NCBI RefSeq assembly: GCF_947500325.1
Contig: NZ_CANMRQ010000003.1
Coordinates: forward strand, 186,001 to 250,000
DNA: 64,000 nucleotides
Direction: 5' to 3'
Source of the DNA: an uncultured Lacinutrix sp.
GTDB taxonomy: Bacteria; Bacteroidota; Bacteroidia; Flavobacteriales; Flavobacteriaceae
The notes beneath the pieces were generated by a model. The model was not told the DNA's origin. It saw nothing but the letters and a program-made list of their open reading frames with translations, and made no database searches. A program made the translations under genes and the position numbers. Below are positions 1-64,000 of the stretch, piece after piece. Each line of letters opens with the position of its first letter. The stretch's first letter is position 1.

Positions 1-839
1 TCATATTCTTCTACATAACCTGTAAATCTTACTTGTGGTATATGCTTATATTGTTCTTGTACTTTAGCTAAATAACCAGGTACATTTGGATTATCTGTTC
101 CAGCAATTACAACTTCTAAATCTAAGCCCGTAGATTGTCTTACTTTTTCTACAGCTTCAATCATAGCTTCTACTTTTTTATACGTTCCAAATTTTCCAAA
201 GGCCATAACTTGCATTGGTCCAGTAGGTAAGCTATAATCTGGTTGCTCTTCTGTTATTTCAAACGTACCATGAGGAATTAATTTTACGTTTTTAACATTG
301 TATTTTTTTTCTAAAATAGTTACATATTTTTGCATTGTTACAGCAACAGTATCTGCTTGTAATATCAACCTTGTAAGTGTTGTACCTATAAAGCCATATA
401 TTTTTTGCATTAATTTATTAGATGTAAATCCTGCAGAACCCAAGTCTACTTCTTCCAAAATGTTGTGTAATAAAACGATATTTGGAATGCGTTTAAGCTT
501 ACAAACTAAAGGCAACATTAAACCTAAGGCTGCAGCAATTTTTTTATCTCCAAATTTCATGAATTGTAAATTAAACAATACTGTATCTGGTTTTGTTTTA
601 TGTATTGCCTTAGTAACATTTATAATATTAGAATAGCTATTAAATTCCCAGCACTCTTTTACTGTAACTTTACATCCTTTTCCTGTAAAAGAAAGCTCTT
701 TAGGATTTGTTGTCTTATCTGTTAGCAATACTATTTCTGTAATATCATCTTTTTGTCTAAAATGTTTTACTAAATGATATGCATATTCATTTAAAGTAAC
801 TTTACTTGGCGGATAGGCTGTAACTATAGCTAATTTCAT
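1..839 (-). CDS. GT4-type glycosyltransferase, 3' end cut by window
   Basis: About 279 N-terminal residues are visible, starting MKLAIVTAYPPSK, the usual Rossmann-type opening of family 4 glycosyltransferases. It carries PDTVLFNLQF and NIVLLHNILEEV in the acceptor domain and then enters the donor domain (QVMAFGKFGTYKKVEAMIEAV, VVIAGT). It probably transfers a sugar from a nucleotide-sugar to a growing polysaccharide at the inner membrane. The C-terminal catalytic half with the E(x7)E motif is outside the window, so family assignment rests on the N-terminal half. It follows the flippase gene on the same strand after about 110 bp containing its own putative LytTR site and a palindrome, suggesting a separate promoter. 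Sugar and linkage are unknown. Confidence 0.82.
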   Translation of the reverse strand, partial: MKLAIVTAYPPSKVTLNEYAYHLVKHFRQKDDITEIVLLTDKTTNPKELSFTGKGCKVTVKECWEFNSYSNIINVTKAIHKTKPDTVLFNLQFMKFGDKKIAAALGLMLPLVCKLKRIPNIVLLHNILEEVDLGSAGFTSNKLMQKIYGFIGTTLTRLILQADTVAVTMQKYVTILEKKYNVKNVKLIPHGTFEITEEQPDYSLPTGPMQVMAFGKFGTYKKVEAMIEAVEKVRQSTGLDLEVVIAGTDNPNVPGYLAKVQEQYKHIPQVRFTGYVEEY

Positions 840-866
840 GATGTATATATTTAAGTTATTATTAAT

Positions 867-888
867 TATACTACAAATTTGCAGTATA
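867..888. promoter_or_regulatory. 22-bp near-perfect palindrome upstream of the glycosyltransferase gene
   Basis: The sequence reads TATACT-n-CAAATTTG-n-AGTATA and is symmetric except for one base pair. It lies 28-49 bp before the glycosyltransferase start. On the minus strand its centre includes CAAATTTG, one base from a TAnnTTTG -7 box, so it could be an operator overlapping a promoter. No cognate repressor is evident. Confidence 0.35.
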
Positions 889-906
889 AAAAGGATTAAA
901 ATTGAC

Positions 907-942
907 CTTTGTAGATAGGATACGTTTTACTGTAGACGAATG
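907..942 (-). promoter_or_regulatory. Putative LytTR-type direct repeat, site A
   Basis: Two half-sites 21 bp apart lie 68 bp upstream of the glycosyltransferase start. The upstream half (928-942, plus strand TACTGTAGACGAATG) closely matches those of sites B, C and D. The downstream half (907-921) retains TGTAGA. Two half-sites in the same orientation with a two-turn period is the geometry known for LytTR regulators such as ComE and AgrA. The binder is inferred to be the LytTR regulator at 10129-10839. Confidence 0.55.
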
Positions 943-951
943 GAATAAGTC

Positions 952-2217
952 TTACGATTTAACTTTAATTAGTTTCGATTTAGAATCGTAAATAAAGTAA
1001 CTTATTTGAAAAACAAGCAATAGAAACATTGCTAAAATCTGCATATGCACTACTTCTTCTAAACTGTTATGACAAACAATTACTAATAGCATTTGAAGCA
1101 TTCCAAAAACACCAGAAAGTACAACAGGTATATAATTGTCTAAAGATAAATAGTAATAAGCAAAAATGTTTGAAATTGCGAATACACCAGTAGCCAATGC
1201 ATATTTCCATAATAAAGGTGCTACAGCTAAATAACTATCCCCAAATAAAAGTGTTATTGCTGTTTCTGGGAATAATGCACAAGCAAGAACTATTACAAAA
1301 GCTATAACTGCTATATATCCAACATATTTAAATAAAATTGGAGCTGTTGCTTTTCCTTCTTTTTTAAGTTTTACAACTGTTGGTAGTAATAACATAACAA
1401 ATAGCCAGGCAATAAAATAAACCACACGACCTATTAGTGCTAAAGAAGCATACAATCCAGCGTCATAAGATTCGAAGTAATGTTTTACTAAAAGTATGTC
1501 ACTATTATTAATAATAATTTGAGTTAGCTCGTAAAAAGCAGTGATTATAAAAAAGCTTTTAACTTGTTTCGCTTTTGTTGCTTCTATATTAACAACAGAT
1601 TTAAAGTTTAAGTTTTTAAGCTTAAAAGGCATTAAACCAAAAGCAAAAGAAATTAAAATACCTATTGCTATAACTACAGAAGATTCAATATTAAAGAAGA
1701 GAATTAATGCTAAAGTGATTAATAAACGACTTAGCATTTCGGTTTTATAAGTAATAGATAATGATTTAAATTCTTTTTTTCCTTGAAAAACACCTCTATT
1801 AACACTCATTAAAAAGTATAGTGGTACTCCTATTCCAAAAATAACAAACATACTAGAAGACGTTGTATTGAAAAGTAATTGCAATTGTTTTGAAAAAACA
1901 ATGATTAAAACCCCAAAACCAATACCAACTACAGTAGCATTCTTATAAATTTTGGAAATAAAACTAGTAAAGGTTTTATCTTCAAAAACTACAGAGAATT
2001 TTGCAGTTACTAACTGAAAGGTCATTGCTACAAAAGACAATACAAGTAAAAAAGTAATAAGTACTGCAGCATCTGCAAATTGTGTTGGTCCTAATATGCG
2101 ACCAAGAATAAGGTTGTATAAATAATTCCCTCCATTTACAGCCAGAACACTCAACATAAACAAGCGTTCTGGTGTAAATAGCCTGGTACTTTTATGTAAT
2201 TGCTTACTAGTAATCAT
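952..2217 (-). CDS. Oligosaccharide flippase, polysaccharide biosynthesis (Wzx/MATE-like) family
   Basis: This 421-residue protein is a chain of roughly twelve hydrophobic segments, with YLYNLILGRILGPTQFADAA near the start, a hallmark position of the polysaccharide biosynthesis/MVF flippase superfamily. Members move undecaprenyl-linked oligosaccharides across the inner membrane. Length is normal for the family. Its ATG overlaps the end of the preceding STAS gene by 11 bp, which indicates translational coupling. Together with the glycosyltransferase downstream and the TPR/barrel protein across the divergent promoter, it points to an exported surface polysaccharide. The substrate cannot be told from the sequence. 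Confidence 0.85.
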   Translation of the reverse strand: MITSKQLHKSTRLFTPERLFMLSVLAVNGGNYLYNLILGRILGPTQFADAAVLITFLLVLSFVAMTFQLVTAKFSVVFEDKTFTSFISKIYKNATVVGIGFGVLIIVFSKQLQLLFNTTSSSMFVIFGIGVPLYFLMSVNRGVFQGKKEFKSLSITYKTEMLSRLLITLALILFFNIESSVVIAIGILISFAFGLMPFKLKNLNFKSVVNIEATKAKQVKSFFIITAFYELTQIIINNSDILLVKHYFESYDAGLYASLALIGRVVYFIAWLFVMLLLPTVVKLKKEGKATAPILFKYVGYIAVIAFVIVLACALFPETAITLLFGDSYLAVAPLLWKYALATGVFAISNIFAYYYLSLDNYIPVVLSGVFGMLQMLLVIVCHNSLEEVVHMQILAMFLLLVFQISYFIYDSKSKLIKVKS

Positions 2218-2497
2218 TTGTGTTAAGATTTATCTTTTTTATTAAATTTCCTATGTTGCAGTTTTCATTTGCTAGAACAAATAAGGTTTTACTTCTTCTT
2301 TTAGCTTTTTCAGAAATAAATTGTAATACTTTTAAAGCTGGTTTATCTATTGCTCGTACTTTTTTTAAACTAATGACTACTTCATAGTATCTATCTAAAA
2401 GCGTATCGAAAAACTCTTTGGTACGTTGCGTGTTTTCTTTAGTTAAATCTCCGTGAATTTCAAAAACACCTTTGTTATTTATTATTTCAAAGTTCAT
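2207..2497 (-). CDS. STAS-domain protein lacking a phosphoacceptor Ser/Thr
   Basis: A single STAS fold of 96 residues starting MNFEIINNKGVFEIHGDLT. The ATG at 2497 is preferred to one 81 bp upstream, because the STAS strand starts immediately and the longer form would overlap the preceding STAS gene. STAS proteins act as anti-anti-sigma factors or as partners of transport and polysaccharide machinery. At the loop where SpoIIAA-type proteins have DS/DT this one reads AIDKPALKVL, so it lacks the usual phosphorylated residue and may be a non-switchable partner of the adjacent STAS protein. It overlaps the flippase gene by 11 bp. Confidence 0.72.
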   Translation of the reverse strand: MNFEIINNKGVFEIHGDLTKENTQRTKEFFDTLLDRYYEVVISLKKVRAIDKPALKVLQFISEKAKRRSKTLFVLANENCNIGNLIKKINLNTNDY

Positions 2498-2522
2498 ATC
2501 TGTAAAATTTAGGGTTAGTAAT

Positions 2523-2801
2523 TTATGCCATTTGGCTATGATTAAACTCGTTGTAAATATCTTTGCATCCATTTCCAATGACAGAGAATAATTTATTTTC
2601 TCTTAATGCATTAGCTAATAGTGTTTTAAAAGCAGCAACACCGTTTGTATCAATTTCTTTTACTTTCTCAATATTTACTGTTACCTTTTTAAATGAATTA
2701 ATTACATGTTCAAAATGAATAATAAACGCTCTAGAAGTTGTTGCATTAAGGTTTCCTGATAAATGAAATGTTCCGTTGTTTTCTAAAATTTGTAAAGCCA
2801 T
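2523..2801 (-). CDS. STAS-domain protein (anti-anti-sigma-like)
   Basis: A 92-residue single STAS domain. FHLSGNLNATTSRAF forms the first strands and helix, and EIDTNGVAAFKTL is the phospho-loop, with Thr where classical anti-anti-sigma factors have Ser or Thr. It could therefore be controlled by a serine kinase, but no such kinase is in the window. It is the first gene of the STAS-STAS-flippase operon, 25 bp ahead of the second STAS gene. Putative LytTR site B lies 75 bp upstream of its start. Confidence 0.75.
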   Translation of the reverse strand: MALQILENNGTFHLSGNLNATTSRAFIIHFEHVINSFKKVTVNIEKVKEIDTNGVAAFKTLLANALRENKLFSVIGNGCKDIYNEFNHSQMA

Positions 2802-2875
2802 AATAGTTATTGTTTTTAGTTATTATTTGTTTAACTCTGACGTAAAGATCATCTATGTTTCTGTCTATATCATGA

Positions 2876-2911
2876 AGATTTCGGTGAATGGCGGTTTGCT
2901 GTAGATGAATG
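2876..2911. promoter_or_regulatory. Putative LytTR-type direct repeat, site B
   Basis: The half-sites at 2897-2911 (TGCTGTAGATGAATG) and 2876-2890 (AGATTTCGGTGAATG) match at 10 of 15 positions and are exactly 21 bp apart. The site lies between the minus-strand STAS operon (75 bp to start) and the plus-strand TPR/barrel gene (48 bp to start). Its orientation and spacing match the other three sites for the minus-strand gene, but it could serve both directions. Confidence 0.6.
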
Positions 2912-2958
2912 AATAGCTATTCATCCGTAACTTGTAATTATCAAACAAAGCACCAAAT

Positions 2959-5004
2959 ATGACTTTAAAATCTATACTCACAATTCCTTTTATACTAATA
3001 GTATTTAGCATTAATGCTCAAGAAATGCAAGAAGGTTTTACTTACTTAGAAACTGGTAAATTTCAAAAAGCTGAAGCTTTTTTTGAAACGATATTAAAAG
3101 ACTATCCAAAAAATAAAACGGCACGTTTATGTTACGGGAGAGCTGTTGGTCTAAACGGAAATGCAAAAAAAGCGAACCAGCTATTTATGTATCTAATGCA
3201 CGACTATTCTCAAGACACTGAAGTAAAGCTAAATTTTGGAGAATCATTATTATGGTTAAAGCAATTTGAAACCGCAAAACGCTTTTATAAAAACTTGTTA
3301 AAAGAGATACCTAATAGTTTTCCAGCACTTTTAGGTTACGCCAATACGTTATCAAATTTAAAAGAATATGAAGACGCTTTAGTTTATGTAAACAAAGCAT
3401 TAAATGTTTCACCTGGTAATGCTAATGCATTAACCTCTAAAAAATATATCTATTTAGGTTACGCCTACCAGAAACAACAAGCGCAAGATTATAGTGGCGC
3501 AGAAGCATTATTAAAAGAAAACCTAACATTCTTTAATAATGATAAAGACACATTACTTAATCTAGCTAATTTATATTTAATTGTAAATGAATTACAGAAA
3601 GCTAAAGACACGTATAATCTTATAGCAGAAAATCCAACAAACAAAATAACAGCTTTAAATGGTTTAGCATTGGTTTCTCATTTAAACGGAAAAGATAAAG
3701 ACGCATTAAAAACCAGTAAACAAGCTTTTAATAGTTTAACTAATACAGATGAAACATTAACACAACAAACTACTGAACGTTACATACAAGCTTTAATATG
3801 GAATAAAAAGTATAAAAAAGCAACTTCATTAATTACTGGTTTAATTGAAACTAAACCAAACGACAATTGGGTTTTAGCATTGCGTGCAACATTAAACACC
3901 TATAAAGGCGATTTTAAAAAAAGTCTATTAGATTACAATGCCATTTTAAAAAATGATAGCACGTCTTTTGATGGAAACTTAGGTAAAGCAAATACAAAAA
4001 AAGCCTTAGGTTTATATAACGATGCTTACACCTCTGCTAATAAAACATTATCAATTTTTAAAAACCAAAAAGATGCTGTTAACTTTATAAATATTTTAGA
4101 TAAGCAGTTTACGCCTTTTGTAAAAACTAAAACAGCTTATAGCATTGATAATGGAGATAATGAAGCCTATACCTTTTTAACCAATGTGACAGTTCCTTTA
4201 TCTACAAAACTTAAAGTAAATGGTGTATACAGTTATAGAGATTCTAAAAACACGGTAACAAACAATGAAGCAAAAGCTAATAATATGCTATTTGGTTTAT
4301 CGTACTTATTACATCCAAATATTGGTGTTACAGCAAATATTGGTGTTACAGATATTAATGCTAAATTTAATGACTACACCCAGTTTTTAACAGATATTAC
4401 TTTTAATATCAAACCTTTAAAATTACAAACATTAGACCTTGGTTTTAAACGTGAATGGCAAGATTTTAATGCCGATTTATTAAGTAGAGAAATTGTACAA
4501 AACACCTTATACACTAATTATAACGTAAATACCAATTTTAATTTAGGTTGGTATACGCAATACAATTACACCTGGCAAAACGATAATAATGAGAGGCATT
4601 TATTATTTACCTCTTTATATTATAACCTTTTAGATAAACCATTACTTAAAACAGGACTTAACTACCAATACATAACTTTTAAAGACCAAGTACCTACTAT
4701 CTATTTTAGTCCAGAACGATTTAATGTAATAGAAGTTTTTGTAGATCTTATTAAAAACCAAAAAGGGAAATGGTTTTATAACCTAAATGCTGCTACTGGT
4801 TTTCAATTTATAGAAAACCAAGACAAACAGAGCACCTATAGATTTCAAGGGAAATTAGGTTATAATATTTCTAATAGGTTTACTGCAAATCTTTATGGCT
4901 TGCATAGTAATATAGCCTCTACAACTGCTACAGGTTTTACGTTTACCGAAGTAGGCTTTAGATTAAAATGGGATTTGTTTAGGAAGCCTGTTTTTAGGAA
5001 GTAA
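2959..5004 (+). CDS. TPR-repeat protein with C-terminal outer-membrane beta-barrel (YaiO/PgaA-like architecture)
   Basis: 681 residues: a signal peptide ending SINAQ, tandem TPR repeats over about residues 25-370 (for example YLETGKFQKAEAFFETILKD and GYANTLSNLKEYEDALVYV), then roughly 290 residues of alternating aromatic/polar strands typical of an outer-membrane barrel, ending GFRLKWDLFRKPVFRK. A periplasmic TPR scaffold joined to an outer-membrane pore is the known design of polysaccharide exporters such as PgaA and BcsC. Export of the polysaccharide made by the divergent operon is an inference from this architecture and position. The barrel is short compared with BcsC, and a YaiO-type protein of unknown role is the alternative. 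Confidence 0.7.
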   Translation: MTLKSILTIPFILIVFSINAQEMQEGFTYLETGKFQKAEAFFETILKDYPKNKTARLCYGRAVGLNGNAKKANQLFMYLMHDYSQDTEVKLNFGESLLWLKQFETAKRFYKNLLKEIPNSFPALLGYANTLSNLKEYEDALVYVNKALNVSPGNANALTSKKYIYLGYAYQKQQAQDYSGAEALLKENLTFFNNDKDTLLNLANLYLIVNELQKAKDTYNLIAENPTNKITALNGLALVSHLNGKDKDALKTSKQAFNSLTNTDETLTQQTTERYIQALIWNKKYKKATSLITGLIETKPNDNWVLALRATLNTYKGDFKKSLLDYNAILKNDSTSFDGNLGKANTKKALGLYNDAYTSANKTLSIFKNQKDAVNFINILDKQFTPFVKTKTAYSIDNGDNEAYTFLTNVTVPLSTKLKVNGVYSYRDSKNTVTNNEAKANNMLFGLSYLLHPNIGVTANIGVTDINAKFNDYTQFLTDITFNIKPLKLQTLDLGFKREWQDFNADLLSREIVQNTLYTNYNVNTNFNLGWYTQYNYTWQNDNNERHLLFTSLYYNLLDKPLLKTGLNYQYITFKDQVPTIYFSPERFNVIEVFVDLIKNQKGKWFYNLNAATGFQFIENQDKQSTYRFQGKLGYNISNRFTANLYGLHSNIASTTATGFTFTEVGFRLKWDLFRKPVFRK

Positions 5005-5171
5005 TTAGTCTATATATTCTCTTTTTTCTAAATCAATTATTCCTTATTTTTCTTCTTTAATTCTAATTCAACCAATAAAGGTAAACTTTAACAAAAACTA
5101 GTAATTAATAAAATTAATTACTAACATTATTCTTTTCATTTATAAAATATGTATACTTTTTTTGATTACAC

Positions 5172-5801
5172 TTAATCTTTTTTAAAAACACCACTACTCG
5201 CTTCAAATAACTCTCCAACAATTTCGAATTCATCAATCCAATAAAAATCGTTCTTCCAGTCAATATTTTCATTTTCCAATATTCGTTTAATTAAATTGAG
5301 AGTGTCGTCATCTATTTTAAATTTGATTTTATGGAGATTTTCAATCATAATCTTAAATCCTAAAAACCATTTCTCATTTAATATTTTTTCATTACAATCT
5401 TCAATAATTCTTTGAACACTATTTCTAATTGTTATTTCGCTATGTTTTTTAGAACTATAAACGAATTGAATAAGGTTTAAATATTCGACCTTTTTAACAA
5501 AGCGTCGGGTATTTTCTTGACCACTTACTTTAATATTTAATTTGTCATTTAAACGTCCTAAATTTAAATCCTCACCTTTTTCCTCTGGATTATATCCATT
5601 TTTTAATCCATAAACAATTACTTGTCTAACAATATGCGGTGTTATATAATCTAATTGGGCAATTAGTTTTTGACCATTTGTTTTTGCTGAAATAATATAT
5701 AAATTAAGCTTTTCATCATATTCTATATCACCAGAGGCGATCCAAAAATATTCATGACCATTTACTATTATCTTTCTTGACTTCTTTTTAGGGAATGACA
5801 T
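5172..5801 (-). CDS. Hypothetical protein, 209 aa
   Basis: I do not recognise this protein. It has no signal peptide or membrane segment and opens with a basic stretch (MSFPKKKSRKIIVNG), so it is probably cytoplasmic. It contains a compact beta-rich N-terminal part (HEYFWIASGDIEYDEKLNLYIIS) followed by a helical charged C-terminal half. It converges with the TPR/barrel gene and is separated from it by about 165 bp without a clear terminator. No neighbour hints at a function. Confidence 0.55.
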   Translation of the reverse strand: MSFPKKKSRKIIVNGHEYFWIASGDIEYDEKLNLYIISAKTNGQKLIAQLDYITPHIVRQVIVYGLKNGYNPEEKGEDLNLGRLNDKLNIKVSGQENTRRFVKKVEYLNLIQFVYSSKKHSEITIRNSVQRIIEDCNEKILNEKWFLGFKIMIENLHKIKFKIDDDTLNLIKRILENENIDWKNDFYWIDEFEIVGELFEASSGVFKKD

Positions 5802-5986
5802 TTTCTTCTAATTAGCTTTTATTTTGAAAATCTTATTTAATTTTTAATAGCCGTTTTATCTATGATTTCCAGTTAAAAGCCAATATAATAAAAGTACGAA
5901 CAATTTCGGTTAGCAAATTCAAAAGCATTAGTAATATATTTTATTAATTGATTTTATAAAGATTACCGCTATTGCGAGACATTTAT

Positions 5987-6598
5987 TTATTCGCAATTTT
6001 CATCAATAAAATCAGTTATAGAAGTATTTTTTTTCTTTGAGCTTTTTCTGAATCTCTCTAATTTTTCTTTACACTTAGGAAATGTTTTTTTTGCATTTCT
6101 TATATCTTCATTTATATTACCTGGTTTAAACCATACAATTGCATTTCTACTATTTGGTTTAGTGACTGCTATAAATTGCCTATCTCTCTGGCTATCTGAA
6201 TAAGAGTAATAATAAAAATCATAATTATTTCCTTTTTTAGTCAAATTAGCATATACTTTAGAGTCATCACTATAAGTAATTGTATAGTATTTATTATATC
6301 CCTTTTCAAGTTCTTTTTTTCCAAAACCTAAGAATCCATCGGCTCTTTTTAACTTACTATAGAACATAGAAAAACTATCAACTTCAACAGGTTTGTATTT
6401 TACACATTTACCTCTTTTTTTTCGAGATTTCCCCTTACACATTTTTATTTTTCTAGTGCTATTTAAGTTTTTTTTAATCACGCCAGTTATTACTGTTCTA
6501 TCCTTTAAATATAGAGTATCCAACATTTTATTGTTATCGTTTTTTTGTCCAAAAGCAATTGTAGAACTTAATATTAAAAGCAAAAGTATTTTTTTCAT
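5987..6598 (-). CDS. Secreted hypothetical protein, 203 aa
   Basis: A signal peptide (MKKILLLLILSSTIAFGQ) is followed by a very basic, lysine-rich mature chain with four cysteines (KMCKGK, KRGKC, PKCKEK and the C-terminal ENCE) and several tyrosine-rich strands (YNKYYTITYSDDS, YDFYYYSYSDS). The cysteines could form disulfides in the periplasm. It is not a family I can name. It stands alone, with 185 bp before the next minus-strand gene and about 400 bp of non-coding sequence upstream. Confidence 0.55.
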   Translation of the reverse strand: MKKILLLLILSSTIAFGQKNDNNKMLDTLYLKDRTVITGVIKKNLNSTRKIKMCKGKSRKKRGKCVKYKPVEVDSFSMFYSKLKRADGFLGFGKKELEKGYNKYYTITYSDDSKVYANLTKKGNNYDFYYYSYSDSQRDRQFIAVTKPNSRNAIVWFKPGNINEDIRNAKKTFPKCKEKLERFRKSSKKKNTSITDFIDENCE

Positions 6599-6997
6599 CT
6601 TTATTTAATTTATGAGATTCTTACAATACGTAGGTAAAAATATTAAGCAATGGTTAACTTATACTAAACGTAGTATATAAAAATATAATAGCACAATATC
6701 AATAGTATCTATATCTAAAACAAACACAAATTAATATTCGCAGCTGGATAATTCATATTTGTATTTAAAACATGTTTTAGTAATTACTAGATAGTAAATT
6801 ATTGATACATATTCAACCATTAGGTTAAATAATGAATACTCAAAAACTTGTCATTAATAGATAAGGAAGAATCCTTTTAAATTTTAAGTTTTAATAAAAG
6901 GAGATTCTTCAGTCGTTCCTTCTTCTGAATGACAAGCCACTAAAATAAAGAAAGGGCAAAAGATTTCTCCTTTGCCCCATTCTCAGCTATCAATCAA
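6599..6997. other. Non-coding gap between hypothetical gene and secreted-protein gene
   Basis: About 400 bp with no convincing gene on either strand. It is strongly A/T rich. It contains an imperfect inverted repeat (AAGAATCCTTTT at 6867-6878 with its complement at 6896-6909, interrupted by two extra bases) and, nearer the 9598-6998 gene, a clean terminator hairpin listed separately. Confidence 0.5.
6954..6977 (-). terminator. Rho-independent terminator of the 866-aa secreted protein gene
   Basis: A 7-bp stem GGGCAAA/TTTGCCC with a 10-nt loop lies 21 bp beyond the stop codon of the gene ending at 6998. Read on the minus strand it is followed by TTTCTTTATTTT. Confidence 0.7.
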
Positions 6998-9598
6998 TCA
7001 CCTAATCATGAGTTTTAATATTTTATAGTCTTGTTCTTGGCTTACTATTTTACAGAAATATAATCCTGTACTTAGTTTACCTTTATTTAATTGTATTTCA
7101 TTTATACCTTTTACGGTTTTATAATCAACCTGTTTTACTTGTTTACCTAATTGATCGTACACTACTAATGTTACATTTGTAGATGCATTTGCATTAAAAT
7201 ATACTGTCGTATTTGCAGACATAGGGTTTGGTATTATTGCAAGTCTTGTAGTTTCTTTTTCAAATGTATCTACTGCCAATGTATTTGTATTAGAGAATCT
7301 TACATCTTGTAAATGCATTGTTTTTGTTACCAATGAACCATCTTCTGAAGCCATAGTAAAAACTATAGTTACAACATCGTCTAATACTAATTCTTGCCCG
7401 TTTGGTGCTGTAAAATCTGAAAATGGGATATTAAAATCTTGAAAATTATCGGCTAATGCTATAGTTGTTTTATGCTGTAGTTCCCAGTTAGTAATACTTT
7501 GTTTTACAAACGTAATAAGTAAGTTACCTGTTCCTTTAGCCTTTAAATTAAAGCTATTATAATCTGTTAAATCTACAGCCTTAAATCTTGGTGTCAATGC
7601 TCTATACGCTGCAAAATAAGTACTTGTTGTTGCCTCAAGGTTTACGTTTCTTTCTATTGGAAAATCTGTAGTCTCAAAACTATTAGTGTTTGGTAATACT
7701 TCGTAATTATTAACTACTGTTGTTGGTTGTGCATCGTCAATTCCCCATGGTCCATCAGACATAAATAAATCATCTGGAGTTGCTATGCCATCACCTATTC
7801 TAAAACCAACATCGAATAGGTTTCCTGTTTGTACTTCTAAATCTGTAATGTATCCGTTTAGTGCTATAGATGAACTTATAGTATTTATATCGCTTGTTTC
7901 TGTTACTCTTAAACCTGCATCTAATGTAACATCTTGCGTACCATTTGTGTTTACTATTTGTAAATCTAACTCACCATTTATATACTTTCCTTTTCTAACA
8001 AAAACTGTTGGCGGTGTTGAGTTATTGTAATCTGATATTGGTTTTTCAATATTTAATAAATTTACTACTTCTTCTGCTAATAGATATAAATCGTCTAGTG
8101 AGTTTGACCAAATTTGAAAGTTATAGAAAGTAACATCATCTTCGTATCTATCTAAATTCCAATGGCTTTCTATAGCGAAGTTAGCATCATCATTAACTAC
8201 TTTAGCAGATAAGCTTAACACAAACTCTATAGTATTATCTGCGTTTTTAATTAACGACTTTATAAACGATTGTCCATTAATATCTATAGTAGATACAGAA
8301 ATTAATTGTGCTCCTAACAAACGATCACAAATGTATTTTGTATGCTCATAAACGCCATCTTCTGTTTTTAAAGCTAGAATAGAAGCCACAGATGTATCGT
8401 TATTTATGTAATCTACTGAATAGATTTCTGTTGCATTAGTAATATTTAATAAATCTGTGGCTGTAGATTCTACAACATAATCTTCATTAATAACGCTTAA
8501 TGGAATAAAATCTTCTAATTGAAAACCTGTAAACCCATTTCTTTGTGCATAATTTGCTGTCTTCACGACTCTTTTTGCTGTCTCTTTATTAAACTTATAA
8601 CTAGTTTTTGCTCTGTTATAACTACGTTTATTTATTTTATCTGATAATCTATTGTTACTTTCTAAACCACCAGCATTAGCACTAGATGTTGGTGCTTCTA
8701 CTACTGCACAATCACCAAAAGTAGAACATGAAGGATCTTCACAATCTATTAAACCATCACCGTCATCATCTATACCATTATCACAAACCTCTTGTGGTAC
8801 TGGAGCTGTTGGGCAACGTGCACCATCATTACTTGCACTAGAAGGTCCAAAAGCAAACAAACTTGAATCCATACCATTTGTACCATCTACATCCTGTACA
8901 TTTTGTATAACATATATAGTTCCTGTTTGATTTGCAGAGACATAGAAACGTCCAGAGGCATCAAAATAGACTGCGCCATATGTGTAATTCAACCCAGATA
9001 AAACAGGCACTTCTCCAAGTGTTAGTACTACTCCATTAGACGGATCGATACGGTATAAAATATTATAGGTTTTTTCTACTGCATATAAATTTCCATCTAC
9101 TGCATTAAATGCCCAATCATGTATGCTTAAATTTTGCGATAAATCTTCGGTTGCTAAGTGTTGAGAATATGTTGGAGACGTTGGATTCAAGTCTACTTTA
9201 TAATAGGTTGTGCCACCACCTTTTAAATAGTATACGCCTTGAGCACTTATATCACCTATATACCTGTTAGAGTTAGGCAATTCATCTATATAAAATGTAG
9301 TAGTATTAAAATCTTGACCTATTCTTACAATAGTCTTTTCTGGCGTACTTAACGATCCCCAAATATAGCCGTCAACAGGATTATAAGCTGCGGCATTAAT
9401 ATTTCCTGGTGTTATATCTGAAGCCATTAGATAAAAATTCCCAGAAGCTAAATCTATAGAATACAAATCGTTATACTGAAATAAGTATGCGTCATAATCA
9501 CAATAAAAAGGAAAAATTTGTGCTTGACTATTAAAATTGAAAAATAAAATAACAATTAGAATAAATTGGTTTTTATATGAGTAAAATTTTTGATCCAT
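6998..9598 (-). CDS. Large T9SS-secreted protein: propeller-like N-terminus, CBM-like domain, type A sorting domain
   Basis: 866 residues. After the signal peptide (to about residue 27, SQAQ) come repeated strands resembling a DUF6923/YVTN-type propeller (DLYSIDLASGNFYLMA, DGNLYAVEKTYNILYRIDPSNG). Next is an acidic, calcium-binding-like linker (CDNGIDDDGDGLIDCEDPSC) and a middle region of unknown fold. A carbohydrate-binding-like jelly roll follows around residues 640-770 (DYNSFNLKAKGTGNLLITF, LQDVRFS). The C-terminus is a classical T9SS type A sorting domain (IPNPMSANTTVYF to ILKLMIR), so the protein is exported and anchored on the cell surface. LytTR site C lies 80 bp upstream, linking it to the H-NOX circuit. 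An adhesin or polysaccharide-associated role is inferred. Confidence 0.75.
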   Translation of the reverse strand: MDQKFYSYKNQFILIVILFFNFNSQAQIFPFYCDYDAYLFQYNDLYSIDLASGNFYLMASDITPGNINAAAYNPVDGYIWGSLSTPEKTIVRIGQDFNTTTFYIDELPNSNRYIGDISAQGVYYLKGGGTTYYKVDLNPTSPTYSQHLATEDLSQNLSIHDWAFNAVDGNLYAVEKTYNILYRIDPSNGVVLTLGEVPVLSGLNYTYGAVYFDASGRFYVSANQTGTIYVIQNVQDVDGTNGMDSSLFAFGPSSASNDGARCPTAPVPQEVCDNGIDDDGDGLIDCEDPSCSTFGDCAVVEAPTSSANAGGLESNNRLSDKINKRSYNRAKTSYKFNKETAKRVVKTANYAQRNGFTGFQLEDFIPLSVINEDYVVESTATDLLNITNATEIYSVDYINNDTSVASILALKTEDGVYEHTKYICDRLLGAQLISVSTIDINGQSFIKSLIKNADNTIEFVLSLSAKVVNDDANFAIESHWNLDRYEDDVTFYNFQIWSNSLDDLYLLAEEVVNLLNIEKPISDYNNSTPPTVFVRKGKYINGELDLQIVNTNGTQDVTLDAGLRVTETSDINTISSSIALNGYITDLEVQTGNLFDVGFRIGDGIATPDDLFMSDGPWGIDDAQPTTVVNNYEVLPNTNSFETTDFPIERNVNLEATTSTYFAAYRALTPRFKAVDLTDYNSFNLKAKGTGNLLITFVKQSITNWELQHKTTIALADNFQDFNIPFSDFTAPNGQELVLDDVVTIVFTMASEDGSLVTKTMHLQDVRFSNTNTLAVDTFEKETTRLAIIPNPMSANTTVYFNANASTNVTLVVYDQLGKQVKQVDYKTVKGINEIQLNKGKLSTGLYFCKIVSQEQDYKILKLMIR

Positions 9599-9677
9599 AA
9601 TAGCTTTGTTTAAAGATTATAGAACTAAATTAGAAAGTAAACGCTTCCTTTTTTTAATTTTTCGATTGACGAGATTA

Positions 9678-9713
9678 ATGCATCGTTAAATGAACTTTTA
9701 CTATAGACGAACA
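9678..9713 (-). promoter_or_regulatory. Putative LytTR-type direct repeat, site C
   Basis: The upstream half-site 9699-9713 (TACTATAGACGAACA) is clearly related to those of sites A, B and D. The partner 21 bp away (9678-9692) is degenerate. The site is 80 bp upstream of the 866-aa secreted-protein gene and beyond both terminators of the H-NOX operon, so it marks an independent promoter. Confidence 0.5.
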
Positions 9714-9772
9714 GTATTTCTTATCTATTACAGTATACTTTTCCATAGAAGTTACAGTGTATTATATATAGA

Positions 9773-9802
9773 AAAAGGCAAAAGATGACTCTTTTGCCTT
9801 TT
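9773..9802 (-). terminator. Rho-independent terminator, distal, for the H-NOX/LytTR operon
   Basis: A perfect 12-bp stem (AAAAGGCAAAAG/CTTTTGCCTTTT) with a 6-nt loop, followed on the minus strand by further T residues. It lies about 330 bp past the LytTR stop codon and before site C, so it insulates the next gene from read-through. Confidence 0.65.
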
Positions 9803-9960
9803 CGACTGCTATTACTTCGTAATTAAGGTAGAATTATACTACAAATATATAAACACATATTAAATATCATCTGAATTTTTCGACAAAAAACGCATTGCTA
9901 TCGATTAAATGATTAAAAAACACGATTAACAGATATTTTGCACGAAAAAAGTGACTAAAA

Positions 9961-9996
9961 AGAAATCGCCTAAAAAATATATTTTAGACGATTTCT
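9961..9996 (-). terminator. Rho-independent terminator, proximal, for the H-NOX/LytTR operon
   Basis: A 15-bp stem with one mismatched pair (AGAAATCGCCTAAAA with TTTTAGACGATTTCT) around a 6-nt AT loop, 133 bp beyond the LytTR regulator stop. The 530-bp gap from 9599 to 10128 otherwise holds only the second hairpin and LytTR site C. I see no gene in it. Confidence 0.6.
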
Positions 9997-10128
9997 AAGC
10001 TACTATTAAACCTACACGTTATGCAGAATTTTAATCAAATATAAAAGGTCTCTTTTAGTAAGACTATTATTTTTAGATAGTATATCATTCTAAAAAGTTG
10101 AGATGCAAATAAATGTAGATATGTGGTA

Positions 10129-10839
10129 TTATAATAGGTTAAGTCGTTTCATTAACTCTGGTCTATTAGATCGACTTACTGGAATAACGTCTTTTTTAAT
10201 AAGTACACTATTGTCTTCTATATCAATTATTTTTTTAATATTAATAACATAAGAACGGTGTACTTTTAAAAACAAATCTTCAGGTAATTTCTCTTCTATT
10301 TTTTTTAAAGTAGAATGTACTGTATAATTTTTATCTTCTGTCTTTACATTAATATAATCGCCTTTAGCTTCTATAAGGTATATACTAGGTATATCTATCT
10401 TAATAAGACGTCTATCTATATTAATATATAAATCGTTACCAGAAGATGTTTCTGTATTAGTATTTAAAACAGTGTGCTCTTCTTTTATCGAAAAATTTTT
10501 CGCTTTTTGAATAGCCTTTTCAAAACGTGGTAATAGTATTGGTTTCACTAAATAATCAACAATACAATCGTACTCAAAAGCATCAATTGCAAATTTAGAA
10601 TCTGAAGTCGTTAAAATTATTTTTGGAGGATTTTTTAAACTTTGTATAAAATCGAAACCTGTAAAATCTGGCATATGTATATCTAAAAAAATGAGGTCAA
10701 CCTCATTTTGATTTAAATACTTCATAGCTTGAATTGCATTTGGAAATTCTTCAAGAACGTTTAATTCTTTTATTTGTGAACATAATTGATTTATAATAAC
10801 TCTTGCAGTAGTTTCATCATCTATAATAATACAATTCAT
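10129..10839 (-). CDS. LytTR-family response regulator, output of the H-NOX phosphorelay
   Basis: 236 residues: a receiver domain (acidic pair D7/D8, phosphoacceptor D53 in FLDIHMPDFTG, Thr in LTTSDS, Lys in YLVKPI) and a C-terminal LytTR DNA-binding domain (IYLIEAKGDYINVKTEDKNYTVHSTLKKIEE, FLKVHRSYVIN). LytTR regulators bind paired 9-10 bp direct repeats about 21 bp apart. It is the last gene of the five-gene operon, 9 bp after the HPt gene, so the HPt protein is the likely phosphate donor. The most economical targets are sites A-D, including one before its own operon. Confidence 0.9.
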   Translation of the reverse strand: MNCIIIDDETTARVIINQLCSQIKELNVLEEFPNAIQAMKYLNQNEVDLIFLDIHMPDFTGFDFIQSLKNPPKIILTTSDSKFAIDAFEYDCIVDYLVKPILLPRFEKAIQKAKNFSIKEEHTVLNTNTETSSGNDLYINIDRRLIKIDIPSIYLIEAKGDYINVKTEDKNYTVHSTLKKIEEKLPEDLFLKVHRSYVINIKKIIDIEDNSVLIKKDVIPVSRSNRPELMKRLNLL

Positions 10840-10848
10840 ATAAATACG

Positions 10849-11178
10849 TTAAATCGTGGTCAAATAATTAGTAATGTTTTCTAAGATGCTTTCAAAATCA
10901 TCTTTTAGAGTTGTATTACCTTCATCTAAATTATTTTCATAATCTACAGCAATCTCATAACTCTTTTCAAGACCTAAAATACTAATTTTATGTTTAAGTT
11001 TATGCACGTTTCCAGAAGCTTCTTCATAGTTTTTTGCTTCAATGTTTTTTATATAAATTGCTTTTTCTTCAGGAAATTCCTTCTTTATAACAGCTATTAG
11101 TTTTGCTTTAAAGATACTATCTCCTCCAGACAAGCTATCTATATATGATGAATTAGGTTGTTCATTTAGGTGTTTCAT
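10849..11178 (-). CDS. HPt (histidine phosphotransfer) protein
   Basis: 109 residues, an all-helical HPt domain with the phosphorylatable His59 in NVHKLKHKISILGLEK, matching the canonical HxLKG motif and downstream LG. It would shuttle phosphate from the upstream kinase to the receiver of the LytTR regulator. It starts 17 bp inside the end of the kinase gene and ends 9 bp before the LytTR gene. Free-standing HPt proteins next to H-NOX genes are known from Shewanella and Vibrio NO/biofilm networks, but there the outputs are different response regulators. Confidence 0.88.
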   Translation of the reverse strand: MKHLNEQPNSSYIDSLSGGDSIFKAKLIAVIKKEFPEEKAIYIKNIEAKNYEEASGNVHKLKHKISILGLEKSYEIAVDYENNLDEGNTTLKDDFESILENITNYLTTI

Positions 11179-13258
11179 TAGGGGCTTTTTTTAAGGTAAA
11201 ATAAAAAGTAGTGCCTTTTTCTATTTCAGATTCTAACCATATGTTTCCATTATGTAAGTTAACAATCTTCTTTACTATAGATAATCCTATTCCAGTAGAA
11301 TCTTCACTTTTATTTAATGTATTAAAAATTTTAAAAATTTTGTCATAAAATTTTTCATCAATACCAATGCCATTATCTTTAATTGAAAATTGATATTGCT
11401 CTGTTTGTTCTACTACATCAATATCAATATAACCTTTATCTTTATCTATAAACTTAACGGCATTACTAATGAGGTTTTGAAATAATTGCTGTAATTTTGT
11501 TTTGTCCCCTTTTATAATTGGTAAGGTGTTATGAACCTTAATTTCTATGTGTTCTGGAATGTATAGTATTTTAATTAATTCTTTAACTACACTATTTAAA
11601 TCTACATTTGATATTTGAGAATTATCTGCGCTTACACTTGAATAGTTTAACACATCTGAAATAAGCTGTTCCATTTTTTCAAGTGTCGTTTCTATATGCT
11701 TTATGTTTTGAAGGCTAGCAGCGTCTAAATTCCCTATATTATCTTCTTTTAACCAACTTACTAGAGCATAAATACTTCGCAATGGTGATTTTAAATCGTG
11801 AGACACTATATGAGCATATTCTTGAAGTTCATCATTACTTTTTTCAAGAGCTTTTAAAAGTGTTTTATTTCTATTTTCAACTTTTTGTCTTTCTCTTAAA
11901 TTAATTGCACTCTTTAATTGCATTGCAACTAAACTTGCTATATTCTTAATCGTTTTTAAATGTGCTTTAGTAAAGTAATTTTTATCTATATGCTCGGAAT
12001 CAATAATACCAATAACTTCACCATCATTTAAAATAGGCACTGTTAATTCTGAAAAACGCCTTTGCCCATCAATTACATAATCTGGTTCTTGAGAAGTATC
12101 ATTTATTATTTTTGCTTTCTTTGATTTAGCAACTCTACCAACAATACCTTTTCCTAATTGCAAACTAAACTTGTTATCTGAAGCATTTTTATAATTAATG
12201 TCCTCTCCGTATGCTGCTATTTTCTCTATTGTACCAATATCTTTATTAACAAGATAAATAACACAATCTTCTGTTCCTAAAAAGGCTGCAATATTAGTAG
12301 TAATTTCTTGTGCTATTTCATAGATATCTATTTTTCCTAATATAGATTTAGCCACGTCATTAATCATATCTATAATTAATGTTTTCTCCCTTTCAGACGT
12401 TATATCTTCAATTAAAGCAACTTGGTATTTTATATTATTATAGCTATCTCTTACAGCATTTACATTCGTTTTCGCCCATATAAATGAGCCGTCTTTTTTC
12501 TTATATCGCTTATCAATTACAAAATTATCTAGAGTACCAGAATTCATTTTTGTTAAAAGCGCTTTAGATTCGGGAAAATCTTCTATAAATGAAACATCTT
12601 TAATTGTTTTTTGTTTTAATTCTTCTGCATTGAAACCTAATAAATTTTGAAACGCTGCATTGGTTTTTATCATCTGGCCTAATTGCGTAAGCGCAATTCC
12701 AAAAGGTGCATTATCAACAATAGTATCTAATTGTTTTTTTTGTTCTTCAATTAATTCTCGTGTTCGCCTATCTTCTGTAATATCTCTAACGATGCCTTGA
12801 GCAGCTATTGGTTTTTTATCCTTATCAAAAACAATACTTGCATTGATATGTACCCATTTAACTGCTTTAGATTTAGTATACACTCTAGCTTCATAGTTTT
12901 TAAAAAAACCTTTGCCTTGTAAATCCATAAAAGAAGACATTGCATATTGCATATCTTCTTTATATATAAGATCTATAACATTTACGGATTCTTCTTCAAT
13001 ATTATAACCAAAAAAGTGAGTTGCAGCTTCATTAAACTTAATAATATTGCCTTTAAGATCCATAACTACATAGGCATCTAGAATGTTTTCAAAAACTCCT
13101 TGAAGTTGTGATGATTTTTCGTCTAGAAGTTGCTCTAATTTTAAAGACGTTTGGTAAAGCTCTCTTGACTTTTCTTCTAAAATTTTCTCAGCAGCTTTTC
13201 TAGCCGCTTTTTCTCTTTGCAGTGCACGTTTTAATATGTCAATATCTTCTTGACTCAT
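11162..13258 (-). CDS. PAS-PAS-GAF sensor histidine kinase associated with H-NOX
   Basis: 698 residues without membrane segments. Order: an N-terminal charged coiled coil (about 1-50), PAS at about 52-160, PAS at about 175-290, GAF at about 295-450, a helix, HisKA with His487 (YAHIVSHDLKSPLRS), and HATPase_c with the N box at LISNAVKF, G1 DNGIGI (628-633) and G2 GIGLS. It has no receiver of its own, so phosphate must go to a separate receiver or through the HPt partner. Its start overlaps the H-NOX stop by one base (TAATG), which implies tight stoichiometry. H-NOX most likely controls its autophosphorylation through direct contact, as known for H-NOX-associated kinases. The GAF domain may add a second input. 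Confidence 0.88.
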   Translation of the reverse strand: MSQEDIDILKRALQREKAARKAAEKILEEKSRELYQTSLKLEQLLDEKSSQLQGVFENILDAYVVMDLKGNIIKFNEAATHFFGYNIEEESVNVIDLIYKEDMQYAMSSFMDLQGKGFFKNYEARVYTKSKAVKWVHINASIVFDKDKKPIAAQGIVRDITEDRRTRELIEEQKKQLDTIVDNAPFGIALTQLGQMIKTNAAFQNLLGFNAEELKQKTIKDVSFIEDFPESKALLTKMNSGTLDNFVIDKRYKKKDGSFIWAKTNVNAVRDSYNNIKYQVALIEDITSEREKTLIIDMINDVAKSILGKIDIYEIAQEITTNIAAFLGTEDCVIYLVNKDIGTIEKIAAYGEDINYKNASDNKFSLQLGKGIVGRVAKSKKAKIINDTSQEPDYVIDGQRRFSELTVPILNDGEVIGIIDSEHIDKNYFTKAHLKTIKNIASLVAMQLKSAINLRERQKVENRNKTLLKALEKSNDELQEYAHIVSHDLKSPLRSIYALVSWLKEDNIGNLDAASLQNIKHIETTLEKMEQLISDVLNYSSVSADNSQISNVDLNSVVKELIKILYIPEHIEIKVHNTLPIIKGDKTKLQQLFQNLISNAVKFIDKDKGYIDIDVVEQTEQYQFSIKDNGIGIDEKFYDKIFKIFNTLNKSEDSTGIGLSIVKKIVNLHNGNIWLESEIEKGTTFYFTLKKAPNETPK

Positions 13259-13797
13259 TAATTTTTATTAATGATAAATTTAACTTCTGTACCGTCTTCC
13301 TTTATTTTTTCAAGAACGATAGTTGCAGTACTATTAAAATGTTCGAATGTTTTATTCATTAAACCTAAGCCAAAATGATGCATTGCTCGACTAGATTTAT
13401 AAATCATAATTAATGAATTTTCTGTTTTTTCTTCAACAATAAAGGTAGGTAGTTCTGCATCTGGATATATTTTTCTAACCTCAACATGAATATGGTTTTC
13501 AATTGATGCTAACATTTCTATAGGATCTTTATAAGTTGCTAAAAGCCCAGGATAACTATCCTCTAAAACACTAAAAAAATGTTCTGCATATACTAATAAT
13601 AAATCATCTATTGCAATACCTGTATTGTTACTTAAGTTTTTTAATAGCTCTAACATTTCGGAAAACTTATAAGTTCCTACTGCTGTATAGACACCTTGAG
13701 ATTCTAATTTAGATTGTGTAATGATTTTATCGACCATTTCTAATCCAAATTTATCTTCAACTAAATCTAAAAACTCTGTAAATACAATACCTTTCAT
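13258..13797 (-). CDS. H-NOX haem-based nitric oxide sensor
   Basis: 179 residues of the H-NOX (haem NO/oxygen binding) family, opening MKGIVFTEFLDLVEDKFG. The haem-propionate motif YxSxR is intact (Y133, S135, R137 in YKSSRAM). The proximal haem ligand is best assigned to His104 in HIHVEVRKIYPD, placed seven residues before Tyr111 as His105 is before Tyr112 in guanylate cyclase. His102 is a less likely alternative. Stand-alone H-NOX proteins of facultative bacteria bind NO and control a co-encoded kinase. No distal-pocket Tyr for O2 binding is evident by eye. It sits between a CheY-like gene and the kinase. Confidence 0.92.
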   Translation of the reverse strand: MKGIVFTEFLDLVEDKFGLEMVDKIITQSKLESQGVYTAVGTYKFSEMLELLKNLSNNTGIAIDDLLLVYAEHFFSVLEDSYPGLLATYKDPIEMLASIENHIHVEVRKIYPDAELPTFIVEEKTENSLIMIYKSSRAMHHFGLGLMNKTFEHFNSTATIVLEKIKEDGTEVKFIINKN

Positions 13798-14211
13798 TTA
13801 TATTTTTATTAATTCGTTTATACTCCAATAGGCTAATAGTTTTTCAATTTTAGAGACATAATCCTCGTATTTTAATGGTTTTAAAACATATCCAGCAATA
13901 CCAATTTTATAGCATTCTAAAAGGTCCTTTTGATTGTTGGATGTAGTAAGTATAATGGTAGGAATATACTTTAGAATATCGTTATTCTTTAAAATTGTTA
14001 AAAATTCTATACCATTAATTTTTGGCATATTTAAATCTAATAAAATAATATCAGGAAGCACCCCTTTTTTTTCTAAAATTTCAAGAGCATCTTCTCCATT
14101 ATTAGCTTCAATGATATTATGATTAAGATTTAACTTCGAAATTGTCCTATTCAATTTCATGACTTCTATAGTGTCATCTTCTATTAATAGAACGTTTAGT
14201 ATTTTGCTCAT
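13798..14211 (-). CDS. CheY-like single-domain response regulator
   Basis: 137 residues, receiver domain only: acidic pocket E11/D12/D13, phosphoacceptor D59 in LLDLNMPKINGIEF, Thr in LTTSNN and Lys in VLKPLKYEDY. It has no output domain, so it acts by protein contact or as a phosphate sink. It is the first gene of the operon and abuts the H-NOX start. It could compete with the LytTR receiver for phosphate from the HPt protein. LytTR site D lies 81 bp upstream, and TATTTTTC (14239-14246, minus strand) is one base from a TAnnTTTG -7 box. Confidence 0.88.
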   Translation of the reverse strand: MSKILNVLLIEDDTIEVMKLNRTISKLNLNHNIIEANNGEDALEILEKKGVLPDIILLDLNMPKINGIEFLTILKNNDILKYIPTIILTTSNNQKDLLECYKIGIAGYVLKPLKYEDYVSKIEKLLAYWSINELIKI

Positions 14212-14291
14212 AGAGGGAGAGTTTTATATAATAAAGCTGAAAAATAGTTTAATTCCATAAACTTATTATTCTATTTCGTTTAACCTATAAT

Positions 14292-14327
14292 AAGTGTCGG
14301 TGAGTAACCTTTAACTGTCGACGAATG
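14292..14327 (-). promoter_or_regulatory. Putative LytTR-type direct repeat, site D (autoregulatory)
   Basis: The half-sites 14313-14327 (AACTGTCGACGAATG) and 14292-14306 (AAGTGTCGGTGAGTA) match at 10 of 15 positions, 21 bp apart. On the minus strand the cores read ACAGTTAAA and ACACTTATT with 12 bp between them, close to the direct repeat known for ComE. The site lies 81 bp upstream of the operon that encodes H-NOX and the LytTR regulator. Confidence 0.65.
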
Positions 14328-14349
14328 GAAATAACAAAAATATCTTATT

Positions 14350-14395
14350 ACAAAATATAAGGCCACCTATTTGAATAGGTGGCCTTATATTTTGT
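14350..14395. terminator. Long perfect terminator hairpin downstream of the 342-aa surface-protein gene
   Basis: A perfect 22-bp inverted repeat with only two unpaired central bases. The core is AAGGCCACCTATT and its complement, flanked by A/T-rich arms giving A and T runs on both strands. It begins 16 bp beyond the stop codon of the gene ending at 14412 and precedes site D. It should terminate the surface-protein transcript before the H-NOX promoter. Confidence 0.75.
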
Positions 14396-14411
14396 TTGTA
14401 ATATTTTTATC

Positions 14412-15440
14412 TTAATTATTAGCGCCTTCAGGTAATTGTTGCGTAAATAAATAAGTAGATGTTGGAGGTCCACCAAATACAGAGTTCGATGGATTATTAA
14501 ATATATTATTTCTAACATGTAATACATCACTAGCTGCACCTGAATATACGGTTAATCCATCCATATCTATATCAGTATCAAATAAGCCTTCAGATTGATA
14601 ACTTGCTACTGGAGGTCCACCAAATACTGAATTATCAGGATCATTAAAGACTTGACTTCTTATAGGTGGAACATCTGATAATCCTCCTGAATAATTTAAT
14701 CGTCCATCTCCATTAGAATCTCCTGCCCACATAGCTACTGTGTCTGTTGGCATACCAAAAGTAGTTTGAGCATCTGTTCCAAAAGTAATTTGATTATTTG
14801 CATCTGTAAAATCTACTGTTACAAGTGTATTGGATAACGCTACAGTATTAGCTGTCATTATACCTAAGTGATTTCTATGTTTTACAACAACATGATAATT
14901 TCTAGCCATAACATTAAACTCTAAATCTGATACTCCGTCTACTCCAACTATGTCTCCATCACGTTGTAATAAAGCAGATTGACTAGCTCTTACTAAAGTA
15001 TTATCATTTTCATCTCTAAGCTCGATAAATACCCAATCAACAATATCATCACTAGTAACACCTGTTCCAGATGTTCCTCCTAAATCGAAAACCGTAACAT
15101 CACATGTTAAAGCATCTGCATAAGGAGAAGTAGTCGTTAAAAGTGTACTACGTAAATCATCGCGCATTAAATTATTAGAACTATTTAATAAAGCGCCTTG
15201 TAAAAAAGCAATAGGATTTACTTTTATTCCTAATTGTATTGTTTGTTGGTGAAAACCTTGCGTTAAAGTTGTAGTACCATCAGATATGGTTGTTACGACT
15301 AATTCTCCTACTGTAAAATCAATTGATACACTACCATTACTTAATGTAGATCCAGAACTCCCTATAACTTGACGTTCTATGCTTTGACCAAATGCGAACA
15401 CAGCAGTCAACAATCCTATTACTAATAATTTATTCTTCAT
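14412..15440 (-). CDS. Secreted protein with C-terminal dockerin-like module, 342 aa
   Basis: A signal peptide (to about residue 19, AFGQ) and a short region common before surface modules (VGELVVTTISDGTTTLTQGFHQ) are followed by about 270 residues nearly the same as the ends of the proteins at 16349-20341 and 27624-28922. The module contains LMRDDLR, ALLQRDGDIV, VVVKHRNHLGIMT and two duplicated calcium-loop-like units (GDSNGDGRLNYSG and DIDMDGLTVYSG), each followed by a helix-like SDV..IR/VRN..FN stretch. It ends TYLFTQQLPEGANN. There is no classical T9SS sorting domain, so this end may itself direct export or attachment. Function unknown. Confidence 0.72.
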   Translation of the reverse strand: MKNKLLVIGLLTAVFAFGQSIERQVIGSSGSTLSNGSVSIDFTVGELVVTTISDGTTTLTQGFHQQTIQLGIKVNPIAFLQGALLNSSNNLMRDDLRSTLLTTTSPYADALTCDVTVFDLGGTSGTGVTSDDIVDWVFIELRDENDNTLVRASQSALLQRDGDIVGVDGVSDLEFNVMARNYHVVVKHRNHLGIMTANTVALSNTLVTVDFTDANNQITFGTDAQTTFGMPTDTVAMWAGDSNGDGRLNYSGGLSDVPPIRSQVFNDPDNSVFGGPPVASYQSEGLFDTDIDMDGLTVYSGAASDVLHVRNNIFNNPSNSVFGGPPTSTYLFTQQLPEGANN

Positions 15441-15472
15441 AATTAATTTGATCTTAATTTAATGTACTAAAA

Positions 15473-15480
15473 CAAAAGTA
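15473..15480 (-). promoter_or_regulatory. TAnnTTTG -7 box upstream of the 342-aa surface-protein gene
   Basis: On the minus strand TACTTTTG matches the Bacteroidota primary-sigma -7 consensus and lies 33 bp before the ATG at 15440. A properly spaced -33 TTG is not obvious. It suggests this gene has its own promoter, separate from the two genes upstream. Confidence 0.45.
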
Positions 15481-15557
15481 AAAAAATATACAACATTTGA
15501 TGGTTATTCAAATCATTTATATTACTTTATTCGATGAAATACACAAAAGTTAATATT

Positions 15558-16337
15558 TTATCCCTTTTTAATAAGCTTTATTGTTGTATTTGCTTCTTCT
15601 GTACTTAACTTTACAAAGTAAACTCCAGATTGTAATTTACTAATATTAATAGTCTCTAAATTATTTACCGCTGTCATTACTTTTTGCCCTGAAATATTAT
15701 AAATCTCAACACTTTTTAAGTTGTTTTCTAAACCTTTAATTGTTACAACATCTTTTGCTGGATTTGGAAATATTGAATACCCTGTTAATTCGTTTTCAAC
15801 AGTACCCAAAGTAAAAAATTCGTAAGTTGTTGTTCCCATTTGACCCACATAGTTATCTGTTGCTGTATCCACAAGATTCCCTGATAATGTACCTATAAAG
15901 AATGAATTAAAAATACTTGGGGCTGCCATAGCTAACGAAGAGGTATTATCTAATAAAGTTATTGAACCTGAAGTTGGAGAGCCATCAACATCAAATGTTG
16001 TTAAAATAATTGGTGTACCTGCTGTATGTGCAGGTAAGACTACATCTTGTACTAGATTAAATGCAATAGCATCTTCAGCTGTATTAGGTGCTGGTAAACT
16101 TGTAAACACTGGTACAGAATAACCTCCTGTTACATTAGAAATAGTAACATTATCTGGTAATAATACTGTAAAGTTTTGATCATTAATGTATGGATGTGGT
16201 GCAGTAGAATTAAAGTCTGGAACTGCTGCTACAGAAAAGTTATAGTTATTATTCTGGATAAGTGTCAATTGATAGTTTTGAGCTTGTAGTGTTAATCCAA
16301 ACATTAAAGCAATTAGTAATAATAATCTTGTTTTCAT
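15558..16337 (-). CDS. T9SS-secreted beta-sandwich protein with type A sorting domain, 259 aa
   Basis: A signal peptide (MKTRLLLLIALMFGLTLQAQ) is followed by a single beta-rich domain (about 20-180: NYQLTLIQNNNYNFSVAAVP, FTVLLPDNVTISNV, TPIILTTFDVDGSPTSGSITLLD) and a type A T9SS sorting domain (YSIFPNPAKDVVTIKGL to TTIKLIKKG). The domain has the strand pattern and 'threshold' phrase typical of cohesin-like folds, but I cannot prove a cohesin relationship. It starts 11 bp after the stop of the propeller gene, so both share a transcript. Its neighbours carry dockerin-like modules, hence a possible surface anchor for them. That is an inference. Confidence 0.72.
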   Translation of the reverse strand: MKTRLLLLIALMFGLTLQAQNYQLTLIQNNNYNFSVAAVPDFNSTAPHPYINDQNFTVLLPDNVTISNVTGGYSVPVFTSLPAPNTAEDAIAFNLVQDVVLPAHTAGTPIILTTFDVDGSPTSGSITLLDNTSSLAMAAPSIFNSFFIGTLSGNLVDTATDNYVGQMGTTTYEFFTLGTVENELTGYSIFPNPAKDVVTIKGLENNLKSVEIYNISGQKVMTAVNNLETINISKLQSGVYFVKLSTEEANTTIKLIKKG

Positions 16338-16348
16338 TTTTTTTGTTT

Positions 16349-19300
16349 TTAATTATTTGCGCCTTCTGGCAATTGTTGTGTAAATAAATATGTTGATGTT
16401 GGTGGACCTCCAAATATAGAATTTGATGGATTATTAAAAATGTTATTTCTAACATGTAATACATCACTTGATCCTCCTGAATACACAGTTAAACCATTCA
16501 TATCCACATCGGTACCATTATAACCTTCAGATTGATAACTAGCAACTGGTGGTCCACCAAACACAGAGTTATCCGGGTCGTTAAACACTTGACTTCTTAT
16601 TCCTGGAACATCAGATAAAGCTCCTGAATAATTTAATCGTCCATCTCCATTTGTATCTCCAGCCCACATAGCTACTACTCCATTTGGCATACCAAATGTT
16701 GTTTGCGCATCTGTACCAAAAGTAATTGAACTACTTGCATTAGTAAAATCTATTGTAGTTGTTGCTCCTGATAATGTTACTGCATTTACCGTCATTACTC
16801 CCAAATGATTACGATGCTTAACAACTAAATAATAATCCGTATTTGCTATATTAAATTCTAAGCTTGAAATACCATCAAAATTTACAATATCACCATCACG
16901 TTGTAACAAAGCAGATTGGCTTATTCTTAAAACAGTATTATCTATTGCGTCTCTTAATTCTACAAAAACCCAATCCACTATATCATCATTATTTGCTCCT
17001 GTTCCTGAAGTTCCACCAGTATTAAAAACAGACAAATCACATGTTAACCCATCTGAATAAGGGCTAATAGTAGGAATTAGTCCAGCTATTCTTAAATCAT
17101 CTCTCATTAAATGCTCTTCTCCTACATTTGGATTTAATAATGCGCCTTGCAAATAAGCTTTTGGACTTACTCTACTTACTATTTGTGTTCCTTCTATAAC
17201 AAAATCGTCAATAACCATTCCTTCTCTATTCTCAATATTATCAGAATGCAATGCAATTCTAAAAGTAATATTATCTGCAGTTGTAAGATCTGTTTCTCCT
17301 AAAGTTGCATTAGCTGTAAAATTATAAGCATACTCAGTCATCGTTGTAGCATTCCCTGTCCATTGTGCTCCAGGACAATTAAAACAAGTTCCAGTTGCAT
17401 CAGAATCTGAACTATTATACCAATTAGGTTGGCTATTAACCGTTCCTAAAATTGCCCAATTACTCCCGCCGTCTATAGAATATTCAACATTACCCCAATC
17501 CCAATCTGTCTCTAACTCAAAAGCCATTTGAAATTTAAGTATAGGGTTAGATATTAGTGTAAAATCGTAACAATTTGACATTAAATAAGCTTCTGTATCT
17601 GCAGGATAGTTTCCAGATAAATTTGTGCCGTAAGCACTTGTCCCTGTAGCTGTTGCATTTAAACTCGTCCCACTAGGCACACCGCGTTCCCATACATTGT
17701 TTACTATTAATAACTCGTCACTTGCAGTTTCAAAAGAGTTTACTACATTTAATTCTCCTGTTTCATTTACTAAGAAATTTACCGTTTTATTATTGTTTGC
17801 AATATTAGCATCGTTGCTAATGTTAATAATAACACCTAAACTATGCGAACCTGTATTTAATTCCATTTCTGGAAGATTAACAGTAATTTGCTCTGTAGAT
17901 AATAGCGTACCATTCCAATTAAAACTACTAGAAGTTCCTCCATCAATTGTATAAGAGATATCTATAGAATTAATAGTATTGAGTCCATTGTTTTTTAATA
18001 AAATTTGAGCTGTAGTTGCTCCACAGGTCATGCTATTAGAGATTGGATTGCTTATTGCAATTAAACGTACATCATTTGCATGCAATTGTACAGGAATAGT
18101 AGAACGCCATAAGCCTCGTCCATAAGTTGCAGCTGTAATAGATTGATCGTCTAGATTAATTTCTAAATCTCGAATGTCTGTGTTAGGAAGATTAATAAAA
18201 AAAGGCTCCCAGTCTGGACTACTATCATCTAATCTATAGACGCCTAAATCGGTAGCAACAAAAATAGGGTTTAATGGATGATCTCCTTGATGTACTACTG
18301 TTGTTGGAAACTCTCCAGCAGGAAAATTGTTAGTTATATCTGTCCAAGTATAGCCTCCATCTGTAGTTTTAAACACACCTTTATTGGCATAATCACCATC
18401 TGTGGTTATCCACATAATATCTGGATTTGTTTGATGTATGGCAATATCTGAAATGGCATTACCAACAACATTAGTGTCAAAATCGTAAGTTACACCTCCA
18501 TCTGTACTAACACGTAAATTTTGGTGACCAGAAGAGACTATTCTCATAGGATCTGAAGGTGCTATTTCTAGCTCATCTGTATAGCCAGTTACAACAGTTC
18601 CTACTGTTTCCCATGTATTTGTATTCTTGTTTAACTTAAAGAGTCTATCCCAAGCTGCATATATTTCTCCATTACTGTCTGATGCTAAAGGTGTCTCCCA
18701 AACTCCTGTTCCTGCGTTTGCTGGTTTACCAACCCAAGTAATATAACCATCTGCTCTATTAGATATATATAAACGCTGTCCACCTTGTATAAACCCGTAA
18801 TAAGTATTATCATCTGCAGGTGTTATTAATGTATTTATTCCATCTCCAGGATGGTAACCTCTCCAATCTCCATTAACCCCAAGTCCAAAACCACCGTTAT
18901 CTTGTAAACCACCTGAAACATTATTAACATTTCCTACTGCAACTGCTACATTAAAAAATTCCCCTATTTGTAAGCCTGCACTATGATCTTGAAATGTTGT
19001 ACCATTATCTACTGTTGAATATATTCCGCCATCACTAGTACAAAACATACGTCCATTATGAGCTCGCAATGAATGTATATCAGCATGAGTGTAGGCATCT
19101 GTTAATTGATCCCAACGATTTAATTTACTCCATGACGTTCCTCCATTTGAAGAGCGCCAAACATCCATAGTCCCAACATAAACTTCGTTTGCATCAATAT
19201 CTGAAACACCTATAGCCATGTTATACCATACTTGTTGATTTCCTATTAATGTAAAAGTATCTGTGTTTCTTAAACTAAAATTATCTCCACTATCTGTAGA

Positions 19301-20341
19301 CCTGTAGATACCATGTTGCCATGTATTTGTTGCATCTACAGAAAATAAATACACATAATTAGCATTTGCAGGCGTCACATCTATTACCATACGATGAGTA
19401 TTTGTAGGCATTCCACTGGTTATTTGTGTAAAATTTGAACCACCATCTGTAGATTTATAAAATGCTGTTGGACTTACTGCATATACCGTTTGCGCATCAC
19501 CTGGTTTTAAACGCATATCACGAATATTATTTCCGTTTAATGTTTGTGTCCAAGTCACGCCAGCATCTGTGGTTGTATATACTCCATCTGTTCCAGAACA
19601 AATTAATTTATTTGAATTAGTTGGATCTATAAAAATTTCACTTAGCGCTGCACTTCCATTTAAGTTACTCGCATTTAATCCTGTAGCCGTCCATGTTAAT
19701 CCACCATCTGTAGATTTATGTACACCTGTTGAAGCAGCATAAACATAAACACCATCATCATCACCAGTTGTTATATAAATTGTATTAGGGTCATTATAAT
19801 CTACTGCAATTGCAGAGACACTAACTCTTGGCATTTCATCTGTTAAAACTGTCCATGAATTTCCTGAATCTGTTGTACGCCATAATCCACCTCCTGGAGC
19901 GCCTACATACCAAGTATTACTATTACTAGGATCTATTGTAATACAGTTTAAACGTCCCATTCCTGCAGGTTGAGCATTAGCTTGGGTATAATCGAAAGGT
20001 CCAATAGATTGCCAATTACTTTGATCCATCATCATGTTGGCTTGTCCAAATGCCTTTTTATATTGCCAAGCACTCCAAAGGTCTTGAGCTGTTGGTAAAT
20101 GGCCATTTTCGTTAACACGAGAGCTCCATATATTCTCAAATCGTTTAAAAGGTTTATAGCCACTACCTTTAGCACTTTTATCATGAGTTAACCAATGTGA
20201 TTCAAAAGCATCTTGAACCTCTTTAAAAGTTGGCTTCTCATTTCCACTTTTATCCAAAGATTTCATCCAAGGCGTGTTTGAGTTTTGAGAAAATGCAGAA
20301 AGACTACAAAATAATAAAAATAGTATTGTAATTTTTTTCAT
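16349..20341 (-). CDS. Large secreted BNR/Asp-box propeller protein with dockerin-like C-terminal module, 1330 aa
   Basis: After the signal peptide (to about 18, AFSQ) there is a helical region to about residue 100, then sortilin-like beta-propellers over about 110-760 with many Asp-box motifs (RTTDSGNSWTV, KSTDGGLTWTA, VSTDGGVTYDF, KTTDGGYTWTD). A CARDB-like domain follows at about 765-870 (LLKNNGLNTINSIDISYTID), then a MAM/jelly-roll-like domain to about 1060. The last 270 residues are the shared module with GDTNGDGRLNYSG and DVDMNGLTVYSG, ending FTQQLPEGANN. Asp-box propellers occur in sialidases and glycoside-binding proteins, but catalytic residues are not identifiable, so binding rather than hydrolysis is safer. 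An ECF-type promoter is 47 bp upstream. Confidence 0.75.
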   Translation of the reverse strand: MKKITILFLLFCSLSAFSQNSNTPWMKSLDKSGNEKPTFKEVQDAFESHWLTHDKSAKGSGYKPFKRFENIWSSRVNENGHLPTAQDLWSAWQYKKAFGQANMMMDQSNWQSIGPFDYTQANAQPAGMGRLNCITIDPSNSNTWYVGAPGGGLWRTTDSGNSWTVLTDEMPRVSVSAIAVDYNDPNTIYITTGDDDGVYVYAASTGVHKSTDGGLTWTATGLNASNLNGSAALSEIFIDPTNSNKLICSGTDGVYTTTDAGVTWTQTLNGNNIRDMRLKPGDAQTVYAVSPTAFYKSTDGGSNFTQITSGMPTNTHRMVIDVTPANANYVYLFSVDATNTWQHGIYRSTDSGDNFSLRNTDTFTLIGNQQVWYNMAIGVSDIDANEVYVGTMDVWRSSNGGTSWSKLNRWDQLTDAYTHADIHSLRAHNGRMFCTSDGGIYSTVDNGTTFQDHSAGLQIGEFFNVAVAVGNVNNVSGGLQDNGGFGLGVNGDWRGYHPGDGINTLITPADDNTYYGFIQGGQRLYISNRADGYITWVGKPANAGTGVWETPLASDSNGEIYAAWDRLFKLNKNTNTWETVGTVVTGYTDELEIAPSDPMRIVSSGHQNLRVSTDGGVTYDFDTNVVGNAISDIAIHQTNPDIMWITTDGDYANKGVFKTTDGGYTWTDITNNFPAGEFPTTVVHQGDHPLNPIFVATDLGVYRLDDSSPDWEPFFINLPNTDIRDLEINLDDQSITAATYGRGLWRSTIPVQLHANDVRLIAISNPISNSMTCGATTAQILLKNNGLNTINSIDISYTIDGGTSSSFNWNGTLLSTEQITVNLPEMELNTGSHSLGVIINISNDANIANNNKTVNFLVNETGELNVVNSFETASDELLIVNNVWERGVPSGTSLNATATGTSAYGTNLSGNYPADTEAYLMSNCYDFTLISNPILKFQMAFELETDWDWGNVEYSIDGGSNWAILGTVNSQPNWYNSSDSDATGTCFNCPGAQWTGNATTMTEYAYNFTANATLGETDLTTADNITFRIALHSDNIENREGMVIDDFVIEGTQIVSRVSPKAYLQGALLNPNVGEEHLMRDDLRIAGLIPTISPYSDGLTCDLSVFNTGGTSGTGANNDDIVDWVFVELRDAIDNTVLRISQSALLQRDGDIVNFDGISSLEFNIANTDYYLVVKHRNHLGVMTVNAVTLSGATTTIDFTNASSSITFGTDAQTTFGMPNGVVAMWAGDTNGDGRLNYSGALSDVPGIRSQVFNDPDNSVFGGPPVASYQSEGYNGTDVDMNGLTVYSGGSSDVLHVRNNIFNNPSNSIFGGPPTSTYLFTQQLPEGANN
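16364..16714. repeat. Module-coding repeat copy 1 (partner at 27630)
   Basis: About 350 bp coding for the end of the dockerin-like module is nearly identical to 27630-27980 in the same orientation: by eye about a dozen substitutions and no gap. The constant offset of 11266 bp shows perfect colinearity. The homologous stretch in the gene at 14412-15440 is noticeably more diverged. Confidence 0.85.
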
Positions 20342-20387
20342 ATTGAATTGATTTAAACTTAACTTTATAATTATTCTTACACTATAA

Positions 20388-20420
20388 TTAAGACTATAAA
20401 AAAGCCTTTCACCCTATTTT
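20388..20420 (-). promoter_or_regulatory. ECF-type promoter before the propeller gene
   Basis: On the minus strand AAAATAGGGT (20411-20420) is followed after exactly 14 bp by TAGTCTTAA (20388-20396), 47 bp upstream of the ATG. The same two-block arrangement precedes four other transcription units in the window, including fecR, so it is probably read by the ECF factor at 32829. Confidence 0.65.
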
Positions 20421-20468
20421 GTTACTATAATTTATTTACCAGATAACCATTAAATCAATTATATGGTA

Positions 20469-23400
20469 TTACAACTTATTTACTAAATACGCACTAAATC
20501 CAGATTCTCCAATAATAGACCAAGAAGTATCTGATTGAGAGAACACTCCAACAAAAATAGCATCGCCTGCATTTAGTTTCATTACCCCGCTAATACTATG
20601 CATTATCCATGTTCCGGTAGTTGGTGTATCTGCATTTATTAAAGAGTGCATTCCTCCTGTAAAACTATAGGTTGGGCCAACAGCTCCAACCGGATCTACT
20701 CCAACAACCACACGGCTATAACTATAGGTTCCTGAGCCTGCAGCTACTGGATCTATACCATCTACTCTAACTTGCGTTGAAACCATATATAAGCCATCAA
20801 CTGGAGCTGTAAACTCTCCTGTAGTTGGGTTAAAATCTCCACTATTGTGCAATTGTCCTCCTGTATCTGTCCAATTTGTTATTTTAACAAAAGCTCCAGT
20901 TGTTGTTTGATTACTTATTAAGGTAGTTGGCACTGCATTAAATGCAGGTAATGTATTTACTTTTAGCTCTTCTACCGTTACTTCTCCATTAATGGTTGTA
21001 TTTCCATTTTTTAAGACCACCATGGCATCACTTTCACTACCAGAATTTGTACCATTACCAATAACAAATAAACGGTCAGTAGCCACATAATTTGTAGCAT
21101 TTCCTGTTTGTATTGTATTATATGTACCTATTGTAGTTTGCGCATAACTTTCGGCTAATGTTGCATTTCCTGTTGACGTAGAATAACTCCCTGAAGCATC
21201 GCTACTATATCCAAAAGCTGTTGAATAATTTCCTGAGGCATCACTGAATGCTCCAGCAGAAAAGGTCCCTAAACCACTTGCTATGGTATTTGCCCCAAAA
21301 GCTGCAGAATCACCTCCTAAGTTAACGCTATCCCAATTATTCGAACTCATAAGCCCTGCCCTAATAGCACCTTTACTTTTATCAAAAAACATACGCCTAT
21401 TATCATTTGTGGTACTTGTATCATCATCTAATTGTGTACTCCCAAAAACAAAATCGTCTGTAGCAATATCTCCAGAAGTATTACTAGTTACATTTGTTGT
21501 TGTAGAAAAAGCACCACCAGAAGCAGCGTCTGTCCAACTTACAGTTCCAGATGCATTGGTAGTCATTACTTGACCTGCAGAAGTACCATCTTGTGCTGGT
21601 AAGGTATATGCTGCTCCTGTACCTGCATTATCTCCATCAATAGTTAAACTACCATTCAACGTTGCATTCCCTGATTTGCGAATTACTAATGCATCACTTT
21701 TATCATTGACATCTGTACCGTTTCCAATAACAAACAAACGATCTGCAGCATTAAATGTCGCTGTAGAAACTGGCGTTTCCGCTGTATTATATGTACCAAT
21801 ACTCATCTGGTTAAAAGATTCTGAAACTAATCGTTGCCCAATAGCAACAGAATTGTTTCCTGTTGCTTGATTAAAATCTCCCATAGCAATACCAAAGCTT
21901 CCTGATGCTGTGGAAAAAGCCCCAAAAGCTATAGAGGCATATCCAGAAGCTGTTGTGTTGAATCCATGAGCAAATGATGAGATTCCAACATTACTAGCAT
22001 CCCATTGTGTTCCTGTGGCTCTACCAACTCTAAAAGCACCATCTCTAGACGTATCAAAAAACATTCTAACATCATCATTTGTTCCAATTGCATTATTTAA
22101 TTGTGTACTACCAAATACAAAACTATCGGTAGCTATATTACCTGGAGCATTACTGGTTACATTAGCTGTTGTAGAAAAAGCAGGTGTTGGATTATCTACC
22201 CAGGTGTATACTCCGCTACCATTCGTTTTTAATACTTGTCCGTCTATTCCTCCAGTTGGCAACTCTATTTCGTTGGTTGCATCTGCATCTGCATCATTAT
22301 TAGTTACCCATGTATAATTTCCTGCCCCATCTGTTTGCATCACAAAACCATTGGTACCTCCATTGGGTATTGCATTTGCATCGTTAGTTACCCAAGACAC
22401 ATTACCTGAATTATCTATACTCATTACCTGACCATCTGTTCCTGCTTGTGCTGGTAAAGTATATGCTGCTCCTGCCCCTGCATTATCTCCATCTATGGTT
22501 AATGCCCCGTTTAAGGTTGTATTTCCATTTCTTAACATCACTAAAGCATCACTTCTAACAACACTAGCATTAAAAAGATCATCATATCCATTACCTATTA
22601 CAAATAGGCGATCATTTTCATTAGGTGTTATAGTATTACCAGTAGGAGTAGCTGCTGTATTATACGCTCCTATACTTGTTTGATAATACGTTTCTGCTGT
22701 TAACCCTTCACCAATAGCTTGGGATGTTGCTGTACCAGATACTACATTTGAAACTCCTAATGCAGAACCGCTAATACCACTTACGGTATTTTGTGTTCCT
22801 ATAGCTATTGCTCCTACGCCCGAAGCCGTATTACCATTACCAATACCAACTGCTGTTGCTCCAGATGCAGTATTGTTATACCCCATAGCTATGGTATTTA
22901 GACCAGATGCGACACCTAAATGTCCAAACATAATACTATTTGTTCCGCTTGCGGTATTACTAGTTCCCATAGCAACAGATCCAGGACCTACATTAACATC
23001 ATCCCATTGATTTGCACTATAACCTGCTCTAAAAGCACCTTTATTTTTATTGTAAAAAAATCGAGATTCATCTGCTAATGTTCCAGTATCATTATCTAAT
23101 TGTGTACCACCAAATACAAAATTATCCGTAGCAAGATCACCTTTAGCATTACTGGTTACATTAGCTGTAGTAGAAAAAGGTCCTTCATTACCACTTTTTG
23201 CAGCATACATAGCATATGGTATTTGTTGTAGTTTAGAATCCCCCATTAAAACATAGGTGGTTCCTCCAGTAATATCTACTGATATTTCTAGCCAATGGTC
23301 TTGAATAGACCAGTCTATCAAATTAAAATCATCTGATGATGTTCCAGCTCCTACAGATAACGATATTACGCCATACCCATTAGATGTAACCGTATGAGTT

Positions 23401-23582
23401 TCTGTATATAAATATGTTCCTGTTGCTGGATTCCCTTCTGTAACAGAAAGTTCTACACCAATAGATTGATTAACTACTACGTTGTTAGATGCGTCTCTAA
23501 CAACGGCTTGATAATTAAATGATTGTGAAAATGTAAAACCAAAGCAAAATAATGCTAAGATGAAGAGGCTCTCTTTTTTCAT
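20469..23582 (-). CDS. Secreted fibre-like protein with YadA-head-like repeats and C1q-like C-terminus, 1037 aa
   Basis: A signal peptide (to about 19, TFSQ) precedes a conserved N-terminal domain (FNYQAVVRDASNNVV to IPYAMYAAKSG). Three blocks follow, each with FDKSKGA/FRAG and YadA/Hep-type left-handed roll repeats (NTASGTNSIMFG, NTASGVGAIAIG, DASGNYSTAFGY), a DRLFVIGNG motif and an LxxDGDNAGxGAAYTLPAQ linker. The last about 150 residues resemble a C1q/TNF-like jelly roll (FTAPVDGLYMVSTQVRVDG, GFSAYLVNKL). This looks like a trimeric surface fibre or adhesin. It has no T9SS sorting domain or YadA anchor. An ECF-type promoter lies 46 bp upstream. Confidence 0.72.
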   Translation of the reverse strand: MKKESLFILALFCFGFTFSQSFNYQAVVRDASNNVVVNQSIGVELSVTEGNPATGTYLYTETHTVTSNGYGVISLSVGAGTSSDDFNLIDWSIQDHWLEISVDITGGTTYVLMGDSKLQQIPYAMYAAKSGNEGPFSTTANVTSNAKGDLATDNFVFGGTQLDNDTGTLADESRFFYNKNKGAFRAGYSANQWDDVNVGPGSVAMGTSNTASGTNSIMFGHLGVASGLNTIAMGYNNTASGATAVGIGNGNTASGVGAIAIGTQNTVSGISGSALGVSNVVSGTATSQAIGEGLTAETYYQTSIGAYNTAATPTGNTITPNENDRLFVIGNGYDDLFNASVVRSDALVMLRNGNTTLNGALTIDGDNAGAGAAYTLPAQAGTDGQVMSIDNSGNVSWVTNDANAIPNGGTNGFVMQTDGAGNYTWVTNNDADADATNEIELPTGGIDGQVLKTNGSGVYTWVDNPTPAFSTTANVTSNAPGNIATDSFVFGSTQLNNAIGTNDDVRMFFDTSRDGAFRVGRATGTQWDASNVGISSFAHGFNTTASGYASIAFGAFSTASGSFGIAMGDFNQATGNNSVAIGQRLVSESFNQMSIGTYNTAETPVSTATFNAADRLFVIGNGTDVNDKSDALVIRKSGNATLNGSLTIDGDNAGTGAAYTLPAQDGTSAGQVMTTNASGTVSWTDAASGGAFSTTTNVTSNTSGDIATDDFVFGSTQLDDDTSTTNDNRRMFFDKSKGAIRAGLMSSNNWDSVNLGGDSAAFGANTIASGLGTFSAGAFSDASGNYSTAFGYSSDASGSYSTSTGNATLAESYAQTTIGTYNTIQTGNATNYVATDRLFVIGNGTNSGSESDAMVVLKNGNTTINGEVTVEELKVNTLPAFNAVPTTLISNQTTTGAFVKITNWTDTGGQLHNSGDFNPTTGEFTAPVDGLYMVSTQVRVDGIDPVAAGSGTYSYSRVVVGVDPVGAVGPTYSFTGGMHSLINADTPTTGTWIMHSISGVMKLNAGDAIFVGVFSQSDTSWSIIGESGFSAYLVNKL

Positions 23583-23627
23583 TTTATTTGATGTTTAGTT
23601 ATTTCTTAAATTATTCTTGTATTAAGA

Positions 23628-23660
23628 TTATAACTCTTAAAATACTTGTTATCCTATTTT
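23628..23660 (-). promoter_or_regulatory. ECF-type promoter before the 1037-aa fibre gene (weak match)
   Basis: On the minus strand AAAATAGGAT (23651-23660), then 14 bp, then GAGTTATAA (23628-23636), 46 bp before the ATG. Both blocks deviate by one to three bases from the other four copies. The position, only 7 bp beyond the preceding gene's stop, shows that the two fibre genes can be transcribed separately. Confidence 0.5.
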
Positions 23661-23666
23661 ATACTC

Positions 23667-26600
23667 TTATAATCTATTTACCAAATAGCCATTAAACCCA
23701 GATTCTATTTGAAGTGTAAAATTTGTATCTCCTGTAGACTCAATAAATACTGAAACGTAATCATTTGCATTCAATTTTAAAATACCGCTTACACTTTGTG
23801 TATCCCAATTTGCTGTACCTGAATCTACATTTCTGATAGAATGTAATCCATTTCTAAACGTTTTTTTATCACCATTTTTTACAATCATTAAACGTGAATA
23901 CGCTGCTCCTGAAGTCCCGTTCATACCATCTATTCTAACCTGAGCAGAAAAAAAGTATAACCCACTTACAGGTGCTGTAAAACGTCCGTTTGTAATATTT
24001 AAATGGTTACCATCATTAAATAAATCTGTGTTATGAGTAACATTCCAATCTCCCACTTCTTTTTCTCCTGCTGTTGTATAAGCGGTCGAATTAGAAGTTA
24101 CATTAAAGGCTGGTAAATTGACAATTTTTACACTTGTTGCTTCAATATCACTAGACCAAGCAGATCCTCCAGCACCATCACTTTTTAACACTTGTCCTAT
24201 AGTTCCACCTGTTGGTAATTCAGTAGGTGCATCAACCCAAGAAGGAGAAGTTCCATCAGTACTTAATATTTTTCCTGAATTTCCTGTTTGTGTAGGTAAT
24301 TCTATTTCATTTGTTGGATCTGAATCTCCATCTGCAGCAGGTGCTGCCCAAGAAACATTACCAGAACCATCGGTAGTCATTACTTGACCATTAGTTCCTG
24401 CTTGTGCTGGTAAAGTATACCCTGCACTTCCTCCTACATTATCTCCGTCTATGGTTAACTCTCCATTCAATATTGTATTTCCATTCTTCAACATCACCAA
24501 AGCATCACTTCTACCTGAAGGGCTCGTACCATTACCAATAACAAATAAACGATCGGTTAGGACATCTGAAACTGTTTGGCCACCTGAAGCTATATTATAA
24601 TAACCAAAAACTTGTTCTGATAAGCCATCTACTATTAAGTTTCTTCCTGAAGCAAAACTATTTGGCCCAGATACTATATTTCCTGACCCTAATGCACTAC
24701 CAGAATTAGTAACAGTATTTCCAAAACCTGAAACAAATGAATAGTTTCCACTGGCAACATTATCTTCACCAAAAGCAACAGAACCTCTTCCAACATTAGC
24801 GGTATCAAAATCATCCAGAAAAGCTTTTCCTGCTCTAAATGCCCATTTACTTTTGTCAAAAAACATTCTTGAATCATCGTCAGTACCACTCGTAATATCA
24901 TCTAATTGCGTACTACCAAATACAAAATCGTCAGTAGCCATAGCTCCTGGTGCATTACTGGTTACATTAGCAGTTGTTGAAAAAGCAACTGTACTAGCTG
25001 CTGTTTGGTTTACCCAAGCATAATTTCCTGAACCATCAGTTTTTAAAACTTGTCCATCTGTTCCTCCTGTTGGCAATTCTATTTCATTAGTAGCATCGGC
25101 ATCTGCATCATCTACAGCATCGGTAATCCATGCATAGTTTCCAGATCCATCTGTTTTTAAAACTTGTCCATCTGTTCCTCCTGTTGGCAATTCTATTTCA
25201 TTAGTAGCGTCTGCATCGGCATCATCTACAGCATCAGTTGCCCAGCTATAATTTCCAGAACCATCTGTTGATAATAGCTGTCCGTTAGTTCCTCCAACTG
25301 GCAAAGTAGCACCGCCTCCTGAAGGCGCATCAATCCATGATACTGTTCCAGAACCATCTGTACTCATTATTTGATTTGCAGTACCATCTTGTGCAGGGAA
25401 AGTATATCCTGTTTCCATTCCTTGATTATCCCCATCTATAGTTAAAGTTCCATTTAAGGTTGTATTTCCATTTTTTAATATTACAAAAGCATCAGAATAA
25501 TTAACACCATTGATATCTGATGTTCCATTACCAACAACTAATAAGCGATCGGTTGGGACATGTACATTTGCATTACCAGCAACAGCTGTATTTAATTGCC
25601 CAAGTGTGGTTTGCCCTCTAGACTCTGCAGTAATACTATATCCTAAAGCAACAGATTCTGTTCCTGATGCGTTAGTGTCTCTACCTAAAGCTACTGAGTA
25701 ATTACCAGAAGCTGTATTATTATCTCCCATTGTCATACTATAAAATCCTGAAGAGACATTTCGTTGCCCTCCCAGCGTAGAAGCATACCAACCTGAAGCT
25801 ACATTACGTTGTCCAAATCCTACAGTAAAAGGACCTACATTGGCATCGTCAAAACCTCCAAAACCATCTACTTCATTACCAGCTCTAAATGCGCCTTTAC
25901 TTTTATCAAAAAACATTCTAGAATTATCATCAGCTCCTGTAAGATTGTCTAATTGCGAACTACCAAAAACGAAATCATCTGTAGCAATAGTTCCATTTGT
26001 ATTACTCGTAACATTACTTGTAGTTGTGAAAGATGCTGTTGCTGTTTGGTTTATCCAAGAATACACTCCAGAACCATCTGTACTTAATACTTGTCCCGTA
26101 GCTCCTCCAGTAGGTAACTCATCAGGCGCATCTTGCCAGCTAACTGCTGTACCATCTGTTGTTAGGAATTTACCTGACTCTCCTGTTTGCGTTGGTAATT
26201 CTATTTCGTTAGTTGGGTCTGCATCCGCATCATCATTAGTTACCCACGATAACACTCCTGCTCCATCTGTAGCCAAAACATAGCCATTAGTTCCACCATT
26301 TGGTATCGCATCAGCTGCTGGTGTTACCCAAGACACATTTCCTGCGCCATCGGTTTGCATAATTTGGTTTAATGTTCCGTCTTGCCCTGGCAAAGTATAT
26401 CCAGCACTTCCGCCTACATTATCTGCATCTATAGTAAAGTTTCCATGTAATGTTGTATTACCATTTTTTAGCATTACTAAAGCATCACTATTTAATGCTA
26501 AGTTTATGTCTTCTTCTCCATTTCCTATTACAAATAAACGGTCTGTAGGTACCCAAGTATCTGCCGAACCAGAAACAAACGTACTGTATTGTCCTAATTG

Positions 26601-27431
26601 TGTTTCTGCCATAGAGTTTGCTATTACTTGTCTTCCTATTGCTGTAGAATGTTGCCCAAAGGCACGTGCCGTTAATCCAAAACCTCTTGCATAATCTGCA
26701 AAACCTCCTGCATTTAAACCAAAAGCTACAGAATAGTTCCCTGTGGCATTAGCATTTCGCCCCATAGAAAAAGAATTACTTCCACTTGCAATACCTCCTT
26801 CTCCTAATCCAACAGAGTGATTACCAACTTTGTCTTCATCCCATGAATCTCCTGATGTATATCCTGCTCTAAAAGCGGCTTTACTTTTGTCAAAATACAT
26901 TCTATTATTAAGTGCTGGACTAAACCCTCCATTAACATCTAATTGAGACGATCCAAAAACAAAGTCATCTATAGTAGCGCTTCCATTAGCATTACTTACT
27001 ACATTATTAGTATAATCAAAGGGTCCTGCGTCTGTAGATGATTCACTCGTTAAAGCATGTAATGCATATGGAACATGTTGTAACTTACTTACACCAAGTG
27101 TTACATAGTTAGTACCTCCTGTAACATCTACTCGAGTTTCAATCCATTGATTTTGTTGTGCCCAGTCTATTGCCAAAAAATTAGCTCCAGAAGTTCCTCC
27201 TCCTACTGGTAAAGTAATAACACCTTGATTGTTTGAAGTTACAGTATGTTCTTCATTATATACAATACTTCCCGTAGGACTTCCTATACGTATTGCTATC
27301 CATACTGATATAGATTGATTAGTTACAGGTGCATCTGCTGCATCTCTAACTACTGCTTGATAATTGAAATTTTGTGAAAACGAAAACGCAAAGCATAATA
27401 ATGCTAAGGTGAAGAGTGTAATTTTTTTCAT
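23667..27431 (-). CDS. Secreted fibre-like protein, YadA-head-like repeats and C1q-like C-terminus, 1254 aa
   Basis: A paralogue of the 1037-aa protein just downstream, with the same signal peptide type (AFSFSQ) and N-terminal domain (FNYQAVVRDAADAPV). It has three repeat blocks with NASG/NATGNYSVAFG-type rolls, DRLFVIGNG motifs and linkers rich in TGGTDGQVLKTDGSG. A 38-residue linker unit is tandemly duplicated (DNA repeat at 25040). The C-terminus is C1q-like (FTAPVSGLYFFSAQVRIDG, GFNGYLVNRL). There is no type A or B T9SS domain, so the route to the surface is unclear. Likely a trimeric stalk-and-head adhesin. Its promoter is the strong ECF-type motif 32 bp upstream. Confidence 0.72.
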   Translation of the reverse strand: MKKITLFTLALLCFAFSFSQNFNYQAVVRDAADAPVTNQSISVWIAIRIGSPTGSIVYNEEHTVTSNNQGVITLPVGGGTSGANFLAIDWAQQNQWIETRVDVTGGTNYVTLGVSKLQHVPYALHALTSESSTDAGPFDYTNNVVSNANGSATIDDFVFGSSQLDVNGGFSPALNNRMYFDKSKAAFRAGYTSGDSWDEDKVGNHSVGLGEGGIASGSNSFSMGRNANATGNYSVAFGLNAGGFADYARGFGLTARAFGQHSTAIGRQVIANSMAETQLGQYSTFVSGSADTWVPTDRLFVIGNGEEDINLALNSDALVMLKNGNTTLHGNFTIDADNVGGSAGYTLPGQDGTLNQIMQTDGAGNVSWVTPAADAIPNGGTNGYVLATDGAGVLSWVTNDDADADPTNEIELPTQTGESGKFLTTDGTAVSWQDAPDELPTGGATGQVLSTDGSGVYSWINQTATASFTTTSNVTSNTNGTIATDDFVFGSSQLDNLTGADDNSRMFFDKSKGAFRAGNEVDGFGGFDDANVGPFTVGFGQRNVASGWYASTLGGQRNVSSGFYSMTMGDNNTASGNYSVALGRDTNASGTESVALGYSITAESRGQTTLGQLNTAVAGNANVHVPTDRLLVVGNGTSDINGVNYSDAFVILKNGNTTLNGTLTIDGDNQGMETGYTFPAQDGTANQIMSTDGSGTVSWIDAPSGGGATLPVGGTNGQLLSTDGSGNYSWATDAVDDADADATNEIELPTGGTDGQVLKTDGSGNYAWITDAVDDADADATNEIELPTGGTDGQVLKTDGSGNYAWVNQTAASTVAFSTTANVTSNAPGAMATDDFVFGSTQLDDITSGTDDDSRMFFDKSKWAFRAGKAFLDDFDTANVGRGSVAFGEDNVASGNYSFVSGFGNTVTNSGSALGSGNIVSGPNSFASGRNLIVDGLSEQVFGYYNIASGGQTVSDVLTDRLFVIGNGTSPSGRSDALVMLKNGNTILNGELTIDGDNVGGSAGYTLPAQAGTNGQVMTTDGSGNVSWAAPAADGDSDPTNEIELPTQTGNSGKILSTDGTSPSWVDAPTELPTGGTIGQVLKSDGAGGSAWSSDIEATSVKIVNLPAFNVTSNSTAYTTAGEKEVGDWNVTHNTDLFNDGNHLNITNGRFTAPVSGLYFFSAQVRIDGMNGTSGAAYSRLMIVKNGDKKTFRNGLHSIRNVDSGTANWDTQSVSGILKLNANDYVSVFIESTGDTNFTLQIESGFNGYLVNRL
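25040..25267. repeat. Tandem 114-bp repeat inside the fibre gene
   Basis: Two head-to-tail 114-bp units (25040-25153, 25154-25267), close to identical, encode the 38-residue linker containing ADATNEIELPTGGTDGQVLK. The length is a multiple of three, so unit number can change by slippage or recombination without breaking the frame. Confidence 0.8.
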
Positions 27432-27462
27432 AAGTAGGGTTGTTTAATTTTGTTACCTATAC

Positions 27463-27495
27463 CTATGACAGAGAATAAACAATACACCCTATTTT
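27463..27495 (-). promoter_or_regulatory. ECF-type promoter before the 1254-aa fibre gene
   Basis: On the minus strand AAAATAGGGT (27486-27495) is followed after 14 bp by CTGTCATAG (27463-27471), 32 bp before the ATG. The A-run plus AAAATAGGGTGTATT is identical to the copy before the thioredoxin gene. Confidence 0.68.
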
Positions 27496-27522
27496 TTTTT
27501 ACTTTTTTCATTTTTTAAACAA

Positions 27523-27547
27523 AACTCCCAAATCTAGTTTGGGAGTT
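27523..27547 (-). terminator. Rho-independent terminator of the truncated surface-protein gene
   Basis: A perfect 10-bp stem (AACTCCCAAA/TTTGGGAGTT) with a 5-nt loop, followed on the minus strand by TTGTTT. It lies 77 bp past the stop at 27624 and just upstream of the ECF-type promoter of the next gene. Confidence 0.7.
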
Positions 27548-27623
27548 CTTAAAATAGCACCATTTACCTCTTCACTTTAAATAGTACTAATCCTGATTAT
27601 TATAATTAAGGGGGAAGAGTATT

Positions 27624-28922
27624 TTAATTTTCTGGCAATTGTTGTGTAAATAAATATGTTAATGTTGGTGGACCTCCAAATATAGAATTTGATGGATTAT
27701 TAAAAATGTTATTTCTAACATGTAATACATCACTTAATCCTCCTGAATATACAGTTAAACCATTCATATCCACATCGAAACCATTATAACCTTCAGATTG
27801 ATAACTAGCAACTGGTGGTCCACCAAACACAGAGTTATTCGGGTCGTTAAATACTTGACTTCTTATTCCTGGCACATCAGATAAAGCTCCTGAATAATTT
27901 AATCGTCCATCTCCATTTGTATCTCCTGCCCACATAGCCACTACTCCATTTGGCATACCAAATGTCGTTTGCGCATCTGTCCCAAAGGTTATCTGATTAT
28001 TAGCATCTTTAAAATCGATCATCATTAATGTATTATTTAAACCAAACGTATTTGCCGTCATAATACCTAAGTGATTTCTATGTTTAATCGCTATATAATA
28101 ATCGCCTGAAAGCCTATTAAATACTAATGGCGAAGTGCCATCTGTAGTGCTTACTATATCTCCATCGCGTTGTAATAATGCTGATTGTCCTTGAACTACT
28201 GTAGTCGCACTATTTGCGTCTCTAATTTCTACCCAAATCCAATCGACAATAGCATCATTTCCTGTGACATTAAATAATGCTGCATCTATTGTTTTCCCAT
28301 CTGTATAAGGACTTGTTGTCGGAAGTAAACTATTAACTCTTAAGTCATCTCTCATTAATTGTTCTTCTCCAGCATTAGGGTTTATTGCTGCTCCTTGTAA
28401 CATTACTTTTGCTGCGATAGGTAACTCATTACAATAACCATTAGTATCTATAATTGTTACTGTAGCAGTTTGTTCTGTAATATTTCCATTAGTATCGGTA
28501 GCTGTAAGTGTTACAGTATTTACGCCTAAGTTTGAACAATCAAAAGTGGTTTGCGAAGCTATAAAAGTGTCTACTCCACAAGAGTCTGCAACTTCTCCTG
28601 TTACAGGTATAAAAGCAACGACATCATTTGAAGCTGACCATGTAACTGCATTACGACCAGGTACTATAATTGCAGCAGTACCATCTATATTTTCAAGCCC
28701 TTGAGTTTTAGTGTTAGATAAGTCTGGGATATTAGTTGCATGAATTTCAATACGGTTTGTTCCTTCAAAAAGTTTTACTTGTGTAGTCGTTGCATCCGTA
28801 TTATCAACAAAATCAATATGTAATACCGCATCAAAATCCATAATTAAAATACGGTTTGGATCAGTACCAATGGTTTCGTAACGAATGGTTCCTCCTTCTG
28901 ATGGATAATCTCCCCTAACCAA
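27624..28922 (-). pseudogene. 3' fragment of a large surface protein with dockerin-like module
   Basis: The open frame encodes 432 residues but begins in the middle of a domain: GDYPSEGGTIRYETIGTDPN is the interior of a jelly-roll sequence that in full proteins follows several hundred residues. The only initiator is a TTG, and there is no signal peptide. A HYR-like stretch (TTFDCSNLGVNTVTLTATD) is followed by the shared 270-residue module ending TYLFTQQLPEN. The 5' part is missing and replaced by a broken two-component sensor gene, so this is read as a deletion remnant. The C-terminal half is intact, and its DNA is nearly identical to the end of the propeller gene, which may reflect recent conversion. 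Confidence 0.7.
27630..27980. repeat. Module-coding repeat copy 2 (partner at 16364)
   Basis: Colinear, gap-free and nearly identical to 16364-16714, same orientation, 11266 bp apart. Recombination between the copies would delete the two fibre genes and most of the propeller gene. Confidence 0.85.
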
Positions 28923-29349
28923 TAGTTTCCTGAATTATCTTTCACTATTTCTAAAACACTTGGTTTTTTTTCAAGTGATTCTGGATAGTCTGGAAGTTTA
29001 AGCTAAAAAAGCGTTTTGTTGATTTTTGATAGAAACTAATACCAGATTCTGTTCCTATTAAGATAAAACCATCTCCACCTCTTAAAGCTATTATACTTTC
29101 ACTCTTAAAATTATAGGGTGCTTTTATTTCTTCAGAAAAGTTTTTAAACTGCTCTCCATCATATCTATCCAATCCATTTTTAGTGCCCATCCACAAAAAC
29201 CCCTTTTCATCTTGAATTATCGAAGACACATAACCTTGTGATAAACCGTCTTCTATTGTAATCCGTTCTGGCGTTATAGTCTTTTGAGCATAAGCATATA
29301 TGCTAATTAAAAAGCAAAGTAGAAAAAAACAGTTTTTTTTATCCCTCAT
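28923..29349 (-). pseudogene. 5' remnant of a Reg_prop two-component sensor, frameshifted
   Basis: Starting with a signal peptide (MRDKKNCFFLLCFLISIYAYAQ), it has typical Reg_prop propeller sequence of hybrid two-component sensors (TIEDGLSQGYVSSIIQDEKGFLWMGT, NGLDRYDG). The frame stops at 28951 after 132 residues. A shifted frame continues convincingly (LPDYPESLEKKPSVLEIVK, then DNSGNYWLG) to about 28920, where it meets the surface-protein fragment. A one-base loss near the AGCTTAAAC stretch (about 29000) explains the shift. Full-length members exceed 1000 residues with kinase and regulator domains, so nearly all of this gene is lost. Confidence 0.75.
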
Positions 29350-29384
29350 AAATCAAATATAAAATATAACATTATGATTATCTA

Positions 29385-29434
29385 TTATATACAAAAAACT
29401 CTTAAGTTTTTACTTAAGAGTTTTTTGTATATAA
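29385..29434. terminator. Long perfect hairpin terminator for the thioredoxin-ApbE-DUF3570 operon
   Basis: A 22-bp perfect stem (29385-29406 with 29413-29434, core AAAAAACTCTTAAG) and a 6-nt T-rich loop. The arms give a U run on either strand, so it can act bidirectionally. It lies 176 bp beyond the DUF3570 stop and 36 bp before the start of the sensor remnant. Confidence 0.65.
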
Positions 29435-29495
29435 ATTATTTATTCCTTGACAAACTTAAGTTATATTATTTATGCTGTGTAATTCTTAATTTATT

Positions 29496-29581
29496 CCAAA
29501 GAGCCTTCAAACTTGTGCTATTAATCTAAAAAGAAAGTTTGATAAGATATTTTCTGTTTATATAGTTTGAAGGTTCTTTGG
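29496..29581. repeat. 18-bp inverted repeat with 50-bp spacer
   Basis: CCAAAGAGCCTTCAAACT (29496-29513) pairs with 29564-29581 with one G:T-type mismatch. A second AGTTTGA inside the spacer (near 29535) can pair with the left arm instead, so two alternative hairpins are possible. It lies just past the DUF3570 stop. It might be a 3'-UTR structure or the ends of a very small mobile element. No coding content. Confidence 0.5.
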
Positions 29582-29609
29582 GAAATTATTTCAATAAATA
29601 TCAATACAA

Positions 29610-31055
29610 TTAATCTAAAACAAATTTAAATGCTGTAGATATAATCCCAGCTTTTAAGCCATCGCTTCTATCATAAATACTATATTTTAAATCGAAAGTT
29701 TTTAATCCAAATTTGAAGATTTTAAACTTGGTAAATGCATCATAATATTTAAAACCTAAACCATATTGATGACTATTAAATTTAGACAAATCATAATCTG
29801 ATGTATAAAATTCTGATGTAGACAAATGAGTTTCATAAGGCGCAAAATAATCTGCTGCAGTTTGATTGTAAAAGCGATAGTTTGGATAGAACGTAAATTT
29901 ACCTAAACCTAATTTTATTGGTAACTCTATACTAGCTGTATGAGAATTTACTCCCCAATTATCCATATAATAACGATAGTAGGTTCTTAAAGCAAATGTC
30001 TCATTGAGATAGTAGTTAAAACGTGCTCCAATTGGAATTTTAAATCTAGAATTTGGCAAACGTTCTATATCATCTGCTAAATGAAATACGTCTGTATTTT
30101 CTGGTGTAGCATAATTTGGAATACTTGCCGCATTACCTACATAATAATTATCTCTATCTGCGAAATAAACACGTTGCATTGGGTTAGCCAACCATCCTTC
30201 TTGTTGCACAACATCAAAAAACAAAGAGATTTGAGCATTTTTGTTTAATATTTGAGAAAAACTAAGGGACAATGAATACGTATTTCTTGACTTATCTTGA
30301 ATTAAAGTAGTGTTAAATGGTGACCAAACTACTGGTCCATTTTTATCTATTATATTGCCGTTTTGATCTAAGATATCTATATTACTAAAGAAACCATTAT
30401 TTAAATTTTGTCCGGCTTCATTATAAGAATCTAACTCGGTAGGATATTTAGGACTCCACGTATCTAAATAGACTTGTCCTTTAATTCCTAGTTCTGTATT
30501 TTTTTCATTAAACAGTTTTGTAAAACCACCACCAAATCCTGCAGATACATAATCGTATTCTGCTGCAAAACCAACATTGGCTGTCCAAATATTGTTTCTA
30601 TTGTCTGAACTATGACTATAACTAGCATTTATTGTACCCCAAACATCTTGAGCAGATGCTCCTGATGATGCTACCCATGGACTTCCTGTAACTGCTCCTG
30701 CTCTTTTATCTTCTTCTTCTCCATTTCCTGAAGCTCCACTAGCATCAAATGGATCTAAATTACTTGATGAAGCTGAAGTATAAGCAGAAATACCTGCATC
30801 TACTGTTAAGACATCGTCTGCATTTAAAGGAATAGCTACTACAAAAGTTGGTGTAATATCTGTGAGTTCTTCATTACCAATACCGCCAGTGACTGAGGCA
30901 TGATTACCATCTTGTCTATAGTAACTCATTAAAAAATCTACCTCTGTAGATTCTAAAACTCGCTTTTTATAGCTATTTAAAGAATCTATAGGTTTTGTTT
31001 GCGAAAAAACAAACGTTGTACTAAAACACAAAGTAAAAAATAGGAACTTTCTCAT
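29610..31055 (-). CDS. DUF3570 outer-membrane beta-barrel-like protein
   Basis: 481 residues when started at MRKFLFFTLCFSTTFVFSQ. An upstream in-frame start would read through the end of the DUF4266 gene. The mature chain is strand-rich and aromatic, with SYYRQDGNHASVTGGIGNEEL near the start, the family hallmark, and ends in an outer-membrane-type strand (AGIISTAFKFVLD). It starts one base after the DUF4266 stop. The pair with DUF4266 and ApbE is recurrent in Bacteroidota and Proteobacteria. Its function is not established to my knowledge. An outer-membrane partner of an extracytoplasmic redox protein is a reasonable guess. Confidence 0.82.
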   Translation of the reverse strand: MRKFLFFTLCFSTTFVFSQTKPIDSLNSYKKRVLESTEVDFLMSYYRQDGNHASVTGGIGNEELTDITPTFVVAIPLNADDVLTVDAGISAYTSASSSNLDPFDASGASGNGEEEDKRAGAVTGSPWVASSGASAQDVWGTINASYSHSSDNRNNIWTANVGFAAEYDYVSAGFGGGFTKLFNEKNTELGIKGQVYLDTWSPKYPTELDSYNEAGQNLNNGFFSNIDILDQNGNIIDKNGPVVWSPFNTTLIQDKSRNTYSLSLSFSQILNKNAQISLFFDVVQQEGWLANPMQRVYFADRDNYYVGNAASIPNYATPENTDVFHLADDIERLPNSRFKIPIGARFNYYLNETFALRTYYRYYMDNWGVNSHTASIELPIKLGLGKFTFYPNYRFYNQTAADYFAPYETHLSTSEFYTSDYDLSKFNSHQYGLGFKYYDAFTKFKIFKFGLKTFDLKYSIYDRSDGLKAGIISTAFKFVLD

Positions 31056-31056
31056 A

Positions 31057-31272
31057 TTAGTTACAACCACATCCTCCACCTGCTTTACCTCCATTAGCTC
31101 CAGAAGCAGCTTCTCGATATACTTGAAAATTAGTTTCAAAACGATTAATTGTCAATGCAGATAATTTCATATCTGGATCGTTTATATTCACTTTTTCATA
31201 TTCTTTTACTGTACTACAAGAGCTCAAACTAATTACAACTAAAGCTATTATTACAAAAAGTAATCTATTCAT
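31057..31272 (-). CDS. DUF4266 small lipoprotein
   Basis: 71 residues. A lipoprotein signal with lipobox LSSC at about residues 17-20, then the conserved YEKVNINDPDM segment and a glycine-rich end with two cysteines (SGANGGKAGGGCGCN), the signature of DUF4266. The ATG at 31272 is chosen over an upstream TTG. The Gly/Cys tail could bind metal or redox cofactor. SGAN resembles the S/T-G-A-T flavinylation motif of ApbE substrates but lacks the acceptor Thr, so a flavin link is uncertain. It lies between apbE and DUF3570 in a tight operon. Confidence 0.8.
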   Translation of the reverse strand: MNRLLFVIIALVVISLSSCSTVKEYEKVNINDPDMKLSALTINRFETNFQVYREAASGANGGKAGGGCGCN

Positions 31273-31288
31273 ATTCAATCTTTATTTT

Positions 31289-32275
31289 TTAATTGGATTT
31301 ATTAATATTATTAGAATAATGTACTTTGCCAGAATCGTCTACAATAATGCATTCAACTGATTTTAATTGATTTACAAAATCAAGACCTACTTCTTTCCCC
31401 ATCACAAAAATGGACGTTGCTATAGCATCTGCTAATTCTGCACTAGAAGTAAGTACACTTACACTAACGATACCACTACTTGGGTAACCCGTTCTTGGAT
31501 CTATAATATGTGTATATTTTTTACCGTTAAAGGTTACACTCTTCTCGTAATTTCCGGAGGTTACAACTGCTTGTTCATAAATAGGTAACAATGCAAATAC
31601 TTTATTTTTATTTAAAGGATTTTTTATTGCGACTTGCCAATCGTCTCCATTGGTTTGTTTTCCCCAAGTATTTAAATCTCCTGAAGCGTTTATAATGCCT
31701 GCAGATACTCCTTTACTTTTTAAGAGTGCTTTGGCTTTATCTGCTGCATACCCTTTACCTATGCCTCCAAAACCTATTTTCATTCCTTTATGCTTTAAGA
31801 AAACAGTTTGCGTTTCATGGTTTAAAACAATATTGTTGTATCCTACTTTAGCTACAGAGTTTTTAATTTTTTCCTTAGATGGCATTTTGTTCATACTACC
31901 ATCAAACTTCCATATTCGATCCATTGAAGCATAACTTATATCGAAAGCACCATCTGTTAGCTTTGAAATTTGTACTGCTCTTTCTATCAACTCAAATAAT
32001 TCTAAATCAACTTTTACAGCTTTTACTCCTGCATTTTGGTTTATTAATGTAGTTTGTGAATTAGCATCCCAGGATGAGATTAGTTTTTCAATTCTAGAGA
32101 TTTCTGCTATAGCTATATCTATATATTTATTTGCGTTATCTTTAGTAGTCGATACTACAGTAATATCAAAACGACTACCCATTAACATAAGCGTACGCTT
32201 ATGAGTTTCTTGGGCATTAGTTATACCTAAACATAGAAAAAGGCTATATATTAGAATCTTCTTTTTCATTAACAT
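31289..32275 (-). CDS. apbE: FAD:protein FMN transferase
   Basis: 328 residues with an N-terminal signal (LIYSLFLCLGITNAQ), so it acts in the periplasm, where ApbE attaches FMN to Ser/Thr of target proteins. Family motifs are present: GGIGKGYAADKAKALL, INASGDLNTWG, VVTSGNYEKS and HIIDPRTGYP. Length is normal. Its ATG overlaps the thioredoxin stop in TAATG, which implies coupling. A second ATG six bases further is an alternative start. The flavin acceptor in this locus is not evident. RnfG or NqrC homologues are not in the window. Confidence 0.93.
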   Translation of the reverse strand: MLMKKKILIYSLFLCLGITNAQETHKRTLMLMGSRFDITVVSTTKDNANKYIDIAIAEISRIEKLISSWDANSQTTLINQNAGVKAVKVDLELFELIERAVQISKLTDGAFDISYASMDRIWKFDGSMNKMPSKEKIKNSVAKVGYNNIVLNHETQTVFLKHKGMKIGFGGIGKGYAADKAKALLKSKGVSAGIINASGDLNTWGKQTNGDDWQVAIKNPLNKNKVFALLPIYEQAVVTSGNYEKSVTFNGKKYTHIIDPRTGYPSSGIVSVSVLTSSAELADAIATSIFVMGKEVGLDFVNQLKSVECIIVDDSGKVHYSNNINKSN

Positions 32276-32700
32276 TAAAAGGCGTTAAGTTTGTCTATAT
32301 ACTTTTTAGGTTCAATTTTCTCGTACCCCATTTGCCCTAAAGCTTTACCTTCTTTATCTAGAACAACAACTAAAGGGAAATAGCCATTGGGATTATATTG
32401 TTCTGCAAGCTTGTTATTATGGATTTGTAAAGTTTCTGGTAGTGCATTTTTTTTACGTTTTGGGAAATCGGCTTTTAATAGCGTATAATGTTCTTTTGAA
32501 TATGTTTTAAACACTTCAGAATCCCATATTTCACGTTCCAATTTCATACAAGGCGCACACCAATCTGACCCAGAAAAGACTAATATTATCTTATGTCCTT
32601 TTTCATTAGCCGTTTTTTTTGCATCATCAATATTAGTATTCCATTCTTGACAATAACTTAAGGATGCAACAAAAAACAATAAGTAGGCTATTTTATTCAT
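32275..32700 (-). CDS. Periplasmic thioredoxin-like protein
   Basis: 141 residues: a signal peptide (to about 17) and a thioredoxin fold with the active site WCAPC (Cys48, Cys51) in VFSGSDWCAPCMKLEREIW, followed by the cis-Pro region GYFPLVVVLDKEGK. This is the DsbD-gamma/thioredoxin_7 type that reduces or protects periplasmic thiols. It leads the trx-apbE-DUF4266-DUF3570 operon, so it may keep the DUF4266 cysteines reduced. The ECF-type promoter is 41 bp upstream, back to back with the sigma factor gene. Confidence 0.87.
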   Translation of the reverse strand: MNKIAYLLFFVASLSYCQEWNTNIDDAKKTANEKGHKIILVFSGSDWCAPCMKLEREIWDSEVFKTYSKEHYTLLKADFPKRKKNALPETLQIHNNKLAEQYNPNGYFPLVVVLDKEGKALGQMGYEKIEPKKYIDKLNAF

Positions 32701-32740
32701 AATGTAGATTTTAAAAGGTTTTATAGATTGCTATTCTACT

Positions 32741-32773
32741 TTAAGACAGAAAAACTATAATACACCCTATTTT
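32741..32773 (-). promoter_or_regulatory. ECF-type promoter before the thioredoxin-ApbE operon
   Basis: On the minus strand AAAATAGGGT (32764-32773), 14 bp, then CTGTCTTAA (32741-32749), 41 bp before the thioredoxin ATG. It shares AAAATAGGGTGTATT with the 1254-aa fibre gene promoter. Confidence 0.68.
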
Positions 32774-32800
32774 TTTTTAGATTTATTTTAATACTTTAAG

Positions 32801-32808
32801 TACTTTTG
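32801..32808 (+). promoter_or_regulatory. TAnnTTTG -7 box of the ECF sigma gene
   Basis: TACTTTTG fits the Bacteroidota housekeeping -7 element and is 21 bp before the sigma factor ATG. The sigma gene itself therefore appears to be transcribed by the primary sigma factor, while fecR and the targets use the ECF-type motif. Confidence 0.5.
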
Positions 32809-32828
32809 AGTCCTTTATTCAGTAAAAC

Positions 32829-33350
32829 ATGTCAGAAAAAGAGCCTTCAATTTGTGAAGAAAAAAATTATAATCAACTGTTTCGTAAGTTTTATGAACCA
32901 GTAACCAAATTTATATATTACAAATGTGGCGATTTACAGCAAGCTGAAGATATTGTACAAAATGTATTTGTAAAACTTTGGAAGCTCTGTGCTACAATTA
33001 CTTTTTCTAAAGCTAAATCCTATATCTATACGGCAAGTAATAATTCCTTTTTAAATGAAGTTGCGCATCAAAAAGTTGTTTTAAAGCATCAAAAAACGGT
33101 TAGCGATCATGCAGATTATGAAAGTCCCGATTTTCTAATTGAGATTGACGAGTTTAGAGAAAAATTAAAAACAGCTATAAGTGCTTTAGCTGTAAAAGAA
33201 CGTGAAGTCTTTTTATTAAGTCGAGTAGAAAACAAAACTTATAAAGAAATTGCTGAAATAACAGGACTAACTGTAAAAGCTATAGAACGAAGAATGAGTA
33301 AAGCTTTAAAAGAGTTAAGAGCACTTTTAGGAAAAGAAATTAAAATATAA
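32829..33350 (+). CDS. ECF RNA polymerase sigma factor (FecI-like)
   Basis: 173 residues with region 2 (NYNQLFRKFYEPVTKFIYYK, QAEDIVQNVFVKLW) and region 4 (LAVKEREVFLLSRVENKTYKEIAEI, KAIERRMSKALKELR), separated by a short acidic linker, as in ECF sigma factors of Bacteroidota FecI type. It is held inactive by the FecR-like protein encoded next and released when the TonB receptor signals. Five AAAATAGGGT-N14-nTGTCTTAA promoters nearby are its probable targets. Confidence 0.93.
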   Translation: MSEKEPSICEEKNYNQLFRKFYEPVTKFIYYKCGDLQQAEDIVQNVFVKLWKLCATITFSKAKSYIYTASNNSFLNEVAHQKVVLKHQKTVSDHADYESPDFLIEIDEFREKLKTAISALAVKEREVFLLSRVENKTYKEIAEITGLTVKAIERRMSKALKELRALLGKEIKI

Positions 33351-33381
33351 AATAGGGTACTTTATTTTTTAAATGTCTAAT
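33349..33381 (+). promoter_or_regulatory. ECF-type promoter before fecR
   Basis: AAAATAGGGT (33349-33358) begins in the last codon of the sigma gene and is followed after 14 bp by ATGTCTAAT (33373-33381), 18 bp from the FecR ATG. Having the motif before the anti-sigma gene is the expected feedback arrangement and is the main reason to assign the motif to this sigma factor. Confidence 0.65.
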
Positions 33382-33399
33382 TAATAAGACACTAGATAA

Positions 33400-34314
33400 A
33401 TGGCAGAAAATTACGATACTGATGATACTTTTTTAGGACGCTGGATTGCTGGAGAGCTCTCTGAGCAAGAGCGCATAGCTTTTGAAAAAACTAAAGCCTA
33501 TAAGCAATTTAATATTATTAATAAAGAAGTACAACTACTAGAAGGCCCAAATATAGACACAGAGGCTGCTTTAAAAGCAGTAAAACTTAAACTTAAATCT
33601 AAACAAAAAAGGACTAATGTTATTAAATTATGGCAATCTATAACTGTTGCTGCAATTATAATTATAAGTTCTGGACTTTTTCTTAATTCTTCTAAAACCT
33701 ACACCACAGCTATAGGTGAAACTCAAAATATTACATTAGCAGATGGCTCTATTGTAAATTTAAATGCAAATTCTAGTATCACACTTAAACGCTTTTTTTG
33801 GAATAATGATAGACAATTAAATTTAACAGGTGAAGCTTATTTCACGGTAACAAAAGGAAATGACTTTATAGTAAACACTTCCAAGGGCATTGTTAAAGTA
33901 CTAGGAACACAATTTAATATTAAAGACAGGTCATTTTTTGAACTGAAATGTTATAAAGGAAAAGTGAGTTTTAATAAATTAGATGACTTAACAAAAACTT
34001 TTATTCTAACTAAAGGAATGCAAGTAAATATCTCAGATTCTAAAATTAATGAAGGTATTTTTGAAGAACAAGCACCCAAATGGAAACAAGGTGTTTCTTC
34101 ATTTAAAGCGCAACCGTTTTCTATAGTTTTAGAAGAATTAAGTAATTATTACTCTGTTACTTTTGAAACTAGTTCAATAAATACTAATAGATTATTTACA
34201 GGTAATTTTAGTCACAAAAATCTTGATACTGCTTTAAAAACGACTCTAGTACCTATGGGCATTACTTATAAAAAATCTAGTAATGAAAATATTATAATGC
34301 TACAAAATAAATAG
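33400..34314 (+). CDS. FecR-family anti-sigma factor
   Basis: 304 residues: a cytoplasmic anti-sigma part (FLGRWIAGELSEQERIAFEK), a single membrane segment at about 77-96, a periplasmic FecR domain at about 100-195 (TAIGETQNITLADGSIVNLNANSSI, KGIVKVLGTQFNI) and a C-terminal DUF4974 domain (FKAQPFSIVLEELSNYY) that contacts the STN domain of the partner TonB receptor. It lies 49 bp after the sigma gene and 39 bp before the receptor gene. The cognate signal is unknown. Confidence 0.93.
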   Translation: MAENYDTDDTFLGRWIAGELSEQERIAFEKTKAYKQFNIINKEVQLLEGPNIDTEAALKAVKLKLKSKQKRTNVIKLWQSITVAAIIIISSGLFLNSSKTYTTAIGETQNITLADGSIVNLNANSSITLKRFFWNNDRQLNLTGEAYFTVTKGNDFIVNTSKGIVKVLGTQFNIKDRSFFELKCYKGKVSFNKLDDLTKTFILTKGMQVNISDSKINEGIFEEQAPKWKQGVSSFKAQPFSIVLEELSNYYSVTFETSSINTNRLFTGNFSHKNLDTALKTTLVPMGITYKKSSNENIIMLQNK

Positions 34315-34353
34315 CAATAGTTATATTTGTACTCCCATAAACTACGTAATCTT

Positions 34354-36798
34354 ATGAATAAGTGCTTTTTTTTAATAGCATTTTGTATATCTATAACGAT
34401 TCATGCTCAAAAAAAACTTGATTATGATTATAAGGAGACTCCATTATCATCTGTAATAAAAGATATAGAGAAAAGAAACAATGTTAGTTTTTCTTATGCT
34501 ATTGATGTAATAAAAGACAAAGTAATATCTCTTGATATCAAAGCCATTACATGGCTTGACCTTTTAACAGTTATAGAAACTGAAACGGGTTTAATTTTTG
34601 AAAAAATAACAGCAGATCAAATTATAATAAAAGAAGGCGCTCCCGAAAACACATTAGAATTTACCGAGACTTTAGAGAATGTTTTTTTATTAGGTTATGT
34701 TACTAGTGGTATTGATAGAAATAAAGATGGTTCTATAGATGTATCTCAAAATGCTTTAGGAATATTACCTGGTTTAGTAACTCCAGACATATTACAAAGT
34801 ATCCAGTTAATTCCAGGAATTAGTTCTCTAGATGAGTCGGCAACTGGTATTCAAATTAGAGGTGGTTCTCCAGATCAAAACCTAATTTTATATGACAATA
34901 TTAAATTATATAATACTGGTTATTTCTATGGTATGTTTTCATTATTTAATCCATTTGCCACAGAAAAAGCTACAATATATAGATCAGGTACTAGTGCTAG
35001 TTATGGCGATCGTATTTCTGGAATTATAGATATTTCCAGTGGAGATAAAATTCCTCAAAAAACTAAAGGTGGTTTTGAAATGGATGGTTTATCATTAAAT
35101 GGCTATATAAAAACACCTTTGTCTAATAAAATTGCGCTTTATGCATTTGCAAGACGATCTTATGCCGATTTATGGGAAACACCTACATATGATAGTTATG
35201 TAGATAAGATTTTTACCAATTTTGGTGTTGCAAAGGATAGTAACGGGAATATATTAGTGTTAGAAACCGATGATGATTATAGTCCCGAAACGAGTAATAA
35301 TAAATTTAATTTTGCTGATGTAAGTACTAAACTTATTATAAAACCTAATGCTAAAAATAATATTACATTAAGTGCCTTATATACAAGAAATCGTTTAGAT
35401 TTCGATTTTCAAGGAGGAGATGAAGTACTTGTAGACTCATTAATTACTAAAAACAAAGGCTTTAGCTTTAATTGGGAACATAAATCTAATGACAAACAAC
35501 AAGAAAATATTACCGCTTATTTTTCTGAGTATAATTCGTTTTACCAAAATAATGAAATAAAAGACGAAACAGATGATGGTATTTTAGATTTAGCAGAAAT
35601 TAATATTCGTAAAAATGATATTATTGATGTTGGATTAAACCTCTCTTCTACTACTCAAATTAAAGAGTCTCAAAAACTAACATTAGGCTACCAACTCTCT
35701 TATACAGATTTAGATGTTATTATTAGTAAAGAAAAGCCCATAGACAATGAAAAAGAAGTACTTGAGCAAGACAACAGTAATTTAAACAATGCGTTGTTTG
35801 GAGAGTATACATTACAATTAAAAAATAAGGGACTTATAAATGCTGGGCTTAGGTTTGTACATTACAATGTTATAGGGCAATTTCTACTTGAACCACGAAT
35901 TAATTTCGAACATCCTATTAGCAAGCGTATAAGAGTAAAAGCAGCCATTGAAAGGAGACACCAACCTATTTCTCAATTAATAGAATTTAATCATACTGAA
36001 TTACGTTTAGAAAACAACTTATGGCGCCTGTCTGATAACGAACAATACCCTTTATTATCAAGTAATCAAATTTCTGGTGGTTTATTATACCACTATAAAC
36101 GTTTAAACATAGATATTGATGCTTATTATAAGGAACTAAAAGGATTAACCACATTTACTAATGGATTTAGTAACCCTTTAGAAAATTTAGAAGAAGGAGA
36201 AAGCACTATTAAAGGTGTAGATATTTTATTAAAATATAAATGGAATAATTACAAGATATGGGCTGGTTATACTTTTAACGATATTACTTTTCAATTTCCT
36301 ATTTTAAAAGATACTCCATCTAAATTCCCAGGTAATAATGACATTACACATCAGTTTAGAATTTCTAATTCTCTTAAATTAAATAACTGGCAATTTGCTT
36401 TAGGTTGGCAATATAGAACAGGAAAACCAAACACACCAGTAGATAACTATGAAATAAAAATTGACGCTGATGGTGAAAATGCAGGAGTTGTTAATTTTGG
36501 TGGGATAAATAGCGATAGACTTCCAGATTTTCATCGATTAGATGCTTCCATTTTGTATGATTTTAAGATTAATTCATTAGATGCTCAATTTGGTGTATCA
36601 TTCTTAAATATATATAATAGAGTAAAACCTTTAAACATAACCTATAAAGCAGAACGTAAACCTTTAGATGATGGAGGAATCGCTATTGAAGGTACCACAG
36701 GAGCTACACCTGAAGAACGTGAAGTTATACTAGAACAAGTAATACAACGCTTTTCATTAGGTTTTACTCCAAATGTTTCTTTTAAATTATTATTTTAA
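34354..36798 (+). CDS. TonB-dependent receptor with N-terminal STN signalling domain
   Basis: 814 residues from MNKCFFLIAFCISITIHAQ. The ATG is chosen because an upstream TTG adds no signal-like sequence. An STN domain at about 20-92 (LDYDYKETPLSSVIKDIEKR) shows it signals to FecR. A plug follows (LPGLVTPDILQSIQLIPGISS, GIQIRGGSPDQNLILYD, SASYGDRISGIIDISSG) and a 22-strand-type barrel. There is no carboxypeptidase-like N-terminal domain and no SusD partner, so the substrate may be a siderophore, metal complex or small molecule rather than an oligosaccharide. It is the transducer of the sigma/anti-sigma pair upstream. Confidence 0.9.
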   Translation: MNKCFFLIAFCISITIHAQKKLDYDYKETPLSSVIKDIEKRNNVSFSYAIDVIKDKVISLDIKAITWLDLLTVIETETGLIFEKITADQIIIKEGAPENTLEFTETLENVFLLGYVTSGIDRNKDGSIDVSQNALGILPGLVTPDILQSIQLIPGISSLDESATGIQIRGGSPDQNLILYDNIKLYNTGYFYGMFSLFNPFATEKATIYRSGTSASYGDRISGIIDISSGDKIPQKTKGGFEMDGLSLNGYIKTPLSNKIALYAFARRSYADLWETPTYDSYVDKIFTNFGVAKDSNGNILVLETDDDYSPETSNNKFNFADVSTKLIIKPNAKNNITLSALYTRNRLDFDFQGGDEVLVDSLITKNKGFSFNWEHKSNDKQQENITAYFSEYNSFYQNNEIKDETDDGILDLAEINIRKNDIIDVGLNLSSTTQIKESQKLTLGYQLSYTDLDVIISKEKPIDNEKEVLEQDNSNLNNALFGEYTLQLKNKGLINAGLRFVHYNVIGQFLLEPRINFEHPISKRIRVKAAIERRHQPISQLIEFNHTELRLENNLWRLSDNEQYPLLSSNQISGGLLYHYKRLNIDIDAYYKELKGLTTFTNGFSNPLENLEEGESTIKGVDILLKYKWNNYKIWAGYTFNDITFQFPILKDTPSKFPGNNDITHQFRISNSLKLNNWQFALGWQYRTGKPNTPVDNYEIKIDADGENAGVVNFGGINSDRLPDFHRLDASILYDFKINSLDAQFGVSFLNIYNRVKPLNITYKAERKPLDDGGIAIEGTTGATPEEREVILEQVIQRFSLGFTPNVSFKLLF

Positions 36799-36915
36799 TT
36801 ACAACTTTCTTTAAATCTCTTTATATAAAGAAAGAAAAGAGATAAAAAACTATTATACCAATTATAATAACTATTATCTAATAGTAGCAAAAAGTAGCAA
36901 ATTGAAAAAATGCTA

Positions 36916-36923
36916 TATTTTTG
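36916..36923 (+). promoter_or_regulatory. TAnnTTTG -7 box of the TPR/HTH regulator gene
   Basis: TATTTTTG lies 16 bp before the ATG at 36940 and overlaps the upstream in-frame ATG at 36910, which argues against that earlier start. A 9-bp hairpin (36805-36834) between this box and the receptor stop may separate the two transcripts. Confidence 0.5.
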
Positions 36924-36939
36924 TTGTTCTTTTGTAAAA

Positions 36940-38604
36940 ATGATGAGAAAACAATATTCCCTTTTACTATTACTTCTTTTTACTTCTTCTTTATCTTTTG
37001 GACAAAGAAATCTAAATAGAATAGACTCTATTTCAAACCTACTAAGTGTTGCTAATTCAGATTCTCTAATTGTAAGACACCATATGGAATTAGGAATATT
37101 AAAAGACACTTCCAATCCTTTAGAGGCTGAAGTTCATTTAAAAACAGCCATAACGACATTGAAAACTAGTTATTACTATTCTGATCGTCTAGAAAAGATG
37201 GCACTTGCTTATGATTGCCTTGGTATTATAGAACGCCGTAGAAACAACTATGATCAAGCCCTAAAGTATTACATTAATGCATTGGAGATTAAAGAAACTA
37301 CTAAAGACTCAAACAACATTGGTCGTTCATATCATAATATAGCGATGCTTTTTAGTGCCAATCGTAATTATGATAAAGCTATTAATTATATGCAAAAGGC
37401 GTTACCTATACGCAAAAAAGACTCTACAAATTATGCTGTCTCACTAAATAACTATGGCTATTTTTTATATCACAAAAAAAAATATGAAAAAGCATTAGCA
37501 ATATTAGATAGTGCCAAAAGATATTATGGAAAAGATATAAGAATTGCTGATGCAAACAATAATATTGCAAGAATATATAAAAAGAAAAAACTGTACATAG
37601 AAGCTTTAGAAATTCAAAAAAGAAACGCATTAATATACTCTAAAAACGAAAAACTAGAACGATTAGCTAACACCTATAGAGACTTAGCTATTACCACAAG
37701 AAAACTTAAACAATATAGTGAGGCTAGTAAATACCAAGATAGTTCTGAGAAAATTGCACAAAACTATGGTAACAAAAAACTAATTGCTATAATAAATAAA
37801 GAACGTTATAGAGTTGCTAAAGTAAAAAAACAATACAAAATCGCTTTAGAATATTACCAAACATATAAAAAGTACGAAGACTCTGTTTTTAATAATTCTC
37901 AATCTGAAAAGATAAAAGCTATTGAATTAAATTATAATTACAGCAAAAAAACTTTAACCGATAGTTTAAACTATGAAGCAAAAAAAACACAACTAACGGT
38001 TCAAAATAAATCGCAACGCTTACAAAAACAATGGTACGCTATATTGTTTTGTGTTACAACGATAGCTATGATAGGTTTTATTTTCGCTTACCGTTATCAA
38101 AAAAGAATTAATATTCAAAATATACAAAAGCAAGAATTAGAAGCAAACTTATTAAATGAAAGAATACTCTTTCTACGTTATAAAGTAGAACGTTTACTAA
38201 CAGATAACAAAATGCGTTCTAGTTTTAATAAAGAGTTAACAGAACGTCTTAAAACACTTAGAAAGAGTGATAATACTAAAATAGTAATTGATGAATATCA
38301 ATCTATATTAATACAATTAAAAAATCAATTACAAGCAGAAAAAAGACTTGATAGTATTTCTGAAAGCTTACAAAAAACAAATGAAGATTTTGAACAAAAA
38401 CTAGCTAAAAGATTTCCTCAACTCTCAAAATCTGAACGCGAAATTTGTCATCTTATCTATCTTAATTTAAGCACAAAAGAAATAATGAATGCACGTAATA
38501 TGACATTACCTTCAATTAAATCAATACGTTATAGAATAAGAAAGAAAATATTAGTTCCTAAAGGACAAGAGTTAGAACTCTTTATTAAACAGTTATTTAA
38601 CTAA
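36940..38604 (+). CDS. TPR-containing membrane-anchored regulator with C-terminal LuxR-like HTH
   Basis: 554 residues: a signal sequence (to about 22, LSFGQ), several TPR repeats (YDQALKYYINALEIKE, YDKAINYMQKALPIRKK, YKIALEYYQTYKKYE), one membrane segment around 366-385 (WYAILFCVTTIAMIGFIFAY), a long cytoplasmic coiled coil, and a C-terminal helix-turn-helix (LSKSEREICHLIYLNLSTKEIMN, then LPSIKSIRYRIRKKI). Proteins of this design in Bacteroidota sense through periplasmic TPRs and bind DNA from the membrane. Targets and ligand are unknown. It has its own promoter. Confidence 0.85.
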   Translation: MMRKQYSLLLLLLFTSSLSFGQRNLNRIDSISNLLSVANSDSLIVRHHMELGILKDTSNPLEAEVHLKTAITTLKTSYYYSDRLEKMALAYDCLGIIERRRNNYDQALKYYINALEIKETTKDSNNIGRSYHNIAMLFSANRNYDKAINYMQKALPIRKKDSTNYAVSLNNYGYFLYHKKKYEKALAILDSAKRYYGKDIRIADANNNIARIYKKKKLYIEALEIQKRNALIYSKNEKLERLANTYRDLAITTRKLKQYSEASKYQDSSEKIAQNYGNKKLIAIINKERYRVAKVKKQYKIALEYYQTYKKYEDSVFNNSQSEKIKAIELNYNYSKKTLTDSLNYEAKKTQLTVQNKSQRLQKQWYAILFCVTTIAMIGFIFAYRYQKRINIQNIQKQELEANLLNERILFLRYKVERLLTDNKMRSSFNKELTERLKTLRKSDNTKIVIDEYQSILIQLKNQLQAEKRLDSISESLQKTNEDFEQKLAKRFPQLSKSEREICHLIYLNLSTKEIMNARNMTLPSIKSIRYRIRKKILVPKGQELELFIKQLFN

Positions 38605-38610
38605 GACTGT

Positions 38611-39702
38611 TTAAACTTTAATAAATATCTTTTTTTTATAAAGCACATAACCTAATCCTAAATAAAATATCACGACAACTATCGCATACAACAATGATGA
38701 TAGTTTTTCTGAAAAGAATGATTGAACGAATACTGTTTCGTATAAATAAGAATGAATATTACTATTTTCTCCTATTTTAATTAAATACATTGATTTTGTA
38801 ATAAAACTAGAAAGAAAATAAATAGTAATAGCATTCATACCTACATATTTAAAAATGGTTCCAAATTCAATTTTCTTTATGTCTTTTAGATAATAAATTG
38901 CTGCAAGAATTAAAACTGCCCAGCCACTAGTTACAAGAACAAAACTACTACTCCAAATAGCTTTATTAATAGGAAACCATATATTAAAAACATAGCCCGA
39001 TACTAAGAGTGCTACAGCAGCTAAAATCAATAATTTCATATGTGTTAAACCATCTATTAATTTACCTATTAGAACTCCAATAATACACGTTACAATTGCA
39101 GGAATTGTACTTAATAATCCTTCTGGGTCATAATCAGGTTGCCACATATGTTTTCCAAGAATATGCAAATCTATATAATTTACCCAATTGTTTGGAGCTC
39201 TATCAAAAGTAGGTATTGTTACGTATAGATTAGGAATAGGGACAAAACCAATAAACAACCAATAACTTATTAAAATTAATATAGCTAAGCCTAGTAGCTT
39301 TTTCCAATTACAATTAAGATATAGTATAGCTGTTAATAAAAAAACAACACCTATACGCTGTAAAACACCAGGAATTCTTAATGTTTCAAAACCATTAATA
39401 AAAGGAAAAAACGGTAAAAATAAATTTAAAAAAAGTCCAAGTCCAATTAATTTTAAACTTCTATATATTATTTTCTTATAAATAGATGCAGTAGCTATTT
39501 TATTTTTATAGGCGAAGTAAATTGATATCCCAACTATAAATAAAAAAAAAGGGAATATTAAATCTGTAGGTGTTAGCCCATGCCATTCTGCATGTTTAAG
39601 TGGTGTATATATTGCATTCCATGTTCCTGGCGTATTTACTAATATCATTGCGACAATAGTAAACCCGCGCAAAATATCTACAGATTCTATTCTCTTTGCC
39701 AT
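38611..39702 (-). CDS. DUF5009/NagX-type membrane acyltransferase
   Basis: 363 residues with about ten membrane segments. It opens RIESVDILRGFTIVAMILVN, with the acyltransferase-3/HGSNAT signature, followed by PLKHAEWHGLTPTDLIFPFFLF. Relatives include eukaryotic heparan-alpha-glucosaminide N-acetyltransferase and bacterial NagX genes found in chitin/GlcNAc clusters. It may acetylate glucosamine or modify amino sugars at the inner membrane, though this is not proven for bacterial members. It is the last gene of a four-gene operon, 8 bp after the MFS transporter. Confidence 0.82.
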   Translation of the reverse strand: MAKRIESVDILRGFTIVAMILVNTPGTWNAIYTPLKHAEWHGLTPTDLIFPFFLFIVGISIYFAYKNKIATASIYKKIIYRSLKLIGLGLFLNLFLPFFPFINGFETLRIPGVLQRIGVVFLLTAILYLNCNWKKLLGLAILILISYWLFIGFVPIPNLYVTIPTFDRAPNNWVNYIDLHILGKHMWQPDYDPEGLLSTIPAIVTCIIGVLIGKLIDGLTHMKLLILAAVALLVSGYVFNIWFPINKAIWSSSFVLVTSGWAVLILAAIYYLKDIKKIEFGTIFKYVGMNAITIYFLSSFITKSMYLIKIGENSNIHSYLYETVFVQSFFSEKLSSLLYAIVVVIFYLGLGYVLYKKKIFIKV

Positions 39703-39710
39703 ATTACAAT

Positions 39711-41048
39711 CTAATCTTGTTTTTTCAAACCTACTTTATGTCCAAAAAAAGCATAATACATAATAATAATATAGCAAGGCAGTAATATCCAATAGCCATA
39801 TGTTGACGCTTGTGAAGATACTAGAGACTCATTAATTCCTTGGGAAATTAAATCTGCTTTATTAATATCTACTATTTTTCCATATAACCATGGAAGAATT
39901 GCTCCACCTGAAATTGCCATTATAAGTAATGCTGATGCTGTTTTTGTAAACTCACCAAGTCCTTTTAATGCTAAAGGCCATACAGCAGGCCAAACTAAAG
40001 CGTTTGCAAATCCTAAAGCTGCAACAAAAAGAACAGATGTAAAACCGCTAGTAAATACAATACTAAATGATAATATAATACCTAAAATCGCACTGGCTTT
40101 TAAAGCCAATGCCTGACTTATATATTTTGGAATTAAAAACACCCCTAAAGCATAAGTAAATACCATAGCTATAAGTGTAAATAATGTAAAAAACTTAGCC
40201 TCTTCTGTAGGTATTCCTAATGAAATACCGTACGATATAATAGTATCTCCAGCTATAACCTCTACTCCAACATATACAAATAAAGCTAAAACACCTAGCC
40301 ATAAATGTGGAAACTGAAAAATATTAGTCTTTGCTGTTTCTCCTGCTTCAGTAGCTTTAATTGGAGCTGCTTTGACATTTGGTAAAGGCGCTTTTCTTAT
40401 TAATATACCTAATATAAATAAGACTATAGCCATAATAATATATGGTGTTACTACGCTATCTGCCATAGAATCCAGTAATTGGAGTTTTTCAACGTCATCT
40501 ACAGTACTTAATTTATCTTTCATTTTATCTATCCCAGATAAAAGAATAGCTCCAAAAATAACCGAGCCTAAAGCTCCAGCAACTTTATTTGCAATACCCA
40601 TAATTGCAATACGTTTTGCAGCACTTTTAAGTGGACCTAGAATTGTAATGTAAGGATTAGAGGCAGTTTGTAATAATGTCATACCAATACCTTGAATAAA
40701 AATAGCCATTAAAAACATCCAGTATGTCCTAGCTCCAGCTGCAGGAATAAATAATAATGCTCCAATCCCCATAATAACCAATCCTAAAGACATGCCTTTT
40801 TTATATCCAATTTTTTTAATAATGTACGATGCTGGTATTGCCATAACAACAAAAGAAATATATGATGCAGAAGCTACTAAATAAGATTGTGCATCTGTTA
40901 ACTCATTAATCGTTTTCATAAATGGAATTAAGGCACCGTTAATCCAAGTTACAAACCCAAAAACAAAAAATAGTCCAGCAATGATAACTATTGGAATTAA
41001 ATTGTTCTTTTTAATATTCTCTGCGTTTTCTTCAAAGGAATTAGACAT
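39711..41048 (-). CDS. MFS sugar permease (FucP/NagP-type), probable GlcNAc importer
   Basis: 445 residues, twelve predicted membrane segments. It has the FucP-family signature early (FFVFGFVTWINGALIPFMKTINELTDAQSYLV) and ALGFANALVWPAVWPLALKGLGEFTKTASALL in the second half, as in the NagP and glucose/galactose porters. It most likely carries GlcNAc released by GH20 from periplasm to cytoplasm, given the kinase and deaminase opposite. It starts 6 bp after the LytTR gene. Confidence 0.87.
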   Translation of the reverse strand: MSNSFEENAENIKKNNLIPIVIIAGLFFVFGFVTWINGALIPFMKTINELTDAQSYLVASASYISFVVMAIPASYIIKKIGYKKGMSLGLVIMGIGALLFIPAAGARTYWMFLMAIFIQGIGMTLLQTASNPYITILGPLKSAAKRIAIMGIANKVAGALGSVIFGAILLSGIDKMKDKLSTVDDVEKLQLLDSMADSVVTPYIIMAIVLFILGILIRKAPLPNVKAAPIKATEAGETAKTNIFQFPHLWLGVLALFVYVGVEVIAGDTIISYGISLGIPTEEAKFFTLFTLIAMVFTYALGVFLIPKYISQALALKASAILGIILSFSIVFTSGFTSVLFVAALGFANALVWPAVWPLALKGLGEFTKTASALLIMAISGGAILPWLYGKIVDINKADLISQGINESLVSSQASTYGYWILLPCYIIIMYYAFFGHKVGLKKQD

Positions 41049-41054
41049 GTATTA

Positions 41055-41777
41055 TTAGTTTTCTTTATTGTCGTTAATATTAAATATTCTTTCTTTAGCT
41101 ATTTTTAAATAATTTCTACCAATTGGAATTTTTCGAGTAGCTATTTCTATTGTATTACCTTCTAATGCTACAATTTTATTTATTGAAATTGTATAAGAAC
41201 GGTGTACTCTCATAAAATTAGATTGAGGTAGCTCTTCTGTAATTGCTGTAAGTGATTTATGCACTACATAGTCACCAAGTGTTGTTATTACTTTTATATA
41301 ATCTTTTAAACTTTCAATAAAAAGAATATCATTAAGGTTAATTTTTATTAATTTCTTATTTACTTTTAAAAAAATGTGTGGCTCTTGTTGTAAATTAGAG
41401 TCTCCACTTACATTATTTACATATACTTGTTGGTAAATTTTATTTATCGTTTTTAAAAATCTATTAAACGGTATAGGCTTTACTAAATAATCTAATACGT
41501 TTAATTCAAAACTCTTTACAGCATATTCTCTATAAGCTGTAGTTATTACAATTAAAGGCTTGTTTGTAAGGTTTTCAATAAATGAAAAACCAGTCATTTG
41601 TGGCATATTAATATCTAAGAAAATAACATCTACTTTTTCTCGTTCAAGAACAGGATAAGCCTTTAATGGATTATCGAAGGAAGCAACAACTTCTACATGA
41701 TCAAAATTCTTTAAATGGCTCTCTATAACTTCTATTGCAAGCCTTTCATCATCTATTATAACACACTTAATTTTCAT
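41055..41777 (-). CDS. LytTR response regulator of the GlcNAc locus
   Basis: 240 residues: receiver (acidic pair D9/D10, phosphoacceptor D55 in FLDINMPQMTG, VITTAYREYAVKSF, LVKPIPFNRF) and LytTR domain (ILFIESLKDYIKVITTLGDYVVHKSLTAITEELPQ, MRVHRSYTI). The kinase gene overlaps its start by 4 bp, so they form a LytS/LytR-type pair. It sits next to the divergent susC, where a 21-bp direct repeat (42971-43004) makes a plausible binding site, and probably activates susC in response to an amino-sugar signal. Confidence 0.9.
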   Translation of the reverse strand: MKIKCVIIDDERLAIEVIESHLKNFDHVEVVASFDNPLKAYPVLEREKVDVIFLDINMPQMTGFSFIENLTNKPLIVITTAYREYAVKSFELNVLDYLVKPIPFNRFLKTINKIYQQVYVNNVSGDSNLQQEPHIFLKVNKKLIKINLNDILFIESLKDYIKVITTLGDYVVHKSLTAITEELPQSNFMRVHRSYTISINKIVALEGNTIEIATRKIPIGRNYLKIAKERIFNINDNKEN

Positions 41778-42667
41778 TGAATAGGGATTTTTAAAAACAA
41801 GTTATACGTATTACCTTCTATTTTTGATTCCATTATAAAATCATTCAAAAACAACAGGTTCAACCGTCGTTTAGCATTATTTAAACCAATTCCCTCCTTA
41901 CCTTCTTTATTTGCATTGGGATTGAAATTATTTTCCAGAATAAATTCTAGATATTTTTTTTCTACAACTTTAAAACTCATTTTAATAAATATATTGTCGT
42001 TTTCTTTTAAGCCGTGCTTAAAACAATTCTCAACAAAAGAGAGAAACAACAAAGGAGGTACATTTACATCTTCAATCTCCCCTGTAATATTCAACTCAGA
42101 CTCTATTCTATCATAAAATCGCATTTTCTCTATATCTATATAATTATCTATATGCTGTATTTCTTTTAATAAATTTACTTTTGGACTATTAACTTCATAC
42201 AATACATATTCCATCATATCCGATAATTTTAAAATAACTCTAGGAGCGTCATCAGATTTGTTTATAGTAAGCGCATATAAATTATTTAATGTATTAAAAA
42301 AGAAATGTGGTTGTATTTGAGATTTTAAAAGATTTAATTCTGTTCTTAATTGTACCTCTTGTAATTGTTCAATTCGTTTTCTTTCTAAAATCCAATCGGC
42401 AGTTAATTTAATTGTAGTTACTAATGCTACATCGTAAATACCAATCAAGAAGACAACTATAATATGATTAAAAGAATAGGCATTTTGAGGTGTTTCAGAT
42501 TCTGGCCAAACATTTTCATTTATAAACTGATAAATAAGCTCTGTTCTTACTACATAAAAAATACAAAGGGCAATTATAAAGTAGAAAATATAACTTGCGT
42601 ATTTCTTATTAAGAACATATCTAGGAAATAATATATATATATTAACATATCCTAAAACCATTCCCAT
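41774..42667 (-). CDS. LytS/YehU-type sensor histidine kinase, start uncertain
   Basis: 297 residues are given from the first ATG: the last membrane segments (ILFPRYVLNKKYASYIFYFIIALCIFYV), then the His_kinase domain with phospho-His in KSQIQPHFFFNTLNNLYAL, and HATPase motifs (PPLLFLSFVENCFKHGL, GIGLNNAKRRLNLLF). The frame stays open for 67 more codons, to 42868, and encodes the missing family N-terminus (NPYSTIPIKYHFIFWVSFF and LIRWGSYYQDYWYSF), giving a normal 355-365-residue protein. No ATG, GTG or TTG exists in that stretch, so the true start is non-canonical or the sequence carries an error. Confidence 0.82.
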   Translation of the reverse strand: MGMVLGYVNIYILFPRYVLNKKYASYIFYFIIALCIFYVVRTELIYQFINENVWPESETPQNAYSFNHIIVVFLIGIYDVALVTTIKLTADWILERKRIEQLQEVQLRTELNLLKSQIQPHFFFNTLNNLYALTINKSDDAPRVILKLSDMMEYVLYEVNSPKVNLLKEIQHIDNYIDIEKMRFYDRIESELNITGEIEDVNVPPLLFLSFVENCFKHGLKENDNIFIKMSFKVVEKKYLEFILENNFNPNANKEGKEGIGLNNAKRRLNLLFLNDFIMESKIEGNTYNLFLKIPIQ

Positions 42668-42970
42668 AGTAACAGTAACAAGATTAGACTTAAAAGAATA
42701 CCAATAGTCTTGATAATAACTTCCCCATCTAATTAAATTAAATATAAAAAAGCTTACCCAAAAAATAAAATGATATTTAATAGGTATGGTACTATATGGG
42801 TTTTTTTTAATAAATAATGAAATAACTATATCTTTTAGAAAAAGTAAAACAATCGCACACTTAATTGTTTAAACTTTAGTAATTATTCAACAATTTTAAT
42901 GATATAATAATTAATTCACAATAAAATAATCAAATCTTTATTTTAAGAAAATCACTTATCTATAATTTAA

Positions 42971-43004
42971 TGCTGTCTATATATAAAATGATGTCGTTTA
43001 TATA
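42971..43004 (+). promoter_or_regulatory. Putative LytTR direct repeat before susC
   Basis: TGCTGTCTATATA (42971-42983) and TGTCGTTTATATA (42992-43004) agree at 10 of 13 positions with a 21-bp period. The second ends 68 bp before the susC ATG, the same geometry as the sites near the H-NOX operon but with a different half-site. It is probably bound by the LytTR regulator encoded divergently, and may also affect the kinase operon. Confidence 0.55.
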
Positions 43005-43072
43005 TTTTTTTTTATTACTAATTTCTTAATCAATAGTTTTAAATCATTATTAAATGACTAAACAATTAAATT

Positions 43073-46000
43073 ATGAAACACAATTTTAGATTGCCTTTCT
43101 TAGTCTCTCTACTTTTCTTTACGGTTCAAATAACATTTGCCCAAGAAAGAGACATTATTGGAACTATTACTTCAAAAACCGATGGATTACCTCTAATTGG
43201 TGTAAATATAGTAGTAGAAGGTACATCAAATGGAACGCAAACAGATTTTGATGGAAATTATTCATTAACTGCTTCTACTGGAGATGTTATAACGTATTCG
43301 TTTATAGGAATGACTTCAGTTCAAAAAACTGTAGGAGAATCGAACACTATTAATGTTCAATTAGAAGAAGACGCAGAAAGTCTAGGAGAAGTAGTAGTAA
43401 CTGCATTAGGGATTAAAAAAGAGAGGAAAGCTCTTACTTACTCTGCTCAGGATGTAAAAGGAGATGATTTAACTAGAGTAAGGCAAACAAACCCAATTAA
43501 TAGTTTGTCTGGAAAATCTGCTGGTTTAACAATCACTAGAAGTTCTTCTGGTGTTGGTGGATCAACAAAAGTAGTATTAAGAGGTAATTCTTCTACTAGT
43601 AATAATGATCCTTTATATGTTATAGATGGCGTCCCAATGCAAAACAATGGTAATGGTGCACAACCTGGAGGCGATATTTTTGGTAGTCAAACAGGTAATA
43701 GAGATGGTGGAGACATCACTTCTCTAATTAATCCAGATGATGTAGAAAGCATGACTATATTAAAAGGTGCTTCGGCTGCAGCATTATATGGTAGTCAAGG
43801 AGCGAATGGTGTAATATTGATTACAACTAAAAGTGGAAAAGAAGGACAATTAAAAGTTAATTTTAATTCAACCTTCACCGTTGATCAAGTTATATCATTA
43901 CCAGAATTACAAACAGAATACCAATCTTTATCTGTTGGCCAACCCATAGCAGAAAACGGAAGTGTAGCAGATCCTAAATCCTGGGGAACAAAAACTGGGG
44001 GATTATCTAACACTATTGATGATTTTTTTGAGACTGGTTATACAGCAACTCAATCTATAGCTTTAAGTGCTGGTAATAAAAAAGCGCAAACCTATTTTTC
44101 TTATGCTAATACTTCAGCTGGAGGTGTAATTCCAGAAAATAGATTAAACAGAAATGTTATAAACTTGAGAGAAACTGCTAGCTTTTTAGATGACAAAATA
44201 CAAATCTCAGCAAATATTAATCTATCAGATCAAAGAACATGGAACAGACCTACTAACGGTCTATATTCTAACCCATTAACAGGTTTATATCTTAACCCAG
44301 TTGGAATAGACTTAAATAATTATAAAAATCGATTTGAATATTTTAATACAGCAACAAATCAGTTTGATCAATACAGAACATCTTTCGATGAAAATATTCA
44401 ACAAAATCCATATTGGTTAATATACAGAAACCCTAGCAAAGACATCGCACAAAGAGTTTTGGCTAGTGTAAGTGCAAAATATCAAATTACAGATAATTTC
44501 TCTCTACAATCTAGAGGTAGTTTTGATAAATCATTTTTCACGTATGATAAAAGATTATATGCTGGTAGTGATCCTACTTTTGCTCCAGACACAGGTCGTT
44601 ATGTATTTGAGAAAACAGAAAATACGCAACAATATGTTGATTTAATCGCAATCTATAACAAAGAATTATCAGAAGACTTTAATCTTACTTTAACTGGAGG
44701 TACAAGTCTTACTAAATACTCTACTGGAGATAAAATCTTATTAGATTCTGGTCAAGGTGGTCTTAGGTTTTCGAATGAGTTTACTATAGCTAATTTTGAG
44801 CAAACTAATAATATCTCTCAATCTGTTTCTAATAGAGAAGTTCAATCTGTTTTTGGAGCTGCAAATATTGGTTATAAAAACATGCTATACTTGGATGTAA
44901 CAGGCAGAACCGATTGGTCTTCTACTCTTGTTAACACAGCATCTTCTTCTTTCTTCTATCCTTCAGTTGGTTTAACTGGCGTATTATCTGAAATGTTTGA
45001 AATGCCAGAATATATCTCTTTTGCTAAAATAAGAGCTTCTTATGCAGAAGTGGGTAAAGATATTCCTGCATACGCAACAATACCTTTAAGAACAATAGGT
45101 GTAACTGGTTCTGCAGACCAAGCGGTTTTTGCACCTAGAATTGGTGAAACCTTAGAGCCTGAAAAACAAAAATCATTCGAAATTGGTACAGAATGGCGTT
45201 TCTTTGGAAACAGATTAGGTTTAGACTTAACATACTATAGCTCTACAACTGAAAATCAAATTTTCTTTATAGCAGCAGAACCAAATACTTTTGGTTATAC
45301 ACAAAACATAGTAAACGCTGGTGAGATTACAAATAAAGGAATTGAATTAGTTTTAAATGCAAAACCAATAGTTAATGATGATTTTAAATGGAATACAACT
45401 CTAAATTTCGCACAAAATAAAAATGAAGTAATATCAGTACATCCAGATTTAGAAAATGGAACAGCAGTTATAACTGCTCCTGGAGTTAATGGTTATGGTT
45501 ATGCATTAGTAGAAGGTGAAGATTTTGGAAGTATTCAAGGTCGCTCTATACGAAGAGATGCAAATGGAACGCCTATAGTTACAAATGATGGAGGTGCTTT
45601 AACAATTGAAACTACAGATTTTGAAACTATAGCACACGCTCAACCAGATTTTACTTTAGGTTTTAGCAATACATTTAACTACAAAAATTTATCATTAAAC
45701 ATATTAATTGACGGGAAATTTGGAGGAGATGTAGTAAGTGTAACTGAAGCTGTAAATGATTTTTATGGTGTTTCTCAAGCTTCTGCAGATGCAAGAAATA
45801 CTAATGGAGGAATGATAAATGTAGTAGACACTAATGGAAATCCATTACAGATGAGTGCCCAAGAGTACTACACTAAAATTGGAGGACGAGCTGGTTTATT
45901 AGGAGAATATGTTTATGATGCTACCAATGTTAGTTTACGAGAACTCTCTCTAGCATACAAGTTACCTACTAAAAGTAAGTACTTTGAGTCTATCGATTTA

Positions 46001-46153
46001 TCATTAATTGCAAATAATCTTTTCTTTATATATAAAGATGCACCTTTTGACCCCAATATTGCTTCAAGTACTGGAATTGGGCTGCAAGGAGTTGATATCT
46101 TTGGTCAACCCTCAACAAGAAGTATAGGATTAAATCTTAACGTAAATTTCTAA
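43073..46153 (+). CDS. susC: SusC-like TonB-dependent oligosaccharide transporter
   Basis: 1026 residues: signal peptide (to about 24, TFAQ), carboxypeptidase-regulatory-like domain (about 28-105, GTITSKTDGLPLIGVNIVVEGT), TonB-box region (LGEVVVTALGIKKERKAL), plug (ALYGSQGANGVILITTKSG) and a large barrel ending TRSIGLNLNVNF. It imports oligosaccharides across the outer membrane together with the SusD protein 4 bp downstream. Given GH20, GlcNAc kinase and NagB in the locus, the substrate is most likely chitin oligosaccharide. Confidence 0.94.
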   Translation: MKHNFRLPFLVSLLFFTVQITFAQERDIIGTITSKTDGLPLIGVNIVVEGTSNGTQTDFDGNYSLTASTGDVITYSFIGMTSVQKTVGESNTINVQLEEDAESLGEVVVTALGIKKERKALTYSAQDVKGDDLTRVRQTNPINSLSGKSAGLTITRSSSGVGGSTKVVLRGNSSTSNNDPLYVIDGVPMQNNGNGAQPGGDIFGSQTGNRDGGDITSLINPDDVESMTILKGASAAALYGSQGANGVILITTKSGKEGQLKVNFNSTFTVDQVISLPELQTEYQSLSVGQPIAENGSVADPKSWGTKTGGLSNTIDDFFETGYTATQSIALSAGNKKAQTYFSYANTSAGGVIPENRLNRNVINLRETASFLDDKIQISANINLSDQRTWNRPTNGLYSNPLTGLYLNPVGIDLNNYKNRFEYFNTATNQFDQYRTSFDENIQQNPYWLIYRNPSKDIAQRVLASVSAKYQITDNFSLQSRGSFDKSFFTYDKRLYAGSDPTFAPDTGRYVFEKTENTQQYVDLIAIYNKELSEDFNLTLTGGTSLTKYSTGDKILLDSGQGGLRFSNEFTIANFEQTNNISQSVSNREVQSVFGAANIGYKNMLYLDVTGRTDWSSTLVNTASSSFFYPSVGLTGVLSEMFEMPEYISFAKIRASYAEVGKDIPAYATIPLRTIGVTGSADQAVFAPRIGETLEPEKQKSFEIGTEWRFFGNRLGLDLTYYSSTTENQIFFIAAEPNTFGYTQNIVNAGEITNKGIELVLNAKPIVNDDFKWNTTLNFAQNKNEVISVHPDLENGTAVITAPGVNGYGYALVEGEDFGSIQGRSIRRDANGTPIVTNDGGALTIETTDFETIAHAQPDFTLGFSNTFNYKNLSLNILIDGKFGGDVVSVTEAVNDFYGVSQASADARNTNGGMINVVDTNGNPLQMSAQEYYTKIGGRAGLLGEYVYDATNVSLRELSLAYKLPTKSKYFESIDLSLIANNLFFIYKDAPFDPNIASSTGIGLQGVDIFGQPSTRSIGLNLNVNF

Positions 46154-46157
46154 GAAA

Positions 46158-47735
46158 ATGAAAAAAATACTAAAATATACTCTAGCCACGTTTATGGTTG
46201 TTAGTTTTACGAATTGTACAGATGACTTTGAAAATGTAAATACTAATCCACATGGCATTACTGAACAAAGTTTAACGCAAATGTTTAATCACATAGGAAA
46301 CGAATTTCAACCTATGTTTTTAAATGTATTTAATGTTACTCCAGCATGGAATTATCAATTACAACAAGGTCTAATAGGTGACGTTTATTCTGGTTACATG
46401 ACTCCTCCAACACCGTTTGCAGGTAATGTAAATAATATGACATATTCATTAGTTGATGGATGGAACGGTTTTCCATGGTCTGATGCATATGGTAACGTAA
46501 TGCCGCAAACATTAAATATTAAGAACTCTGTAGCTTTGCTAGATGGAAATAGTGCAGAAAAATTCACGCATATAGCTAACATCATTAAGGTAACAGCAAT
46601 GCATCGCGTCTCAGACATCTACGGACCAATACGTTATACTAAATTTGAAGATCAAGCTACTACAGGTGAATATGATCCTCAGGATGTAGCATACCAAGCC
46701 TTTTTTGATGATTTAGCAACAGCAATTAATGAACTAGAACAATATGAAGGAGAAGGACAATTTACAAACTTTGATAAATCAAATTTAAATGGTAGTGTTG
46801 CTAAATGGAGACAATTTGCAAATAGTTTAAGATTAAGACTAGCAATACGTGTCGTTAAAGTAAATCCTTCACTTGCGCAAACACAAGGTGAATTAGCGCT
46901 AGCAAGTAATGCTGGTTTAATGCTAACAAATGATATGGTTATTAATACTGGATTTGTTCATCCTATTTCTGTAATTAGCAATTCATGGGGAGATATTAGA
47001 ATGGGTGCAGAAATGGAATCTATTTTAACTGGTTATAATGATGGTAGAATGGAAGCCTATTTTAACCCTTCTGCAGACTCTTCTTTATCAGGAGATTATA
47101 AAGGCATAAGAATGGGAATAGATATTACAGCTAAATCTCAATATGTAGACCATGCTTCAATTGGAAGCGTAATTAATGATGAAACCTTAACTTGGATGAC
47201 AGCAGCTGAAGTACATTTCTTAAAAGCTGAAGCAGCTTTAAGAGGTTGGGCCGGAGCTGGAACAGCCCAAGAAAACTACGAAGCTGGTGTGACCGCTTCT
47301 TTTACCCAACATAGTGTTTCTGGAGTAGGCGCATATCTTGCAGACAACTCTAGTACACCAGCAGATTTTGTTGATGCTTTATTTCCTGTTAATGATATTG
47401 CTTATGCAAGCGATGTAAAAATTGCATACAATCCAGCAGGAACAAACGAAGAGCAATTAGAGCAAATTATCACTCAAAAATGGATTGCTATGTTTCCTGA
47501 CGGTCAAGAAGCCTGGAGTGAGTTTAGACGAACCGGTTATCCAAGAATTTTTCCTGTAGTTGTAAATAATAGTGGTGGAACTATTGATACAAACACGCAA
47601 ATTAGAAGAATAAATTTTGTTGCCAATGAATTGAATACTAATGCTGCGAATGTAGCTACTGCTGTAGGCTATTTAGGTGGCCCAGATGATGGTGGAACAA
47701 GACTTTGGTGGGATACTGGAGGTCCAAATTTTTAA
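46158..47735 (+). CDS. susD: SusD/RagB-like surface glycan-binding lipoprotein
   Basis: 525 residues starting with a lipoprotein signal (lipobox near Cys20, SFTNCTDDFENVNTNPHG, with acidic residues after the Cys that fit surface export). It has the SusD_2-type scaffold (WNYQLQQGLIGDVYSGYM, AMHRVSDIYGPIRYTKF, FLKAEAALRGWAGAG, WIAMFPDGQEAWSEFRRTGYPRI). It captures oligosaccharides and lids the SusC barrel. Substrate specificity is inferred from the locus to be chitin or GlcNAc oligomers. Confidence 0.93.
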   Translation: MKKILKYTLATFMVVSFTNCTDDFENVNTNPHGITEQSLTQMFNHIGNEFQPMFLNVFNVTPAWNYQLQQGLIGDVYSGYMTPPTPFAGNVNNMTYSLVDGWNGFPWSDAYGNVMPQTLNIKNSVALLDGNSAEKFTHIANIIKVTAMHRVSDIYGPIRYTKFEDQATTGEYDPQDVAYQAFFDDLATAINELEQYEGEGQFTNFDKSNLNGSVAKWRQFANSLRLRLAIRVVKVNPSLAQTQGELALASNAGLMLTNDMVINTGFVHPISVISNSWGDIRMGAEMESILTGYNDGRMEAYFNPSADSSLSGDYKGIRMGIDITAKSQYVDHASIGSVINDETLTWMTAAEVHFLKAEAALRGWAGAGTAQENYEAGVTASFTQHSVSGVGAYLADNSSTPADFVDALFPVNDIAYASDVKIAYNPAGTNEEQLEQIITQKWIAMFPDGQEAWSEFRRTGYPRIFPVVVNNSGGTIDTNTQIRRINFVANELNTNAANVATAVGYLGGPDDGGTRLWWDTGGPNF

Positions 47736-47778
47736 TGACAAATAATTTATTTAATAGTTATTTTTTTGATTAGTTCTT

Positions 47779-47815
47779 AGAACAAGCGGGAGAACTACTT
47801 TTTCCCGCTTGTTCT
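47779..47815 (+). terminator. Strong hairpin between susD and nagB
   Basis: A perfect 13-bp stem (AGAACAAGCGGGA/TCCCGCTTGTTCT) with an 11-nt loop, 44 bp after the susD stop and 27 bp before the nagB ATG. The downstream sequence TAATTAAAG is a poor U tract, so partial termination or RNA protection of the susCD message is more likely than full termination. Confidence 0.6.
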
Positions 47816-47841
47816 TAATTAAAGTATTAAACAATATAAGA

Positions 47842-49773
47842 ATGAGTATACAAATTGCTGATTATAACAGTATTTCATACAACAAGGCAGGGAAATTTGA
47901 AGACACACGTTTTGAGAAAATTCATAATGTTATATTCAAATCATCATTAAATGCTTCAATATTAGTGGCACAAGAAATTGCCACTTTAATTCGCTCTAAA
48001 GATTTAGCAAATGAAAATTGTGTTTTAGGTCTAGCAACTGGTTCTTCCCCTATAAAAGTATACGAAGAATTAGTTAGAATGCATAAGGAAGAAGGATTAA
48101 GTTTTGCAAACGTAATCACCTTTAATCTAGATGAATATTATCCAATGGATAAAAATAATATTCAAAGTTATTACTATTTTATGCATGAGCATTTATTTAA
48201 TCATGTTGATATATTACCAGAACACATTAATATTCCAAATGGAAAAGTAAGTAATGAAAATCTTTATCAATATTGTATTGATTATGAAATGAAAATTAAA
48301 GAAGCTGGTGGTATAGATTTTCAGCTTCTTGGAATAGGAAGAACTGGTCATATTGGTTTTAATGAACCTGGTTCGCATTTAAACTCAGGTACTAGAATAA
48401 TTACTTTAGATCACATAACAAGAATAGATGCAGCTCCTGTTTTTTTAGGAATAGATAATGTTCCTAGAAAAGCTATAACCATGGGTATTGGAACCGTCAT
48501 GAGTGCAAAGAGAATTGTTTTACTAGCTTGGGGTCTCAATAAAGGAGAAATAATTAAAGAAACTGTTGAAAGTAAAATAAGTTCTAATGTTCCTGCCACA
48601 TACTTACAGCAACATAACAATTGTACATTTGTATTGGATAGAGAAGCCTCATCAGAACTTACAAGAGTAAAAACACCTTGGTTAGTTACCTCGTGTATTT
48701 GGACAGATGCTTTAAAACTTAAAGCTGTTGTTTGGTTAAGTGAATTACTTAATAAACCTATTTTAAAACTTACAGACAAAGATTATAATGATAATAGTAT
48801 GTCTGGTCTTTTAACAGAAGAAGGTACTGCCTACGATTTAAACATTAAGATGTTTAATAAACTTCAACACACTATTACTGGTTGGCCAGGAGGAAAACCA
48901 AATGCTGATGATTCTAATAGACCAGAAAGAACTAACCCCACAAAAAAAAGGGTTATTATTTTTAGTCCACATCCTGATGATGATGTTATTTCAATGGGTG
49001 GAACTTTTGATCGATTAGTAGATCAAGGTCATGAAGTACATATAGCTTATCAAACGTCTGGTAATATTGCAGTTTCAGATGAAGAAGCTCTAAAGTATGC
49101 AGAAATCTCTAATGAAATCAACACCAATTCAGACAAAGCAAATAGTATTATAAATTTCATTAAAAATAAAAAGGGAAATGATATTATTGACCCTATTGAA
49201 GTTAGAAATCTTAAAGGGCTTATACGTAAGAGCGAATCTCTTGCAGCAACAAGATATTTAGGTCTTCCAGATGAAAATGTTCATTTTTTAAATCTTCCAT
49301 TTTATGAAACTGGTACTATTAAAAAAGGAGAACTTACTCAAGATGATATTAATCTAATGTGTAATATGATTGAGACAATAAAACCTCATCAAATATATGC
49401 TGCTGGTGATTTAGCAGATCCTCACGGAACACATAAAGTTTGTTTAGATGTTCTTTTTCTAGCTATTGAAGCCTTAAAAACACAAGTCTTTATGCAAGAT
49501 TGTTGGGTATGGTTATACAGAGGTGCTTGGCATGAATGGGAATCCTATGAAATAGAAATGGCTGTTCCAATGAGTCCAGATCAAGTATTAAAGAAGAGAC
49601 ACGCTATATTTTTTCACCAATCTCAAAAAGATGGTGTTATGTTTCAAGGAGATGATTCTAGAGAATTTTGGGTAAGAGTAGAAGATAGAAATAGATTAAC
49701 TGCAAAAAAATATAACGATTTTGGTTTAGCAAACTATGCTGCTATAGAAGCTTTTAAACGTTATCATTTTTAA
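47842..49773 (+). CDS. nagB: Glucosamine-6-phosphate deaminase fused to LmbE/PIG-L deacetylase domain
   Basis: 643 residues from the ATG at 47842. An upstream TTG start falls in the intergenic hairpin. The N-terminal half is NagB: GLATGSSPIKVYEELV (phosphate loop), NLDEYYPM (catalytic Asp region) and GIGRTGHIGFNEPG. From about 375 a LmbE/PIG-L domain begins with metal-binding SPHPDDDVISMGGTFDRL and a later DPHGTHKVC. This fused form is usual in Bacteroidota. One polypeptide could deacetylate GlcNAc-6-P and deaminate GlcN-6-P to fructose-6-P, which would explain the absence of a separate nagA. Which step the LmbE domain performs is inferred. Confidence 0.92.
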   Translation: MSIQIADYNSISYNKAGKFEDTRFEKIHNVIFKSSLNASILVAQEIATLIRSKDLANENCVLGLATGSSPIKVYEELVRMHKEEGLSFANVITFNLDEYYPMDKNNIQSYYYFMHEHLFNHVDILPEHINIPNGKVSNENLYQYCIDYEMKIKEAGGIDFQLLGIGRTGHIGFNEPGSHLNSGTRIITLDHITRIDAAPVFLGIDNVPRKAITMGIGTVMSAKRIVLLAWGLNKGEIIKETVESKISSNVPATYLQQHNNCTFVLDREASSELTRVKTPWLVTSCIWTDALKLKAVVWLSELLNKPILKLTDKDYNDNSMSGLLTEEGTAYDLNIKMFNKLQHTITGWPGGKPNADDSNRPERTNPTKKRVIIFSPHPDDDVISMGGTFDRLVDQGHEVHIAYQTSGNIAVSDEEALKYAEISNEINTNSDKANSIINFIKNKKGNDIIDPIEVRNLKGLIRKSESLAATRYLGLPDENVHFLNLPFYETGTIKKGELTQDDINLMCNMIETIKPHQIYAAGDLADPHGTHKVCLDVLFLAIEALKTQVFMQDCWVWLYRGAWHEWESYEIEMAVPMSPDQVLKKRHAIFFHQSQKDGVMFQGDDSREFWVRVEDRNRLTAKKYNDFGLANYAAIEAFKRYHF

Positions 49774-49774
49774 A

Positions 49775-50239
49775 ATGAGAAGAATAGTGTTCATCATTAT
49801 TTTTACTCTTGGTTCTATTATATATTTTCTATTTATAAATAAAATAACAACATATACTACAACTCAAGCTATAGATGGAACTTGGAAAATGATATATGCT
49901 GAAATTAAAGAAAATGATTCAATAAAAATAAAGGATTTAACGCATACGAGTTTTATTAAAATTTTAAATAAAACACATTTCTCCTTTCTTAATCAAAATG
50001 ATTTTGACTCAAAACAATTTTATAGTGGTGCTGGAATATACAGTCTAAATGGAAATAAGTATACAGAAACAATAACCCATACACCTATGGAAAACATTAG
50101 GGGTGTAAAATATACTTTTCTATTAAAATTTAAAGGAGATACTTTAATTCAATCCGGTATTGAAGAAATAAAAGGAGTAAAACGTAAGATTTTAGAAAAA
50201 TATGTAAGATTGGATAATTCTATGTCTTTAAAAAAATGA
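49775..50239 (+). CDS. Small membrane-anchored lipocalin-like protein, 154 aa
   Basis: An N-terminal hydrophobic anchor (IVFIIIFTLGSIIYFLFI) is followed by a beta-rich domain with a lipocalin-like pattern (AIDGTWKMIYAEIKEND, YSGAGIYSLNGNKYTETI, LLKFKGDTLIQSGIEEI). Its start follows the nagB stop by one base and its stop overlaps the GH20 start (ATGA), so it is firmly in the operon. I cannot name a function. A periplasmic binding role for a small hydrophobic ligand is only a guess from the fold. Confidence 0.65.
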   Translation: MRRIVFIIIFTLGSIIYFLFINKITTYTTTQAIDGTWKMIYAEIKENDSIKIKDLTHTSFIKILNKTHFSFLNQNDFDSKQFYSGAGIYSLNGNKYTETITHTPMENIRGVKYTFLLKFKGDTLIQSGIEEIKGVKRKILEKYVRLDNSMSLKK

Positions 50240-52290
50240 AAAAAATGAAAAAACACATATTTCTATTAATACTACTTGGTGGGATTCAATTCACTTTATC
50301 GCAAAACGAGCTATCTAAGCGATATAATCTTATGCCATGGCCTCATAAAATACAAGAAAGTCATTCTAATTTTTTAATAAATAATGATATTACTCTTTCT
50401 ATTAATGCAAATGATGAAGGCAGAGTATATAGTGCAGGTGTTAGGTTTTTAAGAAGACTTTCAAATAGGTCAGGTATTTTTATAGATAGAGGTTTTCCTT
50501 TAAAAAATACTTCTGCTTCAATAGAAATTAATTTCGATACTCTATCTAATCTTGATTTATCTGACGATGAATCCTATAATTTAAATATTACAAAAGATAA
50601 AGTTTTAATAAATACTATTACAGATGTTGGAGCACTACGTGCGCTTGAAACATTATTGCAATTAGTAAATTTTAATGAAACTGGATACTATTTTGAAGGT
50701 GTTATAATAAATGATACACCAAGATTTATTTGGAGAGGTTTAATGATTGATACAGCCAGACATTTTCAACCAATAGATGTTATAAAACGAAATTTAGATG
50801 CTATGGCATCTGTAAAATTAAATGTATTTCATTGGCACTTAACAGATGATCAAGGATTTAGAGTAGAATCTAAAATTTATCCAAAGTTACAAGAATTAGC
50901 TTCAGATGGATTGTATTACTCACAAGAACAAATAAAGGGTATTGTAGCATATGCTTCAAATTTAGGGATTAGAGTTATTCCTGAATTCGATGTACCTGGT
51001 CATGCTTCAGCAATTTTAACAGCTTATCCTAATTTAGGGAGTAAGGACAATTACAATTATACCATTGAACGTTACGCAGGTGTTTTCGATCCTACTATGG
51101 ATCCAACAAACGAAGAAACCTATGTGTTTTTAGATCATTTGTTTACGGAAATGGCTGCTTTGTTTCCAGATAAATACTTCCATATTGGTGGAGATGAAAA
51201 TGAAGGAAAACATTGGACAGAGAATAAAAAAATAGAGCGTTTTAAAGAAAAACATAAATTAAAAGATAATCACGAATTACAAACCTATTTTAATATTAGA
51301 TTAGAAAAGATACTTAATAAATTAGGGAAGCATTTAATGGGATGGGATGAAATAATGACTCCAAACATGCCAACAACAGCAGTAATTCACTCTTGGCGAG
51401 GTAAAAATGAAGGCTTAAAAAGTAGCACTTTAATAGAAGCTGCAAAAAAAGGATATCAAACGGTGCTCTCAAATGGCTATTATATTGATAGAATGTTATC
51501 AGTAAAGCACCATTATAGTGTAGACCCTATTGGTGATGCAAAACTTACTCAAGAAGAACAAAAACGTATTCTGGGTGCCGAGGCAACTATGTGGAGTGAA
51601 TTAGTAACTCCAGAGACTATAGATTCTAGAATATGGCCTAGAACAGCTGCAATAGCCGAACGTTTTTGGTCCGCTAAAGAAATAAATGATATTGATAACA
51701 TGTTACACCGTTTACAAAGTGTAAATAATAGATTAGAAGAATTAGGAATTACTCATATAAAAAATAGAGCTGTTATTTTAAGAAACATTGCAAACTACCA
51801 AGATATAAGTGCATTACAAACATTAGCGGACCTATGTGAACCATTAAAAGTTTATTCTAGAAATGCTGGAGGCACTGAATACAAAACATTTTCACCATTT
51901 ACATTATTTGCTGATGCTTGCACAGCAGACGCTATAAAAGCTGTTTCCTTTAACAATCTTGTAAAGAGCTATAATAAAACATACGACAAAGTCTTCTTAA
52001 ACTTAATAATACAAGACCTTGAGACATGGTCTAAACATTATAATTGCTTTCTTAAAATAAGTAACAACCCTAATGTAAAACCTTTAGAATTATTATCTGA
52101 AAATTTATCGAAAATTTCTAAATTGTTAAGTAGTGCATTAGACAAAAAAACTATAAATAAAAAGGAGTTAAATGAATTAAACACTTGTATTTCTGTTTTA
52201 AGAACACCTTTTTTAGATACAGAATTAGCAATTGTTGACTCATTAGAAACATTAATAAAATACTGTGAAGCTAATTATCTAATTCAATAA
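50236..52290 (+). CDS. Beta-N-acetylhexosaminidase, GH20
   Basis: 684 residues. Signal peptide (to about 23, LSQ), GH20b N-terminal domain (about 30-160), then the TIM barrel starting PRFIWRGLMIDTARHF with HWHLTDDQGFR and the catalytic pair Asp320-Glu321 in YFHIGGDENEGKHW. Trp in WGWDE-type LMGWDEIMTP and the WSELVTPETIDSRIWPR end are also present, followed by a helical C-terminal tail. It releases terminal GlcNAc from chitooligosaccharides in the periplasm or at the surface by substrate-assisted catalysis. The start overlaps the preceding stop, with a second ATG three codons on. Confidence 0.95.
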   Translation: MKKMKKHIFLLILLGGIQFTLSQNELSKRYNLMPWPHKIQESHSNFLINNDITLSINANDEGRVYSAGVRFLRRLSNRSGIFIDRGFPLKNTSASIEINFDTLSNLDLSDDESYNLNITKDKVLINTITDVGALRALETLLQLVNFNETGYYFEGVIINDTPRFIWRGLMIDTARHFQPIDVIKRNLDAMASVKLNVFHWHLTDDQGFRVESKIYPKLQELASDGLYYSQEQIKGIVAYASNLGIRVIPEFDVPGHASAILTAYPNLGSKDNYNYTIERYAGVFDPTMDPTNEETYVFLDHLFTEMAALFPDKYFHIGGDENEGKHWTENKKIERFKEKHKLKDNHELQTYFNIRLEKILNKLGKHLMGWDEIMTPNMPTTAVIHSWRGKNEGLKSSTLIEAAKKGYQTVLSNGYYIDRMLSVKHHYSVDPIGDAKLTQEEQKRILGAEATMWSELVTPETIDSRIWPRTAAIAERFWSAKEINDIDNMLHRLQSVNNRLEELGITHIKNRAVILRNIANYQDISALQTLADLCEPLKVYSRNAGGTEYKTFSPFTLFADACTADAIKAVSFNNLVKSYNKTYDKVFLNLIIQDLETWSKHYNCFLKISNNPNVKPLELLSENLSKISKLLSSALDKKTINKKELNELNTCISVLRTPFLDTELAIVDSLETLIKYCEANYLIQ

Positions 52291-52294
52291 AATT

Positions 52295-52876
52295 ATGGGA
52301 ACAAATACAATTAAATTAAAAGATATAGCCGCTATTTTAGGCGTTTCTGTTTCTACTGTTTCTAAAGCATTAAATAATAGTATAGATATAAGCGAATCTA
52401 CAAAAAACAAAGTATTAGAACTTGCAGAATCACTTAACTATAAGCCAAATTTTCACGCTTCAGCATTAAGAAATAATAGAAGTTTAATACTGGGTGTACT
52501 CCTACCCGATTTAAAAGATAATTTCTTTTTAGATTCTTTAAATGGAATTACAGAAGAATCTATAAAAAACGATTATAAAATAATGGTATATCAATCTTGT
52601 AACGATTACAATAAAGAGATTACTTATGCTAATCTTTTAGCAGATAGTAATATTATAGATGGTTTAATTTTTTCTTCTACAAAAAATATAATTATACATA
52701 AAAAGGAAGAAAACCATATAAATAATTTTATAACTAAAGGTGTTCCTGTTATATATATAAATAAACAGAAAAAATCTAGTGTAAACAGCACCTATAAAGA
52801 AAGTGGTTTCAAAATAGGAAAAGAATGTGTTAAAGAACTACTTTCAAAAATAGAGCATACTAATTTAAGCGCATAA
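52295..52876 (+). CDS. LacI-family regulator with internal deletion of the ligand domain
   Basis: 193 residues against the usual 330-350. The N-terminal HTH is complete (IKLKDIAAILGVSVSTVSKALNN, LNYKPNFHASALR) and the first lobe of the periplasmic-binding fold runs to VPVIYINKQ. The sequence then jumps to ESGFKIGKECVKELLSKIEH, which resembles the extreme C-terminal helix of full-length homologues, so about 140-150 central residues are missing in frame. It should still bind DNA but probably cannot bind sugar or dimerise normally. It sits 4 bp after GH20 and 10 bp before the kinase. It may be a degraded or constitutive regulator. Confidence 0.8.
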   Translation: MGTNTIKLKDIAAILGVSVSTVSKALNNSIDISESTKNKVLELAESLNYKPNFHASALRNNRSLILGVLLPDLKDNFFLDSLNGITEESIKNDYKIMVYQSCNDYNKEITYANLLADSNIIDGLIFSSTKNIIIHKKEENHINNFITKGVPVIYINKQKKSSVNSTYKESGFKIGKECVKELLSKIEHTNLSA

Positions 52877-52886
52877 AAAACTATAT

Positions 52887-53741
52887 ATGTTATTAATTGC
52901 AGATAGTGGCTCAACAAAATGTGATTGGGTTATATACAAAGACATAAATCAAGAACCTTTTAAAATTAGGACAAAAGGTATAAATCCTGCAGTTTTAAGT
53001 AAAAAGAAATTAAAAGGTATAATTATAAAGAACTTAGAGCTTTATAAATACAAAGATTTAATAACCTCTATTTACTTTTTTGGAGCTGGTTGTGGCACTA
53101 AAAAAAATCAAAACAAAATAGATAATATATTAACCTCATTTTTTAAAAAAGCAAAATCAAATACAAAAGAAGATATTATGGCTGCAGTATATGCCACGAC
53201 TAATACTCCAGCAGTAGTTTGCATATTAGGTACTGGCTCTAATTGTTGCTATTTTGATGGTACTAATATAACTTTAAAAACACCTGCGTTAGGTTATATT
53301 ATTATGGATGAAGGAAGTGGTAATCATCTAGGAAAAAACCTTTTACAATCTTACTATTATAAAAAAATGCCTATAGAATTAAGGTTGAAATTTGAAAAAA
53401 AATTTAATTTAAAAGAAAAAAAGGTTATTAAAAAACTATACCATTCCTCTACTCCAAATAAATATTTAGCAGAGTTTTCTCTATTTTTATTTGAAAATAA
53501 AGACAACCCATTTATTAAAAATTTAATTATTGATGCGATGGATAAATTTATTGAAAATCACATCTTACAATATTCTGAAGAATTAAAAACTGTTCCTTTA
53601 CATTTTGTTGGATCTATAGCATACTTTGCTAAAGATTATATTGAAATAGCTTTAAATAAAAAAGGATTAAAAGCCTCAAGTTTTATTAGAAGACCAATAG
53701 ATAATTTAATTAATCATATAAAAACAGAAGGTGTAGCATAG
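52887..53741 (+). CDS. N-acetylglucosamine kinase, BadF/BadG-type ATPase family
   Basis: 284 residues of the ASKHA-fold BadF/BadG/BcrA/BcrD family: phosphate-1 motif MLLIADSGSTKCDWVIY, GAGCGTKKNQNKI, phosphate-2 VCILGTGSNCCYFDG and LGYIIMDEGSGNHLGKNLL. Bacteroidota members of this size phosphorylate GlcNAc. In this operon it would make GlcNAc-6-P for the NagB-LmbE enzyme. It is cytoplasmic, with no signal peptide. Confidence 0.88.
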   Translation: MLLIADSGSTKCDWVIYKDINQEPFKIRTKGINPAVLSKKKLKGIIIKNLELYKYKDLITSIYFFGAGCGTKKNQNKIDNILTSFFKKAKSNTKEDIMAAVYATTNTPAVVCILGTGSNCCYFDGTNITLKTPALGYIIMDEGSGNHLGKNLLQSYYYKKMPIELRLKFEKKFNLKEKKVIKKLYHSSTPNKYLAEFSLFLFENKDNPFIKNLIIDAMDKFIENHILQYSEELKTVPLHFVGSIAYFAKDYIEIALNKKGLKASSFIRRPIDNLINHIKTEGVA

Positions 53742-53764
53742 TTTTAAGATTACTTAATATAAAA

Positions 53765-56700
53765 ATGAAATTAACAACAACATACACTAACATAATATAT
53801 TATTTAATTATACCAATATTACTATTTTCGGCTTGTAACAAGGCCGAAACAAAAACAAATGAATCCCTTTTTAGTTTATTAGATAGTAGCATATCTAATA
53901 TACATTTTACAAATGAAGTAAAAGAAGATTTATACTTCAATTTTTTAAACTACCCGTATATCTATAATGGTGGTGGCGTTGCTTCTGGTGATATTAATAA
54001 TGATGGATTAGAAGATTTATATTTTACTTCTAACCAAAACTCTAATAAACTCTACTTAAACAACGGCGCTTTTAAATTTCAAGATATTACAGAAACAGCT
54101 AATGTAGCAGATAAAAATGGTTGGACTACAGGCGTTACAATGATAGATATTAATAACGATGGCTGGCTAGATATTTATGTTTGTAAATCTGGTTCATTAC
54201 AAAATAATGATGCTAGAAAAAACAAGTTATTTATAAATCAAAAAGATAATACTTTTAAAGAAAGTGCTTCACAATACGGACTAGATTTCTATGGTTTCTC
54301 TGTACAGTCCTATTTCTTTGATATGGATAATGATGGTGATTTAGATATGTATTTAGTTAATCATAGAGCAGACTTTAGAAATAATACAACTATTGATTTA
54401 AAAAGAGATGAACAGATTGAAGATTATGGTTCAGATCAATTATACAAAAATGAAAATGGAACATTTATTAATATAACCAAGAGTTCTGGCATAGCTAATA
54501 AAGCTTGGAGTTTATCTGCATCTATAGGTGATTTTAATAATGATGGTTGGTTAGATGTTTTTATAGCAAACGATTTTCTCCAACCAGATTATCTCTACAT
54601 AAATAATAAAAACGGAACCTTTACAGATAAAGCTATAGAAACATTTAACCATATTTCTAATAATAGTATGGGTTCAGATTTTGAAGACATTAATAACGAT
54701 TCAAAACCAGATTTATTAGTACTAGATATGATGGCAGAAGACCATGTAAGAAGCAAAGAAAATATGGCAACTATGAATACTCATAGTTTTAATACTATGG
54801 TTAATGCTAACTATCACTATCAATACATGTCTAATACTTTACAATTAAACAATGGCAATACTACTTTTAGTGAAATAGCGCAATTAGCTGGTATTGCAAA
54901 AACAGATTGGTCTTGGGCGCCTTTAATTGCAGATTTTGATAACGATGGTTTTAAAGATGTTTTTATTACTAATGGAATACAACACGATCTTTCTAATCAA
55001 GATTTTAGAACGCAAATGCGTCAAAATATAATGAATAGAAAAAAAGTAAGTTTAGAGCAAGCAATTGCAATGATGCCTTCAGAAAAATTACAAAACTACA
55101 TTTATAAAAACAATGGAGATTTAACTTTTACAAAAACATCTAAAACTTGGGGTTTAGAACAAAAAACAAACTCAAATGGTGCCATCTATACAGATTTAGA
55201 TAATGATGGAGATTTAGATATAATTACTAATAATCAAGCAGATAAAGCTTCTATATACAAAAACAACACTCGTAATAATTCGATTTCCTTTTCTCTTAAA
55301 GGTCCTGAACAAAATAAAAATGGAATTGGTAGTATAATTAATCTATATACTAAAAACTCACAGCAATCTAAAACTCTTTTTACTAGTAGAGGCTACCAAT
55401 CTTCAGTTAGTAATAAGTTACACTTCGGTATAAAAGACATTACCTCTGTAGATAGTGCAGAAATTATATGGCCAAATGGAACAAAGCAATTACTTACCAA
55501 TATTAAAGCTAATCAGACATTATATGTGGATTACAAAAAATCAAATATTGAAAAGCATATAAAAAAATCTAACGCTCTATTTCAAACCATAAATCCAACA
55601 GACATAGGTATAAACTATATACAAAAGGAAAATCAATTCAACGATTTTGATTTACAGCTTTTATTACCGCAAAAACAATCGGAAATGAGTTCTGCATTGA
55701 CTGTAGGTGATGTTAATAATGATGGGATAGAAGACTTTTTTGTTGGTAATGCAAAGGACGCTTCTGCTAGTCTATATGTTCAAAATAAAGATGGCGGTTT
55801 TATTGAAACAAATAAAGAATTATTTGAATTAGATAAATCTTTTGAAGATACCAACGCAAAATTTATAGATATTGATAATGATGGTGATTTAGATTTGTAT
55901 GTCGCTTCTGGCGGCTATGAAATTAAAGAAGGTAATCCCTTATTACAAGATAGGTTGTATATAAATAATGGACAAGGACTTTTCCATAGAGGTAATAATT
56001 TACCAAAAACATTAGTAAACTCTAAAAGCATTACTGTAGCAGATTACGATAATGATGGAGATTCAGATATTTTTATTGGAGCTCATGTAAAATATGCTAA
56101 ATATCCTCTAGCCTATCCATCATATTTACTTGAAAATAAAAATGGTAAATTTATAGATGTTACTGATCCAAAAATAAATAGTATTTCTGAATTAAAAATA
56201 ATTAATGATGCTGTTTTCTCAGATTTTGACAAGGATGGTGATCTAGACTTAATTGTTGTTGGAGAATGGATGTCAATCACCGTATTTGAAAATAACAATC
56301 AGCAATTTTATAAAAAAGAGATTGATATACTTAAAGATTTTAATGGTTGGTATCAAACCATTAAAGAAATTGATTTAAATAATGATGGGTATCCAGATTA
56401 TATTGTAGGAAATTGGGGAGCAAATAATAAGTTTCACCCTTCCAAAACAAAACCTCTACATGTTTATGCAGATTATCTTGATACAAATAAAACGTTTGAT
56501 ATTGTTCTTAGCAAAGTATCAAAAACAGGACATTTAATCCCTGTAAGAGGTAAAGAATGTTCTTCACAACAAACACCTTTTATAAACAATAACGTAAATA
56601 CATTTAAAGCATTTGCAGCTTCTACTCTACCAGAAATATATGGTTCCAACAAATTAGCTAATGCAACACATTATACGGCTCATAATTTTGAATCTTTAGC

Positions 56701-57052
56701 CTTAATTAATAATAAAAATGGTGGCTTTAAAATACAAAAGCTTCCAATTAGATCTCAATTCGGGCCCATTTTAAGTATAGATACCTATGATATTAATAAC
56801 GATGGCTATTTGGATGTTTTTGGCGTTGGTAATGTGTTTGATTCTGAAGTAGAAACCATTCGCTATGATGCTTCAAAAGGCTTTATTCTTATGGGGAATA
56901 ATAAAGGCACACTCAAATTTAAAGAAGATAGTAGTTATTTTAATAACCATGAAGCTAAGGCTATTAAAAAAATTATAATAAACGAAATTGTACACTTTAT
57001 TATTTTAAACAAAAATAGTACGTTAAACATTTTAAAATTAAAATCATCTTGA
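53765..57052 (+). CDS. FG-GAP/VCBS repeat lipoprotein with ASPIC/UnbV domain, 1095 aa
   Basis: A lipoprotein signal (Cys near residue 24, LLFSACNKAE) and two blocks of calcium-binding FG-GAP/VCBS repeats (DINNDGLEDLYFTSN, DMDNDGDLDMYLVN, DLDNDGDLDIITNN, and later DVNNDGIEDFFVGN, DFDKDGDLDLIVVGEW) make two beta-propellers. An ASPIC/UnbV domain lies between them (GIGSIINLYTKN, HFGIKD, IIWPNGTKQLLTNIKANQTL). Such lipoproteins are frequent near SusCD loci in marine Bacteroidota and are thought to be surface glycan binders, but no activity is established. No catalytic motif is visible. Confidence 0.85.
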   Translation: MKLTTTYTNIIYYLIIPILLFSACNKAETKTNESLFSLLDSSISNIHFTNEVKEDLYFNFLNYPYIYNGGGVASGDINNDGLEDLYFTSNQNSNKLYLNNGAFKFQDITETANVADKNGWTTGVTMIDINNDGWLDIYVCKSGSLQNNDARKNKLFINQKDNTFKESASQYGLDFYGFSVQSYFFDMDNDGDLDMYLVNHRADFRNNTTIDLKRDEQIEDYGSDQLYKNENGTFINITKSSGIANKAWSLSASIGDFNNDGWLDVFIANDFLQPDYLYINNKNGTFTDKAIETFNHISNNSMGSDFEDINNDSKPDLLVLDMMAEDHVRSKENMATMNTHSFNTMVNANYHYQYMSNTLQLNNGNTTFSEIAQLAGIAKTDWSWAPLIADFDNDGFKDVFITNGIQHDLSNQDFRTQMRQNIMNRKKVSLEQAIAMMPSEKLQNYIYKNNGDLTFTKTSKTWGLEQKTNSNGAIYTDLDNDGDLDIITNNQADKASIYKNNTRNNSISFSLKGPEQNKNGIGSIINLYTKNSQQSKTLFTSRGYQSSVSNKLHFGIKDITSVDSAEIIWPNGTKQLLTNIKANQTLYVDYKKSNIEKHIKKSNALFQTINPTDIGINYIQKENQFNDFDLQLLLPQKQSEMSSALTVGDVNNDGIEDFFVGNAKDASASLYVQNKDGGFIETNKELFELDKSFEDTNAKFIDIDNDGDLDLYVASGGYEIKEGNPLLQDRLYINNGQGLFHRGNNLPKTLVNSKSITVADYDNDGDSDIFIGAHVKYAKYPLAYPSYLLENKNGKFIDVTDPKINSISELKIINDAVFSDFDKDGDLDLIVVGEWMSITVFENNNQQFYKKEIDILKDFNGWYQTIKEIDLNNDGYPDYIVGNWGANNKFHPSKTKPLHVYADYLDTNKTFDIVLSKVSKTGHLIPVRGKECSSQQTPFINNNVNTFKAFAASTLPEIYGSNKLANATHYTAHNFESLALINNKNGGFKIQKLPIRSQFGPILSIDTYDINNDGYLDVFGVGNVFDSEVETIRYDASKGFILMGNNKGTLKFKEDSSYFNNHEAKAIKKIIINEIVHFIILNKNSTLNILKLKSS

Positions 57053-57096
57053 TAACTAATCTAGACATAGGTAACAAGATTCAATATTCATCAATA

Positions 57097-57408
57097 ATGA
57101 ATTCAAGAATAAACAACTTTTTTTCTAAACATTATTACGAATGGAGTTATATCGAGTCTTTTGCTGACTCTAAACTTTACAAGAAATTTTTAAACTGGAT
57201 TAGTGGAGAATTTGATTTATTCTTGCAAGAGGAAAAAAATGGCTTGCAAATATTTTTTCCAAATGGATTCTTTTATATAAAAAAGCAAATTACAAGTTCT
57301 AAAGCCATTACAGTAGAAATTAGTATTAAAAGTAAATCTTCTACTATAGGAAATAATATATTTAATCAAATAATTTCTATTTCTAATCATTTAAACGAAG
57401 TATATTAG
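57097..57408 (+). CDS. Small hypothetical protein, about 103 aa
   Basis: The ATG at 57097 gives MNSRINNFFSKHYYEWSYIES. An upstream TTG at 57049 overlaps the preceding stop and would add 16 residues, so the start is not settled. The protein is soluble and aromatic-rich, with an alternating strand pattern (GLQIFFPNGFFYIKKQ, AITVEISIKSKS). I do not recognise it. Its place between the FG-GAP gene and acs, on the same strand with 24 bp to acs, suggests co-transcription. Confidence 0.55.
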   Translation: MNSRINNFFSKHYYEWSYIESFADSKLYKKFLNWISGEFDLFLQEEKNGLQIFFPNGFFYIKKQITSSKAITVEISIKSKSSTIGNNIFNQIISISNHLNEVY

Positions 57409-57432
57409 TTCAATTAATCATAACTATTATTT

Positions 57433-59331
57433 ATGAGTCAAATTCAAATAAATTCTTTTCAAGACTATCAAGAAGCCTATCAAAAAAGCATTGAAAACCC
57501 TAGCCTATTTTGGGGGGAAATAGCAGAACATTTTGAATGGAATAAGAAATGGGATAACGTTTTAGAATATGATTGGCAAAAACCAGAAACAAAATGGTTT
57601 GTTGGTGGTAAATTAAATATTACAGAAAACTGTTTAGATAGACATTTAGCAACTAAAGGAGATCAAACAGCCATTATATGGGAACCTAATGATCCCAAAG
57701 AAGCTACACAACATGTGTCTTATAAAGAATTACACAGTAGAGTTTGTGCTTTTGCTAATGTTTTAAAAAATAATAATGTAAAAAAAGGAGATCGTGTGTG
57801 TATCTACATGCCTATGGTTTTAGAGTTATCTATTGCTGTATTAGCATGTGCAAGAATTGGTGCCATACACTCTGTTGTTTTTGCAGGATTTTCTGCCACA
57901 GCGTTGGCGGCTAGAATAAATGATGCTACGTGTACTGTTTTATTAACTGCAGATGGAGGCTTTAGAGGAAAAAAAACAACTCCGTTAAAAGATATAGCTG
58001 ATGAAGCATTAAAAGAATGTCCAAGTATAAAAAGAACCATAGTATACCAAAGAACACATCAAAAAATTTCTTGGAATACAAAAATAGATACATGGTGGCA
58101 TGAAGAATTAAAGAAAGTAGATGATGACTGCCCTGCAGAAATCATGGATTCTGAAGATATGCTTTTCATTTTATACACTTCTGGGTCTACTGGAAAACCA
58201 AAAGGCATGGTACATACTTGTGGTGGTTATATGGTCTATGCTACATATTCTTTTCAAAATGTCTTTCAATATAAAAACAATGATATCTATTGGTGCACTG
58301 CAGATATTGGTTGGATTACAGGTCACAGTTACATTGTATACGGCCCTTTATGTTCTGGAGCCACTACTGTAATGTTTGAAGGTGTACCTAGTTACCCAGA
58401 TTTTGGCCGTTTTTGGGAGATTTGTGAGAAACTTAAAGTGACTCAATTCTATACTGCACCAACTGCAATTCGCGCTTTAGCAAAACACCCTAGTGAATTT
58501 GTAACTAAATATGATTTATCTAATTTAAAGGTTCTTGGTACTGTTGGAGAACCCATTAATGAAGAAGCATGGCATTGGTATGATGATAATGTTGGTAAAA
58601 ATAATTGCCCAATAGTAGACACGTGGTGGCAAACAGAAACTGGAGGTATGATGATTTCTTCTTTAGCTGGTATAACTAAAGACAAGCCTACATTTGCTAC
58701 GTTACCTTTACCTGGTATTCAACCCATTTTATTAGATGATAATGGCAATGAGTTAACTGAAACTAAGGCAGAAGGAATTTTAGCAATTAAATATCCTTGG
58801 CCATCATTAGCAAGAACTATTTATGGTAATCATGAACGCTATAAAAATGTTTATTTTTCGGCTTACCCAAATCATTATTTTCCTGGAGATGGCGCATTGA
58901 GAGATGCTCAAGGAAATTATAGAATTACTGGTCGTGTTGATGACGTAGTAATTGTTTCTGGGCATAATTTAGGAACAGCTCCTATAGAAAACGCAATAAA
59001 TGAACATGAAAGCATTGTTGAAAGTGCTGTTGTAGGTTTTCCTCATGATATAAAAGGAAATGCCTTATATGCCTATGTTATAACTTATAATAATGTAGAA
59101 GAAAATGAAGATTTAACTAACGAAATTAGAACACTAGTTGCAAAAACAATTGGAGCAATAGCTAAACCTGATAAGATTCAATTTGTAAAAGGACTACCAA
59201 AAACACGTTCTGGCAAAATTATGCGTCGTATTTTACGTAAAATTGCTTCTAATGATATTTCAAATCTTGGAGATGTTTCAACATTATTAAATCCAGAAAT
59301 AGTAAAAAGTATTATTGATGAAAAACTATAA
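57433..59331 (+). CDS. acs: Acetyl-CoA synthetase (AMP-forming)
   Basis: 632 residues, the normal length. ANL-superfamily motifs are complete: FVGGKLNITENCLDRHL, YTSGSTGKPKGMVHT (P-loop), VDTWWQTETGG, YRITGRVDDVVIVSGHNLGT and the C-terminal TRSGKIMRRILRKIA with the acetylatable catalytic lysine. It activates acetate to acetyl-CoA. In this locus the acetate would come from deacetylation of GlcNAc-6-P, so the gene completes recovery of carbon from chitin. Confidence 0.96.
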   Translation: MSQIQINSFQDYQEAYQKSIENPSLFWGEIAEHFEWNKKWDNVLEYDWQKPETKWFVGGKLNITENCLDRHLATKGDQTAIIWEPNDPKEATQHVSYKELHSRVCAFANVLKNNNVKKGDRVCIYMPMVLELSIAVLACARIGAIHSVVFAGFSATALAARINDATCTVLLTADGGFRGKKTTPLKDIADEALKECPSIKRTIVYQRTHQKISWNTKIDTWWHEELKKVDDDCPAEIMDSEDMLFILYTSGSTGKPKGMVHTCGGYMVYATYSFQNVFQYKNNDIYWCTADIGWITGHSYIVYGPLCSGATTVMFEGVPSYPDFGRFWEICEKLKVTQFYTAPTAIRALAKHPSEFVTKYDLSNLKVLGTVGEPINEEAWHWYDDNVGKNNCPIVDTWWQTETGGMMISSLAGITKDKPTFATLPLPGIQPILLDDNGNELTETKAEGILAIKYPWPSLARTIYGNHERYKNVYFSAYPNHYFPGDGALRDAQGNYRITGRVDDVVIVSGHNLGTAPIENAINEHESIVESAVVGFPHDIKGNALYAYVITYNNVEENEDLTNEIRTLVAKTIGAIAKPDKIQFVKGLPKTRSGKIMRRILRKIASNDISNLGDVSTLLNPEIVKSIIDEKL

Positions 59332-59374
59332 ATAGTAACTAATTAAAGGATTATCAAATAAACTATTAAAATTA

Positions 59375-60313
59375 TTATCGATTCAAAATTAAACGCCTTG
59401 TTTCAATAAAACTGCCTACTTTAAAAACGCAGAAATATAAACCGCTATTTAAATTTTCGCCATTAAATACAACCTTATATTCTCCTGCTGGTTGCTTTTT
59501 ATTAACTAAAGTAGATATCTCTTTCCCTAAAACATCATATACTTTTATTGATACTAAGCCTGTATCTCTTAATGAGTAACTAATAGTACTGGTCGAAGTA
59601 AAAGGATTAGGATAATTTTGATCTAAATGAAAATCATCAATAGATAATACATCTCCAAAATCTATATCACTTGTTGAATAAAATGCTTCTTGACTATCTG
59701 ATCGCTGCCAAATACTATAAATAACATGTTTCCCTGTTCTAAAAGGTAATACAACTGGTATATCTACTATATATTCTGCTACACTTGCGCTGGTAGTAAC
59801 AAGCGGTGTTAGGCTTTCCCATGTTAATACTTGATCTGGTGTCCAATCATCTTTTGTAATATAAACAGAATAGTAGGATGTTGCATGTGGCGCAGAATTT
59901 GTCCAGGTAACTGTATATGGTCCTGGTGAAACTGGAGTTGCTACCCAATCTGTTCTTACTTGATCCATTCCTCCATATTTGTCTGGTCTTCCTCCACTAG
60001 GTAAATTACCATTCATTACATATAACATATGTTCACTATTAGCATTGGCTTGGTTAATTTCATTCCAATCATAAAGTGGTTGAGTTCCATGAGATGCAAC
60101 AGCATCTATACAGGCAGCAGAATCTGGACTCTCTGGTCCTTCTTGATAGCAATTCCAAACACGACTAGGAGGACTTGTTACTGTACCGTGAGGAAAAACA
60201 TATTGAATAATAGTTAATACAAATATTATACAAATTATTTGTTGCTTTATTAATTTACTTCTATTAAAATCTATTGATTTTGAAATGCTTTTGGGTAATG
60301 TATTTTTTTTCAT
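59375..60313 (-). CDS. AA10 lytic polysaccharide monooxygenase (chitin-active type) with T9SS sorting domain
   Basis: 312 residues. After a 41-residue export segment the mature protein should begin at His42 (HGTVTSPPSRVWNC), the first ligand of the copper histidine brace. The second is His143 in NSAPHATSYYSVYIT, with axial Phe219 in TSDIDFG. About residues 230-312 form a T9SS type A sorting domain (LDQNYPNPFTSTSTISYSL to ETRRLILNR), so the enzyme is surface-attached or released by T9SS. It oxidatively cleaves crystalline chitin to feed SusCD. Odd: the residue before His42 is proline (VFP/H), unusual at a signal peptidase site, and the hydrophobic core sits behind a long basic N-terminus. Confidence 0.88.
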   Translation of the reverse strand: MKKNTLPKSISKSIDFNRSKLIKQQIICIIFVLTIIQYVFPHGTVTSPPSRVWNCYQEGPESPDSAACIDAVASHGTQPLYDWNEINQANANSEHMLYVMNGNLPSGGRPDKYGGMDQVRTDWVATPVSPGPYTVTWTNSAPHATSYYSVYITKDDWTPDQVLTWESLTPLVTTSASVAEYIVDIPVVLPFRTGKHVIYSIWQRSDSQEAFYSTSDIDFGDVLSIDDFHLDQNYPNPFTSTSTISYSLRDTGLVSIKVYDVLGKEISTLVNKKQPAGEYKVVFNGENLNSGLYFCVFKVGSFIETRRLILNR

Positions 60314-60392
60314 AATTAAAATAATTGATACTTTTCTTTATAATATTTTATCTCATTATAAAGCTTAGTAATAAACTCCCTTTTCCATAAAA

Positions 60393-60423
60393 TTATATAC
60401 GATAATCTATATAGCTATAGACT
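60393..60423 (-). promoter_or_regulatory. Possible LytTR direct repeat before the LPMO gene
   Basis: On the minus strand AGTCTATAG and CGTATATAA share 6 of 9 positions at a 22-bp period and resemble the susC half-sites TGTCTATAT and CGTTTATAT. The nearer half ends 80 bp before the LPMO ATG. The match is modest in an AT-rich gap. Confidence 0.3.
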
Positions 60424-60566
60424 TCGAAGCATAAAATAATTACCTTCTTTACTAATAGAAATGAATTAAATTTTTAATAGCTACAATCTCTTAGCTAGAT
60501 AAATTTATTAATATATAAGAATGCCTAGAATGCGTTTCCAATAAGAAAAGTTGAAGAATAAATAAT

Positions 60567-62606
60567 TTAACTTTGAGCTTTAGCAAATTCACCTTTAAAG
60601 TCTAGGGTGATAATAAATTTAGTACCAACACCTAATTCACTCTCACAATGAATTTTACCATTCATAGCTTCTACATATTTTTTCACAATAGACAGACCAA
60701 GTCCTGTTGATGCTTCTCCAGCTGTAGGTTTTGCCGAGAGTTTCTGAAATCTTCCGAATAATTTTTTCTGATCATTTTCACTTATCCCAGGTCCATTGTC
60801 TTGAACCACAACATAAGTCTTTTCTTCTTGAGATTTTACATGCAATACTATTTTGCTTCCGCTTTCAGAAAATTTGATTGCATTAGAAATCAAATTTTCT
60901 AAAATCTGAATCATATAGTTTTTATCTATTTCTACTAAATGATCTCCGTCTTCAATTTCTAATATTATTTTAATATTTTTTCCTGATGAAGTAACATGAA
61001 AAGATTGGGCTACATACTCAACAACCTCGCCTAAGTTAACAACTTCATTAACTAATTGAATTTGTTTTGTTTCTAAGGCATGTACATTCAAAATACGACT
61101 AGTCATTTGTATTAATCGATCTGAAGAATTCTCTATTTCTGTTAGATATACTTCTTGATCCTCAGTCAATTTAGTTGGTGTCATATTAAATAACTGCACT
61201 AACATTTTAATTTGCCCCAAAGGTGTTCTAAGATCATGAGAAACGATATTTACTAACATATCTTTCTCCTTATTCAAATTAACTAATTCTTTATTTCTTA
61301 TAGCAATCATAGCCGTTCTTTCCTCTACCTTCTTTTCCAATACTATGTTTTGCTCCTTAATTAATTTTTCATTTGCTTTAGCAGATAATAAAGCGTTTGC
61401 TTGTGCTTCTTCTTTTTCCTTTTTATACATATTAATTCTGTCACCTAAAGCAAAAGAAAGTAATAAGACTTCCATTGCAGAACCAATCTGCATAGCATTT
61501 AAATATGGCATTACAAAAACTAGATTTAAGGATTCTAGTATGGCAAAACAAATACCAATAATAAGCGCTCCCCATGCAAATAAATAGTACTTAGCTGGGC
61601 GATAACCTTTTAATTTAAATTGTACTCCAAGAATAAGAAAATATGCAGCCATAATTAGTAAACCGCCTTGAGCTAACTTAAGACCTTCTATTCTATATCC
61701 AAACACAACAAGTACACATACTAAAAGACCTACAACCAGAAATGCCATAGCACCTTTGTGCATCATAGGAGCAGATTTTTTAGTGTTTAAAAACTTTTGG
61801 GTAAATAACGTAGCGGTGATCATAGTCAATCCAGAACTTACCACTACTACTTTATTAATATAAGGAGCATTAGGCCAAAAGTATTCAAAGAAATAACCAA
61901 ATACAGAAGCCATAAACCATGTAATGCTAAATACATATGAAATGTAGTAAAGGTATATTTTCTCTCTAGTTGAAAAATACAAGAAAAGGTTATAGAGAAA
62001 AATAAGAAGCATAAAACCAAAATAGATACCTTGGAGAAAGTCAAAATCATGTCCATATGCTACAAAATTAGAAAGAGCACCTACATTAAGAGGAAAAAAT
62101 AATGGTTGATCACTCTTTACTCTAAGGTAAAATGTTCGTGTAACATCCTTATCAAAATCAAGTGCAAATAAATAATTACTAACTTCAATTTCTCGAGTAT
62201 TAAAAGGTAAATCATCACCGGTATGACGCTTAGATATAAGTTTGTTTTCTTCATCAAATTCATAAAGACAGATAGAATCAATATAGGCAGAACCAACATT
62301 AAGATAAAAATTATCTGCTATTACCTTCGTAACTTTAAATTTTACCCAGTAAGCAGATGCAGTACTAGCAAAGTTTAAAGTTTCTTGAGCATATGCTTTA
62401 AACTTAATCTCTAGGTTTTCGTTTACAATGTCTTCTATAGACAATTCTAGAGAGGCATCTTCAAAATAATGGGTTTGTTTTCCAATATCACGTATTTCAG
62501 TTGTATTATCTAGGAGAATCTCTGCCTGCCCAAATGAGCAAAGAGGAAATACTAACATAATCGATAAAAATCCTAAATAATATTTGAAATATGATACCAT
62601 TCTCAA
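60567..62606 (-). CDS. 7TMR-DISM sensor histidine kinase
   Basis: 679 residues: signal peptide (to about 27, CSFGQ), an extracytoplasmic 7TMR-DISMED2 carbohydrate-binding-like domain (about 30-170, YWVKFKVTKVIADNFYLNVGS), seven membrane segments (about 185-390), a coiled coil, HisKA with phospho-His in DMLVNIVSHDLRTPLGQI, and HATPase_c (LENLISNAIKFSESG, VVQDNGPGISEND, STGLGLSIVKKYVEAM). There is no receiver or cognate regulator next to it. The start could be either of two methionines two codons apart. It may sense sugars or small molecules outside the cell. The link to the adjacent chitin genes is only positional. Confidence 0.9.
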   Translation of the reverse strand: MRMVSYFKYYLGFLSIMLVFPLCSFGQAEILLDNTTEIRDIGKQTHYFEDASLELSIEDIVNENLEIKFKAYAQETLNFASTASAYWVKFKVTKVIADNFYLNVGSAYIDSICLYEFDEENKLISKRHTGDDLPFNTREIEVSNYLFALDFDKDVTRTFYLRVKSDQPLFFPLNVGALSNFVAYGHDFDFLQGIYFGFMLLIFLYNLFLYFSTREKIYLYYISYVFSITWFMASVFGYFFEYFWPNAPYINKVVVVSSGLTMITATLFTQKFLNTKKSAPMMHKGAMAFLVVGLLVCVLVVFGYRIEGLKLAQGGLLIMAAYFLILGVQFKLKGYRPAKYYLFAWGALIIGICFAILESLNLVFVMPYLNAMQIGSAMEVLLLSFALGDRINMYKKEKEEAQANALLSAKANEKLIKEQNIVLEKKVEERTAMIAIRNKELVNLNKEKDMLVNIVSHDLRTPLGQIKMLVQLFNMTPTKLTEDQEVYLTEIENSSDRLIQMTSRILNVHALETKQIQLVNEVVNLGEVVEYVAQSFHVTSSGKNIKIILEIEDGDHLVEIDKNYMIQILENLISNAIKFSESGSKIVLHVKSQEEKTYVVVQDNGPGISENDQKKLFGRFQKLSAKPTAGEASTGLGLSIVKKYVEAMNGKIHCESELGVGTKFIITLDFKGEFAKAQS

Positions 62607-62714
62607 TACTTAATATTTTTAATAAATGAGCAAAATTATAAATTAAACCAATAGGATTTCCTAAAAAATTTGTTGTAGTTTTAGGTTGTAACTCGTAAGC
62701 AAATTAATGAATGC

Positions 62715-63575
62715 ATGAACAAACTTAAAATACTGGAACAAAAAGCCAAGGATATTGTATCTAAAGTTTCTAATCACCCACAAGGTCGCTATCAATTACG
62801 TTATGAATTCTATCAAAAGTACGGAAATCCTCTCATTAAAGGAAAAGAAGGCTTAGGAAATTCTGAATTAGCTTTTATTAACTGGGAAATAAAAAGAGGA
62901 ACACTTAATTCTATGAGTGACTCAAAACCTGGCAGCCTATGGTGGAGAGAAGTTAACAGTCATTTTCTTTACTTAGCAACACTAGCCCAATTGATTAAAG
63001 AATCTGGTAGTACTTTTCAAGAATTACCCATTCCTGTTAACTTTTGGTTAGATTACATTAATTCACCTAATGAGCAAACATGGTATCGCGCACACAATTC
63101 AAGTATAATTTCTGGATATTATGCAGCAGATGCTCTAGCTTTTAATGAAAATATTTATGAACAATATTTTATGAATATCGTTCTATATCGTGTGCTTTAT
63201 GCGCAATCAATGGTTGAAGGTGTAAGTTTTGGCATATTGGGAAAAATATTTGGTAACCCTAGAGGTTGCGCCGTTTCAATAATCACACATATAGAATCTT
63301 TTTATCCAAGTCATTATCCGCTATCTAAAGAAGACATTAAATATGTTACTCATAATGCCCATAATTTCTTAGGATTGATTGAAGATGTTTTTGATAAAAT
63401 ATTTATTCTACCCCATTTAGATAAACTTTATGCAGAAGCTTCTCAATGGAATAGCTCTCCTGTTCTAAAAATGTTTATTAAAAATAATAAGCCAATCTAT
63501 CCAATTACTCAAAGTGAATTAAATAAAAACCATTTCAATAAAAAAATAAAGACAAAAGAAATCCCTACGCTTTAA
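62715..63575 (+). CDS. Hypothetical protein, 286 aa
   Basis: I do not recognise a named family. No signal peptide or membrane segment is visible. The sequence is helical, with conserved-looking Trp/His-rich patches (PGSLWWREVNSHFLYLATLAQL, NFWLDYINSPNEQTWYRAHNSSI). It lies 12 bp before an FAD-dependent oxidoreductase gene on the same strand, so the two probably form an operon. A role alongside a desaturase- or isomerase-like enzyme is possible but unproven. Confidence 0.6.
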   Translation: MNKLKILEQKAKDIVSKVSNHPQGRYQLRYEFYQKYGNPLIKGKEGLGNSELAFINWEIKRGTLNSMSDSKPGSLWWREVNSHFLYLATLAQLIKESGSTFQELPIPVNFWLDYINSPNEQTWYRAHNSSIISGYYAADALAFNENIYEQYFMNIVLYRVLYAQSMVEGVSFGILGKIFGNPRGCAVSIITHIESFYPSHYPLSKEDIKYVTHNAHNFLGLIEDVFDKIFILPHLDKLYAEASQWNSSPVLKMFIKNNKPIYPITQSELNKNHFNKKIKTKEIPTL

Positions 63576-63587
63576 AACAACAAATCA

Positions 63588-64000
63588 ATGCAAAACAAAG
63601 AACAAAACAGAAAGAAAATAGCCGTACTAGGCAGTGGTATGTCTGCTCTAGCAAGTGTTTATGAACTTACTTCTTACGAAAACTGGCAAGATCATTATGA
63701 TATCACTATATATCAAATGGGCTGGAGACTAGGAGGCAAAACCGCAACTGGTAGAGGTCCAAAAGAAAGAATTCAAGAACATGGCATTCATATTGCGCAA
63801 GGTTGGTATGAAAATGCCTTTCGTTTAATACAAGATTCTTATAAAGAATGTGAAAAGCACAATTTAATGCCAAATAGCCCTTTCAAATCATGGGAAGATG
63901 GTTTTGATAGAGAAGACACTACATTATTAACTCATTTCGACCCTAAGACCAATCAATGGATTAAAAAGAATATTATTTTTCCTTCAAACGATTATATCCC
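63588..64000 (+). CDS. FAD-dependent oxidoreductase (phytoene desaturase/amine oxidase-like), 5' part
   Basis: The first 137 residues are visible before the window ends. KKIAVLGSGMSALASVYEL is the dinucleotide-binding GxGxxxA loop, and GWRLGGKTATGRG and RIQEHGIHIAQGWYENAF match the second conserved FAD contact of the amine oxidase/phytoene desaturase superfamily. The substrate domain is missing, so the reaction cannot be named. The ATG at 63588 follows the preceding stop by 12 bp. Confidence 0.8.
   Translation, partial: MQNKEQNRKKIAVLGSGMSALASVYELTSYENWQDHYDITIYQMGWRLGGKTATGRGPKERIQEHGIHIAQGWYENAFRLIQDSYKECEKHNLMPNSPFKSWEDGFDREDTTLLTHFDPKTNQWIKKNIIFPSNDYI

Follow-up and report, generated by a model that had tools for sequence, protein, structure and literature searches.

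Within 64,000 nucleotides of an uncultured Lacinutrix sp. (contig NZ_CANMRQ010000003.1), referred to below as the window, an operon for a haem NO-binding (H-NOX) protein and several genes for polysaccharides and a secreted protein are preceded by similar short repeats, which raises the question of what regulator, responding to what signal, would act at these sites. A first-pass annotation had identified four of them (A to D), and had interpreted them as an NO-sensing regulon comprising the H-NOX operon itself, a protein secreted by the type 9 system (T9SS), and the STAS/flippase and glycosyltransferase units. The sites are given here together with a fifth, E, from the same genome; the E values are those obtained with a profile built only from relatives.

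Site A, 907..942, minus strand: repeat upstream of a glycosyltransferase GT4 gene (E 3.2e-4)
Site B, 2876..2911, minus strand: direct repeat upstream of the STAS-STAS-flippase genes, in the divergent gap to a TPR/barrel gene (E 3.7e-6)
Site C, 9678..9713, minus strand: the weakest repeat, upstream of the gene for a T9SS-sorted DUF6923 protein (E 0.014; matrix score 9.9)
Site D, 14292..14327, minus strand: direct repeat (slots 1 and 2) upstream of the H-NOX/LytTR operon (E 4.8e-9)
Site E, contig C3 174712-174747, 11.3 kb beyond the window: precedes a receiver-GT2 fusion gene that starts 80 bp away

The motif is CCATTCRTCKACACTTA, repeated at 21 bp, and the five sites span less than 26 kb. The coordinates originally assigned to sites A to D all held, as did their common orientation toward a minus-strand gene and the distances of 68, 75, 80 and 81 bp from their near edges to the start codons (at 839, 2801, 9598 and 14211, respectively). 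Also the reported match between partners at 10 of 15 positions was confirmed for B and D. Because the copy-to-copy identity at 21 bp is 10/15 in both of these sites but 6/15 in A and 5/15 in C, only these two have a clear second copy, and that of A and C is poor. Site C and the DUF6923-type sites in general are weak.

Site D stands before the operon that encodes the LytTR regulator, in which the genes are found in the order RR1-H-NOX-HK-Hpt-LytTR.

13798..14211, minus strand: RR1, a single-domain receiver of 137 aa (PF00072, 6.1e-23)
13258..13797, minus strand: H-NOX haem NO-binding protein of 179 aa (PF07700, 5.7e-39)
11162..13258, minus strand: histidine kinase (HK) with PAS-PAS-GAF-HisKA-HATPase domains (Pfam), adjoining H-NOX
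10849..11178, minus strand: Hpt-like phosphotransferase of 109 aa (PF01627, E 0.018, below the cut-off) with a VHKLKHK-type motif
10129..10839, minus strand: LytTR response regulator that is proposed to bind sites A to E (PF04397, 1.1e-21; PF00072, 4.7e-17)

No receiver domain is found among the Pfam matches of the kinase, and His59 of the Hpt-like protein is invariant in 16 aligned sequences. H-NOX proteins are marked by a proximal haem histidine and a YxSxR motif. The window protein is identical at 159 of 179 residues to the solved H-NOX of Kordia algicida (chain 6bdd_A, PMC7356049), and both His104 (in HVEVRKIYP) and YKSSR are visible in the alignment. The relevant sections of that paper treat the Kordia protein alone, without operon or regulon. 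No match to FIST, a second family of NO sensors, was found in the window's own genome.

The genes next to sites A, B and C are as follows.

1..839, minus strand: 5' part of a glycosyltransferase GT4 gene that leaves the window, 402 aa in full (PF13692, 4e-19, via L001)
952..2217, minus strand: polysaccharide flippase, Polysacc_synt_3 (PF13440, 8.6e-12)
2207..2497, minus strand: STAS-domain protein b (PF01740, 2.3e-5, for the open frame 2207-2578)
2523..2801, minus strand: STAS-domain protein a, STASa (PF01740, 6.5e-5)
2959..5004, plus strand: TPR protein (TPR families), divergent from site B and syntenic in relatives
6998..9598, minus strand: T9SS-sorted secreted protein of 866 aa (DUF6923, Por_Secre_tail; Pfam)

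The start of STAS protein b is placed at the first in-frame ATG after STASa, at 2497; the longest open frame begins at a TTG at 2578. The TPR part of 2959..5004 shows weak, partial similarity to PgaA (4.8e-12) and BcsC (0.0034), below the cut-offs, and the C-terminal part may resemble an outer-membrane barrel, as inferred from the sequence alone. Downstream of site E, the receiver-GT2 fusion gene is found with a second GT2 gene and a gene for mannose-6-phosphate isomerase.

The AT-rich composition and the poor second copies in A and C could suggest that the sites resemble each other by chance, or that they are mobile repeats or a structural RNA element. This explanation is virtually ruled out. 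The relatives-only profile (R1) was built from 25 sites before the H-NOX operons of other genomes and none from the window's own; these had been selected from the relatives' operon sites because they had a 21-bp step and scored reasonably well, and their gap-free alignment is therefore by construction. The four best places in the window according to R1 are D, B, A and C, followed by one at E 0.27. When a 36-bp matrix was trained with one site left out, each of A to D came next in rank after the three used for training when all positions of the window were scored. Of 200 Markov-simulated windows, a single one held one match as good as C and none held two, whereas the real window holds four. Further observations that argue against chance, mobile repeats or an RNA element are the absence of sites from 1500 control windows and the conserved position of the sites before the same genes (see below); chance similarity as such was rejected on the basis of the leave-one-out test, R1 and the simulated windows.

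In the whole genome, the four best R1 matches are D (top), E, B and A, and site C is absent from the 14 matches at E<=10. An equal frequency of the motif inside coding sequence had been named at the outset as an observation that would refute the regulon. In this genome the four best matches are all intergenic, and of eight inspected weaker matches six lie inside an open frame of at least 70 codons and two in none. These eight belong to the ten matches that rank below A (the best being C9:27601, E 0.037); they have pair-matrix scores of at most 1.5, and in none of them does an open frame of at least 70 codons start 30-400 bases downstream, i.e., no wider regulon was found among the matches inspected.

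Conservation was assessed at the corresponding loci of relatives, where the site counts depend on matrices trained within the same family. A half-site matrix, trained on the same loci that it scored (40 were fetched; L068, in which H-NOX was not found by tblastn, was dropped), was compared with 312 control windows: the pair score exceeded their maximum in 27 of 39 loci and their 99th percentile in 33. The step in the 27 operon sites is 21 bp in 25 and 22 bp in two, with 20, 21 and 22 bp allowed. In a set of 80 named loci, at least three of them from training genomes, sites with a score >=16 were counted. Such a site is found before the operon in 74 of the 78 loci that include its 5' end, before STASa in 33/36, GT4 in 21/39, the DUF6923 gene in 17/47 and the flippase in 6/41. 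No such site was found before the LytTR gene inside the operon in the 80 loci (0/80), nor in control windows (0/1500). Furthermore, an ortholog of the receiver-GT2 gene is found in 62 genomes, 61 of which have the LytTR ortholog, within 40 kb in 50. Seven syntenic relatives that were also compared had been picked for several motif matches; no such selection applies to the count of 62. The coupling is not universal, because in three genomes (G227, G011 and G172) the receiver-GT2 gene resides 15.7-16.4 kb from H-NOX and away from LytTR; the motif matches listed for G011 and G172 are also away from H-NOX.

The sites stand at fixed distances upstream of candidate sigma-A promoters. The candidate -7 boxes in the window each deviate by one mismatch from TAnnTTTG.

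14239..14246, minus strand: -7 box of the site D promoter, TATTTTTC, offset 81 from the site start
9625..9632, minus strand: -7 box of the site C promoter, TAATTTAG, offset 81
2843..2850, minus strand: -7 box of the site B promoter, GATCTTTA, in the +61 register
874..881, minus strand: -7 box of the site A promoter, CAAATTTG, in the +61 register

For 112 sites (score >=18 in the fetched loci, overlaps removed), TAnnTTTG starts at +81..83 in 28 and at +60/61 in five, i.e., 33 boxes at these two distances, and at most once at every other offset. The shorter TAnnTTT is found at +79..84 in 45 of the 112, compared to a shuffle mean of 3.4 and a maximum of 12. Sites A and B use a register other than that of C, D and E, and because their candidate boxes are at +61, their partner "21 bp away" fills the promoter-proximal slot. 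In 34 B-type sites of named relatives, [TG]AnnTTT[GA] was counted at +61 in 19 instances and at +29, a position within the site, in 10. A -7 box in reverse orientation, which could serve the divergent TPR/barrel gene, was not found at B, with one match among these 34 sites.

This geometry bears on the possibility that the LytTR regulator represses these promoters, or that at B and E it represses the divergent partner and activates in the other direction. A repressor, HnoC, is part of some H-NOX systems (PMC8738867). Site B could block the TPR/barrel promoter, given that 34-49 bp separate the site from the divergent start codon in 25 of the 32 relatives in which this distance was measured. We consider repression improbable. 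The distance from a site to the -7 box downstream of it takes one of two discrete values that differ by 20-21 bp, which fits contact with the polymerase better than occlusion, and HdrR, which has its repeats upstream of -35, is an activator (PMC6193735).

Which protein would bind the sites is a separate question. The genome encodes 27 LytTR proteins and binding by the operon LytTR is only inferred, such that one of the other 26, or an unrelated factor, could be the actual binder and the operon LytTR a passenger. The data leave little room for this alternative. When all 27 LytTR loci (~3.3 kb each) were scored, a nearby site was found only at that of the H-NOX operon (9.9, site C), while the best score among the other 26 was 3.2; a motif common to the LytTR loci of this genome is thereby rejected. 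In addition, presence of the motif tracks this LytTR ortholog even without H-NOX, and in G196, which has the ortholog, the receiver-GT2 gene and the LytTR gene are on separate contigs and the receiver-GT2 site is kept (score 36.7).

The association with the LytTR regulator rather than with the sensor is seen in 299 sampled Flavobacteriaceae genomes, in which H-NOX is found in 105 and the LytTR ortholog in 113. The motif (E<=0.01) is present in 85 of 98 genomes with both, in 11 of 15 with LytTR alone, in 2 of 7 with H-NOX alone and in 6 of 179 with neither. From this tally, which assumes that the H-NOX, motif and LytTR searches drew the same 299 genomes (G000-G298), we conclude that the motif follows the LytTR relay and that H-NOX is an optional input. 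Two of the genomes scored as LytTR without H-NOX are affected by contig ends: G048 does carry an H-NOX gene, cut by the end, and in G062 the contig stops inside the kinase gene. The 13 of 98 genomes without a motif were obtained in a search with stricter filters. Arranged by H-NOX status, the motif is found in 87/105 genomes with and 17/194 without H-NOX, or in 62/80 H-NOX genomes upon subtraction of the 25 training genomes, all of which are H-NOX positive. An equal frequency without H-NOX, which would have refuted the original proposal, is thus not observed; the proposed tie of the regulon to H-NOX must nevertheless be corrected to one with the LytTR relay. A motif belonging to H-NOX itself was rejected: G227 has an H-NOX operon without LytTR and without site, and its LytTR ortholog is found with the motif elsewhere, while G005 and G115 have the motif but no H-NOX.

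The role of NO is less certain. The regulon and the binding by LytTR may be real and the main input something else, e.g., oxygen, redox, envelope or small-molecule cues sensed by the PAS-PAS-GAF kinase, which H-NOX merely tunes. In support of this reading, the kinase itself contains PAS and GAF domains; G005, G115, L228, L247 and L255 lack H-NOX in the operon but retain the kinase, Hpt, LytTR and sites; and three g127 genomes have a divergent H-NOX (26-28% identical) in the H-NOX slot. Because H-NOX is missing from the otherwise intact operons of G005 and G115, NO cannot be the signal everywhere. On the other hand, in the 78 named loci with a true RR1, the operon carries both H-NOX and FIST in 44, only H-NOX in 30, neither in four and only FIST in none, i.e., H-NOX is present in 74/78, and FIST in 44/74 of these but 0/4 without H-NOX. 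Two loci are cut before RR1 and are not included (L272, with FIST upstream, and L248, which has H-NOX); five of 45 FIST matches are below 35% identity. On balance we consider a main input other than NO possible but less likely, and NO as the signal remains an inference from H-NOX and the relatives' FIST genes.

The preferred reading is thus that A to E are probably operators of the LytTR regulator at 10129-10839, the end point of an H-NOX/kinase/RR1/Hpt relay that would activate its own operon and a polysaccharide cluster. While the sites, their conservation, synteny, geometry and co-occurrence with LytTR are established by sequence, there are no binding or expression data, and the binding, order of phosphotransfer, activation, NO signal, polysaccharide product and direction of the response are all inferred. 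A tandem of two LytTR molecules would occupy CATTCRTCKACACTTA half-sites that are offset by one 21-bp step, equal to two helical turns, and would bring sigma-A RNA polymerase to promoters with a TAnnTTTG-like -7 box at a fixed distance; a degenerate third half-site would sit where the -33 element is expected. Given the box position described in PMC9723704, transcription is predicted to start about 12 bp downstream of the first base in the +81 or +61 box. Phosphate would pass from the kinase, with bound H-NOX as an NO-dependent modulator, via RR1 and Hpt to LytTR, and in many relatives a second, NosP-like FIST protein may feed the same Hpt/LytTR. Phosphorylated LytTR is predicted to switch on its own operon, i.e., positive feedback, and four nearby units: receiver-GT2 (with the second GT2 and mannose-6-phosphate isomerase), GT4, STAS-STAS-flippase and the T9SS-secreted protein. 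The output would be a surface polysaccharide. NO most probably inhibits the kinase and lowers this output, as inferred from the analogous H-NOX/HahK and NosP/NosK systems. The regulon proposed by the first-pass annotation is supported, and conserved synteny and promoter geometry fit it.

H-NOX pathways described in a review (PMC8738867) include those of Vibrio, Shewanella and Legionella, whose outputs are c-di-GMP, quorum sensing or syp. The closest is that of Vibrio fischeri, where H-NOX/HahK acts through the Hpt domain of SypF to control the syp exopolysaccharide (PMC8738867). In both systems a histidine kinase adjoins H-NOX; an Hpt step and an exopolysaccharide cluster as the target, both only proposed here, would be further common features. 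In contrast to V. fischeri, the system described here has RR1 and the Hpt-like protein as separate proteins, a LytTR regulator with a proposed operator motif as the output, a linked target cluster, a flavobacterial -7 box, a T9SS protein and, in relatives' operons, often a FIST sensor. The latter recalls the NosP (FIST)-NosK pairs (PMC12570481): in L282 the gene after FIST (6714-8878) encodes a kinase in which no sensor domain is recognised, as is described for NosP/NosK. Differences from NosP-NosK are a LytTR output instead of a c-di-GMP-type output domain and the lack of a FIST match in the window's own genome.

LytTR operators are defined as two repeats of 9-11 nt with 11-13 bp between them (YpdB, PMC4847170), a spacing met by the 21-bp step in A to D. 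The HdrR/BrsR repeats of the LRS type, ACCACTTAT-12 bp-ACCACTTAC (PMC6193735), share the 21-bp direct-repeat step upstream of the promoter and the sequence ...CACTTA. Autoregulation, proposed here, is another feature in common with such LytTR systems. The LRS arrangement of a LytTR regulator with an inhibitory membrane protein is not met by our operon. The half-site CCATTCGTC differs at one base of nine from the core CCGTTCGTC of AlgR, which also acts on alginate (polysaccharide) genes (PMC4064291). Unlike HdrR/BrsR, YpdB and AlgR, the present system has a longer conserved half-site (~16 bp), a three-slot array in two registers, a flavobacterial -7 box, a proposed phosphorelay input and no LRS membrane inhibitor. 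No prior account of this H-NOX-LytTR regulon was found in the open-access literature searched, by title and abstract start; subscription papers were mostly outside the scope.

A bolder reading, which is conceivable, is that of a mobile, self-contained "gas-to-coat" module of Bacteroidota, in which one or two haem NO sensors (H-NOX, NosP-like FIST) would signal through the LytTR relay to a polysaccharide cluster via tandem operators, the relay also phosphorylating the receiver fused to GT2. If so, NO would affect the coat along two routes, through transcription and by a direct effect on the GT2 enzyme. A proposed LytTR recognition motif is now available for a group in which a single genome can hold 27 LytTR proteins, and the Flavobacteriaceae H-NOX relay has a defined putative operator, a defined promoter geometry and a compact set of proposed targets. 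The question of the role of NO in marine Bacteroidota is thereby reduced to a simple reporter experiment, and with the same layout recurring in many related marine bacteria, control of the sugar coat by a gas sensor becomes directly testable.

The first-pass annotation had placed four minus-strand direct repeats with a 21-bp step, sites A-D, in the window; its coordinates, the common orientation of the sites toward the downstream minus-strand gene and the distances from near edge to start codon all held. A search of the whole own genome with R1, a sequence-only profile built from 25 sites that precede H-NOX operons in other genomes and that were picked for the 21-bp step, revealed an additional site, E. 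The sites, the identity of their two copies and the genes behind them are as follows:

Site A, 907-942, minus strand: 68 bp from the start codon, copies identical at 6/15 positions; a GT4 glycosyltransferase gene and, beyond the window, a weak-DUF1302 gene (0.012), an MMPL gene and a LolA-like gene.
Site B, 2876-2911, minus strand: 75 bp, 10/15; two STAS proteins and a flippase; divergently, a TPR protein with a C-terminus barrel-like in appearance.
Site C, 9678-9713, minus strand: 80 bp, 5/15; a DUF6923 protein, T9SS-sorted.
Site D, 14292-14327, minus strand: 81 bp, 10/15; RR1 (a single-domain receiver), H-NOX, a PAS-PAS-GAF kinase without receiver, an Hpt-like protein and a LytTR response regulator.
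Site E, C3:174712-174747, on the same contig: a receiver-glycosyltransferase fusion (receiver-GT2), a second GT2 and a mannose-6-phosphate isomerase; divergently, a 1029-aa membrane protein, a 406-aa protein and a GH2-like hydrolase.

Together, A-E cover about 26 kb. On the window, the four best R1 matches were D (E value 4.8e-9), B (3.7e-6), A (3.2e-4) and C (0.014), and the next-best place reached 0.27. On the whole genome, the top four were D, E, B and A, with a fifth match at 0.037, and C is missing from the list of 14 matches. The score of C was equalled in one of 200 simulated windows, never twice within one window. C-type sites are weak, a point against the proposed LytTR regulon. Two adjoining secreted-type proteins (window 14412-15440 and 16349-20341) share a near-identical C-terminal region ending in GPPTSTYLFTQQLPEGANN. 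The window also encodes another LytTR protein, at about 41088-41357 on the minus strand (G000:C3:227088-227357), with no site close by.

On the gene strand, the consensus is CCATTCRTCKACACTTA, about 4 bases and YATTCRTCKACACTWA, and a third, degenerate copy (ATTAAACGAAAT-like) lies one further step downstream. The motif TAnnTTTG, which in Flavobacterium psychrophilum is the sigma-A -7 box, spanning -12 to -5 (PMC9723704), begins at +81, +82 or +83 from the site start in 28 of 112 sites with a repeat-matrix score of at least 18 and at +60 or +61 in five; every other offset occurs at most once. The looser TAnnTTT is found at +79 to +84 in 45 of these 112 sites; shuffled controls averaged 3.4 and never exceeded 12. 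Of the five sites, E alone has a complete -7 box, at +81; the boxes of C and D (also at +81) and those of A and B (at +61) each carry one mismatch. In 34 B-type sites from named relatives, the pattern [TG]AnnTTT[GA] occurs 19 times at +61; a further 10 occurrences, at +29, fall within the site. Since the registers are one repeat apart, the pair occupies either slots 1 and 2 or slots 2 and 3 of a three-slot array. In 25 of the 32 relatives for which the distance was measured, the divergent TPR/barrel gene starts 34-49 bp away from site B (in the window, 2911-2959). Because a -7 box for this gene was looked for at site B and not found, it is possible that the site governs or blocks both directions. 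Several relatives have a second, mostly weaker site some 400-460 bp farther upstream than the operon site (fetched loci L066 563, L067 554, L079 538 and L093 641).

Gene order was compared in seven relatives chosen for multiple motif matches. The order operon, DUF6923, TPR-barrel with STAS and flippase, GT4, opposite-strand trio and receiver-GT2 was kept in all seven (the DUF6923 match in one, G175, is just 30%), and most same-direction units are preceded by sites. Without selection for motif matches, a receiver-GT2 ortholog was found in 62 of 299 family genomes, 61 of which have a LytTR ortholog, 50 with both on one contig within 40 kb. In one genome, G196, the receiver-GT2 gene and LytTR are on different contigs and the receiver-GT2 site is retained (score 36.7). 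Upstream sites were also counted in 80 named loci (Algibacter, Winogradskyella, Aquimarina, Dokdonia, Psychroserpens, Flavivirga and others), at least three of which overlap with the R1 training genomes.

Sites scoring at least 16 in the named loci
Upstream of operon: 74/78
Upstream of STASa (first STAS gene behind B): 33/36
Upstream of GT4: 21/39
Upstream of DUF6923: 17/47
Upstream of flippase: 6/41 (median distance 95 bp)
Before LytTR within operon: 0/80
Control windows: 0/1500

Each of the four operons scoring below 16 has at least one half-site recognisable by eye, and the flippase may be the first gene of its unit in its six loci.

Across the 299 family genomes, H-NOX is present in 105, a LytTR ortholog (E<=1e-60) in 113 and an R1 match (E<=0.01) in 104. 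The motif was found in 85/98 genomes with H-NOX and LytTR, 2/7 with H-NOX only, 11/15 with LytTR only and 6/179 with neither. The 25 training genomes are all H-NOX positive; when they are left out, the motif is found in 62/80 H-NOX genomes. Within the LytTR-only class, G048 carries an H-NOX cut off by a contig end and the contig of G062 stops inside the kinase gene; intact H-NOX-less operons keep the site in G005 and G115 and, among the named loci, in L228, L247 and L255 (the last possibly the same genome as G115). From these class counts and retained sites, the motif goes mainly with the LytTR relay. In two genomes, G082 and G279, the relay occurs without H-NOX, and no site reaches 15. The 13/98 genomes with both H-NOX and LytTR and no motif match count against the proposed regulon. 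So does the finding that the relay can be split within a genome: reading the sequence of G227 (L192, L084) showed H-NOX and receiver-GT2 at one place and LytTR and motif at another, an arrangement judged only from match lists in G011 and G172.

In a separate draw of 296 genomes from the phylum, R1 matched 14 (E<=0.001): 13 belong to the same family, and the remaining one, G448, to a different family within the class. Here (L280/L281), the H-NOX operon, DUF6923, TPR-barrel, flippase, GT4, opposite-strand trio and receiver-GT2 are found in unchanged order. Three sites there score above 26 and another scores 14; within the 32.5 kb retrieved, neither STAS nor the isomerase turned up. Since another family holds most of the cluster with its sites, the module may have been transferred.

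The usual LytTR operator consists of 9-11 nt repeats with 11-13 bp between them (PMC4847170). LRS repeats, of the ACCACTTAT-12 bp-ACCACTTAC type (PMC6193735), share with the sites described here a 21-bp step and a terminal ACTTA, and the AlgR core, CCGTTCGTC, differs by one base from the CCATTCGTC of these sites (PMC4064291). Because these three lines agree, the sites are probably LytTR operators, a classification made without binding or other biochemical data.

The window H-NOX is identical at 159/179 residues to chain 6bdd_A, used as Kordia algicida H-NOX (PMC7356049). In three g127 genomes, the protein in the H-NOX slot is just 26-28% identical to it (L282 3473-4015, L283 2606-3148, L284 7450-7992), and the two scanned match PF07700 (5.2e-49, 4.6e-50); these genomes carry a different H-NOX clade, a sensor exchange in an otherwise conserved relay. 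In L282, a FIST protein (PF08495 2.3e-44) comes before a kinase in which no sensor domain was recognised (6714-8878). In NosP, FIST is the domain that senses NO through haem (PMC12570481). Of 78 named loci with the operon 5' end, 44 have H-NOX and FIST in the operon, 30 H-NOX only, four neither and none FIST without H-NOX. Identity to the L282 FIST has a median of 56%, with 5/45 matches below 35%; the own genome has no FIST match. As two unrelated NO-sensor families share one operon, the signal is inferred to be NO, or a haem-bound gas. The nearest functional parallel to this relay is that of V. fischeri, where HahK likely acts on syp exopolysaccharide through the Hpt domain of SypF, an effect that H-NOX inhibits with NO (PMC8738867). 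By analogy with this HahK/H-NOX precedent and that of NosP/NosK, we lean, if only slightly, toward the prediction that NO would lower the output of the relay.
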